Below are positions 1 to 64,000 of a stretch of DNA of 64,000 nt, piece by piece. Numbering within the stretch: position 1 is the stretch's first letter; each line of letters opens with the position of its first letter. The stretch lies in assembly GCF_006782915.1 (NCBI RefSeq), contig NZ_VCNP01000015.1, forward strand, positions 1-64,000. The letters run 5' to 3'. A program made the position numbers and the translations under genes. Under the pieces are notes generated by a model, which was given only the letters and a program-made list of their open reading frames with translations, had not been told where the DNA came from and did no database searches. This DNA comes from Streptomyces calvus (GTDB taxonomy: Bacteria; Actinomycetota; Actinomycetes; Streptomycetales; Streptomycetaceae).

Positions 1-20
1 GGGCGGCACACCGGCACAGA

Positions 21-37
21 TGAGTACCCGGCACTCA
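21..37. promoter_or_regulatory. Palindromic operator candidate TGAGT-N7-ACTCA upstream of the SARP gene
   Basis: Perfect inverted repeat: TGAGT at 21-25, seven-base spacer, ACTCA at 33-37. It ends 65 bp before the ATG of the SARP gene. The same 5-7-5 layout occurs twice in the promoter region near 10.4 kb and I found it in no other intergenic region of the window. It is probably the binding site of a dimeric pathway regulator; the LAL-type LuxR protein encoded at 20014-22905 is the best local candidate (inference). Confidence 0.6.
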
Positions 38-102
38 GGCGCCCGGGGCCCGGTCCACGGTCAGCTGGGCCGGAGCAGGGGTGTGCGACCGCGGAGGTGC
101 AG

Positions 103-930
103 ATGCAGTTTCGAGTGCTGGGCGTCCCCGAGGTCCACGACGACGTCGCGGACCGGTGGGTGCCCCTGACCAGTCCCAAACAGCGGCAGCTGCTGGGGGC
201 GCTGCTGGCCCGGCCCGGTGTGCCCGTGCCCATGGCCCGTCTCATCGAGGAGCTGTGGAACGGCCGGGCGCCCGGCAAGGCGGTGAACGCCCTCCAGGCC
301 CATGTGTCGCGGCTGCGGCAGCTGCTGATCGAGGCCGAGCCGTCCCGCGCCAACAGCCCGCGGCTGATCGCCCGCGACACCGGTTACGTGCTCCAGGTGC
401 GTCCCGAGGAGCTGGACAGTGCCCGGTTCCGTACGGGGACGGCGCGGGCCGTGGCGCTGCTGGACAGTGATCCGCGCGCCGCCCGCGCCCTGCTGAAGGA
501 GGCGCTGGGGCTGTGGCGGGGGCCGGCGATGGCCGGCAGCACCAGCGGGCCGCTGTGCGCGGGGGCGGCGGCGGAGCTGGAGGAGGAGCGGCTGACCGCC
601 CTCCAGGCGCTGTACGACGTCCAGTTGCGGCTGGGCCCGCGGCGCGAGGCCGTCGGTGAACTGCGCCGGATCACCGCCGCGCATCCCGGGCGGGAGCGGT
701 TCGGCGGCGGCCGGCCGTGGGAGCGGGCCGTGGAGCAGGGCCCGGACCTTCCGCCGGTGCCGGCCGCCGCGGCAGGGACCGGTGCGGGCGACGGCGGCGA
801 GCTGCTGCGGCTGCGCGCACGGGTCGACGAACTCGTCGACGAGCAGCGGCTGCTGCGCACCCAGGTGGAGCGGCTGTCGCTGCTGCTGGCACGGCGGGGG
901 CGGGCTCCCGGAGCGCTCACCCGCCGCTGA
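103..930 (+). CDS. SARP-family transcriptional regulator with shortened BTAD domain
   Basis: 275-residue putative pathway activator. Residues 1-95 look like the OmpR-type winged helix of SARP proteins (FRVLGVPEV at the start, then SPKQRQLLGALL and VNALQAHVSRLRQLL). Residues about 100-200 start a BTAD domain (ALLKEALGLWRGPA, LQALYDVQLRLG). After HPGRER (about residue 200) the usual run of roughly 40 residues containing the ALxxYxxxR and GxEPGxEL stretches is missing, and the sequence goes straight to a WERAVEQGPDLPPVP segment that normally follows it. The C-terminus, LLRLRARVDELVDEQ onward, is a predicted coiled coil. ATG 103 is chosen because GGAGG (93-97) sits 5 nt upstream; the in-frame GTG at 97 overlaps that site. 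Probable activator of the flanking cluster. The family call is firm, the deletion is an inference from motif spacing. Confidence 0.85.
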   Translation: MQFRVLGVPEVHDDVADRWVPLTSPKQRQLLGALLARPGVPVPMARLIEELWNGRAPGKAVNALQAHVSRLRQLLIEAEPSRANSPRLIARDTGYVLQVRPEELDSARFRTGTARAVALLDSDPRAARALLKEALGLWRGPAMAGSTSGPLCAGAAAELEEERLTALQALYDVQLRLGPRREAVGELRRITAAHPGRERFGGGRPWERAVEQGPDLPPVPAAAAGTGAGDGGELLRLRARVDELVDEQRLLRTQVERLSLLLARRGRAPGALTRR

Positions 931-948
931 GCCCGGCCGCGTCGCGCG

Positions 949-2010
949 TCAGCCGGTGAAGGCGGGGGCGACTTCCTGGGCGAACAGTTCCATGGCCCGT
1001 GCGGCGCGGCCGTAGGGCAGACCGCCGGGATTGAACTGCAGGCTGACGGTCAGGTCCGCACCGAACTCGTCGCGCATCCGCTCCACCTGGCCGCGCACTT
1101 GGGCCGCGTCGCCCGCGAACACCTTGTTCGCCGCGAGAGAGGCCTCGAAGTCGTAGTTCCTGGCCTTCTCCAGGAATTTCTCGTAGCCCGGGTAATCGGC
1201 CCGCTTTCCCTGCGCGAGCGGCTCCACGGCCTTCGTCATGTGCTCGATGTAGGAGCGCTCGTAGTGTGCGCCGGTACGCCGTGCTTCGGCGGCGTCGTCG
1301 GCCAGATAACAGGTGTACTTGATCTGAATGCGGCGGGCGGCCGGGTCGTGGCCCGCCTCGTCCCAGGCGGCCCGGTACTTCTGCAGCATTCCGGACAGCT
1401 GCTCGGCGCTGGTGACCGACGGCACCACCTGGAGGTGGTGGCCGGCGGTGCCGGCGGCCGCGCACGACTCGGCGCTGGTCGCGGAGGCGATGAACACCGG
1501 CGGGTGCGGCGCCTGGAGGGGGCGGGGCAGCAGGGTCACCGGGCCGAACCGGTGGAAACGGCCCTCGAAGACCACGTCTTCCTCGCTCCACAGCCGTACG
1601 CAGGCCGCCACGCCCTCGTCGAACCGGGCCCGGCTCTCGTCCATGGGGACGCCGAAGGCCTCGAACTCCGAGGGCAGGAAGCCCCGTCCGAAGCCGACGT
1701 CGAGCCGGCCGTGCGAGAGGTGGTCGAGCATGGCCAGCTTTCCCGCCAGCTTGACCGGGTGGGTGAAGGCGGGGACGACCGCGCCCGTGGTGATGCGGAT
1801 GCGGCTGGTGCGGGCGGCCGCCGCGGTCAGCAGGGTGACCGGGTCGGGGCAGTACCCGCCGTACCCGGTGAAGTAGTGCTCCACCGTCTGCACGTGTTCA
1901 AAGTCCAGCGCCTCGGCGAGTTCCACGAGGCGGAGGGTCTCGTCGTAGTAGGCGGTGGCGCTCTTGTGCGCGGGATCGACCACCGGAAAGAAATTCACGC
2001 CGAATTTCAT
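949..2010 (-). CDS. Luciferase-like flavin-dependent monooxygenase
   Basis: 353-residue bacterial-luciferase-like (LLM class) protein, a TIM-barrel flavoenzyme expected to use reduced FMN and O2 to oxidise a substrate or tailor a product in the cytoplasm. It opens with MKFGVNFFPVVDP, and carries family segments EHVQTVEHYFTGYGG, TGAVVPAFTHPVKLAGKLAMLD, GRLDVGFGRGFLPSEFEAFGV (cut here into its two well known pieces, LDxxSxGRLDxGxGRG and EFxxFGV) and PPVFIASATS. Length is normal for the family. Start ATG at 2010 has GAGGGG upstream; the frame is open upstream to 2199 but lacks a better start. It is divergent from the aminotransferase at 2245 and shares a 234-bp promoter region with it, which suggests joint control. 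Substrate unknown; a hydroxylation or oxidative cleavage step in the cluster is plausible. Confidence 0.85.
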   Translation of the reverse strand: MKFGVNFFPVVDPAHKSATAYYDETLRLVELAEALDFEHVQTVEHYFTGYGGYCPDPVTLLTAAAARTSRIRITTGAVVPAFTHPVKLAGKLAMLDHLSHGRLDVGFGRGFLPSEFEAFGVPMDESRARFDEGVAACVRLWSEEDVVFEGRFHRFGPVTLLPRPLQAPHPPVFIASATSAESCAAAGTAGHHLQVVPSVTSAEQLSGMLQKYRAAWDEAGHDPAARRIQIKYTCYLADDAAEARRTGAHYERSYIEHMTKAVEPLAQGKRADYPGYEKFLEKARNYDFEASLAANKVFAGDAAQVRGQVERMRDEFGADLTVSLQFNPGGLPYGRAARAMELFAQEVAPAFTG

Positions 2011-2120
2011 AAACGCTTCGCCCCTCGTGTCGACTGGGTGTGCGGCCGCTCGTTCGGTTCGTTCCGAATCATGGGGCGGAGTTCCGGGAAAGGGCAAGGG
2101 AACAGCGCGCGATTGACGTG

Positions 2121-2138
2121 CTGTCAAATCCTTGTCAG
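2121..2138 (+). promoter_or_regulatory. SARP-box-like direct repeat between monooxygenase and aminotransferase genes
   Basis: CTGTCAA (2121-2127), four bases, TTGTCAG (2132-2138): two heptamers sharing TGTCA with 11-bp period, the layout recognised by SARP activators (PHO-box-like elements use similar spacing). An overlapping inverted repeat TTGAC-N5-GTCAA lies at 2113-2127. The divergent region 2011-2244 also contains a TAGAGT element (2178-2183) resembling a -10 hexamer for the rightward gene. No convincing -10 sits exactly 8 bp after the repeat, so the assignment is tentative. Confidence 0.4.
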
Positions 2139-2244
2139 TCACGGCCTCTTGCTGTCTTCGCGGGTGCGCCACAAACGTAGAGTCATTCGCGTCGCCCATG
2201 TCGGCGACGGGAAATCAATCCCCGAATCCAGCCGGAGGGTACTT

Positions 2245-3660
2245 ATGCGCGGGGCCTACAAAGTTCCGTACGCGAGTCGCGGAAGCATCCTCGGTGCGAC
2301 GGAGGCGGCGGCTCTTGGACAGCTGCTCGAATCCGGAGAATCACTGTCCATGGGGTCCTGGCGCGAGCGGTTCGAGCGGCGTTTCGCCGAGTACGCCGGC
2401 ACCCGGTACGCGCTGAGCGTCACCAGCGGCACCGTCGCCCTGGAACTGGCCGTCCACCTGCTCGACCTGGCACCGGGGGACGAGGTCGTCGTCACCCCGC
2501 AGACCTTCCAGGCGACCGCACAGCCGCTGCTCGACCGACAGGTGCGGGTGCGGTTCTGCGACATCGACCGGGAGTCGCTCAACATGGACCCGGCCGTCCT
2601 GAAGGGCCTGATCACGGACCGCACCCGGGCCATCCTGCTCGTCCACTACGGCGGCTGGCCGGCCGAGATGGACGAGATCGTGACCATGGCCAGACAGCGG
2701 GGCATCCTCGTCGTCGAGGACTGCGCGCACGCGCTCGGCGCCCAGTACGACGGCCGGCGCCCGGGATCGCTCGGCGACATCGGCTGCTTCAGCTTCCACG
2801 CGTCGAAGAACATCACCACCCTCGGCGAGGGCGGGATGCTCACGCTCGACCGCGACGACTGGGCCGAGCGGATCGACCGGCTGCGCTCCAACGAGGTCGA
2901 CGGCGTGTTCGTCGCCGGGAGCGCGTCACCGCTGGACGCCCCCGAGCTGCTGCCCTGGATGAAGTACGCGTCGTCGGTGTACCGGGACGCCTGCCTGGGC
3001 GTGCGCCGCAGCGGGACCAACGCGACGCTGTCGGAGGCCGCCTGCGTGGTGGGGCTGCACCAGCTCGACCGGCTGGAGGACCTCGTCGACCGGCGGCGGG
3101 CCATCGCCGCGCGGCTGAACGAGGTGGTGGACCGCCACCCGCACGCCCGGGCCGGCCGGCCCCGCCCGGGAGTGCACCACGCGCAGCACCTGTACACGTG
3201 CTTCGTGTCAGGACCCCGCGGCACCCGTGAGGCGCTGGTGCGCGGCCTGGACGCGCGGGGTGTCGAGGTGCAGCTGCGCTACTTCCCGCTGCACCTGACA
3301 CCGGAGTGGCGTTCGCGCGGGCACGGGCGCGGCGAGTGCCCGGTGGCGGAGGAGCTGTGGTTCACCGAGCACGTCAACCTGCCGTGCCATCCGGGTCTGA
3401 CCGACGCGCAGGTGGACCACATGGCCGAGGCGCTGGACGCGGCCCTGGAGGACGCGCGCGCCGTGGTGGAGAACGCCGAGAACGCCGAGCACGCAGAGAC
3501 CGCCGAGCACGCAGAGACCGCCGAGACCGCTGAGATCGCTGTGAACGGTGCGAACGGTGCGATTGGTGAAGACGCAGGGAGTGCCGGGGCCGCCGAGGGT
3601 GCGGGGACCGGCCGCGGGACCGTATCGAGTCTGAAGGAGACCTCGCATGCCGCTCATTGA
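2245..3660 (+). CDS. DegT/DnrJ/EryC1/StrS-family PLP aminotransferase with repetitive C-terminal tail
   Basis: 471-residue fold-type I PLP enzyme. SVTSGTVALELAVHLL (cofactor phosphate region), VVEDCAHALGAQYDG (Asp159 pairing with the pyridine nitrogen) and FSFHASKNITTLGEGG (Schiff-base Lys188) are all present. Family members transfer an amino group, usually from Glu or Gln, to keto-sugars, or act in AHBA-type and other secondary pathways. The catalytic portion ends near residue 405; the last ~65 residues are an unusual Ala/Glu/Asn-rich tail with repeated AETAEHAET-type units encoded by near-identical DNA. ATG 2245 follows GGAGG (2234-2238) with 6 nt spacing. The 3' end overlaps the tautomerase gene by 14 nt, so the two are probably co-translated. 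The substrate is not deducible: an amino donor step on the product or an unrecognised amino sugar are both possible. Confidence 0.88.
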   Translation: MRGAYKVPYASRGSILGATEAAALGQLLESGESLSMGSWRERFERRFAEYAGTRYALSVTSGTVALELAVHLLDLAPGDEVVVTPQTFQATAQPLLDRQVRVRFCDIDRESLNMDPAVLKGLITDRTRAILLVHYGGWPAEMDEIVTMARQRGILVVEDCAHALGAQYDGRRPGSLGDIGCFSFHASKNITTLGEGGMLTLDRDDWAERIDRLRSNEVDGVFVAGSASPLDAPELLPWMKYASSVYRDACLGVRRSGTNATLSEAACVVGLHQLDRLEDLVDRRRAIAARLNEVVDRHPHARAGRPRPGVHHAQHLYTCFVSGPRGTREALVRGLDARGVEVQLRYFPLHLTPEWRSRGHGRGECPVAEELWFTEHVNLPCHPGLTDAQVDHMAEALDAALEDARAVVENAENAEHAETAEHAETAETAEIAVNGANGAIGEDAGSAGAAEGAGTGRGTVSSLKETSHAAH

Positions 3661-3853
3661 CGTCAAGCTCTACGAAGGCCGCCTGGACGGTGACACCGAG
3701 ACGGAGCTGATCGCCAAGCTCACCGACGCGGTGGCCGAGGTGTTCGGCGACGCGGCGCGCGCCTCGACCTGGATCGTCCTGCAGGAGGTGCCGGCCACCC
3801 GCTGGGGCATCGCCGGCGAGCCGGGAAAGCCGCCGCTCTCGGCCCGGGGGTGA
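3647..3853 (+). CDS. 4-oxalocrotonate tautomerase-family protein
   Basis: 68 residues, starting MPLIDVKLYEGR. Removal of Met would expose Pro1, the catalytic base of the 4-OT/MIF tautomerase superfamily. Length matches the family (60-70 residues, works as a hexamer). WIVLQEVPATRWGIAG corresponds to the conserved second half. These enzymes catalyse keto-enol tautomerisation of dienols and similar conjugated carbonyls. The gene overlaps the aminotransferase gene by 14 nt and follows a GGAG ribosome site inside it, so it belongs to the same transcript. A role in isomerising an unsaturated keto or imino intermediate is inference only. Confidence 0.8.
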   Translation: MPLIDVKLYEGRLDGDTETELIAKLTDAVAEVFGDAARASTWIVLQEVPATRWGIAGEPGKPPLSARG

Positions 3854-3878
3854 GTCCGGGAGCGGCGGCCGCATGGAG

Positions 3879-3916
3879 CCCCCGACGGACCGCGTGAGCG
3901 GCCCGTCGGGGGTTTT
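3879..3916. terminator. Intrinsic terminator between tautomerase and ABC exporter genes
   Basis: CCCCCGACGG pairs with CCGTCGGGGG (arms within 3879-3912), extended inward by CCGC/GCGG around a GTGA loop with one internal mismatch, followed by TTTT at 3913-3916. It lies between convergent genes ending at 3853 (+) and 3921 (-), so it probably stops the rightward aminotransferase-tautomerase transcript and may also slow the leftward one. Confidence 0.85.
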
Positions 3917-3920
3917 CCCG

Positions 3921-5666
3921 TCAGCCGGCGACGGGCGTCCGGGACAGGCGCCAGCCGCGGCTGCGGCTGCGCTCCGCCCAGAAGTCGGCGTACCGGCCCT
4001 GCTGGGCGATGAGTTCCCGGTGCGTGCCGCGCTGCACGATCCGGCCCTCGTCGAGGACGAGGATCTGGTCGGCGGCGAGCACCGTCTGCAACCGGTGGGC
4101 GATCACCAGCAGCGTCCGGTCGCGGGTGAGCTCCGACAGCGCGTGCTGCACCGCCCGCTCGTTCTCCGGGTCGAGGGACGCCGTGGCCTCGTCCAGCAGC
4201 ACGATCGGAGCGTCCTTCAGCAGGGCCCGGGCGATGGAGATGCGCTGCCGCTCACCGCCGGACAGTGCCGCGCCGCCCGCCCCGACCTGCGCCGACCAGC
4301 CGCCCGGCAGCCGCTCGGCGATCTCGTCGACCCGGGCCTGCTCGGCGGCCCGGCGCACCTCGGCGTCGGTCGCGTCGGGCCGGCCGGCCCTGATGTTGTC
4401 CTCGATGGTGCCCTCGAAGAGGTAGACGTCCTGGAACACCACCGAGATACGGGACATCAGGTCCTCGGTCGGCAGGTCCCGCACGTCCACACCGCCGACG
4501 CGCACGGCACCCGACGTCACGTCCCAGAACCGGGCGATCAGCCGCGCGATCGTGGTCTTGCCGGAGCCCGAGGGCCCGATCAGCGCGGTCATGGTCCGCT
4601 CGGGGATGCGGAAGCCGACGTCCTCCAGCACCGTGCGGCCGTCGTCGTAGGAGAACTCCACCGCCTCGAACTCGATGTCCGCGCCGGACGGACGGATCGG
4701 GTGCTCCGGCTCCGGCAGCGGCTTCTCGTCCAGCAGTCGCTGCACCCGGCCGAGCGCGGCACGCGTGGAGCGCAGCGCCGAGCCCAGGTTGGCGGCCTCC
4801 GCCATCGGCTCCACGAACCGCGCGGCGAGCACCAGCAGGGCCAGCAGCTCGGGCACGTCGAGCGAACCGCCGAGGGCGAGGTAGGTGCCGTACACCAGGA
4901 TCACCGTGAAGGCGGCCTGCACGGTGAGGGTGAAGCCGACCTGGCCGGGGACGCCGGCCACCATGACCTGGCGTCCCGCGTCCCGCTGGGCGGACAGCGC
5001 CTCGTCGAGCCGGTTGCCGCCGGCCGCCCGGGAGCCGGGGAAGGCACGCAGCACCGGCTGGTTCTCGGCGTACTCGATGACCCGGTTGGCGCCCTCCGTC
5101 ATGGCCTCGGCGCGCAGCCGGTCGGCGGTGGCGGTCCTCCCGGTGCTCCAGCGCAGCACGAGCGCGATGAACGGTGCCGTGCAGGCCGCGGCGAGCGCCA
5201 GGCGCCAGTCGAACGCGAACATGAGCAGCACCACCGCGGCCGGTGTGAGCAGCCCGCTGATCAGCGGGCGGAACAGATAGCCGGGGACGCGCATGATGCC
5301 CATCACGGACTGGGTGGTGAGGTTGCTCAGCTCGCCGGTCCTGGTCGGGCCGAACCAGCCGAGCGGCAGGGCGGAGACGTGGTCGCCGATGCGGTTGTGC
5401 AGCACCTTGGACAGCGCGGCGCCCGCCTTGAAGCCGCCCTTGGTGGCCAGGTAGTGGACGACGGACTGGGCCAGCGCGGCGGCGGCCAGGGCCCACACCC
5501 ACGGCCAGGCGTCCTCGGGTTCGTCGCCGAGCAGCCGCTCGAGCACCGGCACGATCAGGACGAACGCCACGGCCTGCAGGACGGCCCCGAGGACCTGGAG
5601 GGCGAGTACGGTCCGCAGCAGCCGCCGCTCGGCGGGGCCGACCACGGCCATGAGTTGACGGAGCAT
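3921..5666 (-). CDS. ABC exporter half-transporter B (membrane domain fused to ATPase)
   Basis: 581 residues: N-terminal six-helix ABC exporter membrane domain (about 1-310) and C-terminal ATPase with Walker A GPSGSGKTT, Q-loop FQDVYLFEGT, signature LSGGERQR, Walker B IVLLDEATASLD and switch His in VIAHRLQT. The pairing with a second half-transporter and the motif style resemble IrtA/IrtB and YbtP/Q-type systems that move siderophores or hydrophobic metabolites. The ATG overlaps the stop of the upstream gene as TGATG (5664-5668), so the two are translationally coupled and probably form a heterodimer in the cytoplasmic membrane. Export of, or self-protection from, the cluster product is the likely job; import of a metal complex cannot be excluded. 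Confidence 0.85.
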   Translation of the reverse strand: MLRQLMAVVGPAERRLLRTVLALQVLGAVLQAVAFVLIVPVLERLLGDEPEDAWPWVWALAAAALAQSVVHYLATKGGFKAGAALSKVLHNRIGDHVSALPLGWFGPTRTGELSNLTTQSVMGIMRVPGYLFRPLISGLLTPAAVVLLMFAFDWRLALAAACTAPFIALVLRWSTGRTATADRLRAEAMTEGANRVIEYAENQPVLRAFPGSRAAGGNRLDEALSAQRDAGRQVMVAGVPGQVGFTLTVQAAFTVILVYGTYLALGGSLDVPELLALLVLAARFVEPMAEAANLGSALRSTRAALGRVQRLLDEKPLPEPEHPIRPSGADIEFEAVEFSYDDGRTVLEDVGFRIPERTMTALIGPSGSGKTTIARLIARFWDVTSGAVRVGGVDVRDLPTEDLMSRISVVFQDVYLFEGTIEDNIRAGRPDATDAEVRRAAEQARVDEIAERLPGGWSAQVGAGGAALSGGERQRISIARALLKDAPIVLLDEATASLDPENERAVQHALSELTRDRTLLVIAHRLQTVLAADQILVLDEGRIVQRGTHRELIAQQGRYADFWAERSRSRGWRLSRTPVAG

Positions 5667-7558
5667 CAGACGGCCTCCTCGATCGCGGGACGGGGTGCGG
5701 CGCCGGCCGTGGTGCCGTCACCGGCCGTGGTGCCGCCGGCCAGGGTGTCGCTGCCCGTCGTGTCGCCGGCCAGGGTGTCGCTGCCCGTGGGGTCGTCGGC
5801 GGTGGACTGCGACGGGCTGCCGGGGCGCCACACGGTGCTGCGCTCGTGGGCCTGCCACATCCCGGCGTAGGTGCCGCGCAGGGCGAGCAGCTCGTCGTGC
5901 GTGCCGCGCTCCACCACCCGTCCACCGTCGAGGACCACGATCTGGTCGGCGTCCTTCACCGTCGACAGCCGGTGCGCGATGACCAGCAGGGTGCGGCCGC
6001 GGGTGAGTTCGGACAGGGCGTCCTGGACGGCCGCCTCCGACTCCGGGTCCGCGTACGCGGTCGCCTCGTCCAGGACGAGGACCGGAGTGTCGGCGAGCAT
6101 GGCGCGCGCAATGGACAGCCGCTGCGCCTCACCGCCCGAGAACCGGGCGTCCTCACCGACGACCGAGTCGTAGCCGCGCGGCAGTTCGGTGATCCGGTCG
6201 TGGATGCGGGCCCGCCGCGCGGCGTCCTCGACCTCCTCGTCGGTGGCGTCAGGCCGGGCGATCAGCAGGTTGGCACGGACGGTGTCGCGCAGCAGCCGTA
6301 CGTCCTGGAAGACGAAGGACATCCGCCGGTAGATCTCCTCCGGCGCCAGGTCCCTCAGATCCGTGCCGCCGACGCGGATCGTGCCCTCGTCGGGGTCCCA
6401 GAAACGCGGCAGCAGCGACGCCAGCGTGCTCTTGCCCGCGCCCGAGGGGCCCACCAGCGCGGTGGTCGTGCCCGGCGCCAGGATCAGTTCGACGCCGTCC
6501 AGGACGCGGTGCTCGCCGTCGTGGGAGAAGCCGACGCCCTCGAAGGTCACGGCGCCCGGGCCGGCCGTGGCGGGCCGCTCCGGCAGGGGCAGTTCGTCCG
6601 TGGCCAGCACCGCGCCGATACGGTCCGCGGCGGCCTTCGCGGCACGCACCTCCTCCTCGGCGAAACTGATCGTCAGCACCGGAGTGGTGATGCCGACCGC
6701 GAGCAGCGCGAACGGCACCAGGTCCTCCGGTGCGGTCCTGCCCGTGGTGATCAGGGCGGTGCCGCCGAGCAGCACGGTGAACAGCATCGTCGGCGCCGAG
6801 AGCACGATCTCGGACAGGGCCCTGGGCGTGACCAGCGAGTCGACCCAGCCGCGGAAGAACGAGGCGAACCGGTCCGCCGCCTCGGCGTAGCGGCGGTGGG
6901 CCCGGCGGGTCTGGCCGAACGTCTTCACCACGGCGATGCCCTGGACGAACTCCACCGCCGCGCCGTTGATGTCCGTCATCGCCGCGTCCAGCGCGGGCAG
7001 GTTCTTCTTGAACGCCGCGCCGGTACGGCCGAACAGGCCGATGCCGAGCACCAGCGGGATCATCGTGATCAGCGCCATGCGCCAGTCCACCCAGAAGAGG
7101 TAGGCGAGCGTCGACAGCGGCACGATCACCGCGGCGGTCAGTTCCAGCAGGGAGTGGGCGACCAGGTGGTGCAGCGCGTGCACGTCGTCCTGCACGGCCT
7201 TCTTCACCGCGCCTGCGCCGCGCCCCGAGAACCAGCCCAGCGGCACCCGGTCGAGCCGGCCGACGAGCAGGCGGCGGATGGACAACTGGAGGTCGTTCTC
7301 GGCGAGGTGGCTGACGACGCTCGCGGTGACGAGGAACAGCAGCCGCACCAGGAGGCAGGCGCCCGCGAGGGCGGTGACGGTCCAGGCGCGGTCACGGTCC
7401 ACCGGGCCGTCGGCGAGCAGGACGCGGGCCAGTTCGGCGACGGCGAGGAACGGGGCGATGTTGAGCAGGGCGGAGACGGCCTGGCAGAGGACCGCCAGAG
7501 CCAGCCGCCTGCGGATGGGCTGCAGTAATGACGGAAGCGCGGCGGGTTCCGCGGCCAT
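5666..7558 (-). CDS. ABC exporter half-transporter A (TTA-codon-containing)
   Basis: 630 residues: membrane domain (about 10-320), then ATPase with Walker A GPSGAGKST, Q-loop FQDVRLLRDT, signature FSGGEAQRLS, Walker B VLVLDEATAYADPE and VIAHRLST. ATG 7558 is chosen over the upstream in-frame start at 7717 because GGAGG lies 6 nt upstream and the longer form would run through the operator region. Codon 11 is TTA (7526-7528), rare in Streptomyces and read only by the bldA tRNA. The C-terminus ends in a repetitive Gly/Thr/Asp tail (DTLAGDTTGS twice). It is first in a two-gene operon transcribed away from the TetR gene, which very likely represses it. Confidence 0.87.
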   Translation of the reverse strand: MAAEPAALPSLLQPIRRRLALAVLCQAVSALLNIAPFLAVAELARVLLADGPVDRDRAWTVTALAGACLLVRLLFLVTASVVSHLAENDLQLSIRRLLVGRLDRVPLGWFSGRGAGAVKKAVQDDVHALHHLVAHSLLELTAAVIVPLSTLAYLFWVDWRMALITMIPLVLGIGLFGRTGAAFKKNLPALDAAMTDINGAAVEFVQGIAVVKTFGQTRRAHRRYAEAADRFASFFRGWVDSLVTPRALSEIVLSAPTMLFTVLLGGTALITTGRTAPEDLVPFALLAVGITTPVLTISFAEEEVRAAKAAADRIGAVLATDELPLPERPATAGPGAVTFEGVGFSHDGEHRVLDGVELILAPGTTTALVGPSGAGKSTLASLLPRFWDPDEGTIRVGGTDLRDLAPEEIYRRMSFVFQDVRLLRDTVRANLLIARPDATDEEVEDAARRARIHDRITELPRGYDSVVGEDARFSGGEAQRLSIARAMLADTPVLVLDEATAYADPESEAAVQDALSELTRGRTLLVIAHRLSTVKDADQIVVLDGGRVVERGTHDELLALRGTYAGMWQAHERSTVWRPGSPSQSTADDPTGSDTLAGDTTGSDTLAGGTTAGDGTTAGAAPRPAIEEAV

Positions 7559-7633
7559 CGTCGTCCTCCATTTCGGGAGCGTGAGCGCAGGGGTGGGTGC
7601 CGGCTGCGCGCGGGCGTGAACACGGAGAGGCAC

Positions 7634-7673
7634 TACCCACTGGGTAATTGTAGAGCTTACTATCCACTGGGTA
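7634..7673. promoter_or_regulatory. Two TetR-type operators in the ABC/TetR divergent region
   Basis: TACCCACTGGGTA (7634-7646) is a 6-1-6 inverted repeat, and TATCCACTGGGTA (7661-7673) repeats it with one arm mismatch. Their starts are 27 bp apart, between the leftward ABC operon (start 7558) and the rightward TetR gene (start about 7757). The AT-rich context is typical of a promoter overlapped by repressor sites. They are best explained as binding sites for the adjacent TetR protein. A CCAT-ACG-ATGG palindrome lies just downstream (about 7687-7697). Confidence 0.7.
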
Positions 7674-7756
7674 ATAGATTTCGTCCACCATACGATGGAC
7701 CGGGCGGGCCGGGTCAAGAAGCGCCGGACACCGCAGAGAACCGAGGAGTGAATACA

Positions 7757-8503
7757 TTGCCTGCCATGCCCAGTTCGCCGAGTTCACCCGCCCCCGGAGG
7801 CCGCGGACGACGCCCCCTCGACCGGCCGCCCATCACACCCGTGGGCATCGTCGACGCGGCGCTCCGGCTCACCGAGACGGACGGTCTCGACGCCTGGTCC
7901 ACCCGGCAGCTGGCGGCCGCGCTGGAGGTCTGGCCGCGCGCCGTCTACCACCACGTCGGCGACCGCGACGCGGTGGCCGACGCCGTGGCCGACCGCGTGG
8001 TGAGCATGATCCCGCTGCCGGCGCAGGACCTCGGCTGGCGGGAATGGTTCAGCTCGCTGCTGCTGGAAGGACGGCCCGTGCTGCGGCGGTACCGGGGCGT
8101 GGCGCGGCGGCTGGTGCGGATCGGGCCGATCATTCCGTCGGCGCTGACGATGATGGACCGGGGCATCCTGGTGCTGCAGCAGGCCGGGTTCGGCGACGGG
8201 GCGACGGCCGCGTACCGGTACCTCACCAACTCCGCGTTCACGCTGGTGATGGTGGAGGACGACCGGGCGGAGAACCTGCCGGAGGCGCGCGTACGGCTGG
8301 CGGGGGCGCTCGCCGCGCACCGGGACGATCCGGAGCGGCCGGGACTGGCGGCCGTCGGGGCGGCCGTGACCAGCCGGGGCACCGATGATCCGGAGGCGAT
8401 CGCGGCGCTGGAGGACGACTTCTACGCGTACACCGTGGAGCGGTCGCTGGACGGTGTGGCGGCGGTCCTCGGACGGGCGGACCGGGGCGGGTTGCCGGGC
8501 TGA
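7757..8503 (+). CDS. TetR-family transcriptional regulator
   Basis: About 248 residues. N-terminal helix-turn-helix: ALRLTETDGLDAWSTRQLAA then WPRAVYHHVGDRDAV (the YxHVxxRDxL recognition pattern). The C-terminal all-alpha ligand domain resembles those of actinobacterial drug-responsive TetR proteins. Start choice is uncertain: TTG 7757 has GAGGAG (7743-7748) at 8 nt spacing, while ATG 7766 lies 17 nt from it. It is divergent from the two-gene ABC exporter with two inverted-repeat operators in between, so it is predicted to repress the exporter and itself until a ligand, possibly the cluster product, binds. Confidence 0.85.
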   Translation: MPAMPSSPSSPAPGGRGRRPLDRPPITPVGIVDAALRLTETDGLDAWSTRQLAAALEVWPRAVYHHVGDRDAVADAVADRVVSMIPLPAQDLGWREWFSSLLLEGRPVLRRYRGVARRLVRIGPIIPSALTMMDRGILVLQQAGFGDGATAAYRYLTNSAFTLVMVEDDRAENLPEARVRLAGALAAHRDDPERPGLAAVGAAVTSRGTDDPEAIAALEDDFYAYTVERSLDGVAAVLGRADRGGLPG

Positions 8504-9025
8504 TCCGCGGGGCCTGCGCCGGGGGGGGCGCGGGTGACGGTGGCGTGGCGCCTGCGGTCGGACGGGGTCCGAGGCGGGCGCGGGTGCGGGTGCCGGTGGG
8601 CGGGTGCCGGTGGGCGGGGGGCGGAATGCCGGTGGGCGGGGGGCGGAATGCCGGGGGGCGGGGGGCGCCTTGGGGCGGTGGGTGGGTCGGGGGCGGGGCG
8701 GGGGTGTCCGTCCTCGGACCGGCGCGGAATGGGGCGTTGGAGGGGTGGGGGCGTTGACGCGCCAGTCGCTGCGGGCGGACACCCCCGCCCCGCCCCCTCC
8801 GCGCCGTACGCCGCAGCCGCTCCGGGGGGGGCTCGCCCCGCACCCCCGCGCCGTACGCCGCAGTCGCTCCGGGGGGCTCGCCTCGCGCCGTACGCCGCAG
8901 TCGCTCCGGTGGGCGCCCGTCCCGCATCATGAGCCGTACGCCGCAGTCGATGTGGTGGGCGCTCGCCCCGTACCCCCGCGCCGTACGCGGCAGTCGCTGC
9001 GGGGGTGCGGGCCCCGTTCGGTGTG
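8504..9025. repeat. Gene-free spacer with G-rich tract and five degenerate direct repeats
   Basis: No credible gene. About 8520-8710 is a run of GGGTGCCGGTGGGCGG-like G-tract repeats (two near-identical GGAATGCCGG-containing units). From 8804 to 9000 a GCCGTACGCCGCAGTCGCT-type element recurs five times (starts near 8804, 8851, 8888, 8934 and 8981), spaced 37-47 bp and separated by variable C/G-rich linkers. It lies between two convergent genes (TetR and the PaaK-type ligase), so it probably serves as transcription-termination or recombination-derived filler. Open frames here are artefacts of base composition. Confidence 0.75.
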
Positions 9026-10333
9026 TCAGTAGTACAGGAGGGCGTTGTCCCAGTCCTCGTCGGGGCCGAAGAGGCCGCGGGGTTTGAGGGCGTCGGGGTT
9101 GGCGGTGAGGACGTGGGTCGGGACGAGTTTGCCCGGAGGGAGTGCCTCCACCCGGCACGGTACGGACAGCGTCCGCCGTACCGCTTCCGTCAGGCGGTGT
9201 TCCACGTCCGTGCCGCGCTCCTCGGGCGCCTCCACCTGGATGTGCAGCCGGTCGCGGGCGGCGCGGGCCCGCCAGAACAGCACGCCGTCCTGCGGGGGCA
9301 GGCCGAACACCAGGTCCTCCACCTGGTGCTGGTCCACCGTGCCGCCGCCCACCGGCCAGGCGAACCCGCCCCGGCCCAGCACCCGCACCACCGGCAGCCG
9401 CCAGCCGCAGGCGCAGTCCGTGTACTCCACCTCCACCTCGTCGTCGAGGTTGTACCGCAGCAGCGGCATGGCCTCGCGGTACAGCGGTGTCACCACCAGC
9501 CGGCCGCGGCCCTCGTCGGAGAGCCGGCCGGTCGCCGGGTCCAGGACCTCGCACAGCACCCGGTCCGCCCACAGGTGCAGCCGGCCCTCCGGGCACTGCC
9601 CGGCCAGCGTGCCCGTCTCGGTGGAGCCGTACTCCTCCACGACCGGCGCGTTCCACAAGGTGCTGATGCGGGCCCGCCGGGCCGGTGACAGCGGCTCGCC
9701 GCCCACGAACAGGGCCCGCAGGGACGGGAAGTCGGTCCTCGGGTCCAGGCCCGCCGCCCGGGCCGCCGCGGCCCACAGCAGCGTCTCCGTCGGGTTGGAC
9801 CAGGTCAGCGTGACGCCCAGACGGTGCAGCAGCCGTACCGTACGGGCCGCGGGCGTGGCCGCCGAGCGGCTGTCCGCGGGCACCACCGTCGCGCCCTTGG
9901 ACCGGGCGGCGGCGTGCGCGAGATGGCCGGTGATCATCAGGGCGTAGGGGGTGCGGACCAGGAAGGTGTCGCTCGGTCCGATGCCGACCCACTTGCGGGC
10001 GTACCGCTCCGCCAGGTCGTCCCAGTCGCTGCGCGTGTAGTACGACGCGGTCGGGCTGCCGGCCGAACCGCTCGACTCGTGGTAGGTCGCCAGTTCCGTA
10101 CGGTTCACAGCCAGCAGACCGAACGGGTAGGCGTCGCGCAGGTCCTGCTTCGTGGTCGGTTCCAGGGACCGCAGGTCGGCCGGGGTCGCCGGGGCCGAGC
10201 GGCCGGTGTGACGGGCCCGGTAGAAGGGTGAGCGGGCCGCGCGGGCCAGCAGCAGCGGCAGCTGCCGCTCCTGGAGCGCGCGCAGTTCCTCGACGCTCTT
10301 CCAGTCGCCGATCTCCGGCCTGGTCACTGTCAT
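9026..10333 (-). CDS. PaaK-type adenylate-forming acyl/aryl-CoA ligase
   Basis: 435-residue member of the phenylacetate-CoA ligase branch of ANL enzymes, expected to adenylate a carboxylic acid and pass it to CoA or a carrier protein. Visible: phosphate-binding loop YHESSGSAGSPT, adenine region VGGEPLS and VEEYGSTETGTLAGQCPEG, hinge region RYNLDDEVEVEYTDCACG, and a C-terminal lid. ATG 10333 has GAGGAGG 8 nt upstream; the longer frame to 10378 lacks a ribosome site. It is divergent from the KASIII-led operon and shares its promoter region with two TGAGT-N7-ACTCA sites, so it is almost certainly co-regulated with it. It may load the second acid (aryl or fatty) that is joined to 3-hydroxyanthranilate. 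Confidence 0.82.
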   Translation of the reverse strand: MTVTRPEIGDWKSVEELRALQERQLPLLLARAARSPFYRARHTGRSAPATPADLRSLEPTTKQDLRDAYPFGLLAVNRTELATYHESSGSAGSPTASYYTRSDWDDLAERYARKWVGIGPSDTFLVRTPYALMITGHLAHAAARSKGATVVPADSRSAATPAARTVRLLHRLGVTLTWSNPTETLLWAAAARAAGLDPRTDFPSLRALFVGGEPLSPARRARISTLWNAPVVEEYGSTETGTLAGQCPEGRLHLWADRVLCEVLDPATGRLSDEGRGRLVVTPLYREAMPLLRYNLDDEVEVEYTDCACGWRLPVVRVLGRGGFAWPVGGGTVDQHQVEDLVFGLPPQDGVLFWRARAARDRLHIQVEAPEERGTDVEHRLTEAVRRTLSVPCRVEALPPGKLVPTHVLTANPDALKPRGLFGPDEDWDNALLYY

Positions 10334-10401
10334 GGCGGATGCCTCCTCGGGACTCGCCCACGCCTGTTCGCCCAGCACAGCAGCCGCGGCCCCGCCACTC
10401 G

Positions 10402-10495
10402 TGAGTGCGCGCTACTCATCCGCTCCCGCCCGGCGTGAGTGGCGGGCCGGGCGGCGGGCCAGGTGCCGGGCGTGAAGCTGAGTGACTGCTACTCA
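10402..10495. promoter_or_regulatory. Tandem TGAGT-N7-ACTCA operators in the ligase/KASIII divergent promoter
   Basis: Two perfect inverted repeats, TGAGT-N7-ACTCA at 10402-10418 and 10479-10495, begin 77 bp apart (about seven helical turns). Extra half sites occur at 10396-10407 (CACTC-GT-GAGTG) and 10436-10440. The region lies between leftward ATG 10333 and rightward GTG 10571. The same palindrome precedes the SARP gene (21-37). This is probably the main activator or repressor target that switches on the aromatic operon. Confidence 0.65.
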
Positions 10496-10570
10496 GGTGG
10501 CCGTCCCCCCACGGGTGTTGTGCTGGCCGCGATCCACCGTGTGCACACAGCCAAGACGAGAGGGGCCGGG

Positions 10571-11650
10571 GTGAAGGTCGAGGACATCCATCTGTCGGGC
10601 GTGGGCTGCTACGTTCCCGAGCTCGTGCCGACCGACCTGGCGGTCAAGGACGGCCGCCTCGACGCCGGGTACCGGGAGGCGTCGGGCATCGAGTCCGTCG
10701 CCGTCGAGGACACCGTACCGGCGCCGGACATGGCGATCCGCGCCGCGCGGACGGCGCTGGCACGGTCGGGGCAGGAACCCGACGACTTCGCGGCGCTGCT
10801 GCACAGCAGCGCCTACCACCAGGGGCCCGACGGCTGGTCGGCCCCGCACTACGTACTGCTGAACACCCTGGACCGGCCGGTGCCAGCCATGGAGATCCGG
10901 CAGGGCTGCCTCGGCATGGTGGCCGCACTGGAGGCCGCCGCCTGCCGGCTGTCGCTGGACCGGTACACCGGCGGCGGGGGCGGAGACAGCGTCCTGCTGA
11001 CGACCGGCGACAACTTCTCCACGCCGATGGTGAACCGCTGGACCTCCTCCAAGCTGTTCCTGTTCGGGGACGCCGGCTCGTCACTGGTCGTGTCGCGCCG
11101 TCCCGGCTTCGCCCGCGTGCTCTCCGTCGGCTCACTGTCCGACCCGCGCATGGAGGCCCTGCACCGGGGCGGCGAGGCGCTGCTGCCGCCGAGCGTCACC
11201 GCGGGCATCCCGCTCGACTTCGACTCCCGGGTGCAGTACTGGCGTCAGCAGTGGGCGTCCGGCGTGAAGCCGCCCATCGGGCACTTCGGCGACCAGGTCG
11301 CGGCGATCGCCGAGCGCACCGCCGCCGAGGCCGGCCTCGCGCTGTCCGACATCCGGCGCTTCTGCCACGTCGGCTTCAACGAGGACCCGCTGCTGACCAT
11401 GTTCCTGGAGCCGCTCGGCGTGAGCCTCGAACAGGGCACCTGGGAGATCTGCCGGCGCATCGGCCACACCGGTGTCAGTGACTTCGTGATCGCCCTGGAA
11501 CGGCTGTGGCTGGACGGCGAAGTGGGCCCCGGCGACCACGTGATGCTCATCGGCGCGGCCACCGGCATGGAGGCCGGGTGCGCCGTCCTGGAGATCACCG
11601 CGGAGCCGACGGCCGAGCAGCGCTCGGTGACGTCGGGAGAGGAGGCGTGA
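10571..11650 (+). CDS. KASIII-like condensing enzyme (benzoxazole-type acyltransferase candidate)
   Basis: 359 residues with the thiolase fold of FabH-type KASIII. The nucleophile is Cys113 in EIRQGCLGMVAALE. The other two active-site positions look altered: the HQAN region reads FCHVGFNED (His266) and the GNTSAAS region reads GHTGVSDF, giving His299 where FabH has Asn. Such KASIII relatives in natural-product clusters often catalyse C-O or C-N acyl transfer instead of decarboxylative condensation. GTG 10571 is preferred (GAGGGG upstream); an upstream in-frame start would place an operator inside the gene. It is the first gene of the operon and its stop overlaps the ligase ATG. A NatS/BomK-like role in joining two acyl units is inferred from the gene set around it. 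Confidence 0.8.
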   Translation: MKVEDIHLSGVGCYVPELVPTDLAVKDGRLDAGYREASGIESVAVEDTVPAPDMAIRAARTALARSGQEPDDFAALLHSSAYHQGPDGWSAPHYVLLNTLDRPVPAMEIRQGCLGMVAALEAAACRLSLDRYTGGGGGDSVLLTTGDNFSTPMVNRWTSSKLFLFGDAGSSLVVSRRPGFARVLSVGSLSDPRMEALHRGGEALLPPSVTAGIPLDFDSRVQYWRQQWASGVKPPIGHFGDQVAAIAERTAAEAGLALSDIRRFCHVGFNEDPLLTMFLEPLGVSLEQGTWEICRRIGHTGVSDFVIALERLWLDGEVGPGDHVMLIGAATGMEAGCAVLEITAEPTAEQRSVTSGEEA

Positions 11651-13326
11651 TGCTGGACCACTGCACCCCCTGGCCGGCCGAGCGGGCCGAGCGCTACCGC
11701 AGGGACGGGTACTGGCGCGGTGAGAGCCTGGTGCGGCTGCTGGCCGACGCCGCCCGCACCCACGGGCCGAAGACCGCGCTGGTCGGCGCCGGCCGCCGGA
11801 TCAGCTACGCCGAACTGGAGCAGGAGGTGCGGCGGCTCGCCGCCGGCTTCCGGGACCACGGCATCGGCGACCGCGACCGCGTCGTCGTCCAGCTGCCCAA
11901 CACCCCGGACTTCGTACGGGTCTGCTTCGCCCTGTTCACCATCGGCGCCCGGCCCGTGTTCTCGCTGCCCGCCCACCGGGACGTGGAGATCCGCCACCTG
12001 TGCGAGCTGTCCGGCGCGGTCGGCTACGTCAGCCCGGGCCTGCTGCGGGGCTTCGACCACGCGGCGCTCGCCCGGCGCATCCGCAGCGAAGTCCCCACGC
12101 TGAAGCACCTGTTCGTGTGCGGCGACGACCCGTCCGCATCGGACGGCGACCCCGTGGTGCCGCTGTCCGAGGTGGACGGCGACCCGGACGCGGCCCCGTT
12201 CCCCGTGCTGGACCCCTCCGACGTGGCGTTCTTCCTGCTGTCCGGCGGGACCACCGCGCTGCCCAAGCTCATTCCGCGGACCCACGACGACTACACGTAC
12301 CAGGTGCGGGCCGCCGGCTCCGCCGCCTCGCTGACCGAGCGGGACGTGTACCTCGCGACGCTGCCGGTGGCGTTCAACTTCACCTGGGGCTGCCCCGGCA
12401 TCGTGGGCACGCTGCGGGCCGGCGGCACCGTGGTGTTCGCCGAGGACCCGACGCCCGAGACCTGCTTCCCGCTGATCGAGCGCGAACGGGTGACCCTCAC
12501 CTCGGTCGTGCCGAGCGTCGTGCAGCTGTGGCTGGAGGGCGCGGAGTGGCTCACCGACGACCTGTCGAGCCTGCGCACCCTGCAGATCGGCAGCGCCAAG
12601 CTGCACCGCACCGTCGCCGAGCAGATCGAGCCGGCGTTCGGCTGCCGCCTCCAGCAGGTGTTCGGGATGGCGGAGGGCCTGTGCACCTTCACCCGGGACG
12701 GCGACCCGGCCGAGACGGTCCTCACCACCCAGGGCCGGCCGATCTCGCCCGCGGACGAGATCCGCATCGTCGGCGAGGACGGCGCCGAGGTGCCCGCCGG
12801 TGAGGTCGGCGAACTCCTCGCCCGCGGCCCGTACACGCTCCAGGGCTACTACCGCGCGCCCGAGCACAACGCCCGCGCGTTCACCGAGGACGGCTTCTAC
12901 CGCAGCGGCGACCTGGCCCGGCTGACCGACGACGGCAACCTCGTCATCGAGGGCCGGATCAAGGACGTCATCATCCGCGGCGGCGACAAGGTGTCCGCCG
13001 CCGAGGTCGAGGGGCACCTCCAGGCGCTGGACGGCGTGGCACGCGCGGCGGTCGTCGCCGTGCCCGACGACTTCCTGGGCGAGCGCACCTGCGCCTGCCT
13101 GGTCAGGGCCGACGGTGCCGAGGAGATGCTGCTGCCGGAGCTGAAGCGGGCCATGCAGGCCCGCGGACTCGCCGAGTACAAGCTGCCCGACCGGCTCGTG
13201 TACCTCGACGAGCTGCCCCTCACCGGTCTCGGCAAGACGGACAAGAAGGCGCTGGCCGCCTTGGTCCGCGGCGAACGGCCGCCGGAGACGGGGGCGTTCG
13301 TGCCCTCCCGCGACCGCACGGCCTGA
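11650..13326 (+). CDS. EntE/DhbE-type aryl-AMP ligase
   Basis: 558-residue ANL adenylation enzyme. Motifs in order: SGGTTALPKLIPRTH (P-loop), LPVAFNFTWGCPG (aryl-pocket region seen in DHB-type ligases), VFGMAEGLCTFT, YRSGDLARL, GRIKDVIIRGGDKVSAAEVE, and catalytic Lys529 in GLGKTDKKAL. It should activate an aryl acid as AMP ester and load it on the aryl carrier protein encoded immediately downstream. Given the downstream pathway, 3-hydroxyanthranilate is the most likely substrate. ATG 11650 overlaps the KASIII stop as TGATG with GGAGG just upstream. Compares with NatL2-type ligases of benzoxazole clusters (inference from memory). Confidence 0.88.
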   Translation: MLDHCTPWPAERAERYRRDGYWRGESLVRLLADAARTHGPKTALVGAGRRISYAELEQEVRRLAAGFRDHGIGDRDRVVVQLPNTPDFVRVCFALFTIGARPVFSLPAHRDVEIRHLCELSGAVGYVSPGLLRGFDHAALARRIRSEVPTLKHLFVCGDDPSASDGDPVVPLSEVDGDPDAAPFPVLDPSDVAFFLLSGGTTALPKLIPRTHDDYTYQVRAAGSAASLTERDVYLATLPVAFNFTWGCPGIVGTLRAGGTVVFAEDPTPETCFPLIERERVTLTSVVPSVVQLWLEGAEWLTDDLSSLRTLQIGSAKLHRTVAEQIEPAFGCRLQQVFGMAEGLCTFTRDGDPAETVLTTQGRPISPADEIRIVGEDGAEVPAGEVGELLARGPYTLQGYYRAPEHNARAFTEDGFYRSGDLARLTDDGNLVIEGRIKDVIIRGGDKVSAAEVEGHLQALDGVARAAVVAVPDDFLGERTCACLVRADGAEEMLLPELKRAMQARGLAEYKLPDRLVYLDELPLTGLGKTDKKALAALVRGERPPETGAFVPSRDRTA

Positions 13327-13374
13327 GTCCCGCCGCCCTGTCACTCCACGACCGAAGGAAGGCCCGCACCGCCC

Positions 13375-13656
13375 ATGGACACCAGTACACCGACCGGGGA
13401 CCAGGAGTTGCGCGCGCAGGTGCGTGACGCCGTCGCACAGCTCCTGGGCACCGCGCCGGAAGACATCCCGGACGACGCCAACCTGATCCTGCTGGGGCTC
13501 GGCTCGCTCGAAGTCATGCGGCTGAGCAGCCGCTGGCGGCGGGGCGGCTTCCCCGTCGACTTCGACTCCCTGCTCTCCGACCCGACCGTCGCCGGCTTCA
13601 GCCGTGCCCTCGCCGACGCCCGCACCCGGGCGGCCGCACCGGGAGGTGCCGCGTGA
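13375..13656 (+). CDS. Aryl carrier protein
   Basis: 93 residues, resembling the isolated ArCP domain of EntB: DDANLILLGLGSLEVMRLSSRWRR is spread over residues 33-56, with Ser44 in GLGSLEVM as the phosphopantetheine site, then FDSLLSDPTVAGF. The usual GxDS motif is GLGS, a change of the residue before Ser from Asp to Gly. Expected to be modified by the Sfp-type PPTase at 44521-45354 and to hold the aryl thioester made by the preceding ligase. Its TGA overlaps the GTG of the amidohydrolase (GTGA at 13653-13656). Confidence 0.85.
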   Translation: MDTSTPTGDQELRAQVRDAVAQLLGTAPEDIPDDANLILLGLGSLEVMRLSSRWRRGGFPVDFDSLLSDPTVAGFSRALADARTRAAAPGGAA

Positions 13657-15167
13657 CCGGACCGCTGCTGGTGCGCGGCGCGCACCTGTGCACCGCCGAC
13701 GACGAGGAACGGATCCTGCCCGAGGGGTCGCTGCTGGCCGTCGACGGCCGCATCACGGCCGTCGGGACGGTCGCCGAGGTGGACGCCGCCGTCGCCGCGC
13801 TGCCGCCCGAGCGGCGGGCCGCGCTGCGTACCCTGGACGCCCGCCGGATGCTCGTGCTGCCCGGATTCGTCAACGCGCACTGGCACGAACTGTTCGCCAC
13901 CCGGCTGCCGTTCAACGGGGCGCTGCGGCCCGCGAGCGACCGCGGCGACCAGGCCGGCTTCCTCGGCAACGGCGGCGACATGCACCGCATCTCCGCCGTC
14001 TTCGACTCCTTCCACGACCTGATCGCCGGCCTCACCCCCGACGAGGGCGAGGCCATCGCCCGGTACTCGATGTGGACCCAGCTGCGGGCGGGCGTGACCA
14101 CGCTCGGTGACGTCGGCTCGGTCAACCGCCCGGAGGCGCTGGCCGCCGCCGCGGTGTGGCTGGGCATGCGCTGCTCGGTCAGCACCTGGGCCACGGACTC
14201 CGTGTGCCGTCCCGGCGAGGACCGGTTCACCCGCACCCGGGACACCGACGCCGTGCTGTCCGAGATCGAGGCGCTGGTCAAGACCTGCGCGGACGACGAC
14301 ACCGGACTGCTGCGGGCCCGCCCCACCGCCGTCTACGGCACCAACATGACCGACGAACTCGGGCGCGGGCTGGCCGGGATCGTGCAGCGCCACGACACCG
14401 GCTTCGCCTCGCACATCGGCGCCCAGCGCCACGAGGGCGACTTCGTGCGCAGCTACTACGGTGCCACGCCGGTCCGCCGGTTCGCGGAACTCGGCCTGCT
14501 GGACGAGCGGTTGATGTCGGTCCACACCGGGTTCGCCGACGACGCGGAACGGCGGATGCTGCTGGAGGCCGGCGTGCACCTGAGCCACTCCCCCGCCAAG
14601 TACGGCTCCGCGGGCGAGTCGGCGATGACGGAGACCCGGCTGATCCCCGAGCTGCGCCGGGCCGGCCTGGACGTGTCGCTGTCCACCGACGGGCAGCCGC
14701 TGGTCTTCCCCGGGATGCCCGAGCAGATGCGGGCCGCCTGGCAGACCCACAACGAGATGTACGCCGACCCGCTGCTGGTGCGGCCCACCGACGCGCTGGC
14801 CATGGGCACCCGGATCGCCGCCCGCGGACTGCGCTGGGACGAGGAGATCGGCAGCCTGGCCGTCGGCCGGCAGGCGGACCTGGTGATGGTGCCGCTGGAC
14901 GACTGGCGGTTCGTGCACACGCCCCGCCCGCTGGAGGCGTTCCTCGCGGTGGGCGGCTCCCGCGACGTCGACACGGTGGTCGTCGGCGGGCGGGTGCTGG
15001 TGGAGGCGGGCCGGGCCACCGGCTTCGACGAGGCCGGGCTGCTGGCCGACTACGAGGCGGCGCTGCGCTCGTACTCGCAGCGCTGCCTGAAGGTTCCCGC
15101 GGAGAGCGTCGACGAGGTGTTCGCGCGCACCGCGCGGCGCCGGGCCGGTGAGGAGGCAAGCCGATGA
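13653..15167 (+). CDS. Amidohydrolase-superfamily enzyme, candidate benzoxazole cyclase
   Basis: 504 residues, TIM-barrel metal-dependent amidohydrolase of the cytosine/chlorohydrolase (TrzN/AtzB-like) branch. Metal-binding landmarks: PGFVNAHWHELF (HxH at the end of strand 1), FASHIGAQRHEGD, SVHTGFADD and STDGQPLVFP, with a C-terminal beta-sandwich (VGRQADLVMVPLDDW). In the nataxazole pathway a homologous amidohydrolase (NatAM) acts as a cyclising dehydratase that closes the oxazole ring. The position directly after ligase and carrier protein supports the same job here. GTG start has GGAGG 6 nt upstream; the 3' end overlaps the next gene by ATGA. A plain hydrolase role cannot be excluded from sequence. 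Confidence 0.83.
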   Translation: MTGPLLVRGAHLCTADDEERILPEGSLLAVDGRITAVGTVAEVDAAVAALPPERRAALRTLDARRMLVLPGFVNAHWHELFATRLPFNGALRPASDRGDQAGFLGNGGDMHRISAVFDSFHDLIAGLTPDEGEAIARYSMWTQLRAGVTTLGDVGSVNRPEALAAAAVWLGMRCSVSTWATDSVCRPGEDRFTRTRDTDAVLSEIEALVKTCADDDTGLLRARPTAVYGTNMTDELGRGLAGIVQRHDTGFASHIGAQRHEGDFVRSYYGATPVRRFAELGLLDERLMSVHTGFADDAERRMLLEAGVHLSHSPAKYGSAGESAMTETRLIPELRRAGLDVSLSTDGQPLVFPGMPEQMRAAWQTHNEMYADPLLVRPTDALAMGTRIAARGLRWDEEIGSLAVGRQADLVMVPLDDWRFVHTPRPLEAFLAVGGSRDVDTVVVGGRVLVEAGRATGFDEAGLLADYEAALRSYSQRCLKVPAESVDEVFARTARRRAGEEASR

Positions 15168-16000
15168 CGGTGACGGTGCACGGGCCGCTCGAGGACGGCC
15201 TGGGACTGGAGGGCCGGATCGCCGTGGTGACCGGCGCCGCCGGAGGCATCGGCGCGGAGATCGTCGCCGAGCTGGTCCGCCACCGGGCGGCCGTGGCCAT
15301 GGTCGACCGGGACGGTCCGGCCCTGGAGGAGGTCGCCGCGCGGCTGTGCAAGGAGGCGGCCGTCGAGCCCGGGACCCCGGAGCCGCGGCTGCTGGTCGTG
15401 CCGGCGGACGTGTCGGACGGCCGGGAGGTGGCGGATGCGGTGGAACGGGTCGAGCGGGACCTGGGCCCCATCACGCATCTGGTCAACGCCGCCGGGATCC
15501 TGCGTCCCGGCCCGGTGGCCGGGCTGTCCGAGCGGGACTGGGACGACACCATGGCGGTGAACGCCACCGGCGTCTACCTGATGAGCCGTGCCGTGGCCGC
15601 CCGGATGGCGCCGCGCGGCTTCGGGGCCGTCGTCACCGTCACCTCCAACGCCGCCCGGACCGCGCGTACCGGCATGGCCGCCTACGCGGCGTCCAAGGCG
15701 GCGGCGCAGGCCTTCACCAAGTGCCTGGGGCTGGAGCTCGCCGGCACCGGCATCCGCTGCAACGTGGTCGCACCGGGCTCCACCGACACTCCGATGCTGA
15801 CCTCCCTGTGGGAGGGCGCGGACGCGAGCCGCCCGTCGATCGAGGGCGCGCCGGAGGCGTTCCGGGTCGGCATCCCGACCGGCCGGCTGGCCCGTCCCGA
15901 GGACGTCGCCCAGGCGGTGGTGTTCCTGCTCTCCGAGCGGGCCGGCCACATCACCCTGCAGGACCTCACGGTCGACGGCGGCGCGACGCTCGGCGTGTGA
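15164..16000 (+). CDS. DhbA/EntA-type short-chain dehydrogenase (DHHA to 3-hydroxyanthranilate)
   Basis: 278-residue SDR. TGAAGGIG (NAD-binding Gly motif), NAAGILRPG, Ser161, Tyr174 and Lys178 (YAASK) catalytic residues, and VAPGSTDTPML. Sequence features match 2,3-dihydro-2,3-dihydroxybenzoate dehydrogenases. With the PhzD- and PhzE-like genes next door, the likely reaction is NAD-dependent aromatisation of trans-2,3-dihydro-3-hydroxyanthranilate to 3-hydroxyanthranilate. The ATG overlaps the amidohydrolase stop (ATGA), showing translational coupling. Confidence 0.87.
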   Translation: MTVTVHGPLEDGLGLEGRIAVVTGAAGGIGAEIVAELVRHRAAVAMVDRDGPALEEVAARLCKEAAVEPGTPEPRLLVVPADVSDGREVADAVERVERDLGPITHLVNAAGILRPGPVAGLSERDWDDTMAVNATGVYLMSRAVAARMAPRGFGAVVTVTSNAARTARTGMAAYAASKAAAQAFTKCLGLELAGTGIRCNVVAPGSTDTPMLTSLWEGADASRPSIEGAPEAFRVGIPTGRLARPEDVAQAVVFLLSERAGHITLQDLTVDGGATLGV

Positions 16001-16017
16001 CCCGGCCGCCGTGGTCC

Positions 16018-16054
16018 GGGCCGCGTCCGCCGGTGGTGCCGGCGGGCGCGGCCC
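16018..16054. terminator. Strong intra-operon hairpin before the isochorismatase gene
   Basis: GGGCCGCGTCCGCCGG (16018-16033) pairs with 16039-16054 over 16 bp with one G-T wobble and a five-base loop. No T-run follows. It lies in the only gap of note (90 bp) inside the aromatic operon. It could be a partial terminator or an mRNA-processing or stabilising element that tunes the downstream precursor genes. Confidence 0.6.
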
Positions 16055-16090
16055 AGCTCCCACACGCTCGAAGACCAAGAAGGGCACACC

Positions 16091-16777
16091 ATGACGCAGG
16101 CTGCCGTTCCCCCGATCGTCCCCCATGCCATGCCCACCCCCGGCGAACTGCCGGAGAACACCGCCGAGTGGGTCCTGGACCCGGACCGGGCCGTGCTGCT
16201 CGTCCACGACATGCAGCGCTACTTCGTGGACAAGCTGCCCGCGCGGCACTCGCCGCGCACCGAACTGGTCCGCCACACCGTCGCGTTGCGCGAGGCCGCG
16301 AACCGGGCCGGTGTCCCCGTCCTCTACACGGCGCAGCCGGGCGACATGAGCCCGGACGACCGCGGGCTGCTCGCCGACTTCTGGGGCGCCGGCATGAGTT
16401 CGCGTCCCGAACACCGGTCGGTGATCGACGAGTTGGCGCCGGCCGAGGACGACACCGTACTGGTCAAGTGGCGGCCCAGCGCCTACCACGGCGGTGAGCT
16501 GCTGCGGCTGCTGCGCGCCGCGGGCCGTGACCAGCTGGTGCTGTGCGGCGTGTACGCGCACGTCGGCATCCTGCTGACGGCCGCCGACGGGTTCGCGCAC
16601 GGCATCCGCACCTTCGTCGCGGGCGACGCCACCGCGGACTTCTCCCGCCGCCACCACCGGCTGGCGCTGTCCTACATGGCGGCGCGCTGCGCGATGGTGC
16701 TGCCGACGCGCGAGCTGGTGTCCGCGCTGGACGGGCGGCGGGCGGCGGACACCGCGCTCGCGGAGGCACGGTCGTGA
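16091..16777 (+). CDS. PhzD-type isochorismatase (ADIC to DHHA)
   Basis: 228 residues. Asp40 in LLVHDMQRYFVD and Lys126 in VLVKWRPSAYHG are the catalytic residues known from PhzD. LCGVYAHVGILLTA and ATADFSRRHHRLALSYMA match the PhzD pattern closely. The enzyme hydrolyses the enol-pyruvyl ether of 2-amino-2-deoxyisochorismate to give 2,3-dihydro-3-hydroxyanthranilate. No carrier domain is attached, unlike EntB; the carrier is separate (13375-13656). The 3' end overlaps the PhzE-like gene by GTGA. Confidence 0.92.
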   Translation: MTQAAVPPIVPHAMPTPGELPENTAEWVLDPDRAVLLVHDMQRYFVDKLPARHSPRTELVRHTVALREAANRAGVPVLYTAQPGDMSPDDRGLLADFWGAGMSSRPEHRSVIDELAPAEDDTVLVKWRPSAYHGGELLRLLRAAGRDQLVLCGVYAHVGILLTAADGFAHGIRTFVAGDATADFSRRHHRLALSYMAARCAMVLPTRELVSALDGRRAADTALAEARS

Positions 16778-18738
16778 GCGGCGTCCCGGGGGCGCTGCTG
16801 CGCCGCATCGCCGACGGCACGCACACCGGACCGTTCGCGCTGCTGCACCGCCCCGAGTCGGCCTCGCCGGACCGCGTCGACGTGCTGACCGGACCGGTGG
16901 AGGCGTACGAGGCGCTGGCCGACCTGCCGCTGGACGGCCCCGGTGACGGTGACGGGTTCGAGCTGCTGGCGCTCGTCCCGCACCGGCAGATCCGCGAGCG
17001 GGGCTTCGACCACGTGGACGACGGCACGCCGCTGGCCGGACTGCGGATCACCGGGCAGGAGTCGGTGCCGCTGGCGGACGTCCTGGCCGCGCTCCCGCGG
17101 TCCGCGGAGCATCCGCTGCGGCTGGAGGACGGCGGGTTCGAACTGGACGACCGCCGCTACGCCGACACCGTGCGCCGGGTCCTGGACGAGGAGATCGCCA
17201 CCGGGGCGGGCGCCAACTTCGTGCTGCGCCGCGACTACTCGGCACGCCTGGCGGGCTGGTCGGTACCGGCCGCGCTGGCGTACTACGGCCGGCTGCTGCG
17301 CCGCACGTCCGGACAGCACTGGACGTTCCTGGTGCACCTCGGCGACCGCACGCTGGTCGGCGCCAGCCCGGAGCGGCACGTGTCCCTGGAGGACGGGCGG
17401 GCCGTGATGAACCCCATCAGCGGCACCTACCGCTACCCCGAGGAGGGGCCGGAGGCGGAAGGGCTGCTGGAGTTCCTCGCCGACGACAAGGAGACCAACG
17501 AGCTCTTCATGGTCGTCGACGAGGAGCTGAAGATGATGAGCGCGGTGTGCGAGCAGGGCGGCCGGGTCCTCGGGCCGCGGCTGCGCATGATGGCGCACCT
17601 CGCCCACACCGAGTACTTCATCGAGGGCCGCACCGGCCTGGACCCGCGCGAGATCCTGCGCCGCACCCTGCTCGCGCCGACCGTGACGGGCTCCCCGCTG
17701 GAGAGCGCCTGTTCGGTGATCGCGCGGTTCGAGCCCGGGGGCCGCGGCTACTACTCGGGGGTCGCCGCCCTGATCGGCCGGCGCGCGGGCCGGCCCGTCA
17801 TGGACTCGGCGATCCTCATCCGGACCATGGACATCGACCGGGCCGGCCGGCTGCGGCTGGGGGTCGGGGCGACGCTGGTGCGGGACTCCGACCCGATGGC
17901 CGAGGCCGCCGAGACCCGCGCCAAGGCGGCCGGGCTGCTCGCGGCCGTCGCCGCCACCGGCGACGAGGACGGCTCCGTGCCCGTCGCCGCCACCGGCCGG
18001 CACGACGGTCCGGCCCGGCTGCCGGCCGTACGGGAGGCGCTGGTGCGGCGCAACGAGCCGCTGGCGCCGTTCTGGCTGGCCGAGCCGGGCTCCCGCGGGG
18101 TGCGGCGTCCGGCCCTCGACGGGCTGGACGTGCTGATCATCGACGCGGAGGACCACTTCACGGCGATGGGCGCCACCCTGCTGCGGTCCCTCGGCTGCGA
18201 CGTGCGGGTGCGCCGCTACGACGAGGACTACACGCTCCAGGGCCCGGACCTGGTGGTCGTCGGGCCCGGCCCGGGCGACCCGCGGGAACGCGGCCACGCG
18301 AAGATCGACATCCTGTACGAGGTCACCGGCCAACTGCTGGAGCAGGACACGCCGTTCCTGTCGGTGTGCCTGGGCCACCAGGTGCTGAGCGGCACGCTGG
18401 GCCTGGACCTGGTGCGCCGCCCGGTGCCCAACCAGGGGGTGCAGCGCGCCGTCGACCTGTTCGGCCGGCGCGAACTCGTCTACTTCTACAACTCGTTCAC
18501 GGCGCTCGCCGCGTCCGACGAGATCCCCGGCGCCCCGGTGCGCCCCGGCACGGTCCGTGTCGCGCGGGACCCGGTCACCCACGAGGTGCACGCGCTGCGC
18601 GGTCCCGGGTTCTGCTCCGTGCAGTTCCATCCGGCGTCGGTGATGACCAGGAACGGCGACCGTGTCCTGGGCGACCTGCTCACCGGCCTGCTCGCCCCGC
18701 CCGTTTGCCCACCGCCCGACCAGGGAGTCCCGGCGTGA
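16774..18738 (+). CDS. PhzE-type 2-amino-2-deoxyisochorismate synthase (fused TrpE/TrpG)
   Basis: 654 residues. N-terminal chorismate-utilising domain (about 1-430: GANFVLRRDYSA, VGASPERHVSLEDG, NPISGTYRYPEEG, TVTGSPLESACSVI, GGRGYYSGVAALIG) and C-terminal class I glutamine amidotransferase (about 450-640) with nucleophile Cys532 in SVCLGHQVL and His619. The usual HPES triad motif reads HPAS: Glu is replaced by Ala621. Expected to turn chorismate plus glutamine (or ammonia) into ADIC, as in phenazine biosynthesis; anthranilate synthase activity is the alternative but the PhzD-like neighbour argues for ADIC. GTG start has GGAGG 7 nt upstream; the stop overlaps the next ATG. Confidence 0.9.
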   Translation: MSGVPGALLRRIADGTHTGPFALLHRPESASPDRVDVLTGPVEAYEALADLPLDGPGDGDGFELLALVPHRQIRERGFDHVDDGTPLAGLRITGQESVPLADVLAALPRSAEHPLRLEDGGFELDDRRYADTVRRVLDEEIATGAGANFVLRRDYSARLAGWSVPAALAYYGRLLRRTSGQHWTFLVHLGDRTLVGASPERHVSLEDGRAVMNPISGTYRYPEEGPEAEGLLEFLADDKETNELFMVVDEELKMMSAVCEQGGRVLGPRLRMMAHLAHTEYFIEGRTGLDPREILRRTLLAPTVTGSPLESACSVIARFEPGGRGYYSGVAALIGRRAGRPVMDSAILIRTMDIDRAGRLRLGVGATLVRDSDPMAEAAETRAKAAGLLAAVAATGDEDGSVPVAATGRHDGPARLPAVREALVRRNEPLAPFWLAEPGSRGVRRPALDGLDVLIIDAEDHFTAMGATLLRSLGCDVRVRRYDEDYTLQGPDLVVVGPGPGDPRERGHAKIDILYEVTGQLLEQDTPFLSVCLGHQVLSGTLGLDLVRRPVPNQGVQRAVDLFGRRELVYFYNSFTALAASDEIPGAPVRPGTVRVARDPVTHEVHALRGPGFCSVQFHPASVMTRNGDRVLGDLLTGLLAPPVCPPPDQGVPA

Positions 18739-19970
18739 TGTCCGTATCGCAGTTCTCCGTGCCGCAGGCCGGCGTCCGTCCGGCCGAGCAGCAGCCGCAG
18801 TGGCCCGATCCCGAGGAGGTGACGCGGGTGCGGCAGCGGCTGGCCGGCCTGCCGCCGCTCGTCGGCCCCGACGACTGCGACCGGCTGGCCGTGCTGCTCG
18901 GCGAGGTCGCGCGCGGGCGGGCCTTCCTGCTCCAGGGCGGTGACTGCGCCGAGATGGTCGAGCGGGCCACTCCGGCGGCGGTGCACGGCACCGTGGAGAC
19001 CCTGGTGCGGCTGGCGGGGACGCTGGAGCGGGCCTTCGGGATGCCGGTGGTGACGGTCGGGCGGCTCGCCGGGCAGTACGCCAAGCCGCGTTCCAGCCCG
19101 GTCGAGACCGTGCACGGCCGCACCCTGCCCGCGTACCGCGGGGACGCCGTGAACGGCGCGGCGTTCACCCCGCAGGAGCGCACGCCCGATCCGCGGCGCA
19201 TGCTCCGGGCGTACGAGGCCGCCGCGACGACGCTGCGGCTGGTCGCCGACCGTCCGGAGGCCGGGCCGCGCACCGCGCGGGAGGTGTTCGTGTCGCACGA
19301 GGCGCTGCTGATGGACTACGAACTGCCGCTGACCCGCCGGGATGCGCGCACCGGCCGGCCCTACGCCGGTTCGGGGCACCTGCTGTGGGCGGGTGAGCGC
19401 ACCCGGGACCCGCAGGGGGCGCACATCGCGTACCTGGCGCGGATCGGCAACCCGGTGGCGGTGAAGATCGGCCCCGGTGCCCGCCCGGACGACCTGCTGC
19501 GCCTGGCGCGGGTGCTCAATCCGGCGGCGGTGCCCGGCCGGCTGACGTTCATCGTGCGCACGGGCGCGGGCACGGTCCGGCGGGTGCTGCCGGACCTGGT
19601 CGGCGCGGTCGCGGACGCCGGGGTGCCGGTGGCCTGGGTATGCGATCCGATGCACGGCAACACGGTGCGCGTGAACGGCCGCAAGACCCGGCACTTCGAC
19701 GACGTGTACGAGGAGATCAGCGGTTTCTTCGAGGTGCACCGGTCGCTGGGCACGCATCCCGGCGGGGTCCATCTGGAGATGACGGGCGCCGATGTGACGG
19801 AGTGCCTGGGCGGCGGATCGGGCGCGGTGTGGAGCGCGGGCGTCCGGCCCGCCGACCTGCCGTCGCGCTACGAGTCCGCCTGCGACCCGCGGCTGAACCG
19901 CACCCAGGCGCTGGAACTGGGCCGTCTGGTCGCCGGTCTGCGCACCCCGCCCCTGGTGCCGGCCGGCTGA
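18738..19970 (+). CDS. Class II (plant-type) DAHP synthase
   Basis: 410 residues. Metal and substrate residues: Cys70 in LLQGGDCAEM, VGRLAGQYAKPRSSP, GERTRDPQGAHIAY, VKIGPGARPDDL, CDPMHGNT, HLEMTGADVTECLGG and YESACDPRLN. Shorter than primary-metabolism AroA_II (~450-470), as in PhzC-type cluster copies, which usually lack the allosteric N-terminal extension. It condenses erythrose-4-phosphate and PEP to boost shikimate flux toward chorismate for 3-hydroxyanthranilate production. TGATG overlap with the PhzE-like gene; last gene of the aromatic operon. Confidence 0.92.
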   Translation: MSVSQFSVPQAGVRPAEQQPQWPDPEEVTRVRQRLAGLPPLVGPDDCDRLAVLLGEVARGRAFLLQGGDCAEMVERATPAAVHGTVETLVRLAGTLERAFGMPVVTVGRLAGQYAKPRSSPVETVHGRTLPAYRGDAVNGAAFTPQERTPDPRRMLRAYEAAATTLRLVADRPEAGPRTAREVFVSHEALLMDYELPLTRRDARTGRPYAGSGHLLWAGERTRDPQGAHIAYLARIGNPVAVKIGPGARPDDLLRLARVLNPAAVPGRLTFIVRTGAGTVRRVLPDLVGAVADAGVPVAWVCDPMHGNTVRVNGRKTRHFDDVYEEISGFFEVHRSLGTHPGGVHLEMTGADVTECLGGGSGAVWSAGVRPADLPSRYESACDPRLNRTQALELGRLVAGLRTPPLVPAG

Positions 19971-20007
19971 CGTGTCCGGGCAGGGCGTCGGGTCCTGCCC
20001 GGGCACG
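19971..20007. terminator. Bidirectional hairpin between DAHP synthase and LAL regulator
   Basis: Arms 19971-19984 and 19994-20007 (CGTGTCCGGGCAGG with CCTGCCCGGGCACG, one wobble) form a 14-bp stem with a nine-base loop, exactly in the gap between convergent genes ending at 19970 and 20014. There is no T-tract, which is common for Streptomyces terminators. Confidence 0.8.
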
Positions 20008-20013
20008 TCGTGC

Positions 20014-22905
20014 TCACGCCGCCCGGACGACCGTGCCGGCCGGGTGGCGGGCCAGGCCCTGGAGGGCGCCGCCGAGGTCGGAGCGGGCGGTGATGCCGAG
20101 TTTCTCGTACACCCGGTACAGGTGGTTCTCGACGGTGCGGACGGAGACGACCAGGCGCGCGGCGATGTCGCGGTTGGACAGGCCGCCGGCGGCGAGTGCG
20201 GCGACCTCGCGTTCGCGGCTGGTCAGCGGTGCGGTGCGGGCCGGCTGCCGGTGTTCCTGCGGGTCGGCCCAGGGCGGCAGGGGGCAGCCGGCCTCCGTGA
20301 GCAGCCGGGTGCCGGCGGCCCGGGCGAGGCGGCTCGCTCTCCGTCGGCCGTCCTTGCGGTAGGCGCGGGCGGCCTGCGCGGCCGCCTCGGCGGCGAGCGG
20401 GACGGCGCCGAGGGTGCGGAAGCGGGCCGAGACCTCCTCCAGTGCCTCGCCGTCCGACCGGGCCAGCGCGGTGACGTGGTCGGCCCGGAGCCGCATCAGG
20501 TCCGAGCCGGCGCCGTCGGCGAGCCGCGCGGCGCGGACGGCGGCGCGCGGCGCGTCCCCGACCCGGGCGGCCAGGTGCAGTGCGGCGAGGGCGGACGCGG
20601 GGCGGGCCGCGGCGCGTTGGGCGGCCTCCAGGGCGCGGCAGGCGGCACCGGAGCGGTCACCGGTGTGGGCGAGCACGACGGCGTGTTCGAGCAGGACGGC
20701 GTCGTCGGCCTGGGGGTGGGCGGGGGATGTTCGTCGTGCGGCCTGTGCCTCGACCAGGGTCTGCAGGGCCTCGGTCGGCCTGCCCGCCTCGGCGAGTGCT
20801 CCGGCCAGCTGGGCGAGGGTCCAGGCGGGGGTGGCCAGCCAGTCGGGGCGTACGGGCAGGGCGCTGGCGCCGCGCAGCAGGGTGACGGCCTCGCCGGGCC
20901 GGCCGAGCAGGCGCAGCAGCCGGGAGCGGAGCAGGGCGTGCTGGAGGCGGCGCAGGTCGTCGTCGGGGCCGTCGGAACGGCCGATCGCGTCCAGGGTGGC
21001 GGTGACGCGGGCGAGGTCGCCCTGTGCGAAGGCGCAGCGCGCCACGGCGACCAGGCACCGCAGGCGGGCGTCGTCGGGCCAGGCGGCGAGGTCGTGGGTG
21101 TGCCGGTCGACGAGGGCCAGGGCCCTGTCCGGGTGGCCGAGTTCGGCGAGGGCGAGGGCGGCGGGCGGCAGCAGGTGCTGCACCACCGGGGAGTCGGGCG
21201 GTTCGCCCGGCAGGACGGTGCGTCCCGCGCGGGCGGCGTCGTCCGGCCGGTCGGCGAGCAGCGCGAGGACGGCGTGGAAGCCGTGCCGGAGGCCCGTGCC
21301 GTCCGGGCCGAGCCCGTCGGGCAGCCCGTCCACGACGGCGGCGGCGTCGGTGCCGCGGCCCAGTCCCCAGGCGACGTTGTCGGCCCGGTCCCGTACGGCG
21401 GCGACGACCTCGTCGGCGGGCAGCGCCGTCAGCAGGTCGGCCGCGCGGTCGGCGAACACCCGCGCGAACACGTCCTCCGCCTCCTGGTGCCGCCCGGTTC
21501 CGGCGAGCGCCCGCCCGAGCAGCAGCGACGCCCGCGCGACGTCGTGGCGGAGCGCGCGGCCGGGCTCCGGGCACCCGTCGGCCGGGAACCACGCGCTGTC
21601 GGTGCGGTCCGCGGCGGGTGCGGCCCCCGCCGCGCTGACGGGCAGGGTGCCGGCCGGGGCCGCGGTCGCTGTGCCGGCGGTGGTGTCGCGGTCGGCGGCC
21701 GGTTCGTCGGCCGCGGGTGGGGCGGGGGGCGCGCCGGCGGGGAGGAGTGCGGTGGCGGGTGCGTCGGCGGTGGGCGTGCCGAGGAGCGGGCGGCACAGGT
21801 GTTCGGTGAGGGGGTAGTCGCGGCGGTGGGCCGCGGTGCGGGCCGCGGCGAGCAGCACCGCGGGTTCCGGGACGCGGCCGGCCGCCATCCGCAGCGTCGC
21901 CATGCGCACCACGTCGTGGGCGCGCCGGGCCCCGGTCGCCTCGATGGCGTCGGCGAGTTGCAGGCGCAGCCGCTGCGCGGTGAGCCCCGACATCCGGTCC
22001 GCGACCACCGCGCCGGTGAGGGGTTCGGTCAGCCGGATGCCGACCCGGCGGCCGCCGTACTCGATCTGCACGAGGCCGCGTCCGTCGAGGGTCTCCGCCG
22101 CGCGGGCGAGGCCGAGCCGTTCGGCGAGCCCGTACTCGACCTGCCCGACCAGGGCCAGCACGTTCACCAGTTCCTGTTCCTCCGGCGCCAGGTCGCGCAG
22201 GCGGAGGCGGACGATGTCGGCCAGCCGCTCGGGCGGACGGGCGGGCAGCCCGTCCCAGTGCCAGTGGCCGTCGACGCGGCGCAGCGAGCCGTCCGCCAGC
22301 GCGTACTCGACGAGTTCGTGCAGGATCAGGGCGTTGCCCCGGGTGGTGGCCCACAGCCGTTCCAGGGTCCCGGAGTCCACGGGCCCGCCGACCCGGCGGC
22401 GGAGGATGGCACTGACCAGGTCCCGCGGGAACGGCCGTACTTCGAGGCGTTCCACCAGGCGCTCCACCCACAGCTTGTCCACCCCGGCGGGCAGTGCGGC
22501 GTCCCGCGGTGCGGTGGCGGCGACCGCCACCCGCCCGGAGGCGGCCAGCCGGTACAGCCGGTGCGCGGCGGACTCCTCCACGAGATGGGCGTCGTCGAAG
22601 CCGACGACGGTGCGCCGCGCGGGGTCGCTGTGCCGCCGTACCGATTCCAGGCGGTCCAGGCACTCGGTGAGCGAGCAGTAGTTCTCCGCGCAGCCGGTCT
22701 CCGGCCCGCCCGCCCCGCCGACCGCCACGACGGTGCGGCCCTCGGCCGCGACGCGTCGGAGAGCGGCGGCGAGCAGGCGCGTCTTCCCCACGCCGGTGGT
22801 ACCGGTGAGGAGGATTCCGCCGCGGTCCGTGAGAGCGGATTCGATGGCCCGCAGTTCTGCCTGGCGAGCCGTGACCGCCCACAACTGTTCGTTCTCCGTC
22901 GGCAT
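20014..22905 (-). CDS. LAL-family LuxR transcriptional regulator (large ATP-binding)
   Basis: 963 residues. N-terminal AAA-type ATPase with Walker [15 protein letters not shown] near residue 30 and [12 protein letters not shown] as the Walker B region; a long helical-repeat middle; C-terminal LuxR/GerE helix-turn-helix [22 protein letters not shown] followed by [19 protein letters not shown] (final ~65 residues). LAL proteins are typical cluster-situated activators in Streptomyces. ATG 22905 is chosen for the AAGGA site 5-6 nt upstream and because [18 protein letters not shown] begins the conserved domain; the frame is open further upstream. An 11-bp direct repeat lies about 200 bp upstream (23101-23118). 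It sits between the aromatic and PUFA-like blocks, so it likely controls both. Confidence 0.9.
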
Positions 22906-23100
22906 TTCGGTCCTTGTCAACTCTCTCGGTGAGAAGGCGTCGATCACGGAATGTACGGAAGAGCAGTCACCCTTTTCGGAGGCCGCTTCGGGAAGAGATT
23001 TCACCGGCGTGAAGGGCGCGGTGGAGTGCGGCCGTGGAATGTCCTTGTATGGGTCGGCGTTCACGATACGAGAGCCGTCGGACGCCGCACTGAGGCGTTT

Positions 23101-23118
23101 CTGACACCGCGCTGACAC
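23101..23118. promoter_or_regulatory. Perfect 11-bp-period direct repeat (SARP-box-like) upstream of the LAL gene
   Basis: CTGACAC (23101-23107), CGCG, CTGACAC (23112-23118); on the LAL-coding strand it reads GTGTCAG-N4-GTGTCAG. The TGTCA core and 4-bp spacer are the same as in the repeat at 2121-2138. It is in the 537-bp intergenic region 22906-23442 shared by the LAL gene (leftward) and the ACP-PKS operon (rightward). A SARP target is likely; a PHO-box-like site is the alternative. Confidence 0.5.
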
Positions 23119-23243
23119 GGCGGATGAGCCATGGCGAAGGCGCGGTCGGGCCACGGCCGTGCGGGCCTCGGGCGAGCGCGGGACAGGCGACCGCACGGTT
23201 CCACCCACACGCCGCTCACCTGCAGCAACGCACCGTTTTCGCA

Positions 23244-23396
23244 GTCGATTCGCGACTCCCTGGACCCCTTGCACATCGCTCACGATTGAGTTGCGCGAAG
23301 GGTGTCGGCCTCCCTACGCTCCCGAACTGCGAGCGGAGGCCTGACCGCTCTTTGTTCTCCCTCACCAACCGCCCACTCCGGATTTCGCGAATCGAC
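23244..23396. repeat. Perfect 12-bp inverted repeat flanking the PKS operon promoter
   Basis: GTCGATTCGCGA (23244-23255) and its exact reverse complement TCGCGAATCGAC (23385-23396), 129 bp apart, bracket the promoter-like element at 23291-23320. Each arm contains the TCGCGA or GATTCGCG core; the left arm is itself nested in AGTCG-N5-CGACT. A pair of operator sites supporting looping is one reading. Confidence 0.55.
23291..23320 (+). promoter_or_regulatory. Candidate promoter of the ACP/PUFA-like PKS operon
   Basis: TTGCGC (23291-23296), 18-bp spacer, TACGCT (23315-23320), close to the Streptomyces vegetative TTGACN/TANNNT pattern. It lies about 120 bp upstream of ATG 23443 and is followed by a long 5' leader that contains a hairpin. 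Another TTGCAC element lies at 23269-23274. Confidence 0.4.
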
Positions 23397-23407
23397 GCTC
23401 CGGAGTG
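23374..23407 (+). promoter_or_regulatory. 5'-leader hairpin upstream of the free ACP gene
   Basis: CACTCCGG (23374-23381) pairs perfectly with CCGGAGTG (23400-23407) around an 18-base loop that contains TTTCGCGAA. It ends 35 nt before ATG 23443 and about 22 nt before the AAAGGA ribosome site, so it would sit in the mRNA leader. It may affect message stability or translation. Confidence 0.4.
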
Positions 23408-23442
23408 CACGCGTACGTATAGGCACGAGAAAGGAACGGGTC

Positions 23443-23709
23443 ATGGGCAAGGTCACGGCCGGCGAGGTCCAACAGTGGCTGATCGAGAAGATCGCGGAGC
23501 GGCTCGGCGAACAGCCCTCGGCCATTCCTCCGGGCCAGTATTTCGACGAACTCGACATGGACAGCACGGAGGCTCTGATCATCGCGGGTGAAATGGAGAG
23601 CTGGCTGGGCTTCGAACTGGGCACCACGGCGCTGTGGTACCACCCGACCATCGAGGCCCTGTCGGCGCACATAGCCGAGGAGAGTGCGCGGCATGGCGCG
23701 ACGGCCTGA
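23443..23709 (+). CDS. Discrete acyl carrier protein
   Basis: 88 residues. Phosphopantetheine Ser41 in FDELDMDSTEALIIAGEME, helix III ALWYHPTIEALSAHIAEE. This ACP style (short, WLGFELG before a YHPTIEAL helix) is typical of stand-alone ACPs beside PUFA/hgl-like PKS genes. AAAGGA at 23430-23435 supports ATG 23443. It is first in the 23443-46672 transcription unit and overlaps the thioesterase gene by 17 nt. It may hold a starter unit or receive the finished chain. Confidence 0.9.
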   Translation: MGKVTAGEVQQWLIEKIAERLGEQPSAIPPGQYFDELDMDSTEALIIAGEMESWLGFELGTTALWYHPTIEALSAHIAEESARHGATA

Positions 23710-24630
23710 CGCGACGTCGCGGCCGAAGCTGCTGATACGGCACCGGCAGGCCGCGCCCGGCGCGGACACCGTCTACGCGGTGCACCCGGGCGCGCTGCCC
23801 GTCGGCCTCTGGGCCGGCCTGGCCGGCGCGCTGCCGCGGGAGACCGGGTTCGCCGTGCTCGACCTGGGTGCGGTGCCCGAGTACGGGGAGGCCGCGCTCG
23901 CCCCGGAACTCTCCCGCCTGACGGTCGGTCACCTCGTCGACCTGCTGGCCACCGCCTACCGCGCGGACCGCGCCGACGGCGACGGCCTCGGTGACGGCGA
24001 CGGCGACGGCGCGGGCACCGTGTTCGTCGGCTGGTCGTTCGGCGGGGTGCTCGCCCACGGGCTGACGGAACGGCTGGAGCCGGCCGAACGGCCGCGCGCC
24101 GTCGTGCTGTTGGACAGCATCGCCCCGACGGACGCCTACCAGCACACCGAGGGCGAGCCGATCGACCCGGCGATCGTCCTGCGCTGGTTCGCGATGTTCC
24201 TGGGCGCCCGCCGCGGCGCCGAGGTGCGTCCGCGTCCCGTGCCGCCCGGCACGGACACCGACGCCGCGCTGGCGCTGCTGCTCGACGACGCGATCGCCGC
24301 CGGCGCGCTGCCGCCGGACACGCCCATGGCCGGCATGCGCAAGCTCTTCGAGGCCTATACGGCGGGACTGCTGCGCAACAACCGGCTCACCGCCCCCTAC
24401 CGCCCGGCGCCCGCCGCCGTCCCCCTCGTCCAGATCAAGGCCGCCGACAGTCTGGTTCCGGCGGATCCGACGCTGGGCTGGGGCGAGCTGGCGGGCCGCG
24501 GGCTCACCACCCACTCCGTGCCCGGCGACCACTACACCATGCTGATCCGCCCGGACGCCTCGCAGGCCACAGCCGGACTCCTCCCCCTCCTCCGCCCGGC
24601 GCCGCTCGTCACGACCCGGAGGCCCTCGCC

Positions 24631-24634
<4 letters not shown>
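23693..24634 (+). CDS. Alpha/beta-hydrolase thioesterase
   Basis: 313 residues. VYAVHPGALPVGLWAGLAGAL (strand/oxyanion region) is split here by its own motif VHPG; nucleophile Ser115 in FVGWSFGGVLAHG and catalytic His280 in SVPGDHYTMLIRP. Similar to type I/II thioesterases of polyketide and non-ribosomal systems, so it should release or edit acyl-ACP chains of the PUFA-like synthase. A Gly/Asp repeat (DGDGLGDGDGDGAG) interrupts the region before the nucleophile. ATG 23693 has GAGGAG upstream; GTG 23684 is a less likely start. The stop overlaps the PKS GTG as GTGA. Confidence 0.85.
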
Positions 24635-31899
<7,265 letters not shown>

Positions 31900-31925
31900 C
31901 CGATGGCCTGTGACGGACGTACCAC

Positions 31926-31951
31926 GCGGGCGGCGGTCCACCGCCGCCCGC
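31926..31951. terminator. Hairpin between PfaA-like and PfaC-like genes
   Basis: GCGGGCGGCGGT (31926-31937) and ACCGCCGCCCGC (31940-31951) are perfectly complementary around CC. The 92-bp gap 31900-31991 is the largest within the synthase genes. Without a T-run it may be an attenuating or stabilising structure instead of a full stop. Confidence 0.55.
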
Positions 31952-31991
31952 CCCACAGGATCCCCCGTCTGGGAAGGGACCTCTCTTCGTC

Positions 31992-34900
31992 ATGAGCAGA
32001 TACGCGATCGTCGGGATCTCCTGCCTGTTCCCCGGCGCCGGCACTCCCGAGGAGTTCCGGCACAACCTGCGCACCGGGGCGGACAGCCGCCGGGACGGGG
32101 GCGAGGAGGTCTTCGGGCCGGCGCTCGACGAGCGTGACCTCGACCCCCGCCACCGCATCACCTCCCGTCGCGGCGGGTTCGTCACCGACTTCGAGTTCGA
32201 CCCGACCGGCTACCGCCTGGACGCCGGTCACCTGGCCCGGCTGGACCGGATCTTCCACTGGTCCCTGTACGCGGCCCGGGAGGCGCTGCGCGACTGCGGC
32301 GCGGACGGGCAGTCCGCGACGCTGGCCCGCACCGCCCTGGTGATGGGCAACTACTCGTTCCCCACGCCCACTTCGGCCCAGGTGAGCGTTCCGCTGGCGC
32401 AGGAGGCCGTGCTCGCCGGGCTGCGCCGCGCGGACCTGCCCGAGCTGGCCGGACTGCCGGGCGCCCGGCCGCTGGTCGACCGGGCGTCCGTGGTGCCGGA
32501 GAACCTGCGGGTGAGCGGTTCACCGGCCTCGGTCACGGCCGCCGCGCTGGGCCTCGGCGGCCCCCGCTACTGCCTGGACGCGGCCTGCTCGTCGGCGCTG
32601 TACGCGCTCAGCCTGGCCTGCGGTCACCTCGCCTCCGGGCAGGCGGACCTGGTCCTGGCGGGCGGGGTCTGCGCCCCGGACCCGACGCTGATCCATCTGT
32701 CGTTCTCCGATCTGCACGCCTATCCGCAGGACGGGTTCAGCCAGCCCTTCGACAGCCGTTCCGGCGGGATCGTCACCGGTCAGGGCGCCGGCATGGTCGC
32801 GGTCAAGCGGCTGGCGGACGCGCTGCGCGACGGTGACCGCGTGTACGCGGTGGTGGACGGCATCGGGCTGTCCAACGACGGCTCCGGACGCCATCCGCTG
32901 GTCCCGCGCAAGAGCGGCCAGCTGGACGCGCTGGCCCGCGCCTACGCGGACGCCGGGGTGGATCCGGCCGCCGTCGACTACCTGGAGTGCCACGCCACCG
33001 GCACGCCGATCGGGGACGCCACGGAGGCGGAGTCCGTCGCCGAGTTCTTCGGCGCGCACGGCCGGGTGCCGCTGCTCGGCTCGGTCAAGGGCAACATCGG
33101 GCACCTGCTGACCGTGGCCGGTCTGAGCAGTCTGCTCAAGGTGGTGCTGGCCATGGAGGACGGCACCATCGCGCCGACGATCGGCGTCGGCCGGCCGATC
33201 TCCTCACCGGACGGGCGGGTCGGCGAGCGGTCCCTGGTGCGCACCGCGCGGCCGTGGCCGACGGGACCGGGTCCGCGCCGGGCGGCGGTGTCGGCGTTCG
33301 GGTTCGGCGGCACCAACGCGCACGTGGTGCTGTCGGACGCCACGTCCGCGTCCGCGCAGTCCGACGTCCCGGACGCCTCCCCCGCCGTGCCGCCCGCGCT
33401 GGACGTGGTGGGTCTGGGCGCGCACTTCGGGGCGTGGGAGACCGTGGACGCCTTCGAACGGGCCGTCCACCGGGGCGAGCACGATCTGCGTCCGCTGCCC
33501 GGGCAGCGCTGGCGGGGACTGGACCGCACCGACGGCGGCACCCTGGAGGAGGCGGGCCTCACCGGTGGCGCCCCGCACGGGGCGTACGTCGACGGGGTCG
33601 AGGTGGACCCGGCCGAACTGCGGGTGCCGCCGTCGGACCTGCGGATCTACAACCCGCAGCACGCGCTGATGACCAGGGTCGCCGACGAGGCGCTGCGCGA
33701 CGCGGGCTACCGGCTGGGCGCAGGGCCGGGCGACACGCCCGAGCCGCGCCGGGTGGCCGTGGTCGTGGTGACCGAGATCGAGCCGTACACGCACGCCCGG
33801 CTGAGCCGCTACGGGCTCGGGGCGTTCCTGCGCCGCGAGTTCGACGCGGCGGGCATCGACCTCACCGAGGAGCAGCGGGCGGCGCTCGCCGAGGTGTCCC
33901 GGGACGCGGTGGTCGACCCGATCGGCGCCAACGAGGTGCTCAGCTACATCGGCAACGTCATGGCCGGGCGGATCTCCTCCCGGTGGAACCTGACCGGCCC
34001 GTCCTTCACCCTGTCCGCCGACGGCGCGGGCACCGCGGAGGCGCTGGAGGTGGCACGGCTGCTGCTGCTCGACCCGGACCTGGAGGCGGTGCTGGTCGGC
34101 GCCGTCGACCTGGCCGGCTCCGCCGAGAACCTGCTGACCCGTCAGGACCTGACCGGCGAGCCGGGATTGTCGTTCGGGCGGGACGGCCGGGGCCGGCGGG
34201 TCGGTGAGGGCGCCGGTGCGCTGGTCGTCACCCGCGCGGACACCGCCGGCAACCGCGGCCGCGTGCACGCCCGGATCGACGGGACGGCCCTGCGGTACGC
34301 GCAGGCGGCCGGCACCGTGCCCGGCGCTGACGCCGGGCCGCTGGCCGAGGCGGCGCGGGCCGCGCTGGCGCAGGCGGGCGTCGACGCCGCCGACGTCGGC
34401 TATCTGGAGGCGCACGCCGACGGCACGCCGGAGACGGACCGCACGGAGATCGCCGCGCTCGCGCAGGTGTACCGCGCCGGTGCCGGCAGCACCGCCCTGG
34501 GCAGTGCCAAGGCGCAGCTCGGTGACACCGGCTGCGCCGCCGGGATGGCGGGGCTCATCCGGGCCGTGCTGTGCCTGCGGCACGCGTATCTGCCCGGCAC
34601 GCGCGGCTGGCTGCGCCCGGAGGACGATCTCGCCGAGGACTTCGCGGCGTCCGCCTTCCACGTGCCGGAGACGTCCCGGCCGTGGCTGCGCGAGCGGGCG
34701 GGGACCCGCCGGCACGCCGCGGTGAGCATGCTGGGCGCGGGCGGGGCGCACGCGCATGTCGTCCTGTCGTCGGTGCCGGACGCCGACCGCCCCCGTCCGG
34801 TGGCCGACTGGCACCGCGCGGGCGGTCCGGTGCTGCTGGCGCTGGGCGCCGGGACGGTGGACGGACTGGTCGCCGAGGCGGAGCGGTACCGCGCGCTCCT

Positions 34901-37900
34901 CGACGACGGCGCGGACCCGCGGGCGCTGGCCCGGGAGGCGGCCGGCCGGCTCGACGGCCGGCGGCTGCGGGTGGTGCTGGTCGGCCAGGACCGCGAAGGG
35001 CTGCTGAAGCAGCTGGAGTCGGTGGGCCGTGACGTGCCGGAGGCGTACGCGGCCGGACGGGAGTGGGCCACGCCGGCCGGTTCGTTCTTCACTCCCCGGC
35101 CGCTCGGTCCCGACGCCCGGGTCGCCCTGGTGTACCCGGGCGCCTTCAACAGCTATCCGGGGCTGGGCGCCGACCTGTTCCGGGCCTTCCCGGAGCTGCT
35201 GGACCGTTTCGAGGGGCAGGCCGCGGAGCCGGCCCGGATGCTGCGCGCGGCCCAGCTGTACCCGCGGTCCCGCGAGGCGCTCACCCGGACGGATCTGATG
35301 CGGCTGGAGGAACGGCTCGGCGCCGACGTGCCGTTCATGCTCGCCACCGGCACCAGCTTCGCGATCCTCTACACCGCCCTGGTGCGCGAGGTGCTGGGGG
35401 TGACCGCGCACGGCGGGTTCGGCTACAGCCTCGGCGAGTCGAGCATGCTGTTCGCGACCGGCGGCTGGGATCCGGCCGGCCGCAGCGACTCGCTGATCAG
35501 CGACAGCCCGGTCTTCCAGGACCGGCTGTGCGGACCGCGGCGCACCGTGCGGGAGGCGTGGGGTCTGCCCGCCGGGACGCCCGACGCGGCGGTGTGGGCG
35601 TCGCACATCCTGCTGTCGCCGGCGGAACCGGTGCGCGAGGCGCTCGCCCGCTACGACCGGGTGTTCCTCACCCATGTGAACACGCCGCGGGAACTGGTGA
35701 TCGCCGGTGATCCGGCGCAGTGCCGGGCGCTGATCGAGGAGGTGGGCTGCCGTGCGGCCCGCTCCCCGGTGAACGTGGTGATGCACTGCCCGGTGGTGGA
35801 CGCCGAGTTCGACGGACTGGCGCGGCTGAACGACTACCCCACCGGTTCGTTCGGCGACCTGGAGCTGTTCAGCGCGTACGACTACCGGCCGCTGCCCGCC
35901 GAGCGGCTGGCCGACTCGCCGCGGCGCATCGCGACGACGCTGCGCTCGACGATCGACTTCCCGCGGCTGGTGCGGGCGGCGTACGAGCGGGGCTACCGCT
36001 ACTTCATCGAGGTGGGGCCCGGCGCGACCTGTTCCCGGTGGATCCACGACACGCTCGGCGACGCGCCGCACATGGCCGCCTGCGTGGACCGCCGCGGGGT
36101 GCCCGCCACGACGCCGCTCGCGCATCTCGCCGCCCGGCTGGTCGGGCACGGGCTGCCGGTGGACCTGACGGCCCTGCTGGAGCGGGAGCCCGTCGCGGCC
36201 GCGGCGCCGTCCCGTCGGCTGCCGACGGTCCGGGTGGGCCTCGGCGAGCCGATCCCGGACCGCGTCGCCCGCGAGGCGGCCGCGGCCCTGTCCGCCCACC
36301 GCCCCACGGTCCCGGCGGCCTCCGCCCACCGTCCCGACGCCCCGGCGCCGACCGTCCACCGTCCCGACGCCCCGGCGCCGTCCGTCCACCGTCCCGAGGT
36401 CCCGGCGCCGTCCGCGCACCGTCCCGGTGTCCCGCCGGCCGCCGGCCGGCCCGGGTCCGCCGCCCCTGTCCCGTCCGTTCCGCCGGAGGTGCCCGCCACC
36501 ATGCCCGCCGATCCGACCCTCGAGATGCCGGAGGTCATCACCTTCGACGGGGATCCGGCCACGGTCCTGCCCTGGGCCCCGCCGGCCCCGGCCGTGCCCC
36601 GGACACCCGCCCGAGCGCACGCACCCGCACCGCCCGCACCGCAGGAACTCGCCCCGCGGGAACCCGCCCCGCACGCGCCCGTCGCGCCGGGCGCGCCCGC
36701 GGCCGCCCGTTCCGGCCGCGGTCCCGCCGCCGACCTGGTGCGGGACCTGCGCCGGGAGATCGTCGCCGCGCACGGTGTGGTGATGGAGACGCACCGCGTC
36801 CTCCAGGCGGCCACCCTGGACCGTACGGAGGCCCTGCTCACGGCGCCCGCGGCCACCGCGCCGCCCGCCCCCGCCGCAGCGCCCGCCGCCCCGCCCGCCC
36901 CGCAGGTGCCCGCGCCCCCGCCGACGCCCGCCCTGCCCCCGGCCCCGCCGGTGCCCGAGGCGGCCCGCGAGGTCCACGAGGGTGTGATCTGGAACGAGGC
37001 GGACCTGCTGGAGTTCGCCACCGGTTCGGTGGCCAAGGTGTTCGGCCCCGAGTTCGCCGAGATCGACGGCTTCCGCGCCCGGGTGCGGCTGCCGGCACCG
37101 CCGTACCACTTCGTCACCCGGGTGACCGCCCTGGACGCCGAGCCGGGCGTGCTCCGGCCGGCCCGGATCACCACCGAGTACGACGTGCCCGAGGACGCCT
37201 GGTACGCCGTCGACGGCGGTGTGCCGCCCGCGGTGACCGTGGAGTCCGGGCAGTGCGACCTGCTGCTGGTCAGCTATCTGGGCATCGACTTCCGCAACAA
37301 GGGCGAGCGGGTCTACCGGCTGCTGGACAGCTCGCTGGTCTTCCGGGGCGGACTGCCGACGACCGGGCAGACGCTGCGTTACGAGATATCCATCGACCGG
37401 TTCGTCCACCAGGGCGAGACGACCCTCTTCTTCTTCAGTTACGACTGTTACGCCGACGGCGAGCTGATCCTCGAACTCCGCGACGCCTGCGCCGGTTTCT
37501 TCAGCAAGCAGGAGCTGGACACGCCGCTCGGCATCGTCCTCACCGACCAGGACCGGGCCCGGCGCGCGGCACTGCCCAAGGGCACCTTCAAGCCGCTGGC
37601 GTACGCGCGCAAGGACCATCTCGACCGTGAAGACCTGGAGTTGCTGGCCCAGGGCCGCCCCGGTGACGTGTTCGGACCGGAGCACGCGCAGGACCCCGGC
37701 ATCAACCCGGCGCTGCGACTGCCGGACGCGCGGCTGCGGATGGTCGACGAGGTCACCGTCGACCGCAAGGGCGGCCCGTGCGAGCTGGGCCTGCTGACCG
37801 CCGTCAAGCACCTGGAGCCGGACGCCTGGTACTTCACCTGCCACTTCCCCGACGACCCGGTGCTGGCCGGTTCCCTGATCGCCGAGGGCGCGATCCAGCT

Positions 37901-39368
37901 GCTGCAGATCTACCTGATGCACCAGGGCATGCACCTCACCCTGCCGGACGCCCGCTTCCAGACGGTGCCCGGACGGCGCATCGACGTGCAGGTGCGCGGC
38001 CAGGTCACCCCGAAGGACACGGAGATCCGCTACGAGGTGGAGGTCACCGAGCTGACGCTGCTGCCCCGGCCCACCGTGATCGCCGACGTCCTCATCTACC
38101 TCGGGGACAAGCCGGTGGTGCGGATGCAGAACCTCGGTCTGCAGATCGTGGAGAAGCCGGGGACGCCGTACCGGCCGGAGACCGGTGGTGTGCCGCGGTT
38201 CCTCGGCCGCCGCAACCGGGCCGGCGAGGCCGCCATGATCAACGAACTGCACCTGGCGCACTCCGCCAAGGGCCTGCTGGACATGGCGATGGGCCCGGAG
38301 TTCGAGATCTACCGCACCTCCCGCGCTCCTTACATTCCCAACGGCGACTTCCAGTTCGTCGACCGGGTCATGTCGCTCACCGGCACCCGCGGCGACCTGA
38401 GCCCCGGCTCCGAGATGGTCACCGAGTACGACTCGCCCGAGGACGCCTGGTACTACCGGGAGAACTCCTCGCCGTCGATGCCGAACTGCGTGTACATGGA
38501 GAGCTCGCTGCAGGCCGCCATCTTCCTCGGCTACTACCTGGGGGCGACGCTGCGCGAGCCGCAGGAGGAGTACTCCATCCGCAACCTCGACGGCCGCGCC
38601 ACCCTGGTCAAGGACATCGACCTGCGCGGCAAGACGGTCCGGCACCACTCCAGGCTGCTGATGACGAGCGTCGTGTCCGGTGCCGTGCTGCAGAACTTCT
38701 CCTACGAACTCTCCGCCGACGGCGAGGTGTTCTACACCGGTGAGTCGCTCTTCGGCTACTTCGCGCCGGCCGCGCTGGCCAACCAGGTGGGCCTCGACAG
38801 CGGCAGCTACCGGCCGACGTGGATCGAGTCGGAGAAACCGGCCCCGGAGCGGGTGCGGCGCATCGAACTGGGCCCGGACTCACCGGCGTTCCGCGACCCG
38901 TCCGGTGGCGGGCTGCATCTGCCCGGCGGCCGCTTCGACCTGGTCGACCGGGTCGACCTGGTCGCGGACGGCGGCCGGCACGGCGCGGGCTATCTGCACG
39001 GCCACCGCAGCATCCGGCCCGACGAGTGGTACTTCGACTGCCACTTCCACCGCGACCCGGTGATGCCGGGCTCGCTGGGCGTCGAGGCGGTGCTGCAGGC
39101 GCTGCGCCTGTTCGTGCTGGACCAGGACCTCGCCCGCGGCATGACCCGGCCCCGCTTCGCCATGGCCACCGACGTGGAGATGTCCTGGAAGTACCGGGGT
39201 CAGATCCTGCGCGACGACCGCGAACTCTTCTTCGACGTGCACGTCAAGGAGGTCCGCAAGGAGGCGGACCGCCTGCTGCTGATCGCCGACGCGGACCTGT
39301 GGAAGCCGGGCCTGCGCATCTACGAACTCACCGACGTCGCCGTCGAGGTCCGCCCCGATGCCGGCTGA
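31992..39368 (+). CDS. PfaC-like PKS: KS-CLF-AT-DH-DH
   Basis: 2458 residues. KS about 1-440: Cys199 (CLDAACSSALYA), ECHATGTPIGD, GNIGHLLTVAG. Chain-length-factor-like KS about 460-930: the Cys position is Gly678 (FTLSADGAGTAEAL) and the third motif reads AQLGDTGCAAG, with Asp for His, so it is catalytically dead. Acyltransferase about 1020-1400, PfaB-type, Ser1146 in GFGYSLGESSM. Pro/Ala linker with five 10-residue HRPDAPAPSV-like repeats, then a helical segment. Two FabA-like double hot-dog DH domains: about 1670-2050 (His1951, CHFPDDPVLAGSL) and 2060-2450 (His2351, CHFHRDPVMPGSL). The first has Ala where DPVMPG normally has Pro. Domain order matches Pfa3-type subunits of actinobacterial/myxobacterial PUFA synthases, without the acyltransferase that makes glycerolipids. 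Expected to act with the PfaA-like protein to introduce or isomerise double bonds. Confidence 0.94.
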   Translation: MSRYAIVGISCLFPGAGTPEEFRHNLRTGADSRRDGGEEVFGPALDERDLDPRHRITSRRGGFVTDFEFDPTGYRLDAGHLARLDRIFHWSLYAAREALRDCGADGQSATLARTALVMGNYSFPTPTSAQVSVPLAQEAVLAGLRRADLPELAGLPGARPLVDRASVVPENLRVSGSPASVTAAALGLGGPRYCLDAACSSALYALSLACGHLASGQADLVLAGGVCAPDPTLIHLSFSDLHAYPQDGFSQPFDSRSGGIVTGQGAGMVAVKRLADALRDGDRVYAVVDGIGLSNDGSGRHPLVPRKSGQLDALARAYADAGVDPAAVDYLECHATGTPIGDATEAESVAEFFGAHGRVPLLGSVKGNIGHLLTVAGLSSLLKVVLAMEDGTIAPTIGVGRPISSPDGRVGERSLVRTARPWPTGPGPRRAAVSAFGFGGTNAHVVLSDATSASAQSDVPDASPAVPPALDVVGLGAHFGAWETVDAFERAVHRGEHDLRPLPGQRWRGLDRTDGGTLEEAGLTGGAPHGAYVDGVEVDPAELRVPPSDLRIYNPQHALMTRVADEALRDAGYRLGAGPGDTPEPRRVAVVVVTEIEPYTHARLSRYGLGAFLRREFDAAGIDLTEEQRAALAEVSRDAVVDPIGANEVLSYIGNVMAGRISSRWNLTGPSFTLSADGAGTAEALEVARLLLLDPDLEAVLVGAVDLAGSAENLLTRQDLTGEPGLSFGRDGRGRRVGEGAGALVVTRADTAGNRGRVHARIDGTALRYAQAAGTVPGADAGPLAEAARAALAQAGVDAADVGYLEAHADGTPETDRTEIAALAQVYRAGAGSTALGSAKAQLGDTGCAAGMAGLIRAVLCLRHAYLPGTRGWLRPEDDLAEDFAASAFHVPETSRPWLRERAGTRRHAAVSMLGAGGAHAHVVLSSVPDADRPRPVADWHRAGGPVLLALGAGTVDGLVAEAERYRALLDDGADPRALAREAAGRLDGRRLRVVLVGQDREGLLKQLESVGRDVPEAYAAGREWATPAGSFFTPRPLGPDARVALVYPGAFNSYPGLGADLFRAFPELLDRFEGQAAEPARMLRAAQLYPRSREALTRTDLMRLEERLGADVPFMLATGTSFAILYTALVREVLGVTAHGGFGYSLGESSMLFATGGWDPAGRSDSLISDSPVFQDRLCGPRRTVREAWGLPAGTPDAAVWASHILLSPAEPVREALARYDRVFLTHVNTPRELVIAGDPAQCRALIEEVGCRAARSPVNVVMHCPVVDAEFDGLARLNDYPTGSFGDLELFSAYDYRPLPAERLADSPRRIATTLRSTIDFPRLVRAAYERGYRYFIEVGPGATCSRWIHDTLGDAPHMAACVDRRGVPATTPLAHLAARLVGHGLPVDLTALLEREPVAAAAPSRRLPTVRVGLGEPIPDRVAREAAAALSAHRPTVPAASAHRPDAPAPTVHRPDAPAPSVHRPEVPAPSAHRPGVPPAAGRPGSAAPVPSVPPEVPATMPADPTLEMPEVITFDGDPATVLPWAPPAPAVPRTPARAHAPAPPAPQELAPREPAPHAPVAPGAPAAARSGRGPAADLVRDLRREIVAAHGVVMETHRVLQAATLDRTEALLTAPAATAPPAPAAAPAAPPAPQVPAPPPTPALPPAPPVPEAAREVHEGVIWNEADLLEFATGSVAKVFGPEFAEIDGFRARVRLPAPPYHFVTRVTALDAEPGVLRPARITTEYDVPEDAWYAVDGGVPPAVTVESGQCDLLLVSYLGIDFRNKGERVYRLLDSSLVFRGGLPTTGQTLRYEISIDRFVHQGETTLFFFSYDCYADGELILELRDACAGFFSKQELDTPLGIVLTDQDRARRAALPKGTFKPLAYARKDHLDREDLELLAQGRPGDVFGPEHAQDPGINPALRLPDARLRMVDEVTVDRKGGPCELGLLTAVKHLEPDAWYFTCHFPDDPVLAGSLIAEGAIQLLQIYLMHQGMHLTLPDARFQTVPGRRIDVQVRGQVTPKDTEIRYEVEVTELTLLPRPTVIADVLIYLGDKPVVRMQNLGLQIVEKPGTPYRPETGGVPRFLGRRNRAGEAAMINELHLAHSAKGLLDMAMGPEFEIYRTSRAPYIPNGDFQFVDRVMSLTGTRGDLSPGSEMVTEYDSPEDAWYYRENSSPSMPNCVYMESSLQAAIFLGYYLGATLREPQEEYSIRNLDGRATLVKDIDLRGKTVRHHSRLLMTSVVSGAVLQNFSYELSADGEVFYTGESLFGYFAPAALANQVGLDSGSYRPTWIESEKPAPERVRRIELGPDSPAFRDPSGGGLHLPGGRFDLVDRVDLVADGGRHGAGYLHGHRSIRPDEWYFDCHFHRDPVMPGSLGVEAVLQALRLFVLDQDLARGMTRPRFAMATDVEMSWKYRGQILRDDRELFFDVHVKEVRKEADRLLLIADADLWKPGLRIYELTDVAVEVRPDAG
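36297..36446 (+). repeat. Five 30-bp repeats encoding a Pro-rich interdomain linker
   Basis: Units starting at 36297, 36327, 36357, 36387 and 36417 encode HRPxxPAPSV-type decapeptides between the AT and DH parts of the PfaC-like protein. The repeat keeps frame and is likely a flexible spacer that expands by slippage. Confidence 0.85.
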
Positions 39369-39393
39369 CCACCGGCACAGCCGAGGAGCCACG

Positions 39394-41019
39394 TTGTCCA
39401 TGAGCACCACACCCGAGACGCTCCGCTGGTACGGGGACGGGTACCCGAGCACCGATCCGGCGGGGATCCACCAGGCCCTGACCAGGGTGGAGCAGCCCTG
39501 TTTCATCGTGTCGACCGCGCAGGGCGCCGGCGCGGCGGCCGGCGGCACGGCCGCCGCGGGCGGCGACGGGCCGGCGGTGCTGGCCGCCGTGCCCGCGCTG
39601 CCGCCGCACCGCCTCGGCTCGGCCGCCTTCCGCGCCGCGCACGGAGTGCGGCAGGCGTACATGGCGGGCGCGATGGCCGGCGGCATCGCCTCCGCCGACC
39701 TGGTGATCGCCCTGGCCCGGCAGGGGTTCCTCGCCTCGTTCGGCGCGGCCGGACTGCTGCCGGGCACGATCGAGCAGGCGCTGGCCCGCTTCGCCGCCGA
39801 GATCCCCGGACTGCCGTACGCCGTCAACCTCATCCACAGCCCCAGCGAGGAGCGTCTGGAGCGCGAGGCGGTCGAGCTGTTCCTGCGGCACGGGGTGCGG
39901 TGCGTGGAGGCGTCCGCGTTCCTGGGTCTGACGCCGCACCTGGTCCGCTACCGGCTGGCCGGACTGCGGCGCGACCCGTCGGGCCGGATCGTCGCCGAGA
40001 ACCGGGTCGTCGCCAAGGTGTCGCGGGCCGAGACCGCCGAGCGGTTCATGCGCCCGGCGCCCACCGCGATGGCCGAGGCGCTGCTGCGGGACGGACTGAT
40101 CACCGCCGAGCAGGCGCAGCTCGCCCACCACCTGCCGCTCGCCGACGACATCACCGTGGAGGCGGACTCCGGCGGGCACACCGACCGGCGGCCGCTCCCG
40201 GCGCTGTTCCCGGTGATCGCGCGGCTGCGCGACCAGATCCAGCACGAGCACCGCTACGCCACGCCGGTGCGCGTCGGCGCGGCCGGCGGACTGGGGACGC
40301 CGGTCGCCGTCGCCGCCGCCTTCGCGATGGGCGCCGCCTATGTGGTGACCGGCTCCGTCAACCAGTCCTGCCTGGAGTCGGGCACCTCCGCCGCCACCCG
40401 GGAACTCCTCGCGCAGGCGGAGGTGACGGACTGTGTGATGGCGCCGGCGGCCGACATGTTCGAGATGGGCGTCGAGCTGCAGGTGCTGCGCCGCGGCTCG
40501 ATGTTCCCGATGCGGGCCGCTCAGCTCTACCAGCTGTACCAGGCGTACGACGGCATCGACGCGCTGCCCGCGGTGCAGCGGGAACGGCTGGAGTCCCAGG
40601 TGTTCCGGCGGCCGCTGGAGGACGTGTGGAAGGACTGCGTGGAGTACTTCAGCCGGCGTGACCCGGACCAGCTGCGGCGCGCCGCGGACAGTCCCAAGCG
40701 GCGGATGGCCCTGGTGTTCCGCTGGTACCTGGGCATGGCGTCGCGCTGGGCGGTGACGGGGCAGCCGGACCGGGCGGCCGACTACCAGATCTGGTGCGGG
40801 CCGGCGATGGGCAGCTTCAACGCCTGGGTGTCCGGCAGCTACCTGAAGACCCCGGAGAACCGGACGGTCGCCGACGTCGCCCACCATCTGATGCGGGGCG
40901 CCGCCTTCCACACGCGCGTCGCCCAGCTGGCCACCGCGGGCGTCACCCTGCCCGCGTCGGCCGCCGACTACCGCCCGGTGCCGCTGGAGCCGGCCGCGCT
41001 GCCGGAGGCCGCCCGATGA
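39394..41019 (+). CDS. PfaD-like trans-acting enoyl reductase (FMN)
   Basis: About 541 residues, nitronate-monooxygenase-like TIM barrel with FMN site, as in PfaD and trans-AT ER proteins: RVEQPCFIVSTAQGAG near the N-terminus, GVRQAYMAGAMAGGIASADLVIAL, LPYAVNLIHSPSEERLEREAVELFL (shown here only by its LIHSP core), VRVGAAGGLGTPVAVAAAFAMGA, and MAPAADMFEMGVELQVLRRG. It would reduce selected enoyl intermediates of the synthase. TTG 39394 is preferred (GAGGAG at 39383-39388, 5 nt spacing); ATG 39400 is possible, while the upstream ATG 39358 lies inside the PfaC-like gene. The stop overlaps the next ATG (ATGA). Confidence 0.92.
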   Translation: MSMSTTPETLRWYGDGYPSTDPAGIHQALTRVEQPCFIVSTAQGAGAAAGGTAAAGGDGPAVLAAVPALPPHRLGSAAFRAAHGVRQAYMAGAMAGGIASADLVIALARQGFLASFGAAGLLPGTIEQALARFAAEIPGLPYAVNLIHSPSEERLEREAVELFLRHGVRCVEASAFLGLTPHLVRYRLAGLRRDPSGRIVAENRVVAKVSRAETAERFMRPAPTAMAEALLRDGLITAEQAQLAHHLPLADDITVEADSGGHTDRRPLPALFPVIARLRDQIQHEHRYATPVRVGAAGGLGTPVAVAAAFAMGAAYVVTGSVNQSCLESGTSAATRELLAQAEVTDCVMAPAADMFEMGVELQVLRRGSMFPMRAAQLYQLYQAYDGIDALPAVQRERLESQVFRRPLEDVWKDCVEYFSRRDPDQLRRAADSPKRRMALVFRWYLGMASRWAVTGQPDRAADYQIWCGPAMGSFNAWVSGSYLKTPENRTVADVAHHLMRGAAFHTRVAQLATAGVTLPASAADYRPVPLEPAALPEAAR

Positions 41020-42734
41020 GCCGCACCCTGACACCCGAGGGCGTGGAGCGGCTGCTCGGTGACCCCGAGTCGGCGGACAACCCGTACGGGTTCGCCGCGG
41101 CCGTGGCCCGGGACGAGGCCGACGCCCATCCCGACGAGCTGTGCCGGCGGCTGGTCTCGGCGGGCTTCCACCTCAACTACCTGCCCCGGGAGTGGGGCGG
41201 CGGGTTCGACTCGTTCGACCGCGCGCTGACCCTGGTGCGCGCGGCGGCCCGCAGGGACGTGAACGTGATGCCGGGCACGATGTTCGGCATCATCGCCGCC
41301 ACCTGCCTCCAACTGCACGGCAGCGAGCGGCAGCGCGAGCGGGTGGCCCGGATCCTGACCGGCGGCGGCTCCGTCGGGTTCGCCCTCACCGAGGCCGGGC
41401 ACGGCAGCGACCTGCTGGCGGGCGAGGTGCGGCTGGACGGGGACGGGCGGCTGCACGGCGAGAAGTGGATGGTCGGCAACGGCATGCGCTGCGAGGCCGT
41501 GTACGTGGTGGCGCGCACCGGTGAGCGCGGGCCCGGCGCGTTCTCCGCCTTCCTGCTGGACGCCGACGCGGACGGCCTCGTGCGCGAACCGGCCCCGCGC
41601 ACCGGCGGCATGCGCGGCGTGGACACCGCGCGGCTGCGCTTCACCGGGGTGCGGGTGCCCGAGGACGCCCTGGTCGGCAAGGCCGGCGAGGGCCTGGAGG
41701 TGGCGATCCTCGCCCAGCAGGCGGTACGCCTGATGAGTCTGGCGGGCAGCCTCGGCTGCGCGGACACGGCGCTGCGGCTGACCCTCGGTTTCGCCGCCGG
41801 GCGGCGGGTCGCCGGCACACCGCTGCTGGAGGCGCCGCACTCGCGGCGGGAGCTGGCGGTCGCCTCGGCGGCGCTGCTGGCGGCGGACGCGGTGGCGCTG
41901 GCCGCCGCCCGCGGCATCCATGTCGTCCCGGAGGTGTTCAGCGTGTGGGCGCCGGCCGCCAAGCACGTGGTGGCCGAGGCGGGCGACGAGCTGGTGCGGC
42001 GCTGCGCCGGTGTCCTCGCCACCCGCTCGGTCCTGCGCGAACAGGCGCCGGGCGGGGGCCTGTTTCAGAAGCTGCAGCGCGACACGGCGGTGGTGCGGGT
42101 GATCGACGCCAGCCCGCTGGCCAACCTGCGCTCCTACGCCGCCCAGATCCCCGCCCTGGCCGGCCGCGACGAGAGGCCCGAACCGGCCGTGCTGCACCGG
42201 ATCTTCGACCTGGGCGCCGACCTGCCGCCGTACCGGCCGGAGCGGCTGGACCTGGTGGCCCGGCGGGCCGATCCGGTCCTGCCGGGGCTGGTCGCCGTGG
42301 CGGGTGCGGTCCGCGCGGAGCTGACCGATCCGCGTGCCGCGGCGCTGGTGGGGCGGCTGGCGGACGCCGTCGCCGCGCTGGGCGCCGAGGTGGCCGCCGC
42401 ACGGCGGCGCGGCGCCGACCCCAACGCCCTGACCGATGCCGCCGAGCGCCATGCCTGGCTGCACGCCGCCGCCGCGTGCGTGCACCTGTGGTGGGCCAAC
42501 CGGCAGCGGTCGCTGTACGGCGGCGAGCCGGGCGCGTCCGGCTGGCTGCGCGCCGTGCTGTCCTTCCTCCTCGACCGGGCCGCCGGCACCGATCCCCGCC
42601 GGCACGGCCCCGACCTGCTGCCCGCCCTCGACACCGCGGACGCCCTGCGGAAAGGCCACCGGCTCATGACCGCCCTGCCCGTTCCCCTCGCTCACGAATC
42701 CGCCCGCCCGTGCGACCCGATGGAGGCCTCCTGA
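41016..42734 (+). CDS. Long acyl-CoA dehydrogenase homologue 1
   Basis: 572 residues with ACAD fold: N-terminal helices, FALTEAGHGSDLLAG (FAD/substrate loop), GEKWMVGNGMRCEAVYVVAR, VDTARLRFTGVRVPEDALVG, and a ~180-residue C-terminal extension beyond the usual 380. In the motif that normally reads YEGT and carries the catalytic Glu, this protein has VIDASP, with Asp364 in the Glu position. It may oxidise acyl-ACP or acyl-CoA chains made by the PUFA-like synthase, or act as a partner of the paralogue encoded next. Overlaps both neighbours by 4 and 1 nt, so it is tightly co-expressed with the synthase. Confidence 0.85.
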   Translation: MSRTLTPEGVERLLGDPESADNPYGFAAAVARDEADAHPDELCRRLVSAGFHLNYLPREWGGGFDSFDRALTLVRAAARRDVNVMPGTMFGIIAATCLQLHGSERQRERVARILTGGGSVGFALTEAGHGSDLLAGEVRLDGDGRLHGEKWMVGNGMRCEAVYVVARTGERGPGAFSAFLLDADADGLVREPAPRTGGMRGVDTARLRFTGVRVPEDALVGKAGEGLEVAILAQQAVRLMSLAGSLGCADTALRLTLGFAAGRRVAGTPLLEAPHSRRELAVASAALLAADAVALAAARGIHVVPEVFSVWAPAAKHVVAEAGDELVRRCAGVLATRSVLREQAPGGGLFQKLQRDTAVVRVIDASPLANLRSYAAQIPALAGRDERPEPAVLHRIFDLGADLPPYRPERLDLVARRADPVLPGLVAVAGAVRAELTDPRAAALVGRLADAVAALGAEVAAARRRGADPNALTDAAERHAWLHAAAACVHLWWANRQRSLYGGEPGASGWLRAVLSFLLDRAAGTDPRRHGPDLLPALDTADALRKGHRLMTALPVPLAHESARPCDPMEAS

Positions 42735-44539
42735 TGTCCCAGGCCGAGCTGACCGAACTGGCCCGGCGGTTCGAGGAGTACCTCGGAGACCCGCACGACC
42801 CGGCGAGCCGGATGCCGTTCACCACCGTCCTCGAGCACGACGAGCGCGACGCCTTCCCGTACGCCTTCGTCGGCATGCTGCGCCGCTGGGGCTTCCTGGA
42901 CTACGGGCTGCCCGCGGAGCAGGGCGGCAAGGCCGGCAATCCGGAGACCGGTTTCACGCTGATGCGTCTGGTGGCCCGCCGCGACGGCGCCACCGCCATC
43001 GCGCTCGGGCTGACCCAGGCCGCGTTCACTCCGGTGTGGATCGCCGGCACGGACGAGCAGAAGCGGCGGCAGATCGCCGACATCCACGCCGGTGTCGGGC
43101 TGTCGTGGGGGCTGTCCGAGGCCGCGCACGGCAGTGACCTGCTGAACAACGAGGTCGTCGCCGAGCGGGTCCCGGGCGGCTACCGCCTCACCGGTGAGAA
43201 GTGGCCGATCGGGAACGCCACCTACTCCGACCGCATGGTCGTCTTCGCCCGCACCGGGCCGCGCCGCGGCGCCGGGGACTACTCGATCCTGGTGGTCGAC
43301 AAGTGGCGGGCCGAGGCGGAGACGGTGCGCGAGACGCACCCGGTCAAGCAGCACGGCGTACGGGCCCTGGACCTGAGCGGGCTGCGGTTCGACGGCGTGT
43401 TCGTCCCCGAGGAGGACCGGATCGGCGCCGAGGGGCAGGGCCTGGAGATCGCCCTGAAGACCAGCCAGACGGCGCGCCTGGTGATCCTCAGCCTCGCCCT
43501 GTCCGGGGTGGACACCTCGCTGCGCACGGCCCTGGAGTTCGCGCAGGACCGGGTGCTGTTCGACCGTCCCGTGGTGGAGGTGCCGCACACCGGGCGCCAG
43601 CTCGCGGAGTCGTTCGCGGAGCTGATGGTCGCGGACGCGGTGTGTCTGGGCGCCGTGCGCAGCCTGCAGGCCTCGCCGGCGCAGGTGAGCGTGTGGTCGT
43701 CGGTGGCCAAGTACGTGGTGCCGACGGTGCTGGAGGAGACGCTGTCGCGGCTGAACCTGGTGCTCGGGGCGCGGGTGTTCCTGCGGACGCACCCCCGGTT
43801 CGGCATGCACCAGAAGATGCTGCGGGACCTGCTCGTCACCAACATGGCCGACGGCAACACCGTGGTGAACCTGCGCAACATCGGCCACCAGCTGCCCTCG
43901 CTGCTGGAGCGGGCGCTCACCGCCGGGCCGGAGGTGCGGGCCGCGGCGGCGGACCGCACGGCCGTGCTGTACGGCATGGACACCGAGCTGCCCGTGTACC
44001 GGCCGCATCTGCAGGAGTTGTCCAGCCGGGGCCTGGACGACGCGGTCCTGGCCGCGCCTCGAGCGCTGGAGCGGCTGCGCGCGCTCGCCGACGAGGCCGG
44101 CGACAAGGACCGGGACCGGCTCGTGGCGGCCGCCGACATCGCCGGGGAACTCCTGGGCCGACTGGGCCCGTTGCGGGACCGGCAGGCCCGGTTGCAGGCG
44201 GACCTGGGCCGCGGCTACGCCCACTCGGCGGAACTGTTCGACCTGGCGCAGGAGTACTGCCTGCTGCACGCCGCCGCGGCGTGCGTCCACACCTACGTCC
44301 ACTCGCACGGGGCGATGGCCGCGCCGCTGCCCAGTCCCGCCCTGCTGCTGCTCCAGCTGGAGCGGCTGCGCAAGCGGTTCCACCCGTACGAGCCGTACCG
44401 CGACCCGGACGCGGTGGCGGAGGTGCTGGACCTGCTGACCCGGCTGCACGACGACAACCGGCTGCTGTCGCACTGGCCGATCGCCCTGGCCGAGCGGACG
44501 GCGCCCACCGAGGGCGTGCGATGCGCCGAGGCCCGCTGA
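42734..44539 (+). CDS. Long acyl-CoA dehydrogenase homologue 2
   Basis: 601 residues, paralogous in layout to the preceding protein: WGLSEAAHGSDLLNNEVV, GEKWPIGNATYSDRMVVFAR, VRALDLSGLRFDGVFVPEEDRIG, ALEFAQDRVLFDRPV, and a long C-terminal helical extension. The catalytic-Glu motif reads NMADGNT with Asp373 aligned to Glu. Two adjacent, tightly coupled ACAD genes suggest a heteromeric dehydrogenase acting on carrier-bound acyl chains, for example to add a double bond. TGATG junction with the first; 19-nt overlap with the PPTase frame. Confidence 0.85.
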   Translation: MSQAELTELARRFEEYLGDPHDPASRMPFTTVLEHDERDAFPYAFVGMLRRWGFLDYGLPAEQGGKAGNPETGFTLMRLVARRDGATAIALGLTQAAFTPVWIAGTDEQKRRQIADIHAGVGLSWGLSEAAHGSDLLNNEVVAERVPGGYRLTGEKWPIGNATYSDRMVVFARTGPRRGAGDYSILVVDKWRAEAETVRETHPVKQHGVRALDLSGLRFDGVFVPEEDRIGAEGQGLEIALKTSQTARLVILSLALSGVDTSLRTALEFAQDRVLFDRPVVEVPHTGRQLAESFAELMVADAVCLGAVRSLQASPAQVSVWSSVAKYVVPTVLEETLSRLNLVLGARVFLRTHPRFGMHQKMLRDLLVTNMADGNTVVNLRNIGHQLPSLLERALTAGPEVRAAAADRTAVLYGMDTELPVYRPHLQELSSRGLDDAVLAAPRALERLRALADEAGDKDRDRLVAAADIAGELLGRLGPLRDRQARLQADLGRGYAHSAELFDLAQEYCLLHAAAACVHTYVHSHGAMAAPLPSPALLLLQLERLRKRFHPYEPYRDPDAVAEVLDLLTRLHDDNRLLSHWPIALAERTAPTEGVRCAEAR

Positions 44540-45354
44540 CCGGCGGGCGGGCCCCGCGGGAGGCGACGGTGGCCGACCTGTGGACGCTGCCCGAGCACCG
44601 GGTCGCCGAACTGGCCGACCGCTCGGGCGGGTCGGCCCTGCTGACGCCGCAGGAGCGCCGGCGGCACCGCCGGCTCAGGACGTCCGGGGCGCGCCGCCGC
44701 TTCCTGGGCGGTCGGCTGCTGTGCCGGCTGGCGCTCAGCTCCGTCACCGGGCTGCCGCCGGACGGCTGGCGGTTCGACCGCACCCGGTACGGCCGTCCGG
44801 AGCTCGCCGGGGACCACGGCGGTCTGCGCTTCAACCTGTCCCACACCGACGGCCTGATCGCCTGCGTGGTGACCCGGGGCCGGTCCTGCGGTGTGGACGT
44901 GGAGCGGGTGCCGCTGGACCGCGCCACGGCCGGTGCGCTGCGCGACCACTTCGACGCCGCGCAGCGGGCGGCGTTCGACGCGGCGCCGGACCCGGTCGCG
45001 GCGCTGGGCGAGCAGTGGGTCCTGACGGAGGCGTATCTGAAGGGCCTCGGCACGGGACTGGCGTACGGAGTACGGCAGTTGAGGTTCGAGCCTCGCGGGC
45101 CCGGGTGGTTCGCCGTGGCCGACGGGCGGCGGCCCGCCGCCGGCCGGCGCTGGCGCATCGACCTGCTGCGCCCGGGACCCGGTCATCTCCTGGCCGTCGC
45201 CGTGGAGGGCGGCACCGGCCCGCCGCGCCGGCACCCAGCGGCCGGGCAGGCCCTCGCCGACGCCGCCACGACCCCGCACCCCGACCCGCACGCGGGACCG
45301 CACCCGGCCCCACCGCACGACCTCTCCCCCGACCCCTTGTCGACCGTCACCTGA
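44521..45354 (+). CDS. Sfp-type 4'-phosphopantetheinyl transferase
   Basis: 277 residues. RRFLGGRLLCRLAL, LRFNLSHTDGLIACVVT (short form NLSHT), GVDVERVP (Mg-binding Asp/Glu) and EQWVLTEAYLKGLGTGL, with Thr where many Sfp proteins have Lys in WxxKEA. This is the PfaE equivalent that activates the tandem ACPs, free ACP and aryl carrier protein by transfer of phosphopantetheine from CoA. The last ~45 residues are a Pro/His-rich tail. ATG 44521 lies within the end of the ACAD gene with GAGGG upstream; a GTG near 44569 with GGGAGG upstream is an alternative start. Confidence 0.9.
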   Translation: MRRGPLTGGRAPREATVADLWTLPEHRVAELADRSGGSALLTPQERRRHRRLRTSGARRRFLGGRLLCRLALSSVTGLPPDGWRFDRTRYGRPELAGDHGGLRFNLSHTDGLIACVVTRGRSCGVDVERVPLDRATAGALRDHFDAAQRAAFDAAPDPVAALGEQWVLTEAYLKGLGTGLAYGVRQLRFEPRGPGWFAVADGRRPAAGRRWRIDLLRPGPGHLLAVAVEGGTGPPRRHPAAGQALADAATTPHPDPHAGPHPAPPHDLSPDPLSTVT

Positions 45355-45370
45355 TCCGGAAGGACCTCCC

Positions 45371-46672
45371 ATGCCGCAGCACACCCCGCCGCGCGTCGCC
45401 GTCATCGGCTCCGGCCCCGCCGGCCTGTCCGCCGCCTACCACCTGCGTGAACGCGCCCGGATCACCGTCTTCGAACGCGAGCCCCGGCCGGGCGGCCACG
45501 CCAACACGGTGGAGGTCGAGGAGAACGGCCGCGTGATCGGCCTGGACACGGCGTTCATCGTGTTCAACCGCCGTTTCTACCCCCGGCTGTGCGGCTTCTT
45601 CGACGACCTGGGCGTGGAGACCGTCGCCCACCCGGGCGGCTTCACCTTCTTCGACCTGGACAGCGGCCTCGAGTACGGCACGGACGAACTCGAACTCGAC
45701 GAGGCGGCGATCGAGGAGCGCTACGCCGCGAGCCATCCCGGCTTCCCGGGTGTCTGGCGGGAGGTGCGCCGCTTCCACGAGGAGAGCCGCCGGGACTTCG
45801 CCCGCGGTCGCGCCGACATGTCCATGGGCGAGTACCTGGACAAGGGCGGCTACAGCGAGGAGTTCCGCCACTCGTACCTGATCATGCTCTGCTCGGCCGT
45901 CTGGTCGGTGCCGGCGGAGCTGGTGTGGGAGATGCCGGCGGCCACGGTGATCGCGTTCTTCGTGGGCCACGACGAGGGCGGCCTCGGCGGCCGGCGCGTC
46001 GACTGGCGCACGGTCGGCGGCGGCTCGATCTCCTACGTGCGCAAGGCGCTCGCCGCGACCGGCCCGGAGCTGCGCACCGGTGAGCCCGCCACCGCGGTGC
46101 GGCAGGAGGCCGACGGCGTCGCCGTCACCACCGCCTCCGGCACCACGCGGTTCGACTACGCCGTGCTGGCCACGCACGCCGACGAGGCGGCCGCCCTGCT
46201 GGAGAACCCGACGGACGCGCAGCGCTCGGCCCTGGAGGGGATCCGCTACAGCCGCTCGACGGTGGTGCTGCACACCGACCCGTCCCTGATGCCCGCCGAC
46301 CGGGACGGCTGGCTGGCGTGGAACTACGGCAAGGTGCGGGCGGACGGCGCGACCCGCTGCTTCGTGACCTACTACCTGAACCGGCTGCAGGACTTCACGG
46401 CGGAGAAGGACTACTTCGTCACCCTGGACCCGCCCCGGCCGATCGACCCCGAGGCGGTCATCGAATCGTTCGACTACACGCACCCGGTCATCGACATGGG
46501 GCTGCGCGAGCGGCAGTCCGTGATCCACGGGGCGAACGAGGGCACGCGGGTGAAGCTGGCCGGGTCGTACTTCCACTCCAGGGAGCTCGGCCCGGACCTG
46601 ATCGGTTCGCACGAGGCGGCCTTCTCGGCGGGGGCGGACGCGGCGGACCGGATCCTCGACGAACTGTCCTGA
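45371..46672 (+). CDS. FAD-dependent amine-oxidase-like / phytoene-desaturase-like oxidoreductase
   Basis: 433 residues. Dinucleotide-binding start VAVIGSGPAGLSAAYHL, FEREPRPGGHANTVEVE, DTAFIVFNRRFYP and a C-terminal FAD-binding end (FSAGADAADRILDEL). The pattern is that of the COG2907 family of predicted NAD/FAD-binding proteins, related to carotenoid desaturases and often found beside fatty-acid modifying genes. A desaturase or isomerase role on the polyene or acyl product is plausible but unproven. It starts 17 nt after the PPTase stop with AAGGA spacing of 6, so it is the last gene of the synthase operon. Confidence 0.8.
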   Translation: MPQHTPPRVAVIGSGPAGLSAAYHLRERARITVFEREPRPGGHANTVEVEENGRVIGLDTAFIVFNRRFYPRLCGFFDDLGVETVAHPGGFTFFDLDSGLEYGTDELELDEAAIEERYAASHPGFPGVWREVRRFHEESRRDFARGRADMSMGEYLDKGGYSEEFRHSYLIMLCSAVWSVPAELVWEMPAATVIAFFVGHDEGGLGGRRVDWRTVGGGSISYVRKALAATGPELRTGEPATAVRQEADGVAVTTASGTTRFDYAVLATHADEAAALLENPTDAQRSALEGIRYSRSTVVLHTDPSLMPADRDGWLAWNYGKVRADGATRCFVTYYLNRLQDFTAEKDYFVTLDPPRPIDPEAVIESFDYTHPVIDMGLRERQSVIHGANEGTRVKLAGSYFHSRELGPDLIGSHEAAFSAGADAADRILDELS

Positions 46673-46680
46673 CACCGGCC

Positions 46681-46703
46681 ACCGGGCCCCTTCCGGGGCC
46701 GGT
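46681..46703. terminator. Hairpin after the FAD oxidoreductase gene
   Basis: ACCGGGCCCC and GGGGCCGGT with a TTCC loop and one bulged base, between genes ending at 46672 (+) and 46780 (-). It marks the probable right end of the PUFA-like operon. Confidence 0.65.
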
Positions 46704-46779
46704 CCGGCGCATCACGTCGCGGGGAACCCACGGTGCCGTGCGGGCTCCCGTGGCCGCGGCATGCTCCGCCGGGCCGGCC

Positions 46780-47430
46780 CTACTCGGGGGTGCCGCTGAA
46801 CAGCCGGGCCGACTTGTCCTCCTGGGCGAGGCGGCGCAGGGCGAGCAGGGCGGGCTCCAGCAGCACCGAGACCAGCACGGCGCGTTCGGCCAGCTCCAGC
46901 AGGCCGGACGCGCCGTTCATCTGTTTGACGTCGAGTTCCGACATGCGGTCGGTGAGGCGGGCGTAGGGCAGCAGGGACTGCCAGCCGATGCCGGCGTCCA
47001 CGTCGGCCAGGGCGTCCAGGACGTCGCCGAGGGTCTGGATGGCGGCGGTGCCGGGCGACACCTCCCAGCCCATCTCGGTGATCAGCCGGCGGGCGTCGGC
47101 GACACCGGGCGTGTCGCCTTCGGCGGTCTCCTCCTCCTTGGCCTGCTTCTTCAGCTTGGTGGCCGGCCGGGCGTCGGTCACGATGCCGAAGATCTGGTGC
47201 AGGTCGCCCTCCTCGGTGATGGCGCCCAGGATCTCCTTCACCGCGCTCACCGACAGCCGCCGCACGCCGACCAGGGTGCGGATCAACCGCAGGCGGCGCA
47301 GGTGCTCCTCGCCGTACTCGGCCTGGTTGGCGGCCGTGGCCTGGCCCTGCGGCAGCAGACCGTCCCGCAGGTAGTACTTGATCGTGGGGATGGAGACGCC
47401 ACTGCGGCGGCTGAGTTCCGAGATCTTCAT
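46780..47430 (-). CDS. MerR-family transcriptional regulator
   Basis: 216 residues. N-terminal MerR winged helix: MKISELSRRSGVSIPTIKYY, LRDGLLP, YGEEHLRRLRLIRTL, with the following dimerisation helix. The C-terminal effector region is long and lacks the Cys ligands of metal sensors, so it probably senses an organic compound. GTGGAG precedes ATG 47430. It is divergent from the DUF3291/MFS pair and probably controls it. Confidence 0.87.
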   Translation of the reverse strand: MKISELSRRSGVSIPTIKYYLRDGLLPQGQATAANQAEYGEEHLRRLRLIRTLVGVRRLSVSAVKEILGAITEEGDLHQIFGIVTDARPATKLKKQAKEEETAEGDTPGVADARRLITEMGWEVSPGTAAIQTLGDVLDALADVDAGIGWQSLLPYARLTDRMSELDVKQMNGASGLLELAERAVLVSVLLEPALLALRRLAQEDKSARLFSGTPE

Positions 47431-47445
47431 CGAGCTCCACTTACC

Positions 47446-47480
47446 TACTGGATAACGGATAACGGATCGCGCTACTATCC
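47446..47480. promoter_or_regulatory. MerR/DUF3291 divergent promoter with GGATAAC repeats
   Basis: TACTGGATAACGGATAACGG-type sequence: GGATAAC at 47450-47456 and 47457-47463, a partial copy at 47464-47467, and TATCC at 47476-47480 that can pair with GGATA. The 93-bp region between divergent starts is relatively AT-rich and is the natural MerR target. Confidence 0.5.
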
Positions 47481-47523
47481 ATTATGAGCTAAGCCGGTCG
47501 TCTCCAGGAAGGTGGGCGTCACA

Positions 47524-47946
47524 ATGCCGACTCTCGGCTGGATCACCCCCAACCCCGCACCCCCGCACCAGCAGGTCTTCGTCATGGCGTCGCGCTTCGA
47601 GCTGAAGTCGCTCTCGGACGTCCCGAAGTTCCTGATCAAGTCCCTGAGCTCCTGGAGCCAGGTGAAGAAGGCGCGGGGCGCCTACGGGGCCTCACTCATC
47701 GCGCAGCCGTTCAAGCGCGTCTTCTACACCCTGTCCGCCTGGGAGGACCGCTCCACGCTGTACGCGTACGCAAAGGCGGACCCCCACGGCGAGGCCATGA
47801 GGGCGATGCGGCCGGCCTGCCGGCGGTCGACGTTCGTCTACTGGGAGGCCGACTCCGCCCAGCTGCCGATCAGCTGGGACGAGGCCAAGCGGCGGCTGGA
47901 CGCCAAGGCGCGCGAGGACGCCGCCCCGGGCGACCGCGCCGCCTGA
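47524..47946 (+). CDS. DUF3291-like protein (dimeric alpha-beta barrel, monooxygenase-like)
   Basis: 140 residues. FVMASRFELKSLSDVPKFL, GAYGASLIAQPFKRVFYTLS, AWEDRSTLYAYAKADPHGEAM and FVYWEADSAQLPISWDEA match the DUF3291 layout, related to the antibiotic-biosynthesis monooxygenase fold. Function is unknown. The Trp/Phe-rich core may bind a hydrophobic ligand. ATG 47524 is preferred over GTG 47512, whose ribosome site would touch the start. It precedes the MFS exporter by 102 bp in the same direction and faces the MerR gene, suggesting a drug-response or product-handling unit. Confidence 0.7.
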   Translation: MPTLGWITPNPAPPHQQVFVMASRFELKSLSDVPKFLIKSLSSWSQVKKARGAYGASLIAQPFKRVFYTLSAWEDRSTLYAYAKADPHGEAMRAMRPACRRSTFVYWEADSAQLPISWDEAKRRLDAKAREDAAPGDRAA

Positions 47947-48019
47947 CCCTCCCCGTACAGCCGCCCCACCGGCCTCCCCCGCAGTTCCACCACCCCGTTC
48001 CCCCACCCCTTGCACCCTC

Positions 48020-48033
48020 ATGCGGGTCCGCAT
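48020..48033. promoter_or_regulatory. ATGCGG-GT-CCGCAT palindrome upstream of the MFS gene
   Basis: Perfect 6-2-6 inverted repeat 16 bp before ATG 48049 and overlapping the leader before its GGAGG site. A candidate operator or small leader structure for the exporter. Confidence 0.4.
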
Positions 48034-48048
48034 CATGGAGGTTTTGAC

Positions 48049-49542
48049 ATGAGCACGTTCAAATCCGGGGAGGGCGGCGCCGTGACCGGCCCCTCCGTCG
48101 CGGGTGCCGGTGCGCGCCGGCCCTTATGGCTGATCATCGTCGCCTGCAGCGTCCCGATGTTCATGGTCGCCCTCGACAACCTGGTGGTGTCGACGGCCCT
48201 GCGCACCATGGCCGTCGACCTGGACGCGTCCACCGAGGACCTGCAGTGGTTCGTCAACGCCTACGTCCTCAGCTTCGCCTGTCTGCTGCTGACCGGCGCC
48301 GCGCTCGGTGACCGCTTCGGCCGGCTGCGCGTGTTCGTGGCGGGCATCGCGCTGTTCACCCTGGCCTCCATCGGCTGCGGCCTCGCCGACAGCAGCGGCC
48401 AGCTCATCCTCATGCGGGCACTGCAGGGCCTCGGCGCCTCCGCCGTGATGCCGCTGTCGCTGACCCTGCTGGCGGAGGAAGTGCCGGACAAGAAGCGCAA
48501 CCTGGCGCTCGGGCTGTGGTCCGCGGTCAGCGGCCTGGCCGTGGCACTGGGTCCCGTGGTGGGCGGCGCGGTGGTCGACGGCCTCGACTGGCAGTGGATC
48601 TTCTGGATCAACGTCCCGGTGTGCCTGGTGGCCATCCCGCTGGCGCTGACCGTGCTGCGCGACAGCTCCCTGGCCGACACCCGGCTCGACCTGCTCGGCA
48701 TGCTGCTGGCCACCGCCGGGCTCCTCGCCGTCGTCTGGGCCATCGTCAACGGCGAGGACGAGGGCTGGAGTTCGGCCGTCATCCTGTCGGCGTTCGCCGG
48801 CGGTGCCGTCCTGCTGGCCCTGTTCGTGCTGTGGGAGCGGCGTGCCCCGCAGCCGCTGCTGCCGCTGTCCTTCTACCGCAAGCGGGCCTTCGTCTTCTCC
48901 AACCTGGTCTCCGCGAGCATGTACTTCGGTGTCTTCGGCTCGATCTTCCTGCTCTCGCAGTTCTTCCAGATCGCCCCGGTCCGCACCCCGCTCGAGGCCG
49001 GTGTGCTCACCCTGGCCTGGACCCTGATGCCGATGTTCGTCGCGCCGGTCGCCGGCGCCCTCACCGACAAGGTGGGCGGCGGCCGGCTGATGGCCCTCGG
49101 CCTGCTGCTTCAGGCCATTGGTCTGGCCTGGATCAACCTGGTGGCCACCTCCGACACCCCCTACTCGCGTATGGTCGGCGCCATGGTCATCGCGGGCATC
49201 GGCATGGGCCTCGTCTTCGCACCGACCGCGGCGGTGGTGCTCGGCTCGGTCGGGCCCCAGCACCGGGGTAAGGCGTCCGGCGCCAACAACACCGTCCGCG
49301 AGATCGGTGGTGCCCTCGGCACCGCCATCCTGAGCAGCGTCTTCGTGCACTACGGCGACGACCGCACCGCTCAGGGGTTCGTCGACGGCATGCGTCCGGG
49401 CATCTGGATCGGCGTCGCCGTGGTGCTCGTGGGCGCCCTGTGCGCGCTCGCGATCCCGCGCCCCCGGCCCGAGCCCGGCACGCCGTCCGCCGCGGCCGAG
49501 GAGCGGGCACCCGACCGCACCCCCAGCTCGGCGACCCCGTAG
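48049..49542 (+). CDS. DHA2-family MFS drug exporter (TTA-codon-containing)
   Basis: 497 residues, 14 predicted membrane helices as in EmrB/QacA-type proton antiporters. Motifs: LDNLVVSTALRTMAVDL (helix 1, motif D1-like), GDRFGRLRVFVAG (motif A), LMRALQGLGASAVMPLSL (motif B) and GLAVALGPVVGGAV (motif C, antiporter). GGAGG lies 7 nt before ATG 48049. Codon 26 is TTA (48124-48126), a sign of bldA control and of link to differentiation or secondary metabolism. It could export the cluster product or another toxic compound under MerR control. Confidence 0.92.
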   Translation: MSTFKSGEGGAVTGPSVAGAGARRPLWLIIVACSVPMFMVALDNLVVSTALRTMAVDLDASTEDLQWFVNAYVLSFACLLLTGAALGDRFGRLRVFVAGIALFTLASIGCGLADSSGQLILMRALQGLGASAVMPLSLTLLAEEVPDKKRNLALGLWSAVSGLAVALGPVVGGAVVDGLDWQWIFWINVPVCLVAIPLALTVLRDSSLADTRLDLLGMLLATAGLLAVVWAIVNGEDEGWSSAVILSAFAGGAVLLALFVLWERRAPQPLLPLSFYRKRAFVFSNLVSASMYFGVFGSIFLLSQFFQIAPVRTPLEAGVLTLAWTLMPMFVAPVAGALTDKVGGGRLMALGLLLQAIGLAWINLVATSDTPYSRMVGAMVIAGIGMGLVFAPTAAVVLGSVGPQHRGKASGANNTVREIGGALGTAILSSVFVHYGDDRTAQGFVDGMRPGIWIGVAVVLVGALCALAIPRPRPEPGTPSAAAEERAPDRTPSSATP

Positions 49543-49546
49543 ACGC

Positions 49547-49574
49547 GGCCGCCGCTCCTTCGGGAGCGGCGGCC
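49547..49574 (+). terminator. Perfect hairpin with TTCG tetraloop after the MFS gene
   Basis: GGCCGCCGCTCC (49547-49558), TTCG, GGAGCGGCGGCC (49563-49574): a 12-bp perfect stem capped by a stable UUCG loop, starting 4 nt after the MFS stop. No T-tract. Confidence 0.88.
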
Positions 49575-49639
49575 CGGTGATGCACTTCGCGTTCGAAATC
49601 ACCCAGCACGACCTTCGGAACGGGGCTCAGGGGATCTTG

Positions 49640-50854
49640 ATGCAGCTGTTGTCATCATGTCGCGCCAACGGACTCTGCCAGCCGGGTGTCAGCCGGCTGC
49701 TGGGCCTGCTGATCACCGCCACGCTGACCGTGTCGGTCCTCGTCCACAGCGCACTGCGCAACCAGACCCACCCGGCGACCGAGCTGGTGGTCGTCCCGCT
49801 GCTGTCCGGGCTGTTACTCGCCCTGCAGGTGGGCGTGTTCGTCGCGCAGGGCGGCCCACGCGGCGACGGGCCGGCGCGAAGAGCCGCGGCGGCGGTGGCC
49901 GCCCAGTGCCTGATCGTCGTCCTCTCCGCCGTCGTGCTGGACGTGGAGTTCTGCGTGCTGGCCGGCTACCTCGCGGGTTCCCTGCCGCTGGTGCTGCCCG
50001 GCCGGTACGCCTGGCCGCTCTTCGCCTTCGTGGTGTTCACCGGCCCGGTCGCCGCCACCCGCGCGGACGGCTCACCCCTGCACCTCGTCCACATGGGGCT
50101 CGGCGTCATGGTCACCGGGCTGATGGCCTTCACGCTCTCCAGCACCATGCTGATGGTGCGGCAGTTCCGGCAGTTCCGGCAGGACTTCGCCCGGGCCGCC
50201 GTACAGAACGAGCAGTCCCGCTTCGCCCGTGACCTGCACGATCTGCTCGGCCACACCGTCTCCGCGCTCTCCCTGCGCGCCGAACTGCTGCACCGCACCT
50301 TCCAGCGCCGGCCGGAGCTGGCCGCCGCCCAGATCGACCAACTGCTGCGCACCGCACGGCAGTCGATGACCGAGATCCGGATGGCGGTGCGCGGCTACCG
50401 GGAGCTGCCGCTGCTCGGCGAGATCCGCTCGGCCGCCTCACTGCTGGGCGCCATGGGCGTCAAGGTGACCCTGCGGGTGACCGCGCTGCCCTCGCGCGGC
50501 GAGGCCGCCACCGCGATCGCCGCGGTCCTGCGGGAGTCCGTCACCAACGTGCTGCACCACAGCGAGGCCTCGCGCTGCGCCGTCCTGCTGACCGGCGGAC
50601 CCGGCATCGTACGGCTGGAGGTCGTCAACGACGGCGCCGGCCGCGGCGACCGCCGCGCGTCGCGGGGTTCCGGCAGCGGACTGGGCAATCTCAGCCGGCG
50701 GGTGACCGAACTCGGCGGCACCCTGGAGACCCGGCGCACCGAGCAGGGCACGTTCCGGTTGGTGGCCGTGGTGCCGACCGCGTCCGTGTCCGTACCGCCC
50801 TGGGGCGGCACACATTTGCAAACCGCGACGGTCGACATGGCCAACGTCGCCTGA
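49640..50854 (+). CDS. NarL/DesK-type sensor histidine kinase (TTA-codon-containing)
   Basis: About 404 residues. Five to six membrane helices in residues 15-180 (LLGLLITATLTVSVLVHSAL, then PLLSGLLLALQVGVFV and others), HisKA_3 dimerisation helix with His200 in RDLHDLLGHTVSALS, and a HATPase with VLRESVTNVLHHSEA (N-box) and GSGLGNLSRRVTELGG (G-box). Start is uncertain: ATG 49640 has AGGGG 6 nt upstream, but frames open at 49577. Codon 59 is TTA (49814-49816). The cognate response regulator follows 100 bp downstream. Similar in design to DesK, which senses membrane fluidity; stimulus unknown here. Confidence 0.87.
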   Translation: MQLLSSCRANGLCQPGVSRLLGLLITATLTVSVLVHSALRNQTHPATELVVVPLLSGLLLALQVGVFVAQGGPRGDGPARRAAAAVAAQCLIVVLSAVVLDVEFCVLAGYLAGSLPLVLPGRYAWPLFAFVVFTGPVAATRADGSPLHLVHMGLGVMVTGLMAFTLSSTMLMVRQFRQFRQDFARAAVQNEQSRFARDLHDLLGHTVSALSLRAELLHRTFQRRPELAAAQIDQLLRTARQSMTEIRMAVRGYRELPLLGEIRSAASLLGAMGVKVTLRVTALPSRGEAATAIAAVLRESVTNVLHHSEASRCAVLLTGGPGIVRLEVVNDGAGRGDRRASRGSGSGLGNLSRRVTELGGTLETRRTEQGTFRLVAVVPTASVSVPPWGGTHLQTATVDMANVA

Positions 50855-50916
50855 CGGCAACTCTTCACCGAAGTACCGGACGCAGCTTTCCCCGACACGT
50901 TCACGCCTTGCATGTC

Positions 50917-50922
50917 TATGAT
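50917..50922 (+). promoter_or_regulatory. Possible -10 element upstream of the response regulator
   Basis: TATGAT within the 100-bp kinase-regulator gap, preceded by TGTC, suggesting an extended -10 type promoter. No good -35 is visible, so the regulator may have its own weak promoter as well as read-through from the kinase gene. Confidence 0.25.
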
Positions 50923-50954
50923 TCTGGCCAGGGCTTGGACAATCTGCGGGGGGG

Positions 50955-51575
50955 ATGTGTGTGATACGTGTTCTCTTGGCGGAAGATGTACAAATGGTGC
51001 GGGAGGCGCTGGCCGCACTGCTCGAGCTGGAGGACGACATCCGGGTCGTGGCCGAGGTCGGCTGCGGTGAGGACGTGCTCGACGCGGCCAAGGGCGTCCG
51101 CCCCGACCTCGTGATCGTCGACGTCAACATGCCCGGCCTGGACGGGCTCACCGCGGCCGAACGGCTGCGCGACCAACTGCCCGACTCCCGCATCCTGGTG
51201 CTGACCGTCCTGGACGCGCCCAACGTCCTGCGCCGCGCGCAGGACGTCCGCGTCGACGGCTACCTCGTCAAGAACGCACCGGTGGAACACCTCGTCAAGG
51301 CCGTACGCCAGATCATGGCCGGAGAACGCGTCATCGCACCGGAACTGGCCCTCGCCGCCTGGGAGGGCCAGGCCAGTCCGCTCACCGCACGCGAGGCCGA
51401 TGTGCTCCGGCTCGCGGCAGCCGGGGCCGAGACGACCGAGATCGCCGAGCATCTGCACCTCTCCCCCGGCACCGTGCGCAACTACATGACCACCATCGTC
51501 GCCAAACTTGACGCGCGTAACCGCCTCGACGCCATCCGCATCGCGCGGGACGCGGGCTGGCTCCTCAACTCCTGA
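50955..51575 (+). CDS. NarL/LuxR-type response regulator
   Basis: 206 residues. Receiver domain: RVLLAEDVQMVREALAALL, phospho-acceptor Asp56 in LVIVDVNMPGLDG, Thr and Lys switch residues in VLTVLDAP and GYLVKNAP. C-terminal helix-turn-helix: LTAREADVLRLAAAG, then IAEHLHLSPGTVRNYM. DesR-like partner of the kinase just upstream. ATG 50955 abuts a G7 run; GTG 50961 (8 nt from GGGGG) may be the true start. Its targets are unknown; a local role on the exporter or cluster is possible. Confidence 0.92.
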   Translation: MCVIRVLLAEDVQMVREALAALLELEDDIRVVAEVGCGEDVLDAAKGVRPDLVIVDVNMPGLDGLTAAERLRDQLPDSRILVLTVLDAPNVLRRAQDVRVDGYLVKNAPVEHLVKAVRQIMAGERVIAPELALAAWEGQASPLTAREADVLRLAAAGAETTEIAEHLHLSPGTVRNYMTTIVAKLDARNRLDAIRIARDAGWLLNS

Positions 51576-51604
51576 GAAACGGCCGGAAGTCGCACCCCAT
51601 CGCA

Positions 51605-51622
51605 GCGTCAGTGACGCGTCAG
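51605..51622. promoter_or_regulatory. GCGTCAG direct repeat upstream of the SBP56 gene
   Basis: GCGTCAG (51605-51611), TGAC, GCGTCAG (51616-51622), 11-bp period, overlapping a CGTCAGTGACG palindrome. The 115-bp gap 51576-51690 otherwise shows nothing clear. The spacing equals that of the repeats near 2.1, 23.1 and 63.2 kb. Confidence 0.35.
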
Positions 51623-51690
51623 CGGGCTTTGGGAAGGTACCGGCGCCAGTTCCGGACACCACCAAGCTCCGCGAGAGGAGCGAGCACGAC

Positions 51691-53436
51691 GTGCGACGAT
51701 TCAGCCTCGGACAGCCGGGCAGACCACTGCGCCTGGCCGTCTGTCTCACCGCGGCCGGCCTGACAGCCGCTCTGCTGACAGGCTCCGGCAACGCCACCGC
51801 ATCACCCGAACCCGAGCGGACGACGTCGAAGTTCACCGCCAACGACGGCGTCACCTACACCGCCACCAACCACATGACGTCCGCCGCCGACGGCCGCGGA
51901 CGCGAGTGGATGCTCACCTGGGCCGGTTCGGCGGACCCCGCCAAGCCGGACTTCCTCGCCGTGGTCGACGCCACGCGCAATTCGCCCACGTACGGCGAGG
52001 TCGTCAACACCGTCACCCTGGGCCCGGGCCTGGCCAACGAGGCCCACCACATGCAGTACGTGTGGCACAAGGGCGACCGCCTGTACGCGGGCGGGCTGCT
52101 GGCGGACACCGTCTACGTCTTCGACACCAAGGCGCTGCCGGCCCTGAAGCTGGTGGGCGTCAACTCGTCGGTCGACACCCCGTGCGGCACCGCGCCCGAC
52201 GCCTTCCAGGTGCTGAGTGACGGCACCACGTACGCCACCTACCTCGGCGGACCGGACCTGCCCGGCCCGTGCACGTACACCAACGGCGAGGTCCGCGTCG
52301 GCAACGGTGCGGCCGGCTCGCCGGGCGAGATCGTGCGGATGGACGAGAACGGCCAGACCATCGCCGAGATCCCCGCCGCGCTCGCCGAGGGCGAGGACCC
52401 GGAGCAGTGCGGCAACGTGCCGAAGCTGGAGAAGGCCACCTGCGCCAACCCGCACGGCATCGCGGTCAGCGAAGAGCGCGACATCATGGTGGCGAGCGAC
52501 TTCGTCGAGGCCCGCCACTTCATGAGCCCCAAGCTGCCCGACCAGGCGAGCCTGGCCCGCCAGACGGTCCGCGTGTGGGACATCACCAACCGCAACGACC
52601 CCGAGCTGCTCTCCGTCAGCAAGATGCCCGACGGGCCGCGCGCCGCGCGCGAGGACAAAGAGATGTGGCACGAGTCGCGGGTCGTGATGGAGCCGGCGCT
52701 GCCGCACAAGAAGCACCACAAGGGCGCGTTCGCCTCGTCCATGCTGGGCGGCGCGATCTTCTACGCGCCGGACGTGACGGTGCCGAACCCGAAGTGGCGT
52801 GAGGTCTTCGACGACACCACGGCCTACCGCAAGGCCGGTGCCGACCGGGACGTCACGGGCGCCGGCGACGCGGGCAGCTGGCTGATGGTCAGCCCCGACG
52901 ACCGGTACCTGTTCCACACGGTGATGGGCCAGTCCACGCCGTACGGGGCGCCGCTCGACAAGACCACCGGCATGGTCTACGTGCTGGACATCCGCAAGCT
53001 GCTCGCCGCGGGCGACAACCCCAAGTGCGACATCGACTCCATCGACGAGGCGTACCGGGGCGGCAAGGAGCGCGACTGCCCGGCGGTGACCGACGCGATG
53101 CCGATCCGCGACACCACGGACGGCGGCCCGCACTGGGGCGCGATGGACAACTTCAAGCAGGTGCGCGGCGGTCTCTACAAGGAGACCGAGCACATCAGCC
53201 GCATCGCCACCTCGAACTACTTCATCGCCGGCTCCTTCAGCGGCGACGGCAACCACGAGGTGTGCATGTACGACCTCAGCAGGTCGGGCAAGCTGCGCCA
53301 GGACACCCGGTTCCGGGACGAGAACACCGGCCGGCCCTGCGTGGACTTCGACCGGACGTCGTGGCCGCACGGCGACACCGGTCCGGCCCGCCCGCACGGG
53401 ATCCTGTTCACCGTCAGCGACAGCGTGCTGAAGTGA
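51691..53436 (+). CDS. Secreted selenium-binding-protein (SBP56)-like protein
   Basis: 581 residues. N-terminal signal peptide (VRRFSLGQPGRPLRLAVC, then LTAAGLTAALLTGSG), arginines first, possibly Tat- or Sec-exported. The mature part resembles the SBP56/methanethiol oxidase beta-propeller: EAHHMQYVWHKGDRLYAGGL, CANPHGIAVS, HESRVVMEPALPHKKHHKG (split motif), GDGNHEVCMYDLS and GPARPHGILF with conserved His and Cys residues that bind copper in methanethiol oxidases. GTG 51691 has GAGGAG 10 nt upstream. It is next to sulfite-reductase and sulfur genes, so oxidation of a methylated sulfur compound outside the membrane is plausible. Overlaps the next gene by GTGA. Confidence 0.82.
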   Translation: MRRFSLGQPGRPLRLAVCLTAAGLTAALLTGSGNATASPEPERTTSKFTANDGVTYTATNHMTSAADGRGREWMLTWAGSADPAKPDFLAVVDATRNSPTYGEVVNTVTLGPGLANEAHHMQYVWHKGDRLYAGGLLADTVYVFDTKALPALKLVGVNSSVDTPCGTAPDAFQVLSDGTTYATYLGGPDLPGPCTYTNGEVRVGNGAAGSPGEIVRMDENGQTIAEIPAALAEGEDPEQCGNVPKLEKATCANPHGIAVSEERDIMVASDFVEARHFMSPKLPDQASLARQTVRVWDITNRNDPELLSVSKMPDGPRAAREDKEMWHESRVVMEPALPHKKHHKGAFASSMLGGAIFYAPDVTVPNPKWREVFDDTTAYRKAGADRDVTGAGDAGSWLMVSPDDRYLFHTVMGQSTPYGAPLDKTTGMVYVLDIRKLLAAGDNPKCDIDSIDEAYRGGKERDCPAVTDAMPIRDTTDGGPHWGAMDNFKQVRGGLYKETEHISRIATSNYFIAGSFSGDGNHEVCMYDLSRSGKLRQDTRFRDENTGRPCVDFDRTSWPHGDTGPARPHGILFTVSDSVLK

Positions 53437-54755
53437 TCGGGTCCGCCGAGACACAGGTGCCCGTCGCCGTTCCCCCGGGCGGCGGGCACCTGGCCCTTGT
53501 CCAGGAGACGCCGGCCGGGGGGATGCTGCCGGTGCTCGCGCTCGCCGCGGTCGTGGGGCTGGTGGGCGTCGTGGTCCTGGTCCGGCGGACGACGCTGCCG
53601 CGCCCGTACCTGTTCGCCTCCGGTGCCGTGTGCGTGCTGGTGCTGTCGTTCGTCCTCGGCGCGACACTGCGCCCGGTGGGCGGGACGGACACCACCGCCG
53701 CGGGGCACGGCACGGCGCACGGTGCGGCCGCGGCGGCCGAGCGGCCGTCCCCGCCCGGCACTCCGGTGCTGCGCACCCTGCACCTGGGCGGCGAGCAGGT
53801 CGGTGTGCTCGTGGTGCCGGGGCGTCCCGGCCGCAACCTGGTGGGGATCGGCGCGGCCGACGCCAGGGCCGGAACCGCCGACGAGGCACTGCGGAAGGGA
53901 CAGCGGCGTCCCGGCAGTGCGCAGACCTGGGTCACCGTGGACCTGCCCGAGGGCAGCAGCACGCTGCGCATCTCCGCGGGCGGCGGGACGGCTTCGCTGA
54001 CCGTGGACACCGGGCGGGACCGCCCGGCTGCACCGCCCGCGCTCGGCACCGCCGACGGTCCCGAGTGCGCCGCCGCGGCCGCCGGTGCGCTGGTCGCCGG
54101 TGACAGCGGGCCGCTCACCGCCTGCCCGTCCGACGGTCTCACCGCGGACGACTCCGCCGCGCTGCGGGCCACGGTGCGTTTCCTCGCCGGCCGCGGCACC
54201 GCGTCGCTGGCGCTCGTCTCCGACGACTCGCCGCGCGGCCGGAAGGCCGCCGCCGTCGTCCGTTCGGCGGCCCGGCAGGAAGGCATCACCGTCTCCGCGC
54301 CCGGCAGGAACCGTCCGCTGCTGGTGACGGCCGGATGGGCCGGGGCGACGCGGGTGGCCGACGCGGTGGAGAGCGGGAGGACTCCCGCCCAGGGCGTCTA
54401 TCTCGCTCCGTGGAACCTGGCCCGTTCGGTGCTGACGCCGAGCGCCGGCCAGCTGATCCCGCTGCGCTTCACCCCGCGTACGGCGCGGGCCTCGGCGTAC
54501 GCCGAGGCGCTGGCCGCGCGGCTGCCCGGCGAGTACCCCTCCGGCAGCGGATACGCGGCCTGGCAGCGGGCCCGCGGCGAGGAACCGCAAGCACGGCCCC
54601 GCCTCTTCGCCGCCTCCACCGCCTACGTGCCCGGAACGATGGTCTCCGCGGACGGCGGGGACACGGGCGGCGGCCACCAGCACGGAGCGGCCGGTGCCGA
54701 CTGGCTGCCGTCGGGAATGATCGCGCCGGTCAGCGGCCCGATGAGGGAGGGATGA
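53433..54755 (+). CDS. Membrane-anchored protein of unknown function with periplasmic-binding-like region
   Basis: 440 residues. Two hydrophobic helices near residues 30-50 (MLPVLALAAVVGLVGVVVLV) and 58-78 (LFASGAVCVLVLSFVLGATL), then a large extracytoplasmic part. Residues about 180-400 contain LALVSDDSPRGRKAAAVVRS, LLVTAGWAGATRVADAVESG and VYLAPWNLARSVL, faintly recalling type I periplasmic-binding folds. Ends in a HQHG-containing tail that could bind metal. I do not recognise the family. It is coupled to the SBP56-like gene (GTGA) and lies 4 bp before the sulfite reductase, so all three probably serve one sulfur-compound process. Confidence 0.6.
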   Translation: MIGSAETQVPVAVPPGGGHLALVQETPAGGMLPVLALAAVVGLVGVVVLVRRTTLPRPYLFASGAVCVLVLSFVLGATLRPVGGTDTTAAGHGTAHGAAAAAERPSPPGTPVLRTLHLGGEQVGVLVVPGRPGRNLVGIGAADARAGTADEALRKGQRRPGSAQTWVTVDLPEGSSTLRISAGGGTASLTVDTGRDRPAAPPALGTADGPECAAAAAGALVAGDSGPLTACPSDGLTADDSAALRATVRFLAGRGTASLALVSDDSPRGRKAAAVVRSAARQEGITVSAPGRNRPLLVTAGWAGATRVADAVESGRTPAQGVYLAPWNLARSVLTPSAGQLIPLRFTPRTARASAYAEALAARLPGEYPSGSGYAAWQRARGEEPQARPRLFAASTAYVPGTMVSADGGDTGGGHQHGAAGADWLPSGMIAPVSGPMREG

Positions 54756-54758
54756 GCC

Positions 54759-56414
54759 ATGACCCGGGACCGCAAGCGAGTCGAGGGACAGTGGGCGCTC
54801 GGCGAACGCCAACCGCTGAACGCCAACGAGCAGTTCAAGCAGGCCGAGGATCCGCTGCTGGTGCGCGAACGCATCGAGCGGACGTACGCGAAGGAGGGTT
54901 TCGCCTCCATTCCCGCGGACGATCTGCGCGGCCGGTTCCGCTGGTGGGGGCTGTACACCCAGCGGCGGCCCGGCATCGACGGCGGGCGCACCGCGACCCT
55001 CGCCCCGGAGGAGCTCGACGACGAGTACTTCATGCTGCGGGTACGGGTCGACGGTGGCGGTCTCGACGTCGCCCAGCTCCGTGAGGTCGCGGCGCTGTCC
55101 CGTGAGTTCGCGCGGGACACCGCCGACATCACCGACCGGCAGAACATCCAGTTCCACTGGATCCGCATCGAGGACGTGCCGGAGATCTGGCGCCGGCTGG
55201 AGGCGGTCGGGCTGTCCACCACGGAGGCCTGCGGGGACTGCCCGCGCGTCGTGCTGGGCAGCCCGGTCGCCGGGGTGAGCGCCGACGAGGTCCTGGACGC
55301 CGGGCCGGCGATCCGGGAGATCACCGAGCGGTACATCGGCGACCCGTCGCTGTCCAATCTGCCCCGCAAGTTCAAGTCCTCCGTGTCCTGGCTGCCCGAT
55401 GTGCCGTACCAGATCCACGACGTGTCCTTCCTCGGCGTCGAACACCCCGAGCACGGGCCCGGGTTCGACCTGTGGGTGGGCGGCGGGCTGTCGACCAACC
55501 CGAGGCTGGCCGACCGGGCCGGTGCGTGGGTGCCGCTGTCGGAGGTCGCCGAGGTCTGGGCGGGCGTGGCCGGTCTCTTCCGCGACTACGGCTACCGGCG
55601 GCTGCGCAACCGGGCGCGGCTGAAGTTCCTGGTCGCCGACTGGGGTGTGGAGCGGTTCCGGGAGGTGCTGGAGAAGGAGTACCTGGGGCGGCGGCTGGCC
55701 GACGGGCCGGCGCCGGTGCTGCCGGCCTCGCCGGTCGACCACATCGGGGTGCACAAGCAGCGGGACGGGCGGTACTACGTCGGTGCCGCGCCGGTGGTGG
55801 GCCGGGTGTCGGGGACGCGGCTGGCGGCGCTCGCGGACGCGGCCGCGGCCCACGGCTCGGACCGCGTGCGGCTCACCCCGTACCAGAAGGTGCTGGTCCT
55901 CGACGTGGCGGACCCGGAGCCGCTGGTGCGTGAGCTGGAGGCGCTCGACCTGCGGGTGGACGCCTCGCCGTGGCGGCGCGCCACCATGGCGTGCACGGGC
56001 CTGGAGTACTGCAAGCTGGCGATCGTCGAGACCAAGGCGCGGGCGGCGGAGCTGGTGGCCGAGCTGGAACGGCGGCTCGGGGACCAGCAGGCGGACATCA
56101 CCGTCAATCTCAACGGCTGCCCGAACGCCTGCGCGCGCACCCAGGTCGCGGACATCGGCCTCAAGGGCCAGCTCCTGACGGGCCCGGACGGCAGCCAGGT
56201 GGAGGGCTTCCAGGTCCACCTCGGCGGTGCGCTGTCGCTGTCCCAGGAGGACGAGGCGGCCTTCGGCCGCAAGCCGCGCGGTGTGAAGGTGCTCGCGGCC
56301 GAACTGCCGGACTTCGTGGAGGGGCTGGTGCGCAAGTACCGGGCCGGCCGGGCCGACCCGTCGGAGACGTTCACCCAGTGGGTCACCCGGATCGACGAGT
56401 CCCAGCTGACCTGA
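54759..56414 (+). CDS. sirA: Ferredoxin-dependent sulfite (or nitrite) reductase, siroheme/[4Fe-4S]
   Basis: 551 residues. Two ferrodoxin-like halves; the siroheme-cluster ligands are Cys412, Cys418 (CTGLEYC) and Cys454, Cys458 (NGCPNAC). Also DRQNIQFHWIRIEDVPEIW, ACGDCPRVVLGSPVAG and DLWVGGGLSTNPRLA. It reduces sulfite to sulfide with electrons from ferredoxin in assimilation; nitrite reductases look similar, but the sulfur genes nearby favour sulfite. It lies on the plus strand, convergent with the cysHDN/transport operon, and is the end of the gene run that starts with the SBP56-like gene. Confidence 0.9.
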   Translation: MTRDRKRVEGQWALGERQPLNANEQFKQAEDPLLVRERIERTYAKEGFASIPADDLRGRFRWWGLYTQRRPGIDGGRTATLAPEELDDEYFMLRVRVDGGGLDVAQLREVAALSREFARDTADITDRQNIQFHWIRIEDVPEIWRRLEAVGLSTTEACGDCPRVVLGSPVAGVSADEVLDAGPAIREITERYIGDPSLSNLPRKFKSSVSWLPDVPYQIHDVSFLGVEHPEHGPGFDLWVGGGLSTNPRLADRAGAWVPLSEVAEVWAGVAGLFRDYGYRRLRNRARLKFLVADWGVERFREVLEKEYLGRRLADGPAPVLPASPVDHIGVHKQRDGRYYVGAAPVVGRVSGTRLAALADAAAAHGSDRVRLTPYQKVLVLDVADPEPLVRELEALDLRVDASPWRRATMACTGLEYCKLAIVETKARAAELVAELERRLGDQQADITVNLNGCPNACARTQVADIGLKGQLLTGPDGSQVEGFQVHLGGALSLSQEDEAAFGRKPRGVKVLAAELPDFVEGLVRKYRAGRADPSETFTQWVTRIDESQLT

Positions 56415-56612
56415 CCCCGCGGCACGCACGGCGCCCACGGGCCACGGACGACGTGGCCCGTGGGCGCCGCCGTGTCTCCGGCCATCCGCACACCCGCACA
56501 CCCGGCGACGGACCCGTCCCGCATCCGGCACGCACACCGTGCCGCAGGACCACCGGGCCTCCCCACGAACGACGGCCCGGCACCCCTACGGGCCCGCGGG
56601 CCCGCATCCCCG

Positions 56613-56788
56613 CGACCAGCGGTCCCGGCGCCCACACGACCAGCGGTCCCGGCGCCTACGCGACCTGCGGGCCCCTGCCTCCGGCAGGCACACGCGTCCG
56701 CCGCGCCTTCGCTCACCGCGTCCGCCGCGCATCCGCTCACCGCGTCCGCCGCGCCTGCGCTCACAGCGTCCGTGCGCCCCGGGAACAC
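56613..56788. repeat. Two sets of 24-bp tandem repeats in the sirA-transporter spacer
   Basis: Set A: CGACCAGCGGTCCCGGCGCC-type units start at 56613, 56637 and 56661. Set B: CGCGTCCGCCGCGCCTTCGC-type units start at 56693, 56717 and 56741, with a partial copy at 56765. Both have exact 24-bp period with a few substitutions. They lie in the gene-free stretch 56415-57339. Confidence 0.85.
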
Positions 56789-56824
56789 CGCCGTGCAGTC
56801 GGCGCCCACCTCGCGCACCGCACC

Positions 56825-56986
56825 CCTCACCACCGCGTGCCCGGTTCGGGACCTCACCACCGCGTGCCCGGTTCCGGACCTCACCACCGCGTGCCCGGTT
56901 CCGGACCTCACCACCGCGTGCCCGGTTCCGGATCTCACCACCGCGTGCCCGGTCCGGGCCTCACCACCGCGTGCCCGGTCCGGGCC
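56825..56986. repeat. Six 27-bp tandem repeats
   Basis: CCTCACCACCGCGTGCCCGG followed by TTCCGGA or a variant, starting at 56825 and repeating every 27 bp six times. The period is a multiple of three and frames are open on both strands, but no start with a good ribosome site or recognisable domain is visible. The rest of 56415-57339 shows only the two hairpins listed below and no gene I can support. Confidence 0.88.
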
Positions 56987-57191
56987 TCGGCGCGCGGGCC
57001 CCGGCGCGGCGCGCCCGCGCCCGCCGGTGGCCCGGCGTCGGCGGGCCCGTGCCGTCACCGTGCCGACGGTGGTCGAGTGGTGCCGGTGCCGTGGCAGTCG
57101 GACGGCTGCGCGGCACCGTGCGCGGCGCGACCGGGCGTCGGCGCCGGAGTTCGCCGGCGTCCGGGACCGTCCGCCGCGTCCGGGGACGCGG

Positions 57192-57219
57192 ACGGCCCCC
57201 GGCTGCTGCCGGGGGCCGT
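57192..57219. terminator. Perfect hairpin between sirA and the transporter operon
   Basis: ACGGCCCCCGG (57192-57202), CTGCTG loop, CCGGGGGCCGT (57209-57219): 11-bp perfect stem. Position between convergent operons fits a terminator for either side. Confidence 0.75.
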
Positions 57220-57241
57220 GCTGTCCGTTGGGTGGGTGGTA

Positions 57242-57320
57242 CCGGAGGCGGTCACGGGCTACGGTGCACCGTCGCACCGCACTCCCGCGCCGTGTGTCAC
57301 GACCCCGTGACCGCCTCCGG
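57242..57320. repeat. Perfect 17-bp inverted repeat downstream of the transport operon
   Basis: CCGGAGGCGGTCACGGG at 57242-57258 and its exact reverse complement at 57304-57320, with a 45-bp spacer that contains the small palindrome CGGTGCACCG. It starts 20 bp past the permease stop and would fold into a long cruciform or RNA hairpin at the 3' end of the leftward transcript. Confidence 0.8.
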
Positions 57321-57339
57321 GCTGTGGTGCCGGGTGGTG

Positions 57340-58239
57340 TCAGTTGCGCGGCGCGAGGCCGCGGCTGCGCAGGACCCGGCGTTCCAGCGGGCTGAAGACC
57401 AGCAGGTCGATCAGGACGCCGACGGCGAGGATGAGGAGGATCCCGAAGAACACGCCGGGCAGGTCGATCGCCTCCCGGGAGTTGGCGAGGTAGCGGCCGA
57501 GGCCGACGCCCAGCTCCGGCGACGAGGCGATCAGTTCCGTCGCCATCAGGGACCGCCAGGAGAACGCCCAGCCCTGTTTGAGTCCCGCCGTGTAGCCGGG
57601 CAGTGCGGCGGGCAGCACGATGTGCCGGGCCCCGCGCAGCCCCGTCGCGCCGATCGTGCGGCCGGCCCGCAGGTACAGCGGCGGCACCTGGTCGATGCCC
57701 GAGACCAGTCCCACGGCGATCGACGGCACCGCGCCGAGCAGGATCACCGTGTACATCGCCGCGTCGGTGAGTCCGAACCAGATGATCGCCGCGGGCACCC
57801 AGGCCACCGACGGCAGTGACTGCAGTCCGGACAGCACGGGTTGCAGGGTGGCGCGGACGAACGGGACGCGGGCCACGACCAGCCCCAGCGGCGTGCCGAT
57901 GGCCAGTGCGGCGAGGAAGCCCAGCAGGCCGCGTTCCAGGCTGGTCCAGACGATCTCGAAGAGGGTGCCCTGCCGCCACAGCGTGAGGAAGCTGTCGCCG
58001 ACGGCGCGCGGGGTGGGCAGCCGCTCCTCGGACACCAGCCCGCCGGTGTGCAGCAGTTGCCAGACGGCCAGGACGACGGCGGCGCCCAGCAGCGGCGGGG
58101 CCACCTTCTGCCGCAGGACCTGGCGGACCGGGACCCGGGAGACGGGCTGCGTCTCCAGGGAGTCCAGGCCCGCTTCCAGGCCGGCGAGTTCGTCGTCGGC
58201 GCCCGCCGGTCGCGCCGTACCGGTGTCAGTGCCGCCCAT
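57340..58239 (-). CDS. ABC transporter permease, SsuC/TauC family
   Basis: 299 residues, six predicted helices, with the EAA-type loop LRAGRTIGATGLRGARHIVLP split as GATGLRGARHIVLPAALPG near residues 195-215. Family imports sulfonates, taurine or related organosulfur compounds across the cytoplasmic membrane. Its start overlaps the ATPase stop by 14 nt. Last gene of the leftward operon that begins with cysH, so it is tied to sulfur supply; nitrate/bicarbonate-type substrates are unlikely given the neighbours. Confidence 0.88.
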   Translation of the reverse strand: MGGTDTGTARPAGADDELAGLEAGLDSLETQPVSRVPVRQVLRQKVAPPLLGAAVVLAVWQLLHTGGLVSEERLPTPRAVGDSFLTLWRQGTLFEIVWTSLERGLLGFLAALAIGTPLGLVVARVPFVRATLQPVLSGLQSLPSVAWVPAAIIWFGLTDAAMYTVILLGAVPSIAVGLVSGIDQVPPLYLRAGRTIGATGLRGARHIVLPAALPGYTAGLKQGWAFSWRSLMATELIASSPELGVGLGRYLANSREAIDLPGVFFGILLILAVGVLIDLLVFSPLERRVLRSRGLAPRN

Positions 58240-59035
58240 GGCGCCGGATCTCCTTCCGCAGCTGCTCGGTGATCTCCGCGGACAGTTCGGCCACCGCGGG
58301 GTCCTCGGTGCGGCGCGGCTGGGGCATGCCGACGCTCCACTCGTGGGCGATCCGGCCGGGCCGGCACGACAGCAGGACCACGCGCTGCGCCAGCCGCACC
58401 GCCTCGCGCACGTTGTGCGTGACGAACAGGACGGAGACGCCGGTGTCCTGCCAGATCCGGGTGAGTTCCTCGTGCAGGACGTCCCGGGTGATGGCGTCGA
58501 GCGCGGCGAACGGCTCGTCCATCAGCAGCACGTCGGAGTCCTGGGCGAGGGCCCGGGCGAGGGCGACGCGCTGGCGCATGCCGCCGGACAGTTCGTGGAC
58601 CCGTTTGCCGTACGCGTCCTGCAGCCGCACCAGGCCGAGGAGTTCCTCCGCGCGGGTGCGGCGTTCGGCCCTGGGCACGCCGCGCAGCCGGAGCACCAGC
58701 TCGATGTTCCGGCCCGCCGTCAGCCACGGGAACAGCGCGTGGTCCTGGAACATCAGGGCGGGCCGGCCGCCGGCCACCTCGATCCGGCCCGAGGACGGTT
58801 CGTCGAGCCCGGCCACCAGGTTGAGCAAAGTGGACTTGCCGCATCCGGAGGCGCCGAGCAGACAGATGAACTCGCCCGGGGCGACGTCGATGCTGATGTC
58901 CTGGAGGACCGTCTGGACGCCTTCCGGCCGGACGAAGGACTTGTGGGCGCCGACCACGCGGACGGCCGGTGTGCTGGGTGCGAGGGTGGCCGCGCCGGAC
59001 GCAGCGTCCTGCTCCGTGATCGTTGTCGGATGCAC
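58226..59035 (-). CDS. ABC transporter ATPase, SsuB/TauB family
   Basis: About 269 residues. Walker A GASGCGKST, Q-loop MFQDHALFPWLTAG, signature LSGGMRQRVALARAL, Walker B VLLMDEPFAALD, switch FVTHNVREAV. Energises the SsuC-like permease. GTG 59035 (GGAG 9 nt upstream) is preferred; the TTG at 59044 directly abuts the ribosome site. Gap of about 31 bp to the upstream lipoprotein gene. Confidence 0.9.
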   Translation of the reverse strand: MHPTTITEQDAASGAATLAPSTPAVRVVGAHKSFVRPEGVQTVLQDISIDVAPGEFICLLGASGCGKSTLLNLVAGLDEPSSGRIEVAGGRPALMFQDHALFPWLTAGRNIELVLRLRGVPRAERRTRAEELLGLVRLQDAYGKRVHELSGGMRQRVALARALAQDSDVLLMDEPFAALDAITRDVLHEELTRIWQDTGVSVLFVTHNVREAVRLAQRVVLLSCRPGRIAHEWSVGMPQPRRTEDPAVAELSAEITEQLRKEIRRHGRH

Positions 59036-59066
59036 TGGGGTCAACTCCTGGGTGCGGATGGGGCGG

Positions 59067-60176
59067 TCAGCGCGGTGCCACGCCTCGTGGGACGCCGAGC
59101 CCGGCGTCGTCGGCCGCCGGCCGGCCCGCCGCCGCGCGCAGCGTGTTCAGCGCGTGCAGGTCGTAGATGCCGGTGAGGTCGGGCCGTCGCATCAGGCCGG
59201 CGCGGACGGCGTGTTCGGCCTGCGCGCCGAGGGTGCCGGCCAGGGGGTCGTCGGTGAAGGTGAGGGACGGCCAGGCCGCGTCGATGATCTTCTGCGGGAG
59301 TTCCTTGCCGGTGAGGTGCCGCAGCGCCGCGTTGGCGGATGCCTTCGCGGGTCCGGGCCGGCTGTTGATCCACGCGTTGGTGCGCACCGATCCGCGGACC
59401 ACCGCCTCGACGACGTCCCGGTGTTCCGTCAGGAAGCGCTGCGACACGACGAGGTGGGTGATGACGAACTGGCCGTCGGGCCACAGGTCGGCCTCGTCCA
59501 GGAGGACTTTCGCGCCCTCGGCGACCAGCAGGGAGGCCGTCGGCTCCGGCACCCAGGCCCCGTCGATGGAGCCGGACCGGTAGGCGGACGGCGCGAGCCG
59601 GTTGTCGGTGCGCACGACGGACACGTCACCGCGTCCGGAGGCGGCGTCGACCTGCCAGCCCTGCCGGGAGATCCAGTTGAGCAGGGCCACGTCCTGGGTG
59701 TTGCCGAGCTGCGGGCTGGCGATGCGTTTGCCCTTGACGTCCGCCACGGTGCGGATCCTGTCGGGGTTCACGACGAGTCTGACGCCGCGGGACGCGGCCC
59801 CGGCGACGATCCGCAGGCTCTTCCCGCCCGACTTGGTGTAGCTGTTGATCGCCGGTGACGGTCCCATCCAGGCGAGGTCGACCGAGCCGGAGGTCAGCGC
59901 CTCGACCGTGGCCGGGCCCGCGTTGAACGTGGCGGTGGCCAGTTTCGTCCCGCCCAGTTCCTTCTGGAGGAAGCCCTCACGCACGCCCACCAGCGCGGTG
60001 GCGTGCGTGAGGTTGGGGAAGTAGCCGACGCGCACCTCGTCCACGGACAGTTTCGGGCCCTTCGGCGCGACCCGGGCGCCGGTGTCGACCCGTTCGGATC
60101 CGTAGCCGCAGCCCGCGAGGACGAGCAGGGTGAGCAGGCCCGCCAGGGCGGCGCGCAGGCGTCGTCCACCGTTCAT
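59067..60176 (-). CDS. Lipoprotein substrate-binding protein, SsuA/TauA-like
   Basis: 369 residues. Signal peptide with lipobox LAGC (Cys23) after MNGGRRLRAALAGLLTLLV, then RVGYFPNLTHATALVGVREG and ATFNAGPATVEALTSGSVDLAWMG (core AGPATVEAL), the NMT1/SsuA-like ligand-binding fold. It should capture sulfonate-type ligands (or sulfate) outside the membrane for the SsuBC pair. ATG overlaps the cysN stop as ATGA, showing that transport and sulfate-activation genes are one operon. Confidence 0.88.
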   Translation of the reverse strand: MNGGRRLRAALAGLLTLLVLAGCGYGSERVDTGARVAPKGPKLSVDEVRVGYFPNLTHATALVGVREGFLQKELGGTKLATATFNAGPATVEALTSGSVDLAWMGPSPAINSYTKSGGKSLRIVAGAASRGVRLVVNPDRIRTVADVKGKRIASPQLGNTQDVALLNWISRQGWQVDAASGRGDVSVVRTDNRLAPSAYRSGSIDGAWVPEPTASLLVAEGAKVLLDEADLWPDGQFVITHLVVSQRFLTEHRDVVEAVVRGSVRTNAWINSRPGPAKASANAALRHLTGKELPQKIIDAAWPSLTFTDDPLAGTLGAQAEHAVRAGLMRRPDLTGIYDLHALNTLRAAAGRPAADDAGLGVPRGVAPR

Positions 60177-61495
60177 GCGCCGGGTCCCGCGGGGGCGCGC
60201 GTGACGAAGGACTCGCCGGCCATGCCCGCGGTGAGGGTCGATCCGTCGGCCGGGTCGATCAGCAGGAACGAGCCGGTGCGGCGGGAGACGACGTACGGGT
60301 CGAGGGCGACGGGTTCGGCGGTGCGCAGGCGGATCCGGCCGATGTCGTTGGCGACGAGCCGGTCGGGTCCGGGGTGCCGGTGGAGCGGGTCGAGCGTCAC
60401 CCGGCTCTCGATCTCCCGCACCACCGCCTGCACGGTCCGGGTGGTGTGCTTGAGCAGCACCTTCCGGCCGGGCAGCAGCGGCTGGTCGACGAGGTGGCAG
60501 ACGGTGGCCTCGATGTCGCGGGTGAGGGTGGGCGGGGATCCGACGGGGGTGATGAGGTCGCCGCGCGAGACGTCCAGGTCGTCGGCGAGCAGCACGGTCA
60601 CCGACTGCGGTGCGCGCGCCGACTCGACGCGCTCGCCCAGCAGGTCGATGCCGCTGATGACCGAGCGGTGCCCGGACGGCAGCACCACGACGTCCTGGCC
60701 GACGCGGAGCGTGCCGGAGGCGATCAGGCCTGCGTAGCCGCGGTAGTCGGGGTGTTCGGCGGTCTGCGGGCGGATGACGTACTGCACCGGGAAGCGTGCC
60801 GGGGCGTGCGCCGGTTCGGCCGTCACGTGGACGGTCTCCAGGTGTTCCAGCACGGTGGGTCCGCCGTACCAGTCCATGTGGGCGGACGGCGCGACGACGT
60901 TGTCCCCGTTGAGCGCCGACATGGGGATGGCGGTGACCGCGGGCACGCCGAGCTCCTGCGCGTACGCGGTGAACTCGTCGGCGATGTCCGCGAACACGGA
61001 CTCGGCGTGGCCGACCAGGTCCATCTTGTTGACCGCGAGGACCACGTGGGGGACGCGCAGCAGCGCGGCGACCGCCGCGTGCCGGCGCGTCTGCTCCACC
61101 ACGCCGTGCCGGGCGTCGACCAGCACGATCACCAGTTCGGCGGTGGACGCCCCGGTGACCATGTTCCGCGTGTACTGCACGTGCCCGGGGGTGTCGGCCA
61201 GGATGAAGCTGCGCCGGGCGGTGGCGAAGTACCGGTACGCCACGTCGATGGTGATGCCCTGCTCGCGTTCGGCGCGCAGGCCGTCGGTGAGCAGCGCCAG
61301 GTCGGGGGCTTCCTGGCCACGGGAGCGGGAGGCGCGTTCGACGGCCTCCAGCTGGTCGGCGAGCAGCGACTTGGAGTCGTGCAGCATCCGTCCGACCAGG
61401 GTCGACTTGCCGTCGTCGACGGAGCCGGCGGTGGCGAACCGCAGCAGGGTGGCGTGGTGTCCGGCGGTGGCGTGGTGCTCGGTGCCCGTCGTCAT
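60173..61495 (-). CDS. cysN: Sulfate adenylyltransferase subunit 1 (GTPase)
   Basis: 440 residues of EF-Tu-like GTPase: GSVDDGKSTLVGRMLHDSK (G1), GITIDVAYRYF, DTPGHVQYTRNM (G3) and NKMD (G4), followed by two beta-barrel domains. With CysD it activates sulfate to APS using ATP, driven by GTP hydrolysis. No APS kinase domain is fused. ATG 61495 overlaps the cysD stop (TGATG). Confidence 0.95.
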   Translation of the reverse strand: MTTGTEHHATAGHHATLLRFATAGSVDDGKSTLVGRMLHDSKSLLADQLEAVERASRSRGQEAPDLALLTDGLRAEREQGITIDVAYRYFATARRSFILADTPGHVQYTRNMVTGASTAELVIVLVDARHGVVEQTRRHAAVAALLRVPHVVLAVNKMDLVGHAESVFADIADEFTAYAQELGVPAVTAIPMSALNGDNVVAPSAHMDWYGGPTVLEHLETVHVTAEPAHAPARFPVQYVIRPQTAEHPDYRGYAGLIASGTLRVGQDVVVLPSGHRSVISGIDLLGERVESARAPQSVTVLLADDLDVSRGDLITPVGSPPTLTRDIEATVCHLVDQPLLPGRKVLLKHTTRTVQAVVREIESRVTLDPLHRHPGPDRLVANDIGRIRLRTAEPVALDPYVVSRRTGSFLLIDPADGSTLTAGMAGESFVTRAPAGPGA

Positions 61496-62406
61496 CAGAA
61501 GTATCCTTCGCGCTTGCGGTCCTCCATGGCGGCCTCCGACATCCGGTCGTCCGCCCGGGTGGCGCCCCGTTCGGTGAGGCGCGACGCCGCGATCTCCGCG
61601 ATCACCGCGTAGGGGTCTGCGGCGCGGGAGTCGACCGCGCCGGTGCAGGACATGTCGCCGACGGTGCGGTAGCGCACGGTCCGCCGCTCCACCGGTTCGC
61701 CGTCCTTCGGGCCGCCCCAGTCGCCCGCGGTCAGCCACATGCCGTCGCGCAGGAACACGTCACGCTCGTGCGCGTAGTAGATGGAGGGGACCTCGATGCC
61801 GGTGCGGGCGATGTACTGCCACACGTCCAGTTCGGTCCAGTTGGACAGCGGGAACACGCGGACGTGTTCGCCGGGGGCGTGCCGGCCGTTGTAGAGCTGC
61901 CACAGTTCGGGCCGCTGCCGGCGCGGGTCCCAGCCGCCGAACTCGTCGCGCAGGCTGAACACGCGTTCCTTGGCCCGCGCCTTCTCCTCGTCGCGCCGCC
62001 CGCCGCCGAACACCGCGTCGAAGCGGTGGGTCTGGATCGCCTCCACGAGCGGGACGGTCTGCAGCGGGTTGCGGGTGCCGTCGGGGCGCTCCTTGAGCTG
62101 CCCGCGGTCGATGTGCTCCTGCACGGACGCCACGTGCAACCGCAGCCCGTACCGGGCGACGGTGCGGTCGCGGTAGTCGAGCACCTCGGGGAAGTTGTGC
62201 CCGGTGTCGACGTGCAGCAGCGGGAACGGCAGCGGCGCCGGCGCGAAGGCCTTCAGCGCCAGGTGCAGCATGACGATGGAGTCCTTGCCGCCGGAGAACA
62301 GGATGACGGGGCGTTCCAGCTCGCCCGCCACCTCACGGAAGATGTGCACCGCCTCGGACTCGAGTGCGTCCAGGTGCCGTACGGGGATGTCCGTCTCGGT
62401 CGTCAT
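61495..62406 (-). CDS. cysD: Sulfate adenylyltransferase subunit 2
   Basis: 303 residues, PP-loop ATP pyrophosphatase fold: ILFSGGKDSIVMLHLALKAF (P-loop), HVDTGHNFPEVLDYRD, FGGGRRDEEKARAKER and FPLSNWTELDVWQYI. Makes APS together with CysN. MRAPHMTTETD gives two ATG candidates; 62406 forms an ATGA overlap with cysH, while the internal ATG is 15 nt downstream. Confidence 0.95.
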   Translation of the reverse strand: MTTETDIPVRHLDALESEAVHIFREVAGELERPVILFSGGKDSIVMLHLALKAFAPAPLPFPLLHVDTGHNFPEVLDYRDRTVARYGLRLHVASVQEHIDRGQLKERPDGTRNPLQTVPLVEAIQTHRFDAVFGGGRRDEEKARAKERVFSLRDEFGGWDPRRQRPELWQLYNGRHAPGEHVRVFPLSNWTELDVWQYIARTGIEVPSIYYAHERDVFLRDGMWLTAGDWGGPKDGEPVERRTVRYRTVGDMSCTGAVDSRAADPYAVIAEIAASRLTERGATRADDRMSEAAMEDRKREGYF

Positions 62407-63086
62407 GTGTGGAGCCCGCATTCCGTCTTGGCGCGCCCGGTCCAGCGGCCGGCCCGGGCGTCCTCGCCCGGCAGCAGCCGCCTGGTGCAGGGAGCGCATC
62501 CCACTGAGCCGTAGCCGTCCGAGAGCAGGGGGTTGACCAGCACTGCGTGGTCGGCGATGTACGTGTCCACGTCCTCGCGGGTCCATCGGGCGATGGGCGA
62601 GATCTTCACTTTCTGCCGTGCGGCGTCCCAGCCGACCACGGGTGTGGCGGCGCGCTGCGGCGAGTCGAACCGGCGCAGTCCGGTGACCCAGGCGTCGTAC
62701 CGGGCGAGCCCTTCCTCCAGCGGCTGCACCTTGCGCAGTGCGCAGCACCGGTCGGGGTCGCGGCGGTACAGCTCCGGGCCGTGTTCGGCGTCCTGTTCGG
62801 CGACGCTCTGGCGGGGCCGGAGCGTGACGACGTTGACGTCCAGGACCGCTTCGACGGCGTCGCGGGTGCCGAGGGTCTCGGGAAAGTGGTAGCCGGTGTC
62901 GAGGAAGACGACGTCCACTCCCGGCGCCACCCGTGCGGCGAGGTGCGCCACCACGGCGTCCTCCATCGAGGACGTGACGCACAGGCGTGAGCCGAAGGTG
63001 TCGACGGCCCAGCGCAGGATCTCCAGCGCCGGTGCCTCTTCCAGCTCCGCACCGGCGCGGATCGCCAGTTGCTGGAGTTCGTGCAT
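62403..63086 (-). CDS. cysH: APS (phosphoadenylyl/adenylyl-sulfate) reductase
   Basis: 227 residues. PP-loop-like core with VTSSMEDAVVAHLAA and FLDTGYHFPETLGTRD. Paired cysteines in RCCALRKVQPLEEGL and GCAPCTRRLLPGED are the CC...CxxC ligands of the [4Fe-4S] cluster that marks APS rather than PAPS reductases; catalytic Cys is in ECGLH at the C-terminus. It reduces APS to sulfite. First gene of the leftward sulfur operon. The absence of a cysC gene between cysH and cysD is consistent with direct APS use. Confidence 0.94.
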   Translation of the reverse strand: MHELQQLAIRAGAELEEAPALEILRWAVDTFGSRLCVTSSMEDAVVAHLAARVAPGVDVVFLDTGYHFPETLGTRDAVEAVLDVNVVTLRPRQSVAEQDAEHGPELYRRDPDRCCALRKVQPLEEGLARYDAWVTGLRRFDSPQRAATPVVGWDAARQKVKISPIARWTREDVDTYIADHAVLVNPLLSDGYGSVGCAPCTRRLLPGEDARAGRWTGRAKTECGLHT

Positions 63087-63209
63087 CTGTAGCCCTCTCG
63101 ATACGTCCCCGAGCGAGGCGCCGAGGAAAGACAGGTGGAGAGCGCGCGTTCATGCCGCACCGGGCGGTTGAACGGCAGGCGCAGGCTAACCGCGGCGGTG
63201 TACACGTCG

Positions 63210-63284
63210 CTGACGTCGCACTGACCCCGCGCCTCGAGCCGCGGTGGGCCGGTCGCGCCCAGCGGGCCGTCAGCGAACGGTCAG
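63210..63284. promoter_or_regulatory. Two 11-bp-spaced CTGAC/GTCAG repeats upstream of cysH
   Basis: CTGAC at 63210 and 63221, and GTCAG at 63269 and 63280, each pair with 11-bp period, in the 260-bp gap between cysH (start 63086) and korA (start 63347). The two pairs are on opposite orientation, one facing each gene. They resemble the SARP-box-like repeats elsewhere in the window, so the motif may belong to a more general regulator. Confidence 0.3.
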
Positions 63285-63346
63285 TGGCTGCTGCCAGCAT
63301 CCGGCTCTCGAAGGTGCCCGCGAGCGAGTAGAGAAGAGGCTCGGAG

Positions 63347-64000
63347 ATGGTGTCCACGGGAGCATCGGCGCGCCGGGCGCCCGGCGCGGTGGAGGTCCGC
63401 CGGCTGGACCGGGTGATCATCAGGTTCGCGGGGGACTCGGGGGACGGTATGCACCTCACCGGTGACCGTTTCACCTCGGAGACAGCGTCGTTCGGCACCG
63501 ACCTGTCGACGCTGCCGAACTTCCCGGCCGAGATCCGTGCCCCTGCCGGACCCCTGCCGGGTGTGTCGTCCTTCCAGCTCCCCTTCGCCGATCACGACAT
63601 CCTCACGCCCGGTGACGCGCCGAACGTGCTGGGGGCGATGACCCCGGCCGCGCTCAAGGCCAACATCGGCGACCTGCCGCGCGGCGCGGAGATCATCGTC
63701 AACACCGACGAGTTCACCAAGCGGGCGATGCAGAAGGTCGGCTACGACAGCAGCCCGCTGGACGACGGCTCGCTGGGCGGCTACCACCTGCACCCGGTGC
63801 CGCTGACCACGCTGACCGTGGAGGCACTGAAGGACTTCGACCTCAGCCGCAAGGAGGCCGAACGCAGCAAGAACATGTTCGCCCTCGGCCTGCTGTCGTG
63901 GATGTACCACCGGCCGACGGACGGTACGGAGCGGTGGCTGAAGACCAAGTTCGCGAGGAAGCCGGACATCGCGGCGGCCAACCTCGCAGCCTTCCAGGCC
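63347..64000 (+). CDS. korA: 2-oxoacid:ferredoxin oxidoreductase alpha subunit, 5' part (cut by window end)
   Basis: 218 codons visible, frame open to the window edge. VRRLDRVIIRFAGDSGDGMH, FTSETASFGTDLSTLPNFPA, EIRAPAGPLPGVSSFQL, IIVNTDEFTKRAMQKVGYD and LDLSRKEAERSKNMFALG-type text match the gamma-like N-terminal domain of KorA. With KorB it converts 2-oxoglutarate (or another 2-oxoacid) and CoA to acyl-CoA, CO2 and reduced ferredoxin; that ferredoxin could feed sulfite reductase. ATG 63347 has AGAGG/GGAG upstream. Confidence 0.93.
   Translation, partial: MVSTGASARRAPGAVEVRRLDRVIIRFAGDSGDGMHLTGDRFTSETASFGTDLSTLPNFPAEIRAPAGPLPGVSSFQLPFADHDILTPGDAPNVLGAMTPAALKANIGDLPRGAEIIVNTDEFTKRAMQKVGYDSSPLDDGSLGGYHLHPVPLTTLTVEALKDFDLSRKEAERSKNMFALGLLSWMYHRPTDGTERWLKTKFARKPDIAAANLAAFQA

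Follow-up and report, generated by a model that had tools for sequence, protein, structure and literature searches.

Two adjacent genes in the window, a 64,000-nucleotide stretch of Streptomyces calvus DNA, encode long acyl-CoA dehydrogenases (ACADs) within a PUFA synthase (pfa) cluster, and both products carry aspartate in the column of the catalytic glutamate. We propose, with a probability of about 0.6, that ACAD A and ACAD B are FAD-dependent dehydrogenases of acyl chains bound to the ACP domains of the PUFA synthase, that the aspartate replaces glutamate as the base for the alpha-proton, and that the pair belongs to the family of the ACAD pairs found in FAAL-ACAD-ACAD-ACP cassettes and was recruited to the PUFA synthase. 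Most likely, the pair adds double bonds near the carboxyl end of the carrier-bound chain. The relevant features of the window are as follows.

23684..24634, + strand: thioesterase-like protein, operon head (Pfam PF00975, E 1.3e-07)
24631..31899, + strand: PfaA-like synthase with KS, AT, four ACPs, KR and DH (TIGR02813, 1915 bits, cut-off 1010; four PP-binding stretches by Pfam)
31992..39368, + strand: PfaB/PfaC-like synthase with two KS-type regions, an AT-like region and two FabA-type dehydratases (Pfam; AT match below gathering score)
39358..41019, + strand: PfaD enoyl reductase (TIGR02814, 647 bits, cut-off 449)
41016..42734, + strand: ACAD A (P0002), 572 aa
42105..42107, + strand: Asp364 codon of ACAD A, context RVIDASPLAN
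42165..42731, + strand: C-terminal extension of ACAD A (residues 384-572 approximately; core 3-383 in the model)
42734..44539, + strand: ACAD B (P0003), 601 aa
43850..43852, + strand: Asp373 codon of ACAD B, context MADGNTVVN
43910..44536, + strand: helical C-terminal extension of ACAD B, possibly of the VLCAD kind (residues 393-601 approximately; core 1-392 in the model)
44521..45354, + strand: 4'-phosphopantetheinyl transferase (PPTase; Pfam PF01648 and PF22624; start codon uncertain)
45371..46672, + strand: FAD amine-oxidase/HpnE-like flavoprotein, a conserved neighbour (Pfam PF01593; TIGR03467 below cut-off)
46780-47430, - strand: MerR regulator, downstream of the flavoprotein gene

The assignment as a pfa cluster rests on the PfaA and PfaD family matches above cut-off, the FabA-type dehydratases and the PPTase. 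The FAD amine-oxidase/HpnE-like gene recurs in 19 of 24 pfa loci. The Pfam and NCBIfam scans of the cluster genes revealed neither a FAAL nor a stand-alone ACP, and the carrier would therefore need to be one of PfaA's own ACP domains. A fused pfaBC gene and a pfaD homolog are shared with the type L secondary lipid cluster found in Streptomyces coelicolor, the product of which is not demonstrated (PMC3098273). In that cluster, compared here by its description, pfaD is located at the 5' end, and the term "acyl-CoA dehydrogenase" is absent from the main text of the paper. No product of an ACAD-bearing pfa cluster of the present kind was found in the literature searched.

The residues Asp364 and Asp373, read directly from the sequence, occupy the MCAD-Glu376 column of ACAD A and ACAD B, respectively, so that neither protein has the glutamate of the MCAD-type YEGT motif. 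In the HMMER alignment Asp373 pairs with the glutamate of IYEGTSEVQ in 5ol2_C, while Asp364 is placed by family alignments, the three printed PDB alignments of ACAD A stopping before this column. The entry 5ol2_C is listed as acyl-CoA dehydrogenase / butyryl-CoA dehydrogenase. The sequence-only reading had named a glutamate acting as base elsewhere, as in isovaleryl- and long-chain ACADs, as the finding that would overturn it. The corresponding helix G column contains valine in ACAD A and alanine in ACAD B in the family alignments, and it contains alanine, valine, threonine or serine but no glutamate in all 105 aligned proteins; at the sequence level the check for a relocated IVD/LCAD-type base is negative. 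One mis-started ORF of the 105 (1364 aa, locus L073) was left out of the own-genome column count, the column tables and the tree described below. In the same genome, 20 further ORFs of the ACAD superfamily have a mixed base column, with glutamate in 13, aspartate in three (two of them doubtfully aligned), glycine in two, and proline and histidine in one each. Against this background the aspartate of the window pair appears to be more than chance, since it is fixed in both types of protein: among HMM-classed ORFs of actinobacterial pfa clusters, all 21 of the A-type and all 26 of the B-type have it.

The order PfaD-A-B is likewise conserved, in 22 of 22 stretches that include PfaD, a set in which L032 and L067 represent, judging by length, a single contig and A and B of L073 share one long open frame. 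It is also annotated on a Streptomyces globosus plasmid. In genome G096 a B-type copy occurs without an adjacent A gene. In the window, the coupling of 1 to 4 nt noted from the sequence was found as a 4 nt overlap (ATGA) between the genes of PfaD and ACAD A and a 1 nt overlap (TGATG) between those of ACAD A and ACAD B. The two proteins share 36% identity over 514 aa, in a match that reaches into the C-terminal extensions, and in the tree the A clade has a support of 100 and the B clade of 97. The whole long-ACAD family is separated from the six included canonical ACADs of the same genome with a support of 100. The branch of the pfa pair (87) lies next to that of the Asp/His pair of the cassettes (81), if only weakly.

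Both proteins have the acyl-CoA dehydrogenase superfamily fold, as seen from PF02771, PF02770 and PF00441 (the N-terminal, middle and C-terminal ACAD domains, all above gathering score) and a best core Z of 34.8 for each. The predicted models have a mean pLDDT of 93.7 for ACAD A and 92.2 for ACAD B and are confident within the extensions, save for the last 9-10 residues. The C-terminal extensions, previously estimated at about 200 residues, comprise approximately 189 residues in ACAD A and 209 in ACAD B beyond the ACAD core. With the whole chain as query, Foldseek gave whole-length matches to VLCAD and 3owa (TMq 0.65-0.68, rmsd 6.5-11.6). The whole ACAD B model aligned with VLCAD over 587 columns (TMq 0.68, rmsd 9.0-11.6) and reached a TMq of 0.55-0.58 with short ACADs. 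The possible likeness to VLCAD would consist in an ACAD core followed by a helical C-terminal domain; the identity in these matches is 18%, and the window pair differs in having aspartate for glutamate and in its carrier-protein gene context.

The closest relatives by layout are tandem ACADs in cassettes serving carrier-bound acyl chains. In the accessible parts of the sources, a ligase/FAAL-ACAD-ACAD-ACP cassette is described for corallorazine (crz3-6, PMC11342130) and a cassette RthH-K with the ACADs RthI/J for rotihibin (PMC8552735); the ACAD pairs Tar5/Tar6 of taromycin and MlcH/MlcI of malacidin are given there with "no mechanistic studies" (PMC9113097). The same parts assign cassettes of this layout to 2-enoyl or 2,4-dienoyl tails (PMC11342130, PMC9113097, PMC8552735). 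The published proteins were compared by layout, and the loci so arranged that were examined here encode long ACADs belonging to the same family, the aligned ones measuring 544-677 aa. Identity and tree place ACAD A and ACAD B, extension included, in one family with these long ACADs; on average, the A/B types are 30-34% identical to the Asp/His types. One cassette partner carries aspartate at the base column in 39 of 39 cases, and the other histidine in 39 of 43 (one alanine, one serine, two not covered). At the 27 confirmed Asp/His-pair loci an ACP gene follows directly in 26 and a FAAL gene precedes directly in 23 (21 by gene table, two more by tblastn). Burkholderia glumae has an annotated fatty acyl-AMP ligase, two ACADs with Asp/His, and an ACP. 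The window pair does not share this layout, having PfaD and the PPTase as neighbours, no FAAL in sight, Asp/Asp instead of Asp/His, and separate clades.

Members of the wider family are likely fat-desaturating helpers, in which the base residue has also been exchanged for histidine. As the base column of this family varies between glutamate, aspartate, histidine, alanine and serine, the predicted role of aspartate as the base is not secured. A rule that single ACADs keep glutamate and pairs carry Asp/His had been formed on four glutamate-bearing members (L019, L021, L031 and L044, the flanks of L021 and L031 being too short for certainty that the ACAD is single), with a single aspartate-bearing ACAD in Bradyrhizobium (L046) as an exception known beforehand. 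It failed on 20 fresh loci and was rejected: 17 loci with one ACAD in view had two glutamates, five aspartates, nine histidines and one serine, and the three pairs were aspartate with a cut His-type ORF, Asp/Ala and Asp/His. His-type ACADs lacking an Asp partner lie between FAAL and ACP at L119, L121 and L124-L126, and a His-type single on a Streptomyces plasmid (L133) adjoins an annotated carrier protein and a PPTase, which weakens the notion of a dead His partner.

The sequence-only reading had offered a carrier-protein dehydrogenase with shifted regiochemistry or a non-oxidising partner complex. Its carrier-protein part is favoured by the gene context and the related FAAL/ACP cassettes. The aspartate is no evidence for a shift, since ACADs 10-12 carry it at the MCAD Glu376 position (PMC11153573, accessible part), and ACAD10, which loses activity without its Asp1040, yields a 2-trans-enoyl product (PMC11342911, accessible part). 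For the same reason the aspartate does not imply a dead enzyme. By analogy, a shift is possible: the sources consulted in part report gamma,delta dehydrogenation by HliR (PMC4768178) and a cis-delta3 double bond for LipB (as told in PMC9113097). HliR and TcsD are, like the window pair, ACADs of secondary metabolism; TcsD, a side-chain dehydrogenase, demands an ACP-bound substrate, and HliR is set apart by its description as a single protein of 392 aa likened to short-chain ACADs (accessible part of PMC4768178). A literature search on an Asp91-type 1,4-dehydrogenase gave nothing usable.

A non-oxidising role finds little favour in the flavin site, where both window proteins keep the Glu, Gly-Ser-Asp and Arg columns together with the acid at the base column, while other contact columns differ. 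Both depart from canonical ACADs at Trp162, Thr164 and Gln343 (reference numbering), the canonical row of this comparison being nine of the 20 own-genome ORFs, chosen for glutamate and hence partly circular. The Phe277 and Gly-Gly columns we take to be contacts to the FAD of the partner subunit in canonical ACADs. In the A-type, Phe277 is replaced by glycine in 15 of 20 and alanine in 5 of 20 proteins and Gly-Gly mostly by Ala-Thr, whereas in the B-type phenylalanine is retained in 21 of 26 and Gly-Ala is found in 26 of 26, counts that are partly circular because the classes were named by the tabulated columns. Sounder footing is given by the tree, whose rows kept the class names, and by the HMM classes, for which the models had been trained on the named classes. 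This asymmetry, and the tandem, overlapping or closely spaced genes, would suit a complex of A and B with a single productive flavin site, the other subunit being structural or presenting the carrier protein; the mycobacterial ChsE4-ChsE5 is reportedly such a heteromer. Near the flavin, the His-bearing cassette partner is divergent too (consensus HEL.HGND in place of SEP.AGSD), and a short ACAD pair of the same genome (L104) combines an IVD-type glutamate in one member with a base-column histidine in the second. We nevertheless regard such a complex as rather doubtful: the aspartate is kept in both proteins, the His-type ACADs without an Asp partner indicate that a changed base needs no partner, and the assignment of FAD contacts to subunits is putative. 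The mirror-tree analysis gave no clear signal of specific A-B co-evolution either, with an A-B correlation of 0.73, no higher than the values for either protein against PfaD, the PfaBC end and the FAD oxidase (0.73-0.88), and partial correlations of 0.31, 0.29 and -0.11.

A flavin-dependent isomerisation or elimination, which could conjugate the skipped double bonds of a PUFA synthase chain, is distinctly unlikely. The own-genome aspartate-bearing L099 (IADGPDEVH), presumably ACAD10/11-like, is a short protein outside the long-ACAD family. ACAD10 and ACAD11 do work without an added electron acceptor, with ACAD10 needing its aspartate, but these enzymes are kinase-linked and use CoA thioesters (PMC11342911, accessible part), whereas Pfam finds only the three ACAD domains in A and B and the relatives are assigned in print to oxidative desaturation. 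That A and B are ordinary CoA-level beta-oxidation enzymes that merely sit in the cluster is highly improbable. Pfam and NCBIfam recognise only generic ACAD domains, yet all NCBIfam matches are far below the cut-offs, and both the separation from the canonical own-genome ACADs and the conserved order with PfaD speak against it.

In the proposed dehydrogenase route, the PUFA synthase would make an unsaturated acyl-ACP, ACAD B, with its canonical-looking loop ADGNTVVN, would introduce the 2,3 double bond, and ACAD A would form a second, conjugated one or share a heteromer with B. The extension, perhaps VLCAD-like, may stand in for the second dimer that completes the tetramer in ordinary ACADs. 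More tentatively, the family may have re-tooled the base column according to the position attacked: Asp types would make the alpha,beta bond, gamma,delta (vinylogous) dehydrogenation would fall to the His types together with the pfa-A type, which would take the C4 proton with histidine or a re-set Asp loop, and a tandem pair would yield a carrier-bound 2,4-diene without the ACAD glutamate. The Asp and His residues of the base column are conserved among the pairs of Streptomyces and occur on a Burkholderia plasmid as well; they provide a direct handle for tests that assign each double bond to one of the two partners. The pair linked to the PUFA synthase suggests a Streptomyces lipid with, possibly, a conjugated system at its end.

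The two acyl-CoA dehydrogenase (ACAD) genes of the window, ACAD A (41016-42734) and ACAD B (42734-44539), are part of a pfa-type operon that spans 23684 to about 46672. Its genes are arranged in the order thioesterase-like, PfaA-like, PfaB/C-like, PfaD, ACAD A, ACAD B, PPTase and FAD amine-oxidase-like. The PfaA-like product scores 1915 bits with TIGR02813 (cut-off 1010) and PfaD 647 bits with TIGR02814 (cut-off 449). PfaD overlaps ACAD A by 4 nt, and ACAD A overlaps ACAD B by 1 nt. The FAD amine-oxidase/HpnE-like protein (45371-46672), present at 19 of 24 pfa loci, possibly catalyzes another oxidation step of the pathway. The region 54759-61738 contains a nitrite/sulfite reductase-like gene followed, on the opposite strand, by ABC transporter genes together with a gene for an NMT1-like binding protein and one for a GTP-binding protein of the EF-Tu type. 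These genes are perhaps involved in sulfur assimilation and unrelated to the ACAD pair. The host genome comprises 68 contigs (8.0 Mb), and the closest named relative of ACAD B, with 90% identity, is found in Streptomyces sp. NRRL WC-3626.

The sequence-only reading had placed Asp at the catalytic Glu position of both proteins, and its coordinates, lengths and both Asp residues all agree on re-reading. In the HMMER alignment, Asp373 of ACAD B pairs with the YEGT-motif Glu of 5ol2_C, and family alignments put Asp364 of ACAD A in the same column, hereafter the base column. The Glu has not moved to the site used by isovaleryl- and long-chain ACADs, as this helix-G position is Ala in B and Val in A in the family alignments. 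The base column was then read with class-trained HMMs in 135 different ORFs of the collected loci, with cut ORFs counted and own-genome controls excluded. Asp occupies it in all A-type (21/21) and B-type (26/26) proteins of the pfa loci, and in all 39 D-type proteins, the Asp partners of the cassettes encoding a fatty acyl-AMP ligase (FAAL), two ACADs and an ACP. Their H-type partners carry His in 39 of 43 cases, the rest being one Ala, one Ser and two ORFs without coverage; the six E-type proteins all carry Glu. Among 20 other ACAD-superfamily ORFs of the host genome the column holds Glu (13), Asp (3), Gly (2), Pro (1) or His (1), and three of the non-Glu members have the helix-G Glu. Two adjoining short ACADs of this genome (L104, C52:485900-488750) parallel the Asp/His pairs of the cassettes: one has an IVD-type Glu, and the base column of its neighbor holds His.

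Relatives at E 1e-40 or better were detected in 80 of 199 genus genomes, and at 1e-50 in 4 of 396 genomes drawn phylum-wide, the host genome being included in both sets. The order PfaD, A, B is kept in all 22 pfa stretches containing PfaD, among which L032 and L067, judging by length, are one contig and L073 has A and B within a single long open frame. The Asp/Asp pfa version also occurs on a Streptomyces globosus plasmid. Related pfa-ACAD clusters lie on plasmids of S. globosus LZH-48 (L129) and S. albogriseolus LBX-2 (L131), so a plasmid can carry this pathway; the globosus copy has a type I-E CRISPR-Cas operon nearby. In the 27 Asp/His-pair loci, with residues confirmed individually, an ACP gene lies 3′ of the His-type gene in 26 and a FAAL gene 5′ of the Asp-type gene in 23. 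A Burkholderia glumae plasmid is annotated in the order fatty acyl-AMP ligase, ACAD, ACAD, ACP, the residues being Asp and His. The FAAL-ACAD-ACAD-ACP-[KS-AT] cassette recurs at L047 (159-13867), L048, L049, L051-L054, L056, L058 and L061-L065. At L047, the sole cassette scanned further, KASIII and 2-oxoacid-type acyltransferase genes come next, and such cassettes presumably resemble the acyl-tetronate type of cluster. Five genus genomes (L111-L115) encode a single Asp-type ACAD, with the motif FDGSEPVC, 5′ of an ACP and a condensation-domain protein.

The rule that single ACADs keep Glu was contradicted by newly collected loci, so the base column does not simply track pairing. In five of them (L119, L121, L124, L125 and L126) a lone His-type ACAD is encoded between FAAL and ACP, with adjoining KS/AT genes and no second ACAD in view. 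On a Streptomyces plasmid (L133), a His-type ACAD lies beside a carrier protein and a PPTase. These ACADs thus stand alone and lack an acidic residue in the base column. Since His-type proteins stand alone in five loci, it is unlikely from their gene arrangement that they are mere dead partners. The true catalytic base may be some residue outside this column.

In a quick tree of 110 rows, the A, B and His clades received support of 100, 97 and 100, and the Asp-partner clade (25 of 26 rows) of 99; the Bradyrhizobium Asp row L046 groups with the His clade instead (support 91). The joins between clades are weaker (81-91), and long branches are uncertain. ACADs A and B share 36% identity and fall into separate clades, which rules out a recent duplication. 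The single Glu-bearing member of Kutzneria, encoded near a PfaA-like gene, is sister to the B clade, so Glu may be the ancestral state on this branch of the sequence tree. In Kutzneria sp. CA-103260 (L044) it is flanked by thioesterase-like and HTH genes and lies 5′ of the PfaA-like gene. Mirror-tree comparison across the 16 loci that share all five genes examined revealed no specific A-B signal: the A-B value (0.73) falls within the 0.73-0.88 obtained when A or B is compared with the other genes, and the partial correlations are 0.31, 0.29 and -0.11.

Protein-only AlphaFold models built from family alignments have a mean pLDDT of 92.2 for A and 93.7 for B, and for either core the best match to a solved ACAD structure has a Z of 34.8. 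Foldseek aligns the whole length of B with VLCAD 7s7g over 587 columns, at a TMq of 0.68 and an rmsd of 11.6, and with 3owa at a TMq of 0.65-0.67, whereas short ACADs reach only 0.55-0.58. The modeled C-terminal extension may therefore be VLCAD-like in topology, with differing domain angles. VLCAD is a dimer. In the flavin site, A and B retain the canonical residues at the Glu, Gly-Ser-Asp and Arg columns; both, like most of the family, are changed at reference Trp162, Thr164 and Gln343. A-type proteins replace the Phe of R..FG with Gly or Ala and the Gly-Gly mostly with Ala-Thr, while B-type proteins keep the Phe in 21 of 26 cases and have Gly-Ala at the Gly-Gly columns in 26 of 26. The near-flavin motif of His-type proteins is altered to HEL.HGND. 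The asymmetry between A and B types, at columns that in canonical ACADs contact the FAD of the partner subunit, is compatible with a heteromer. Of the two roles suggested by the sequence-only reading, gene context favors a carrier-protein-type pair, and the acid and key FAD-site columns kept in both proteins speak against a non-oxidising partner.

Published cassettes, set beside A and B by gene layout and description, offer parallels. A ligase, two ACADs and an ACP (corallorazine crz3-6) were assigned to unsaturated tails, and similar sets recur next to many NRPS/PKS genes (PMC11342130, in part). The pair RthI/RthJ was likewise assigned to an unsaturated tail (PMC8552735, in part). Tar5/Tar6 and MlcH/MlcI were assigned to delta2 and delta4, and LipB, from gene disruption, to cis-delta3; according to PMC9113097 there are no mechanistic studies. 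The short ACAD HliR performs gamma,delta-dehydrogenation in vitro (PMC4768178, in part). Asp occupies the MCAD base position in ACADs 10-12 (PMC11153573, in part), and changing it in ACAD10 abolished ACAD activity (PMC11342911, in part). By analogy with these systems, A and B probably rely on Asp to dehydrogenate acyl chains that are carried by the ACPs of the PUFA synthase itself. The base-column Asp would be the catalytic base and the ACP-bound chain the substrate. B, with the more canonical loop, would be the likelier of the two to form the 2,3 bond, and A may introduce the next double bond or complete a heteromer with B. We infer the base, substrate, carrier, regiochemistry and complex alike.

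A limited literature search found no paper that brings together Streptomyces, a polyunsaturated fatty acid synthase, PfaD and an acyl-CoA dehydrogenase; this last term is absent from PMC3098273, and "dehydrogenase" appears once in PMC13291983, concerning an unrelated assay. Paired ACADs acting on carrier-bound lipids are already known, and the pfa-linked Asp/Asp pair would be a further form of these. The Asp/His split across the wider family is the part most worth testing.
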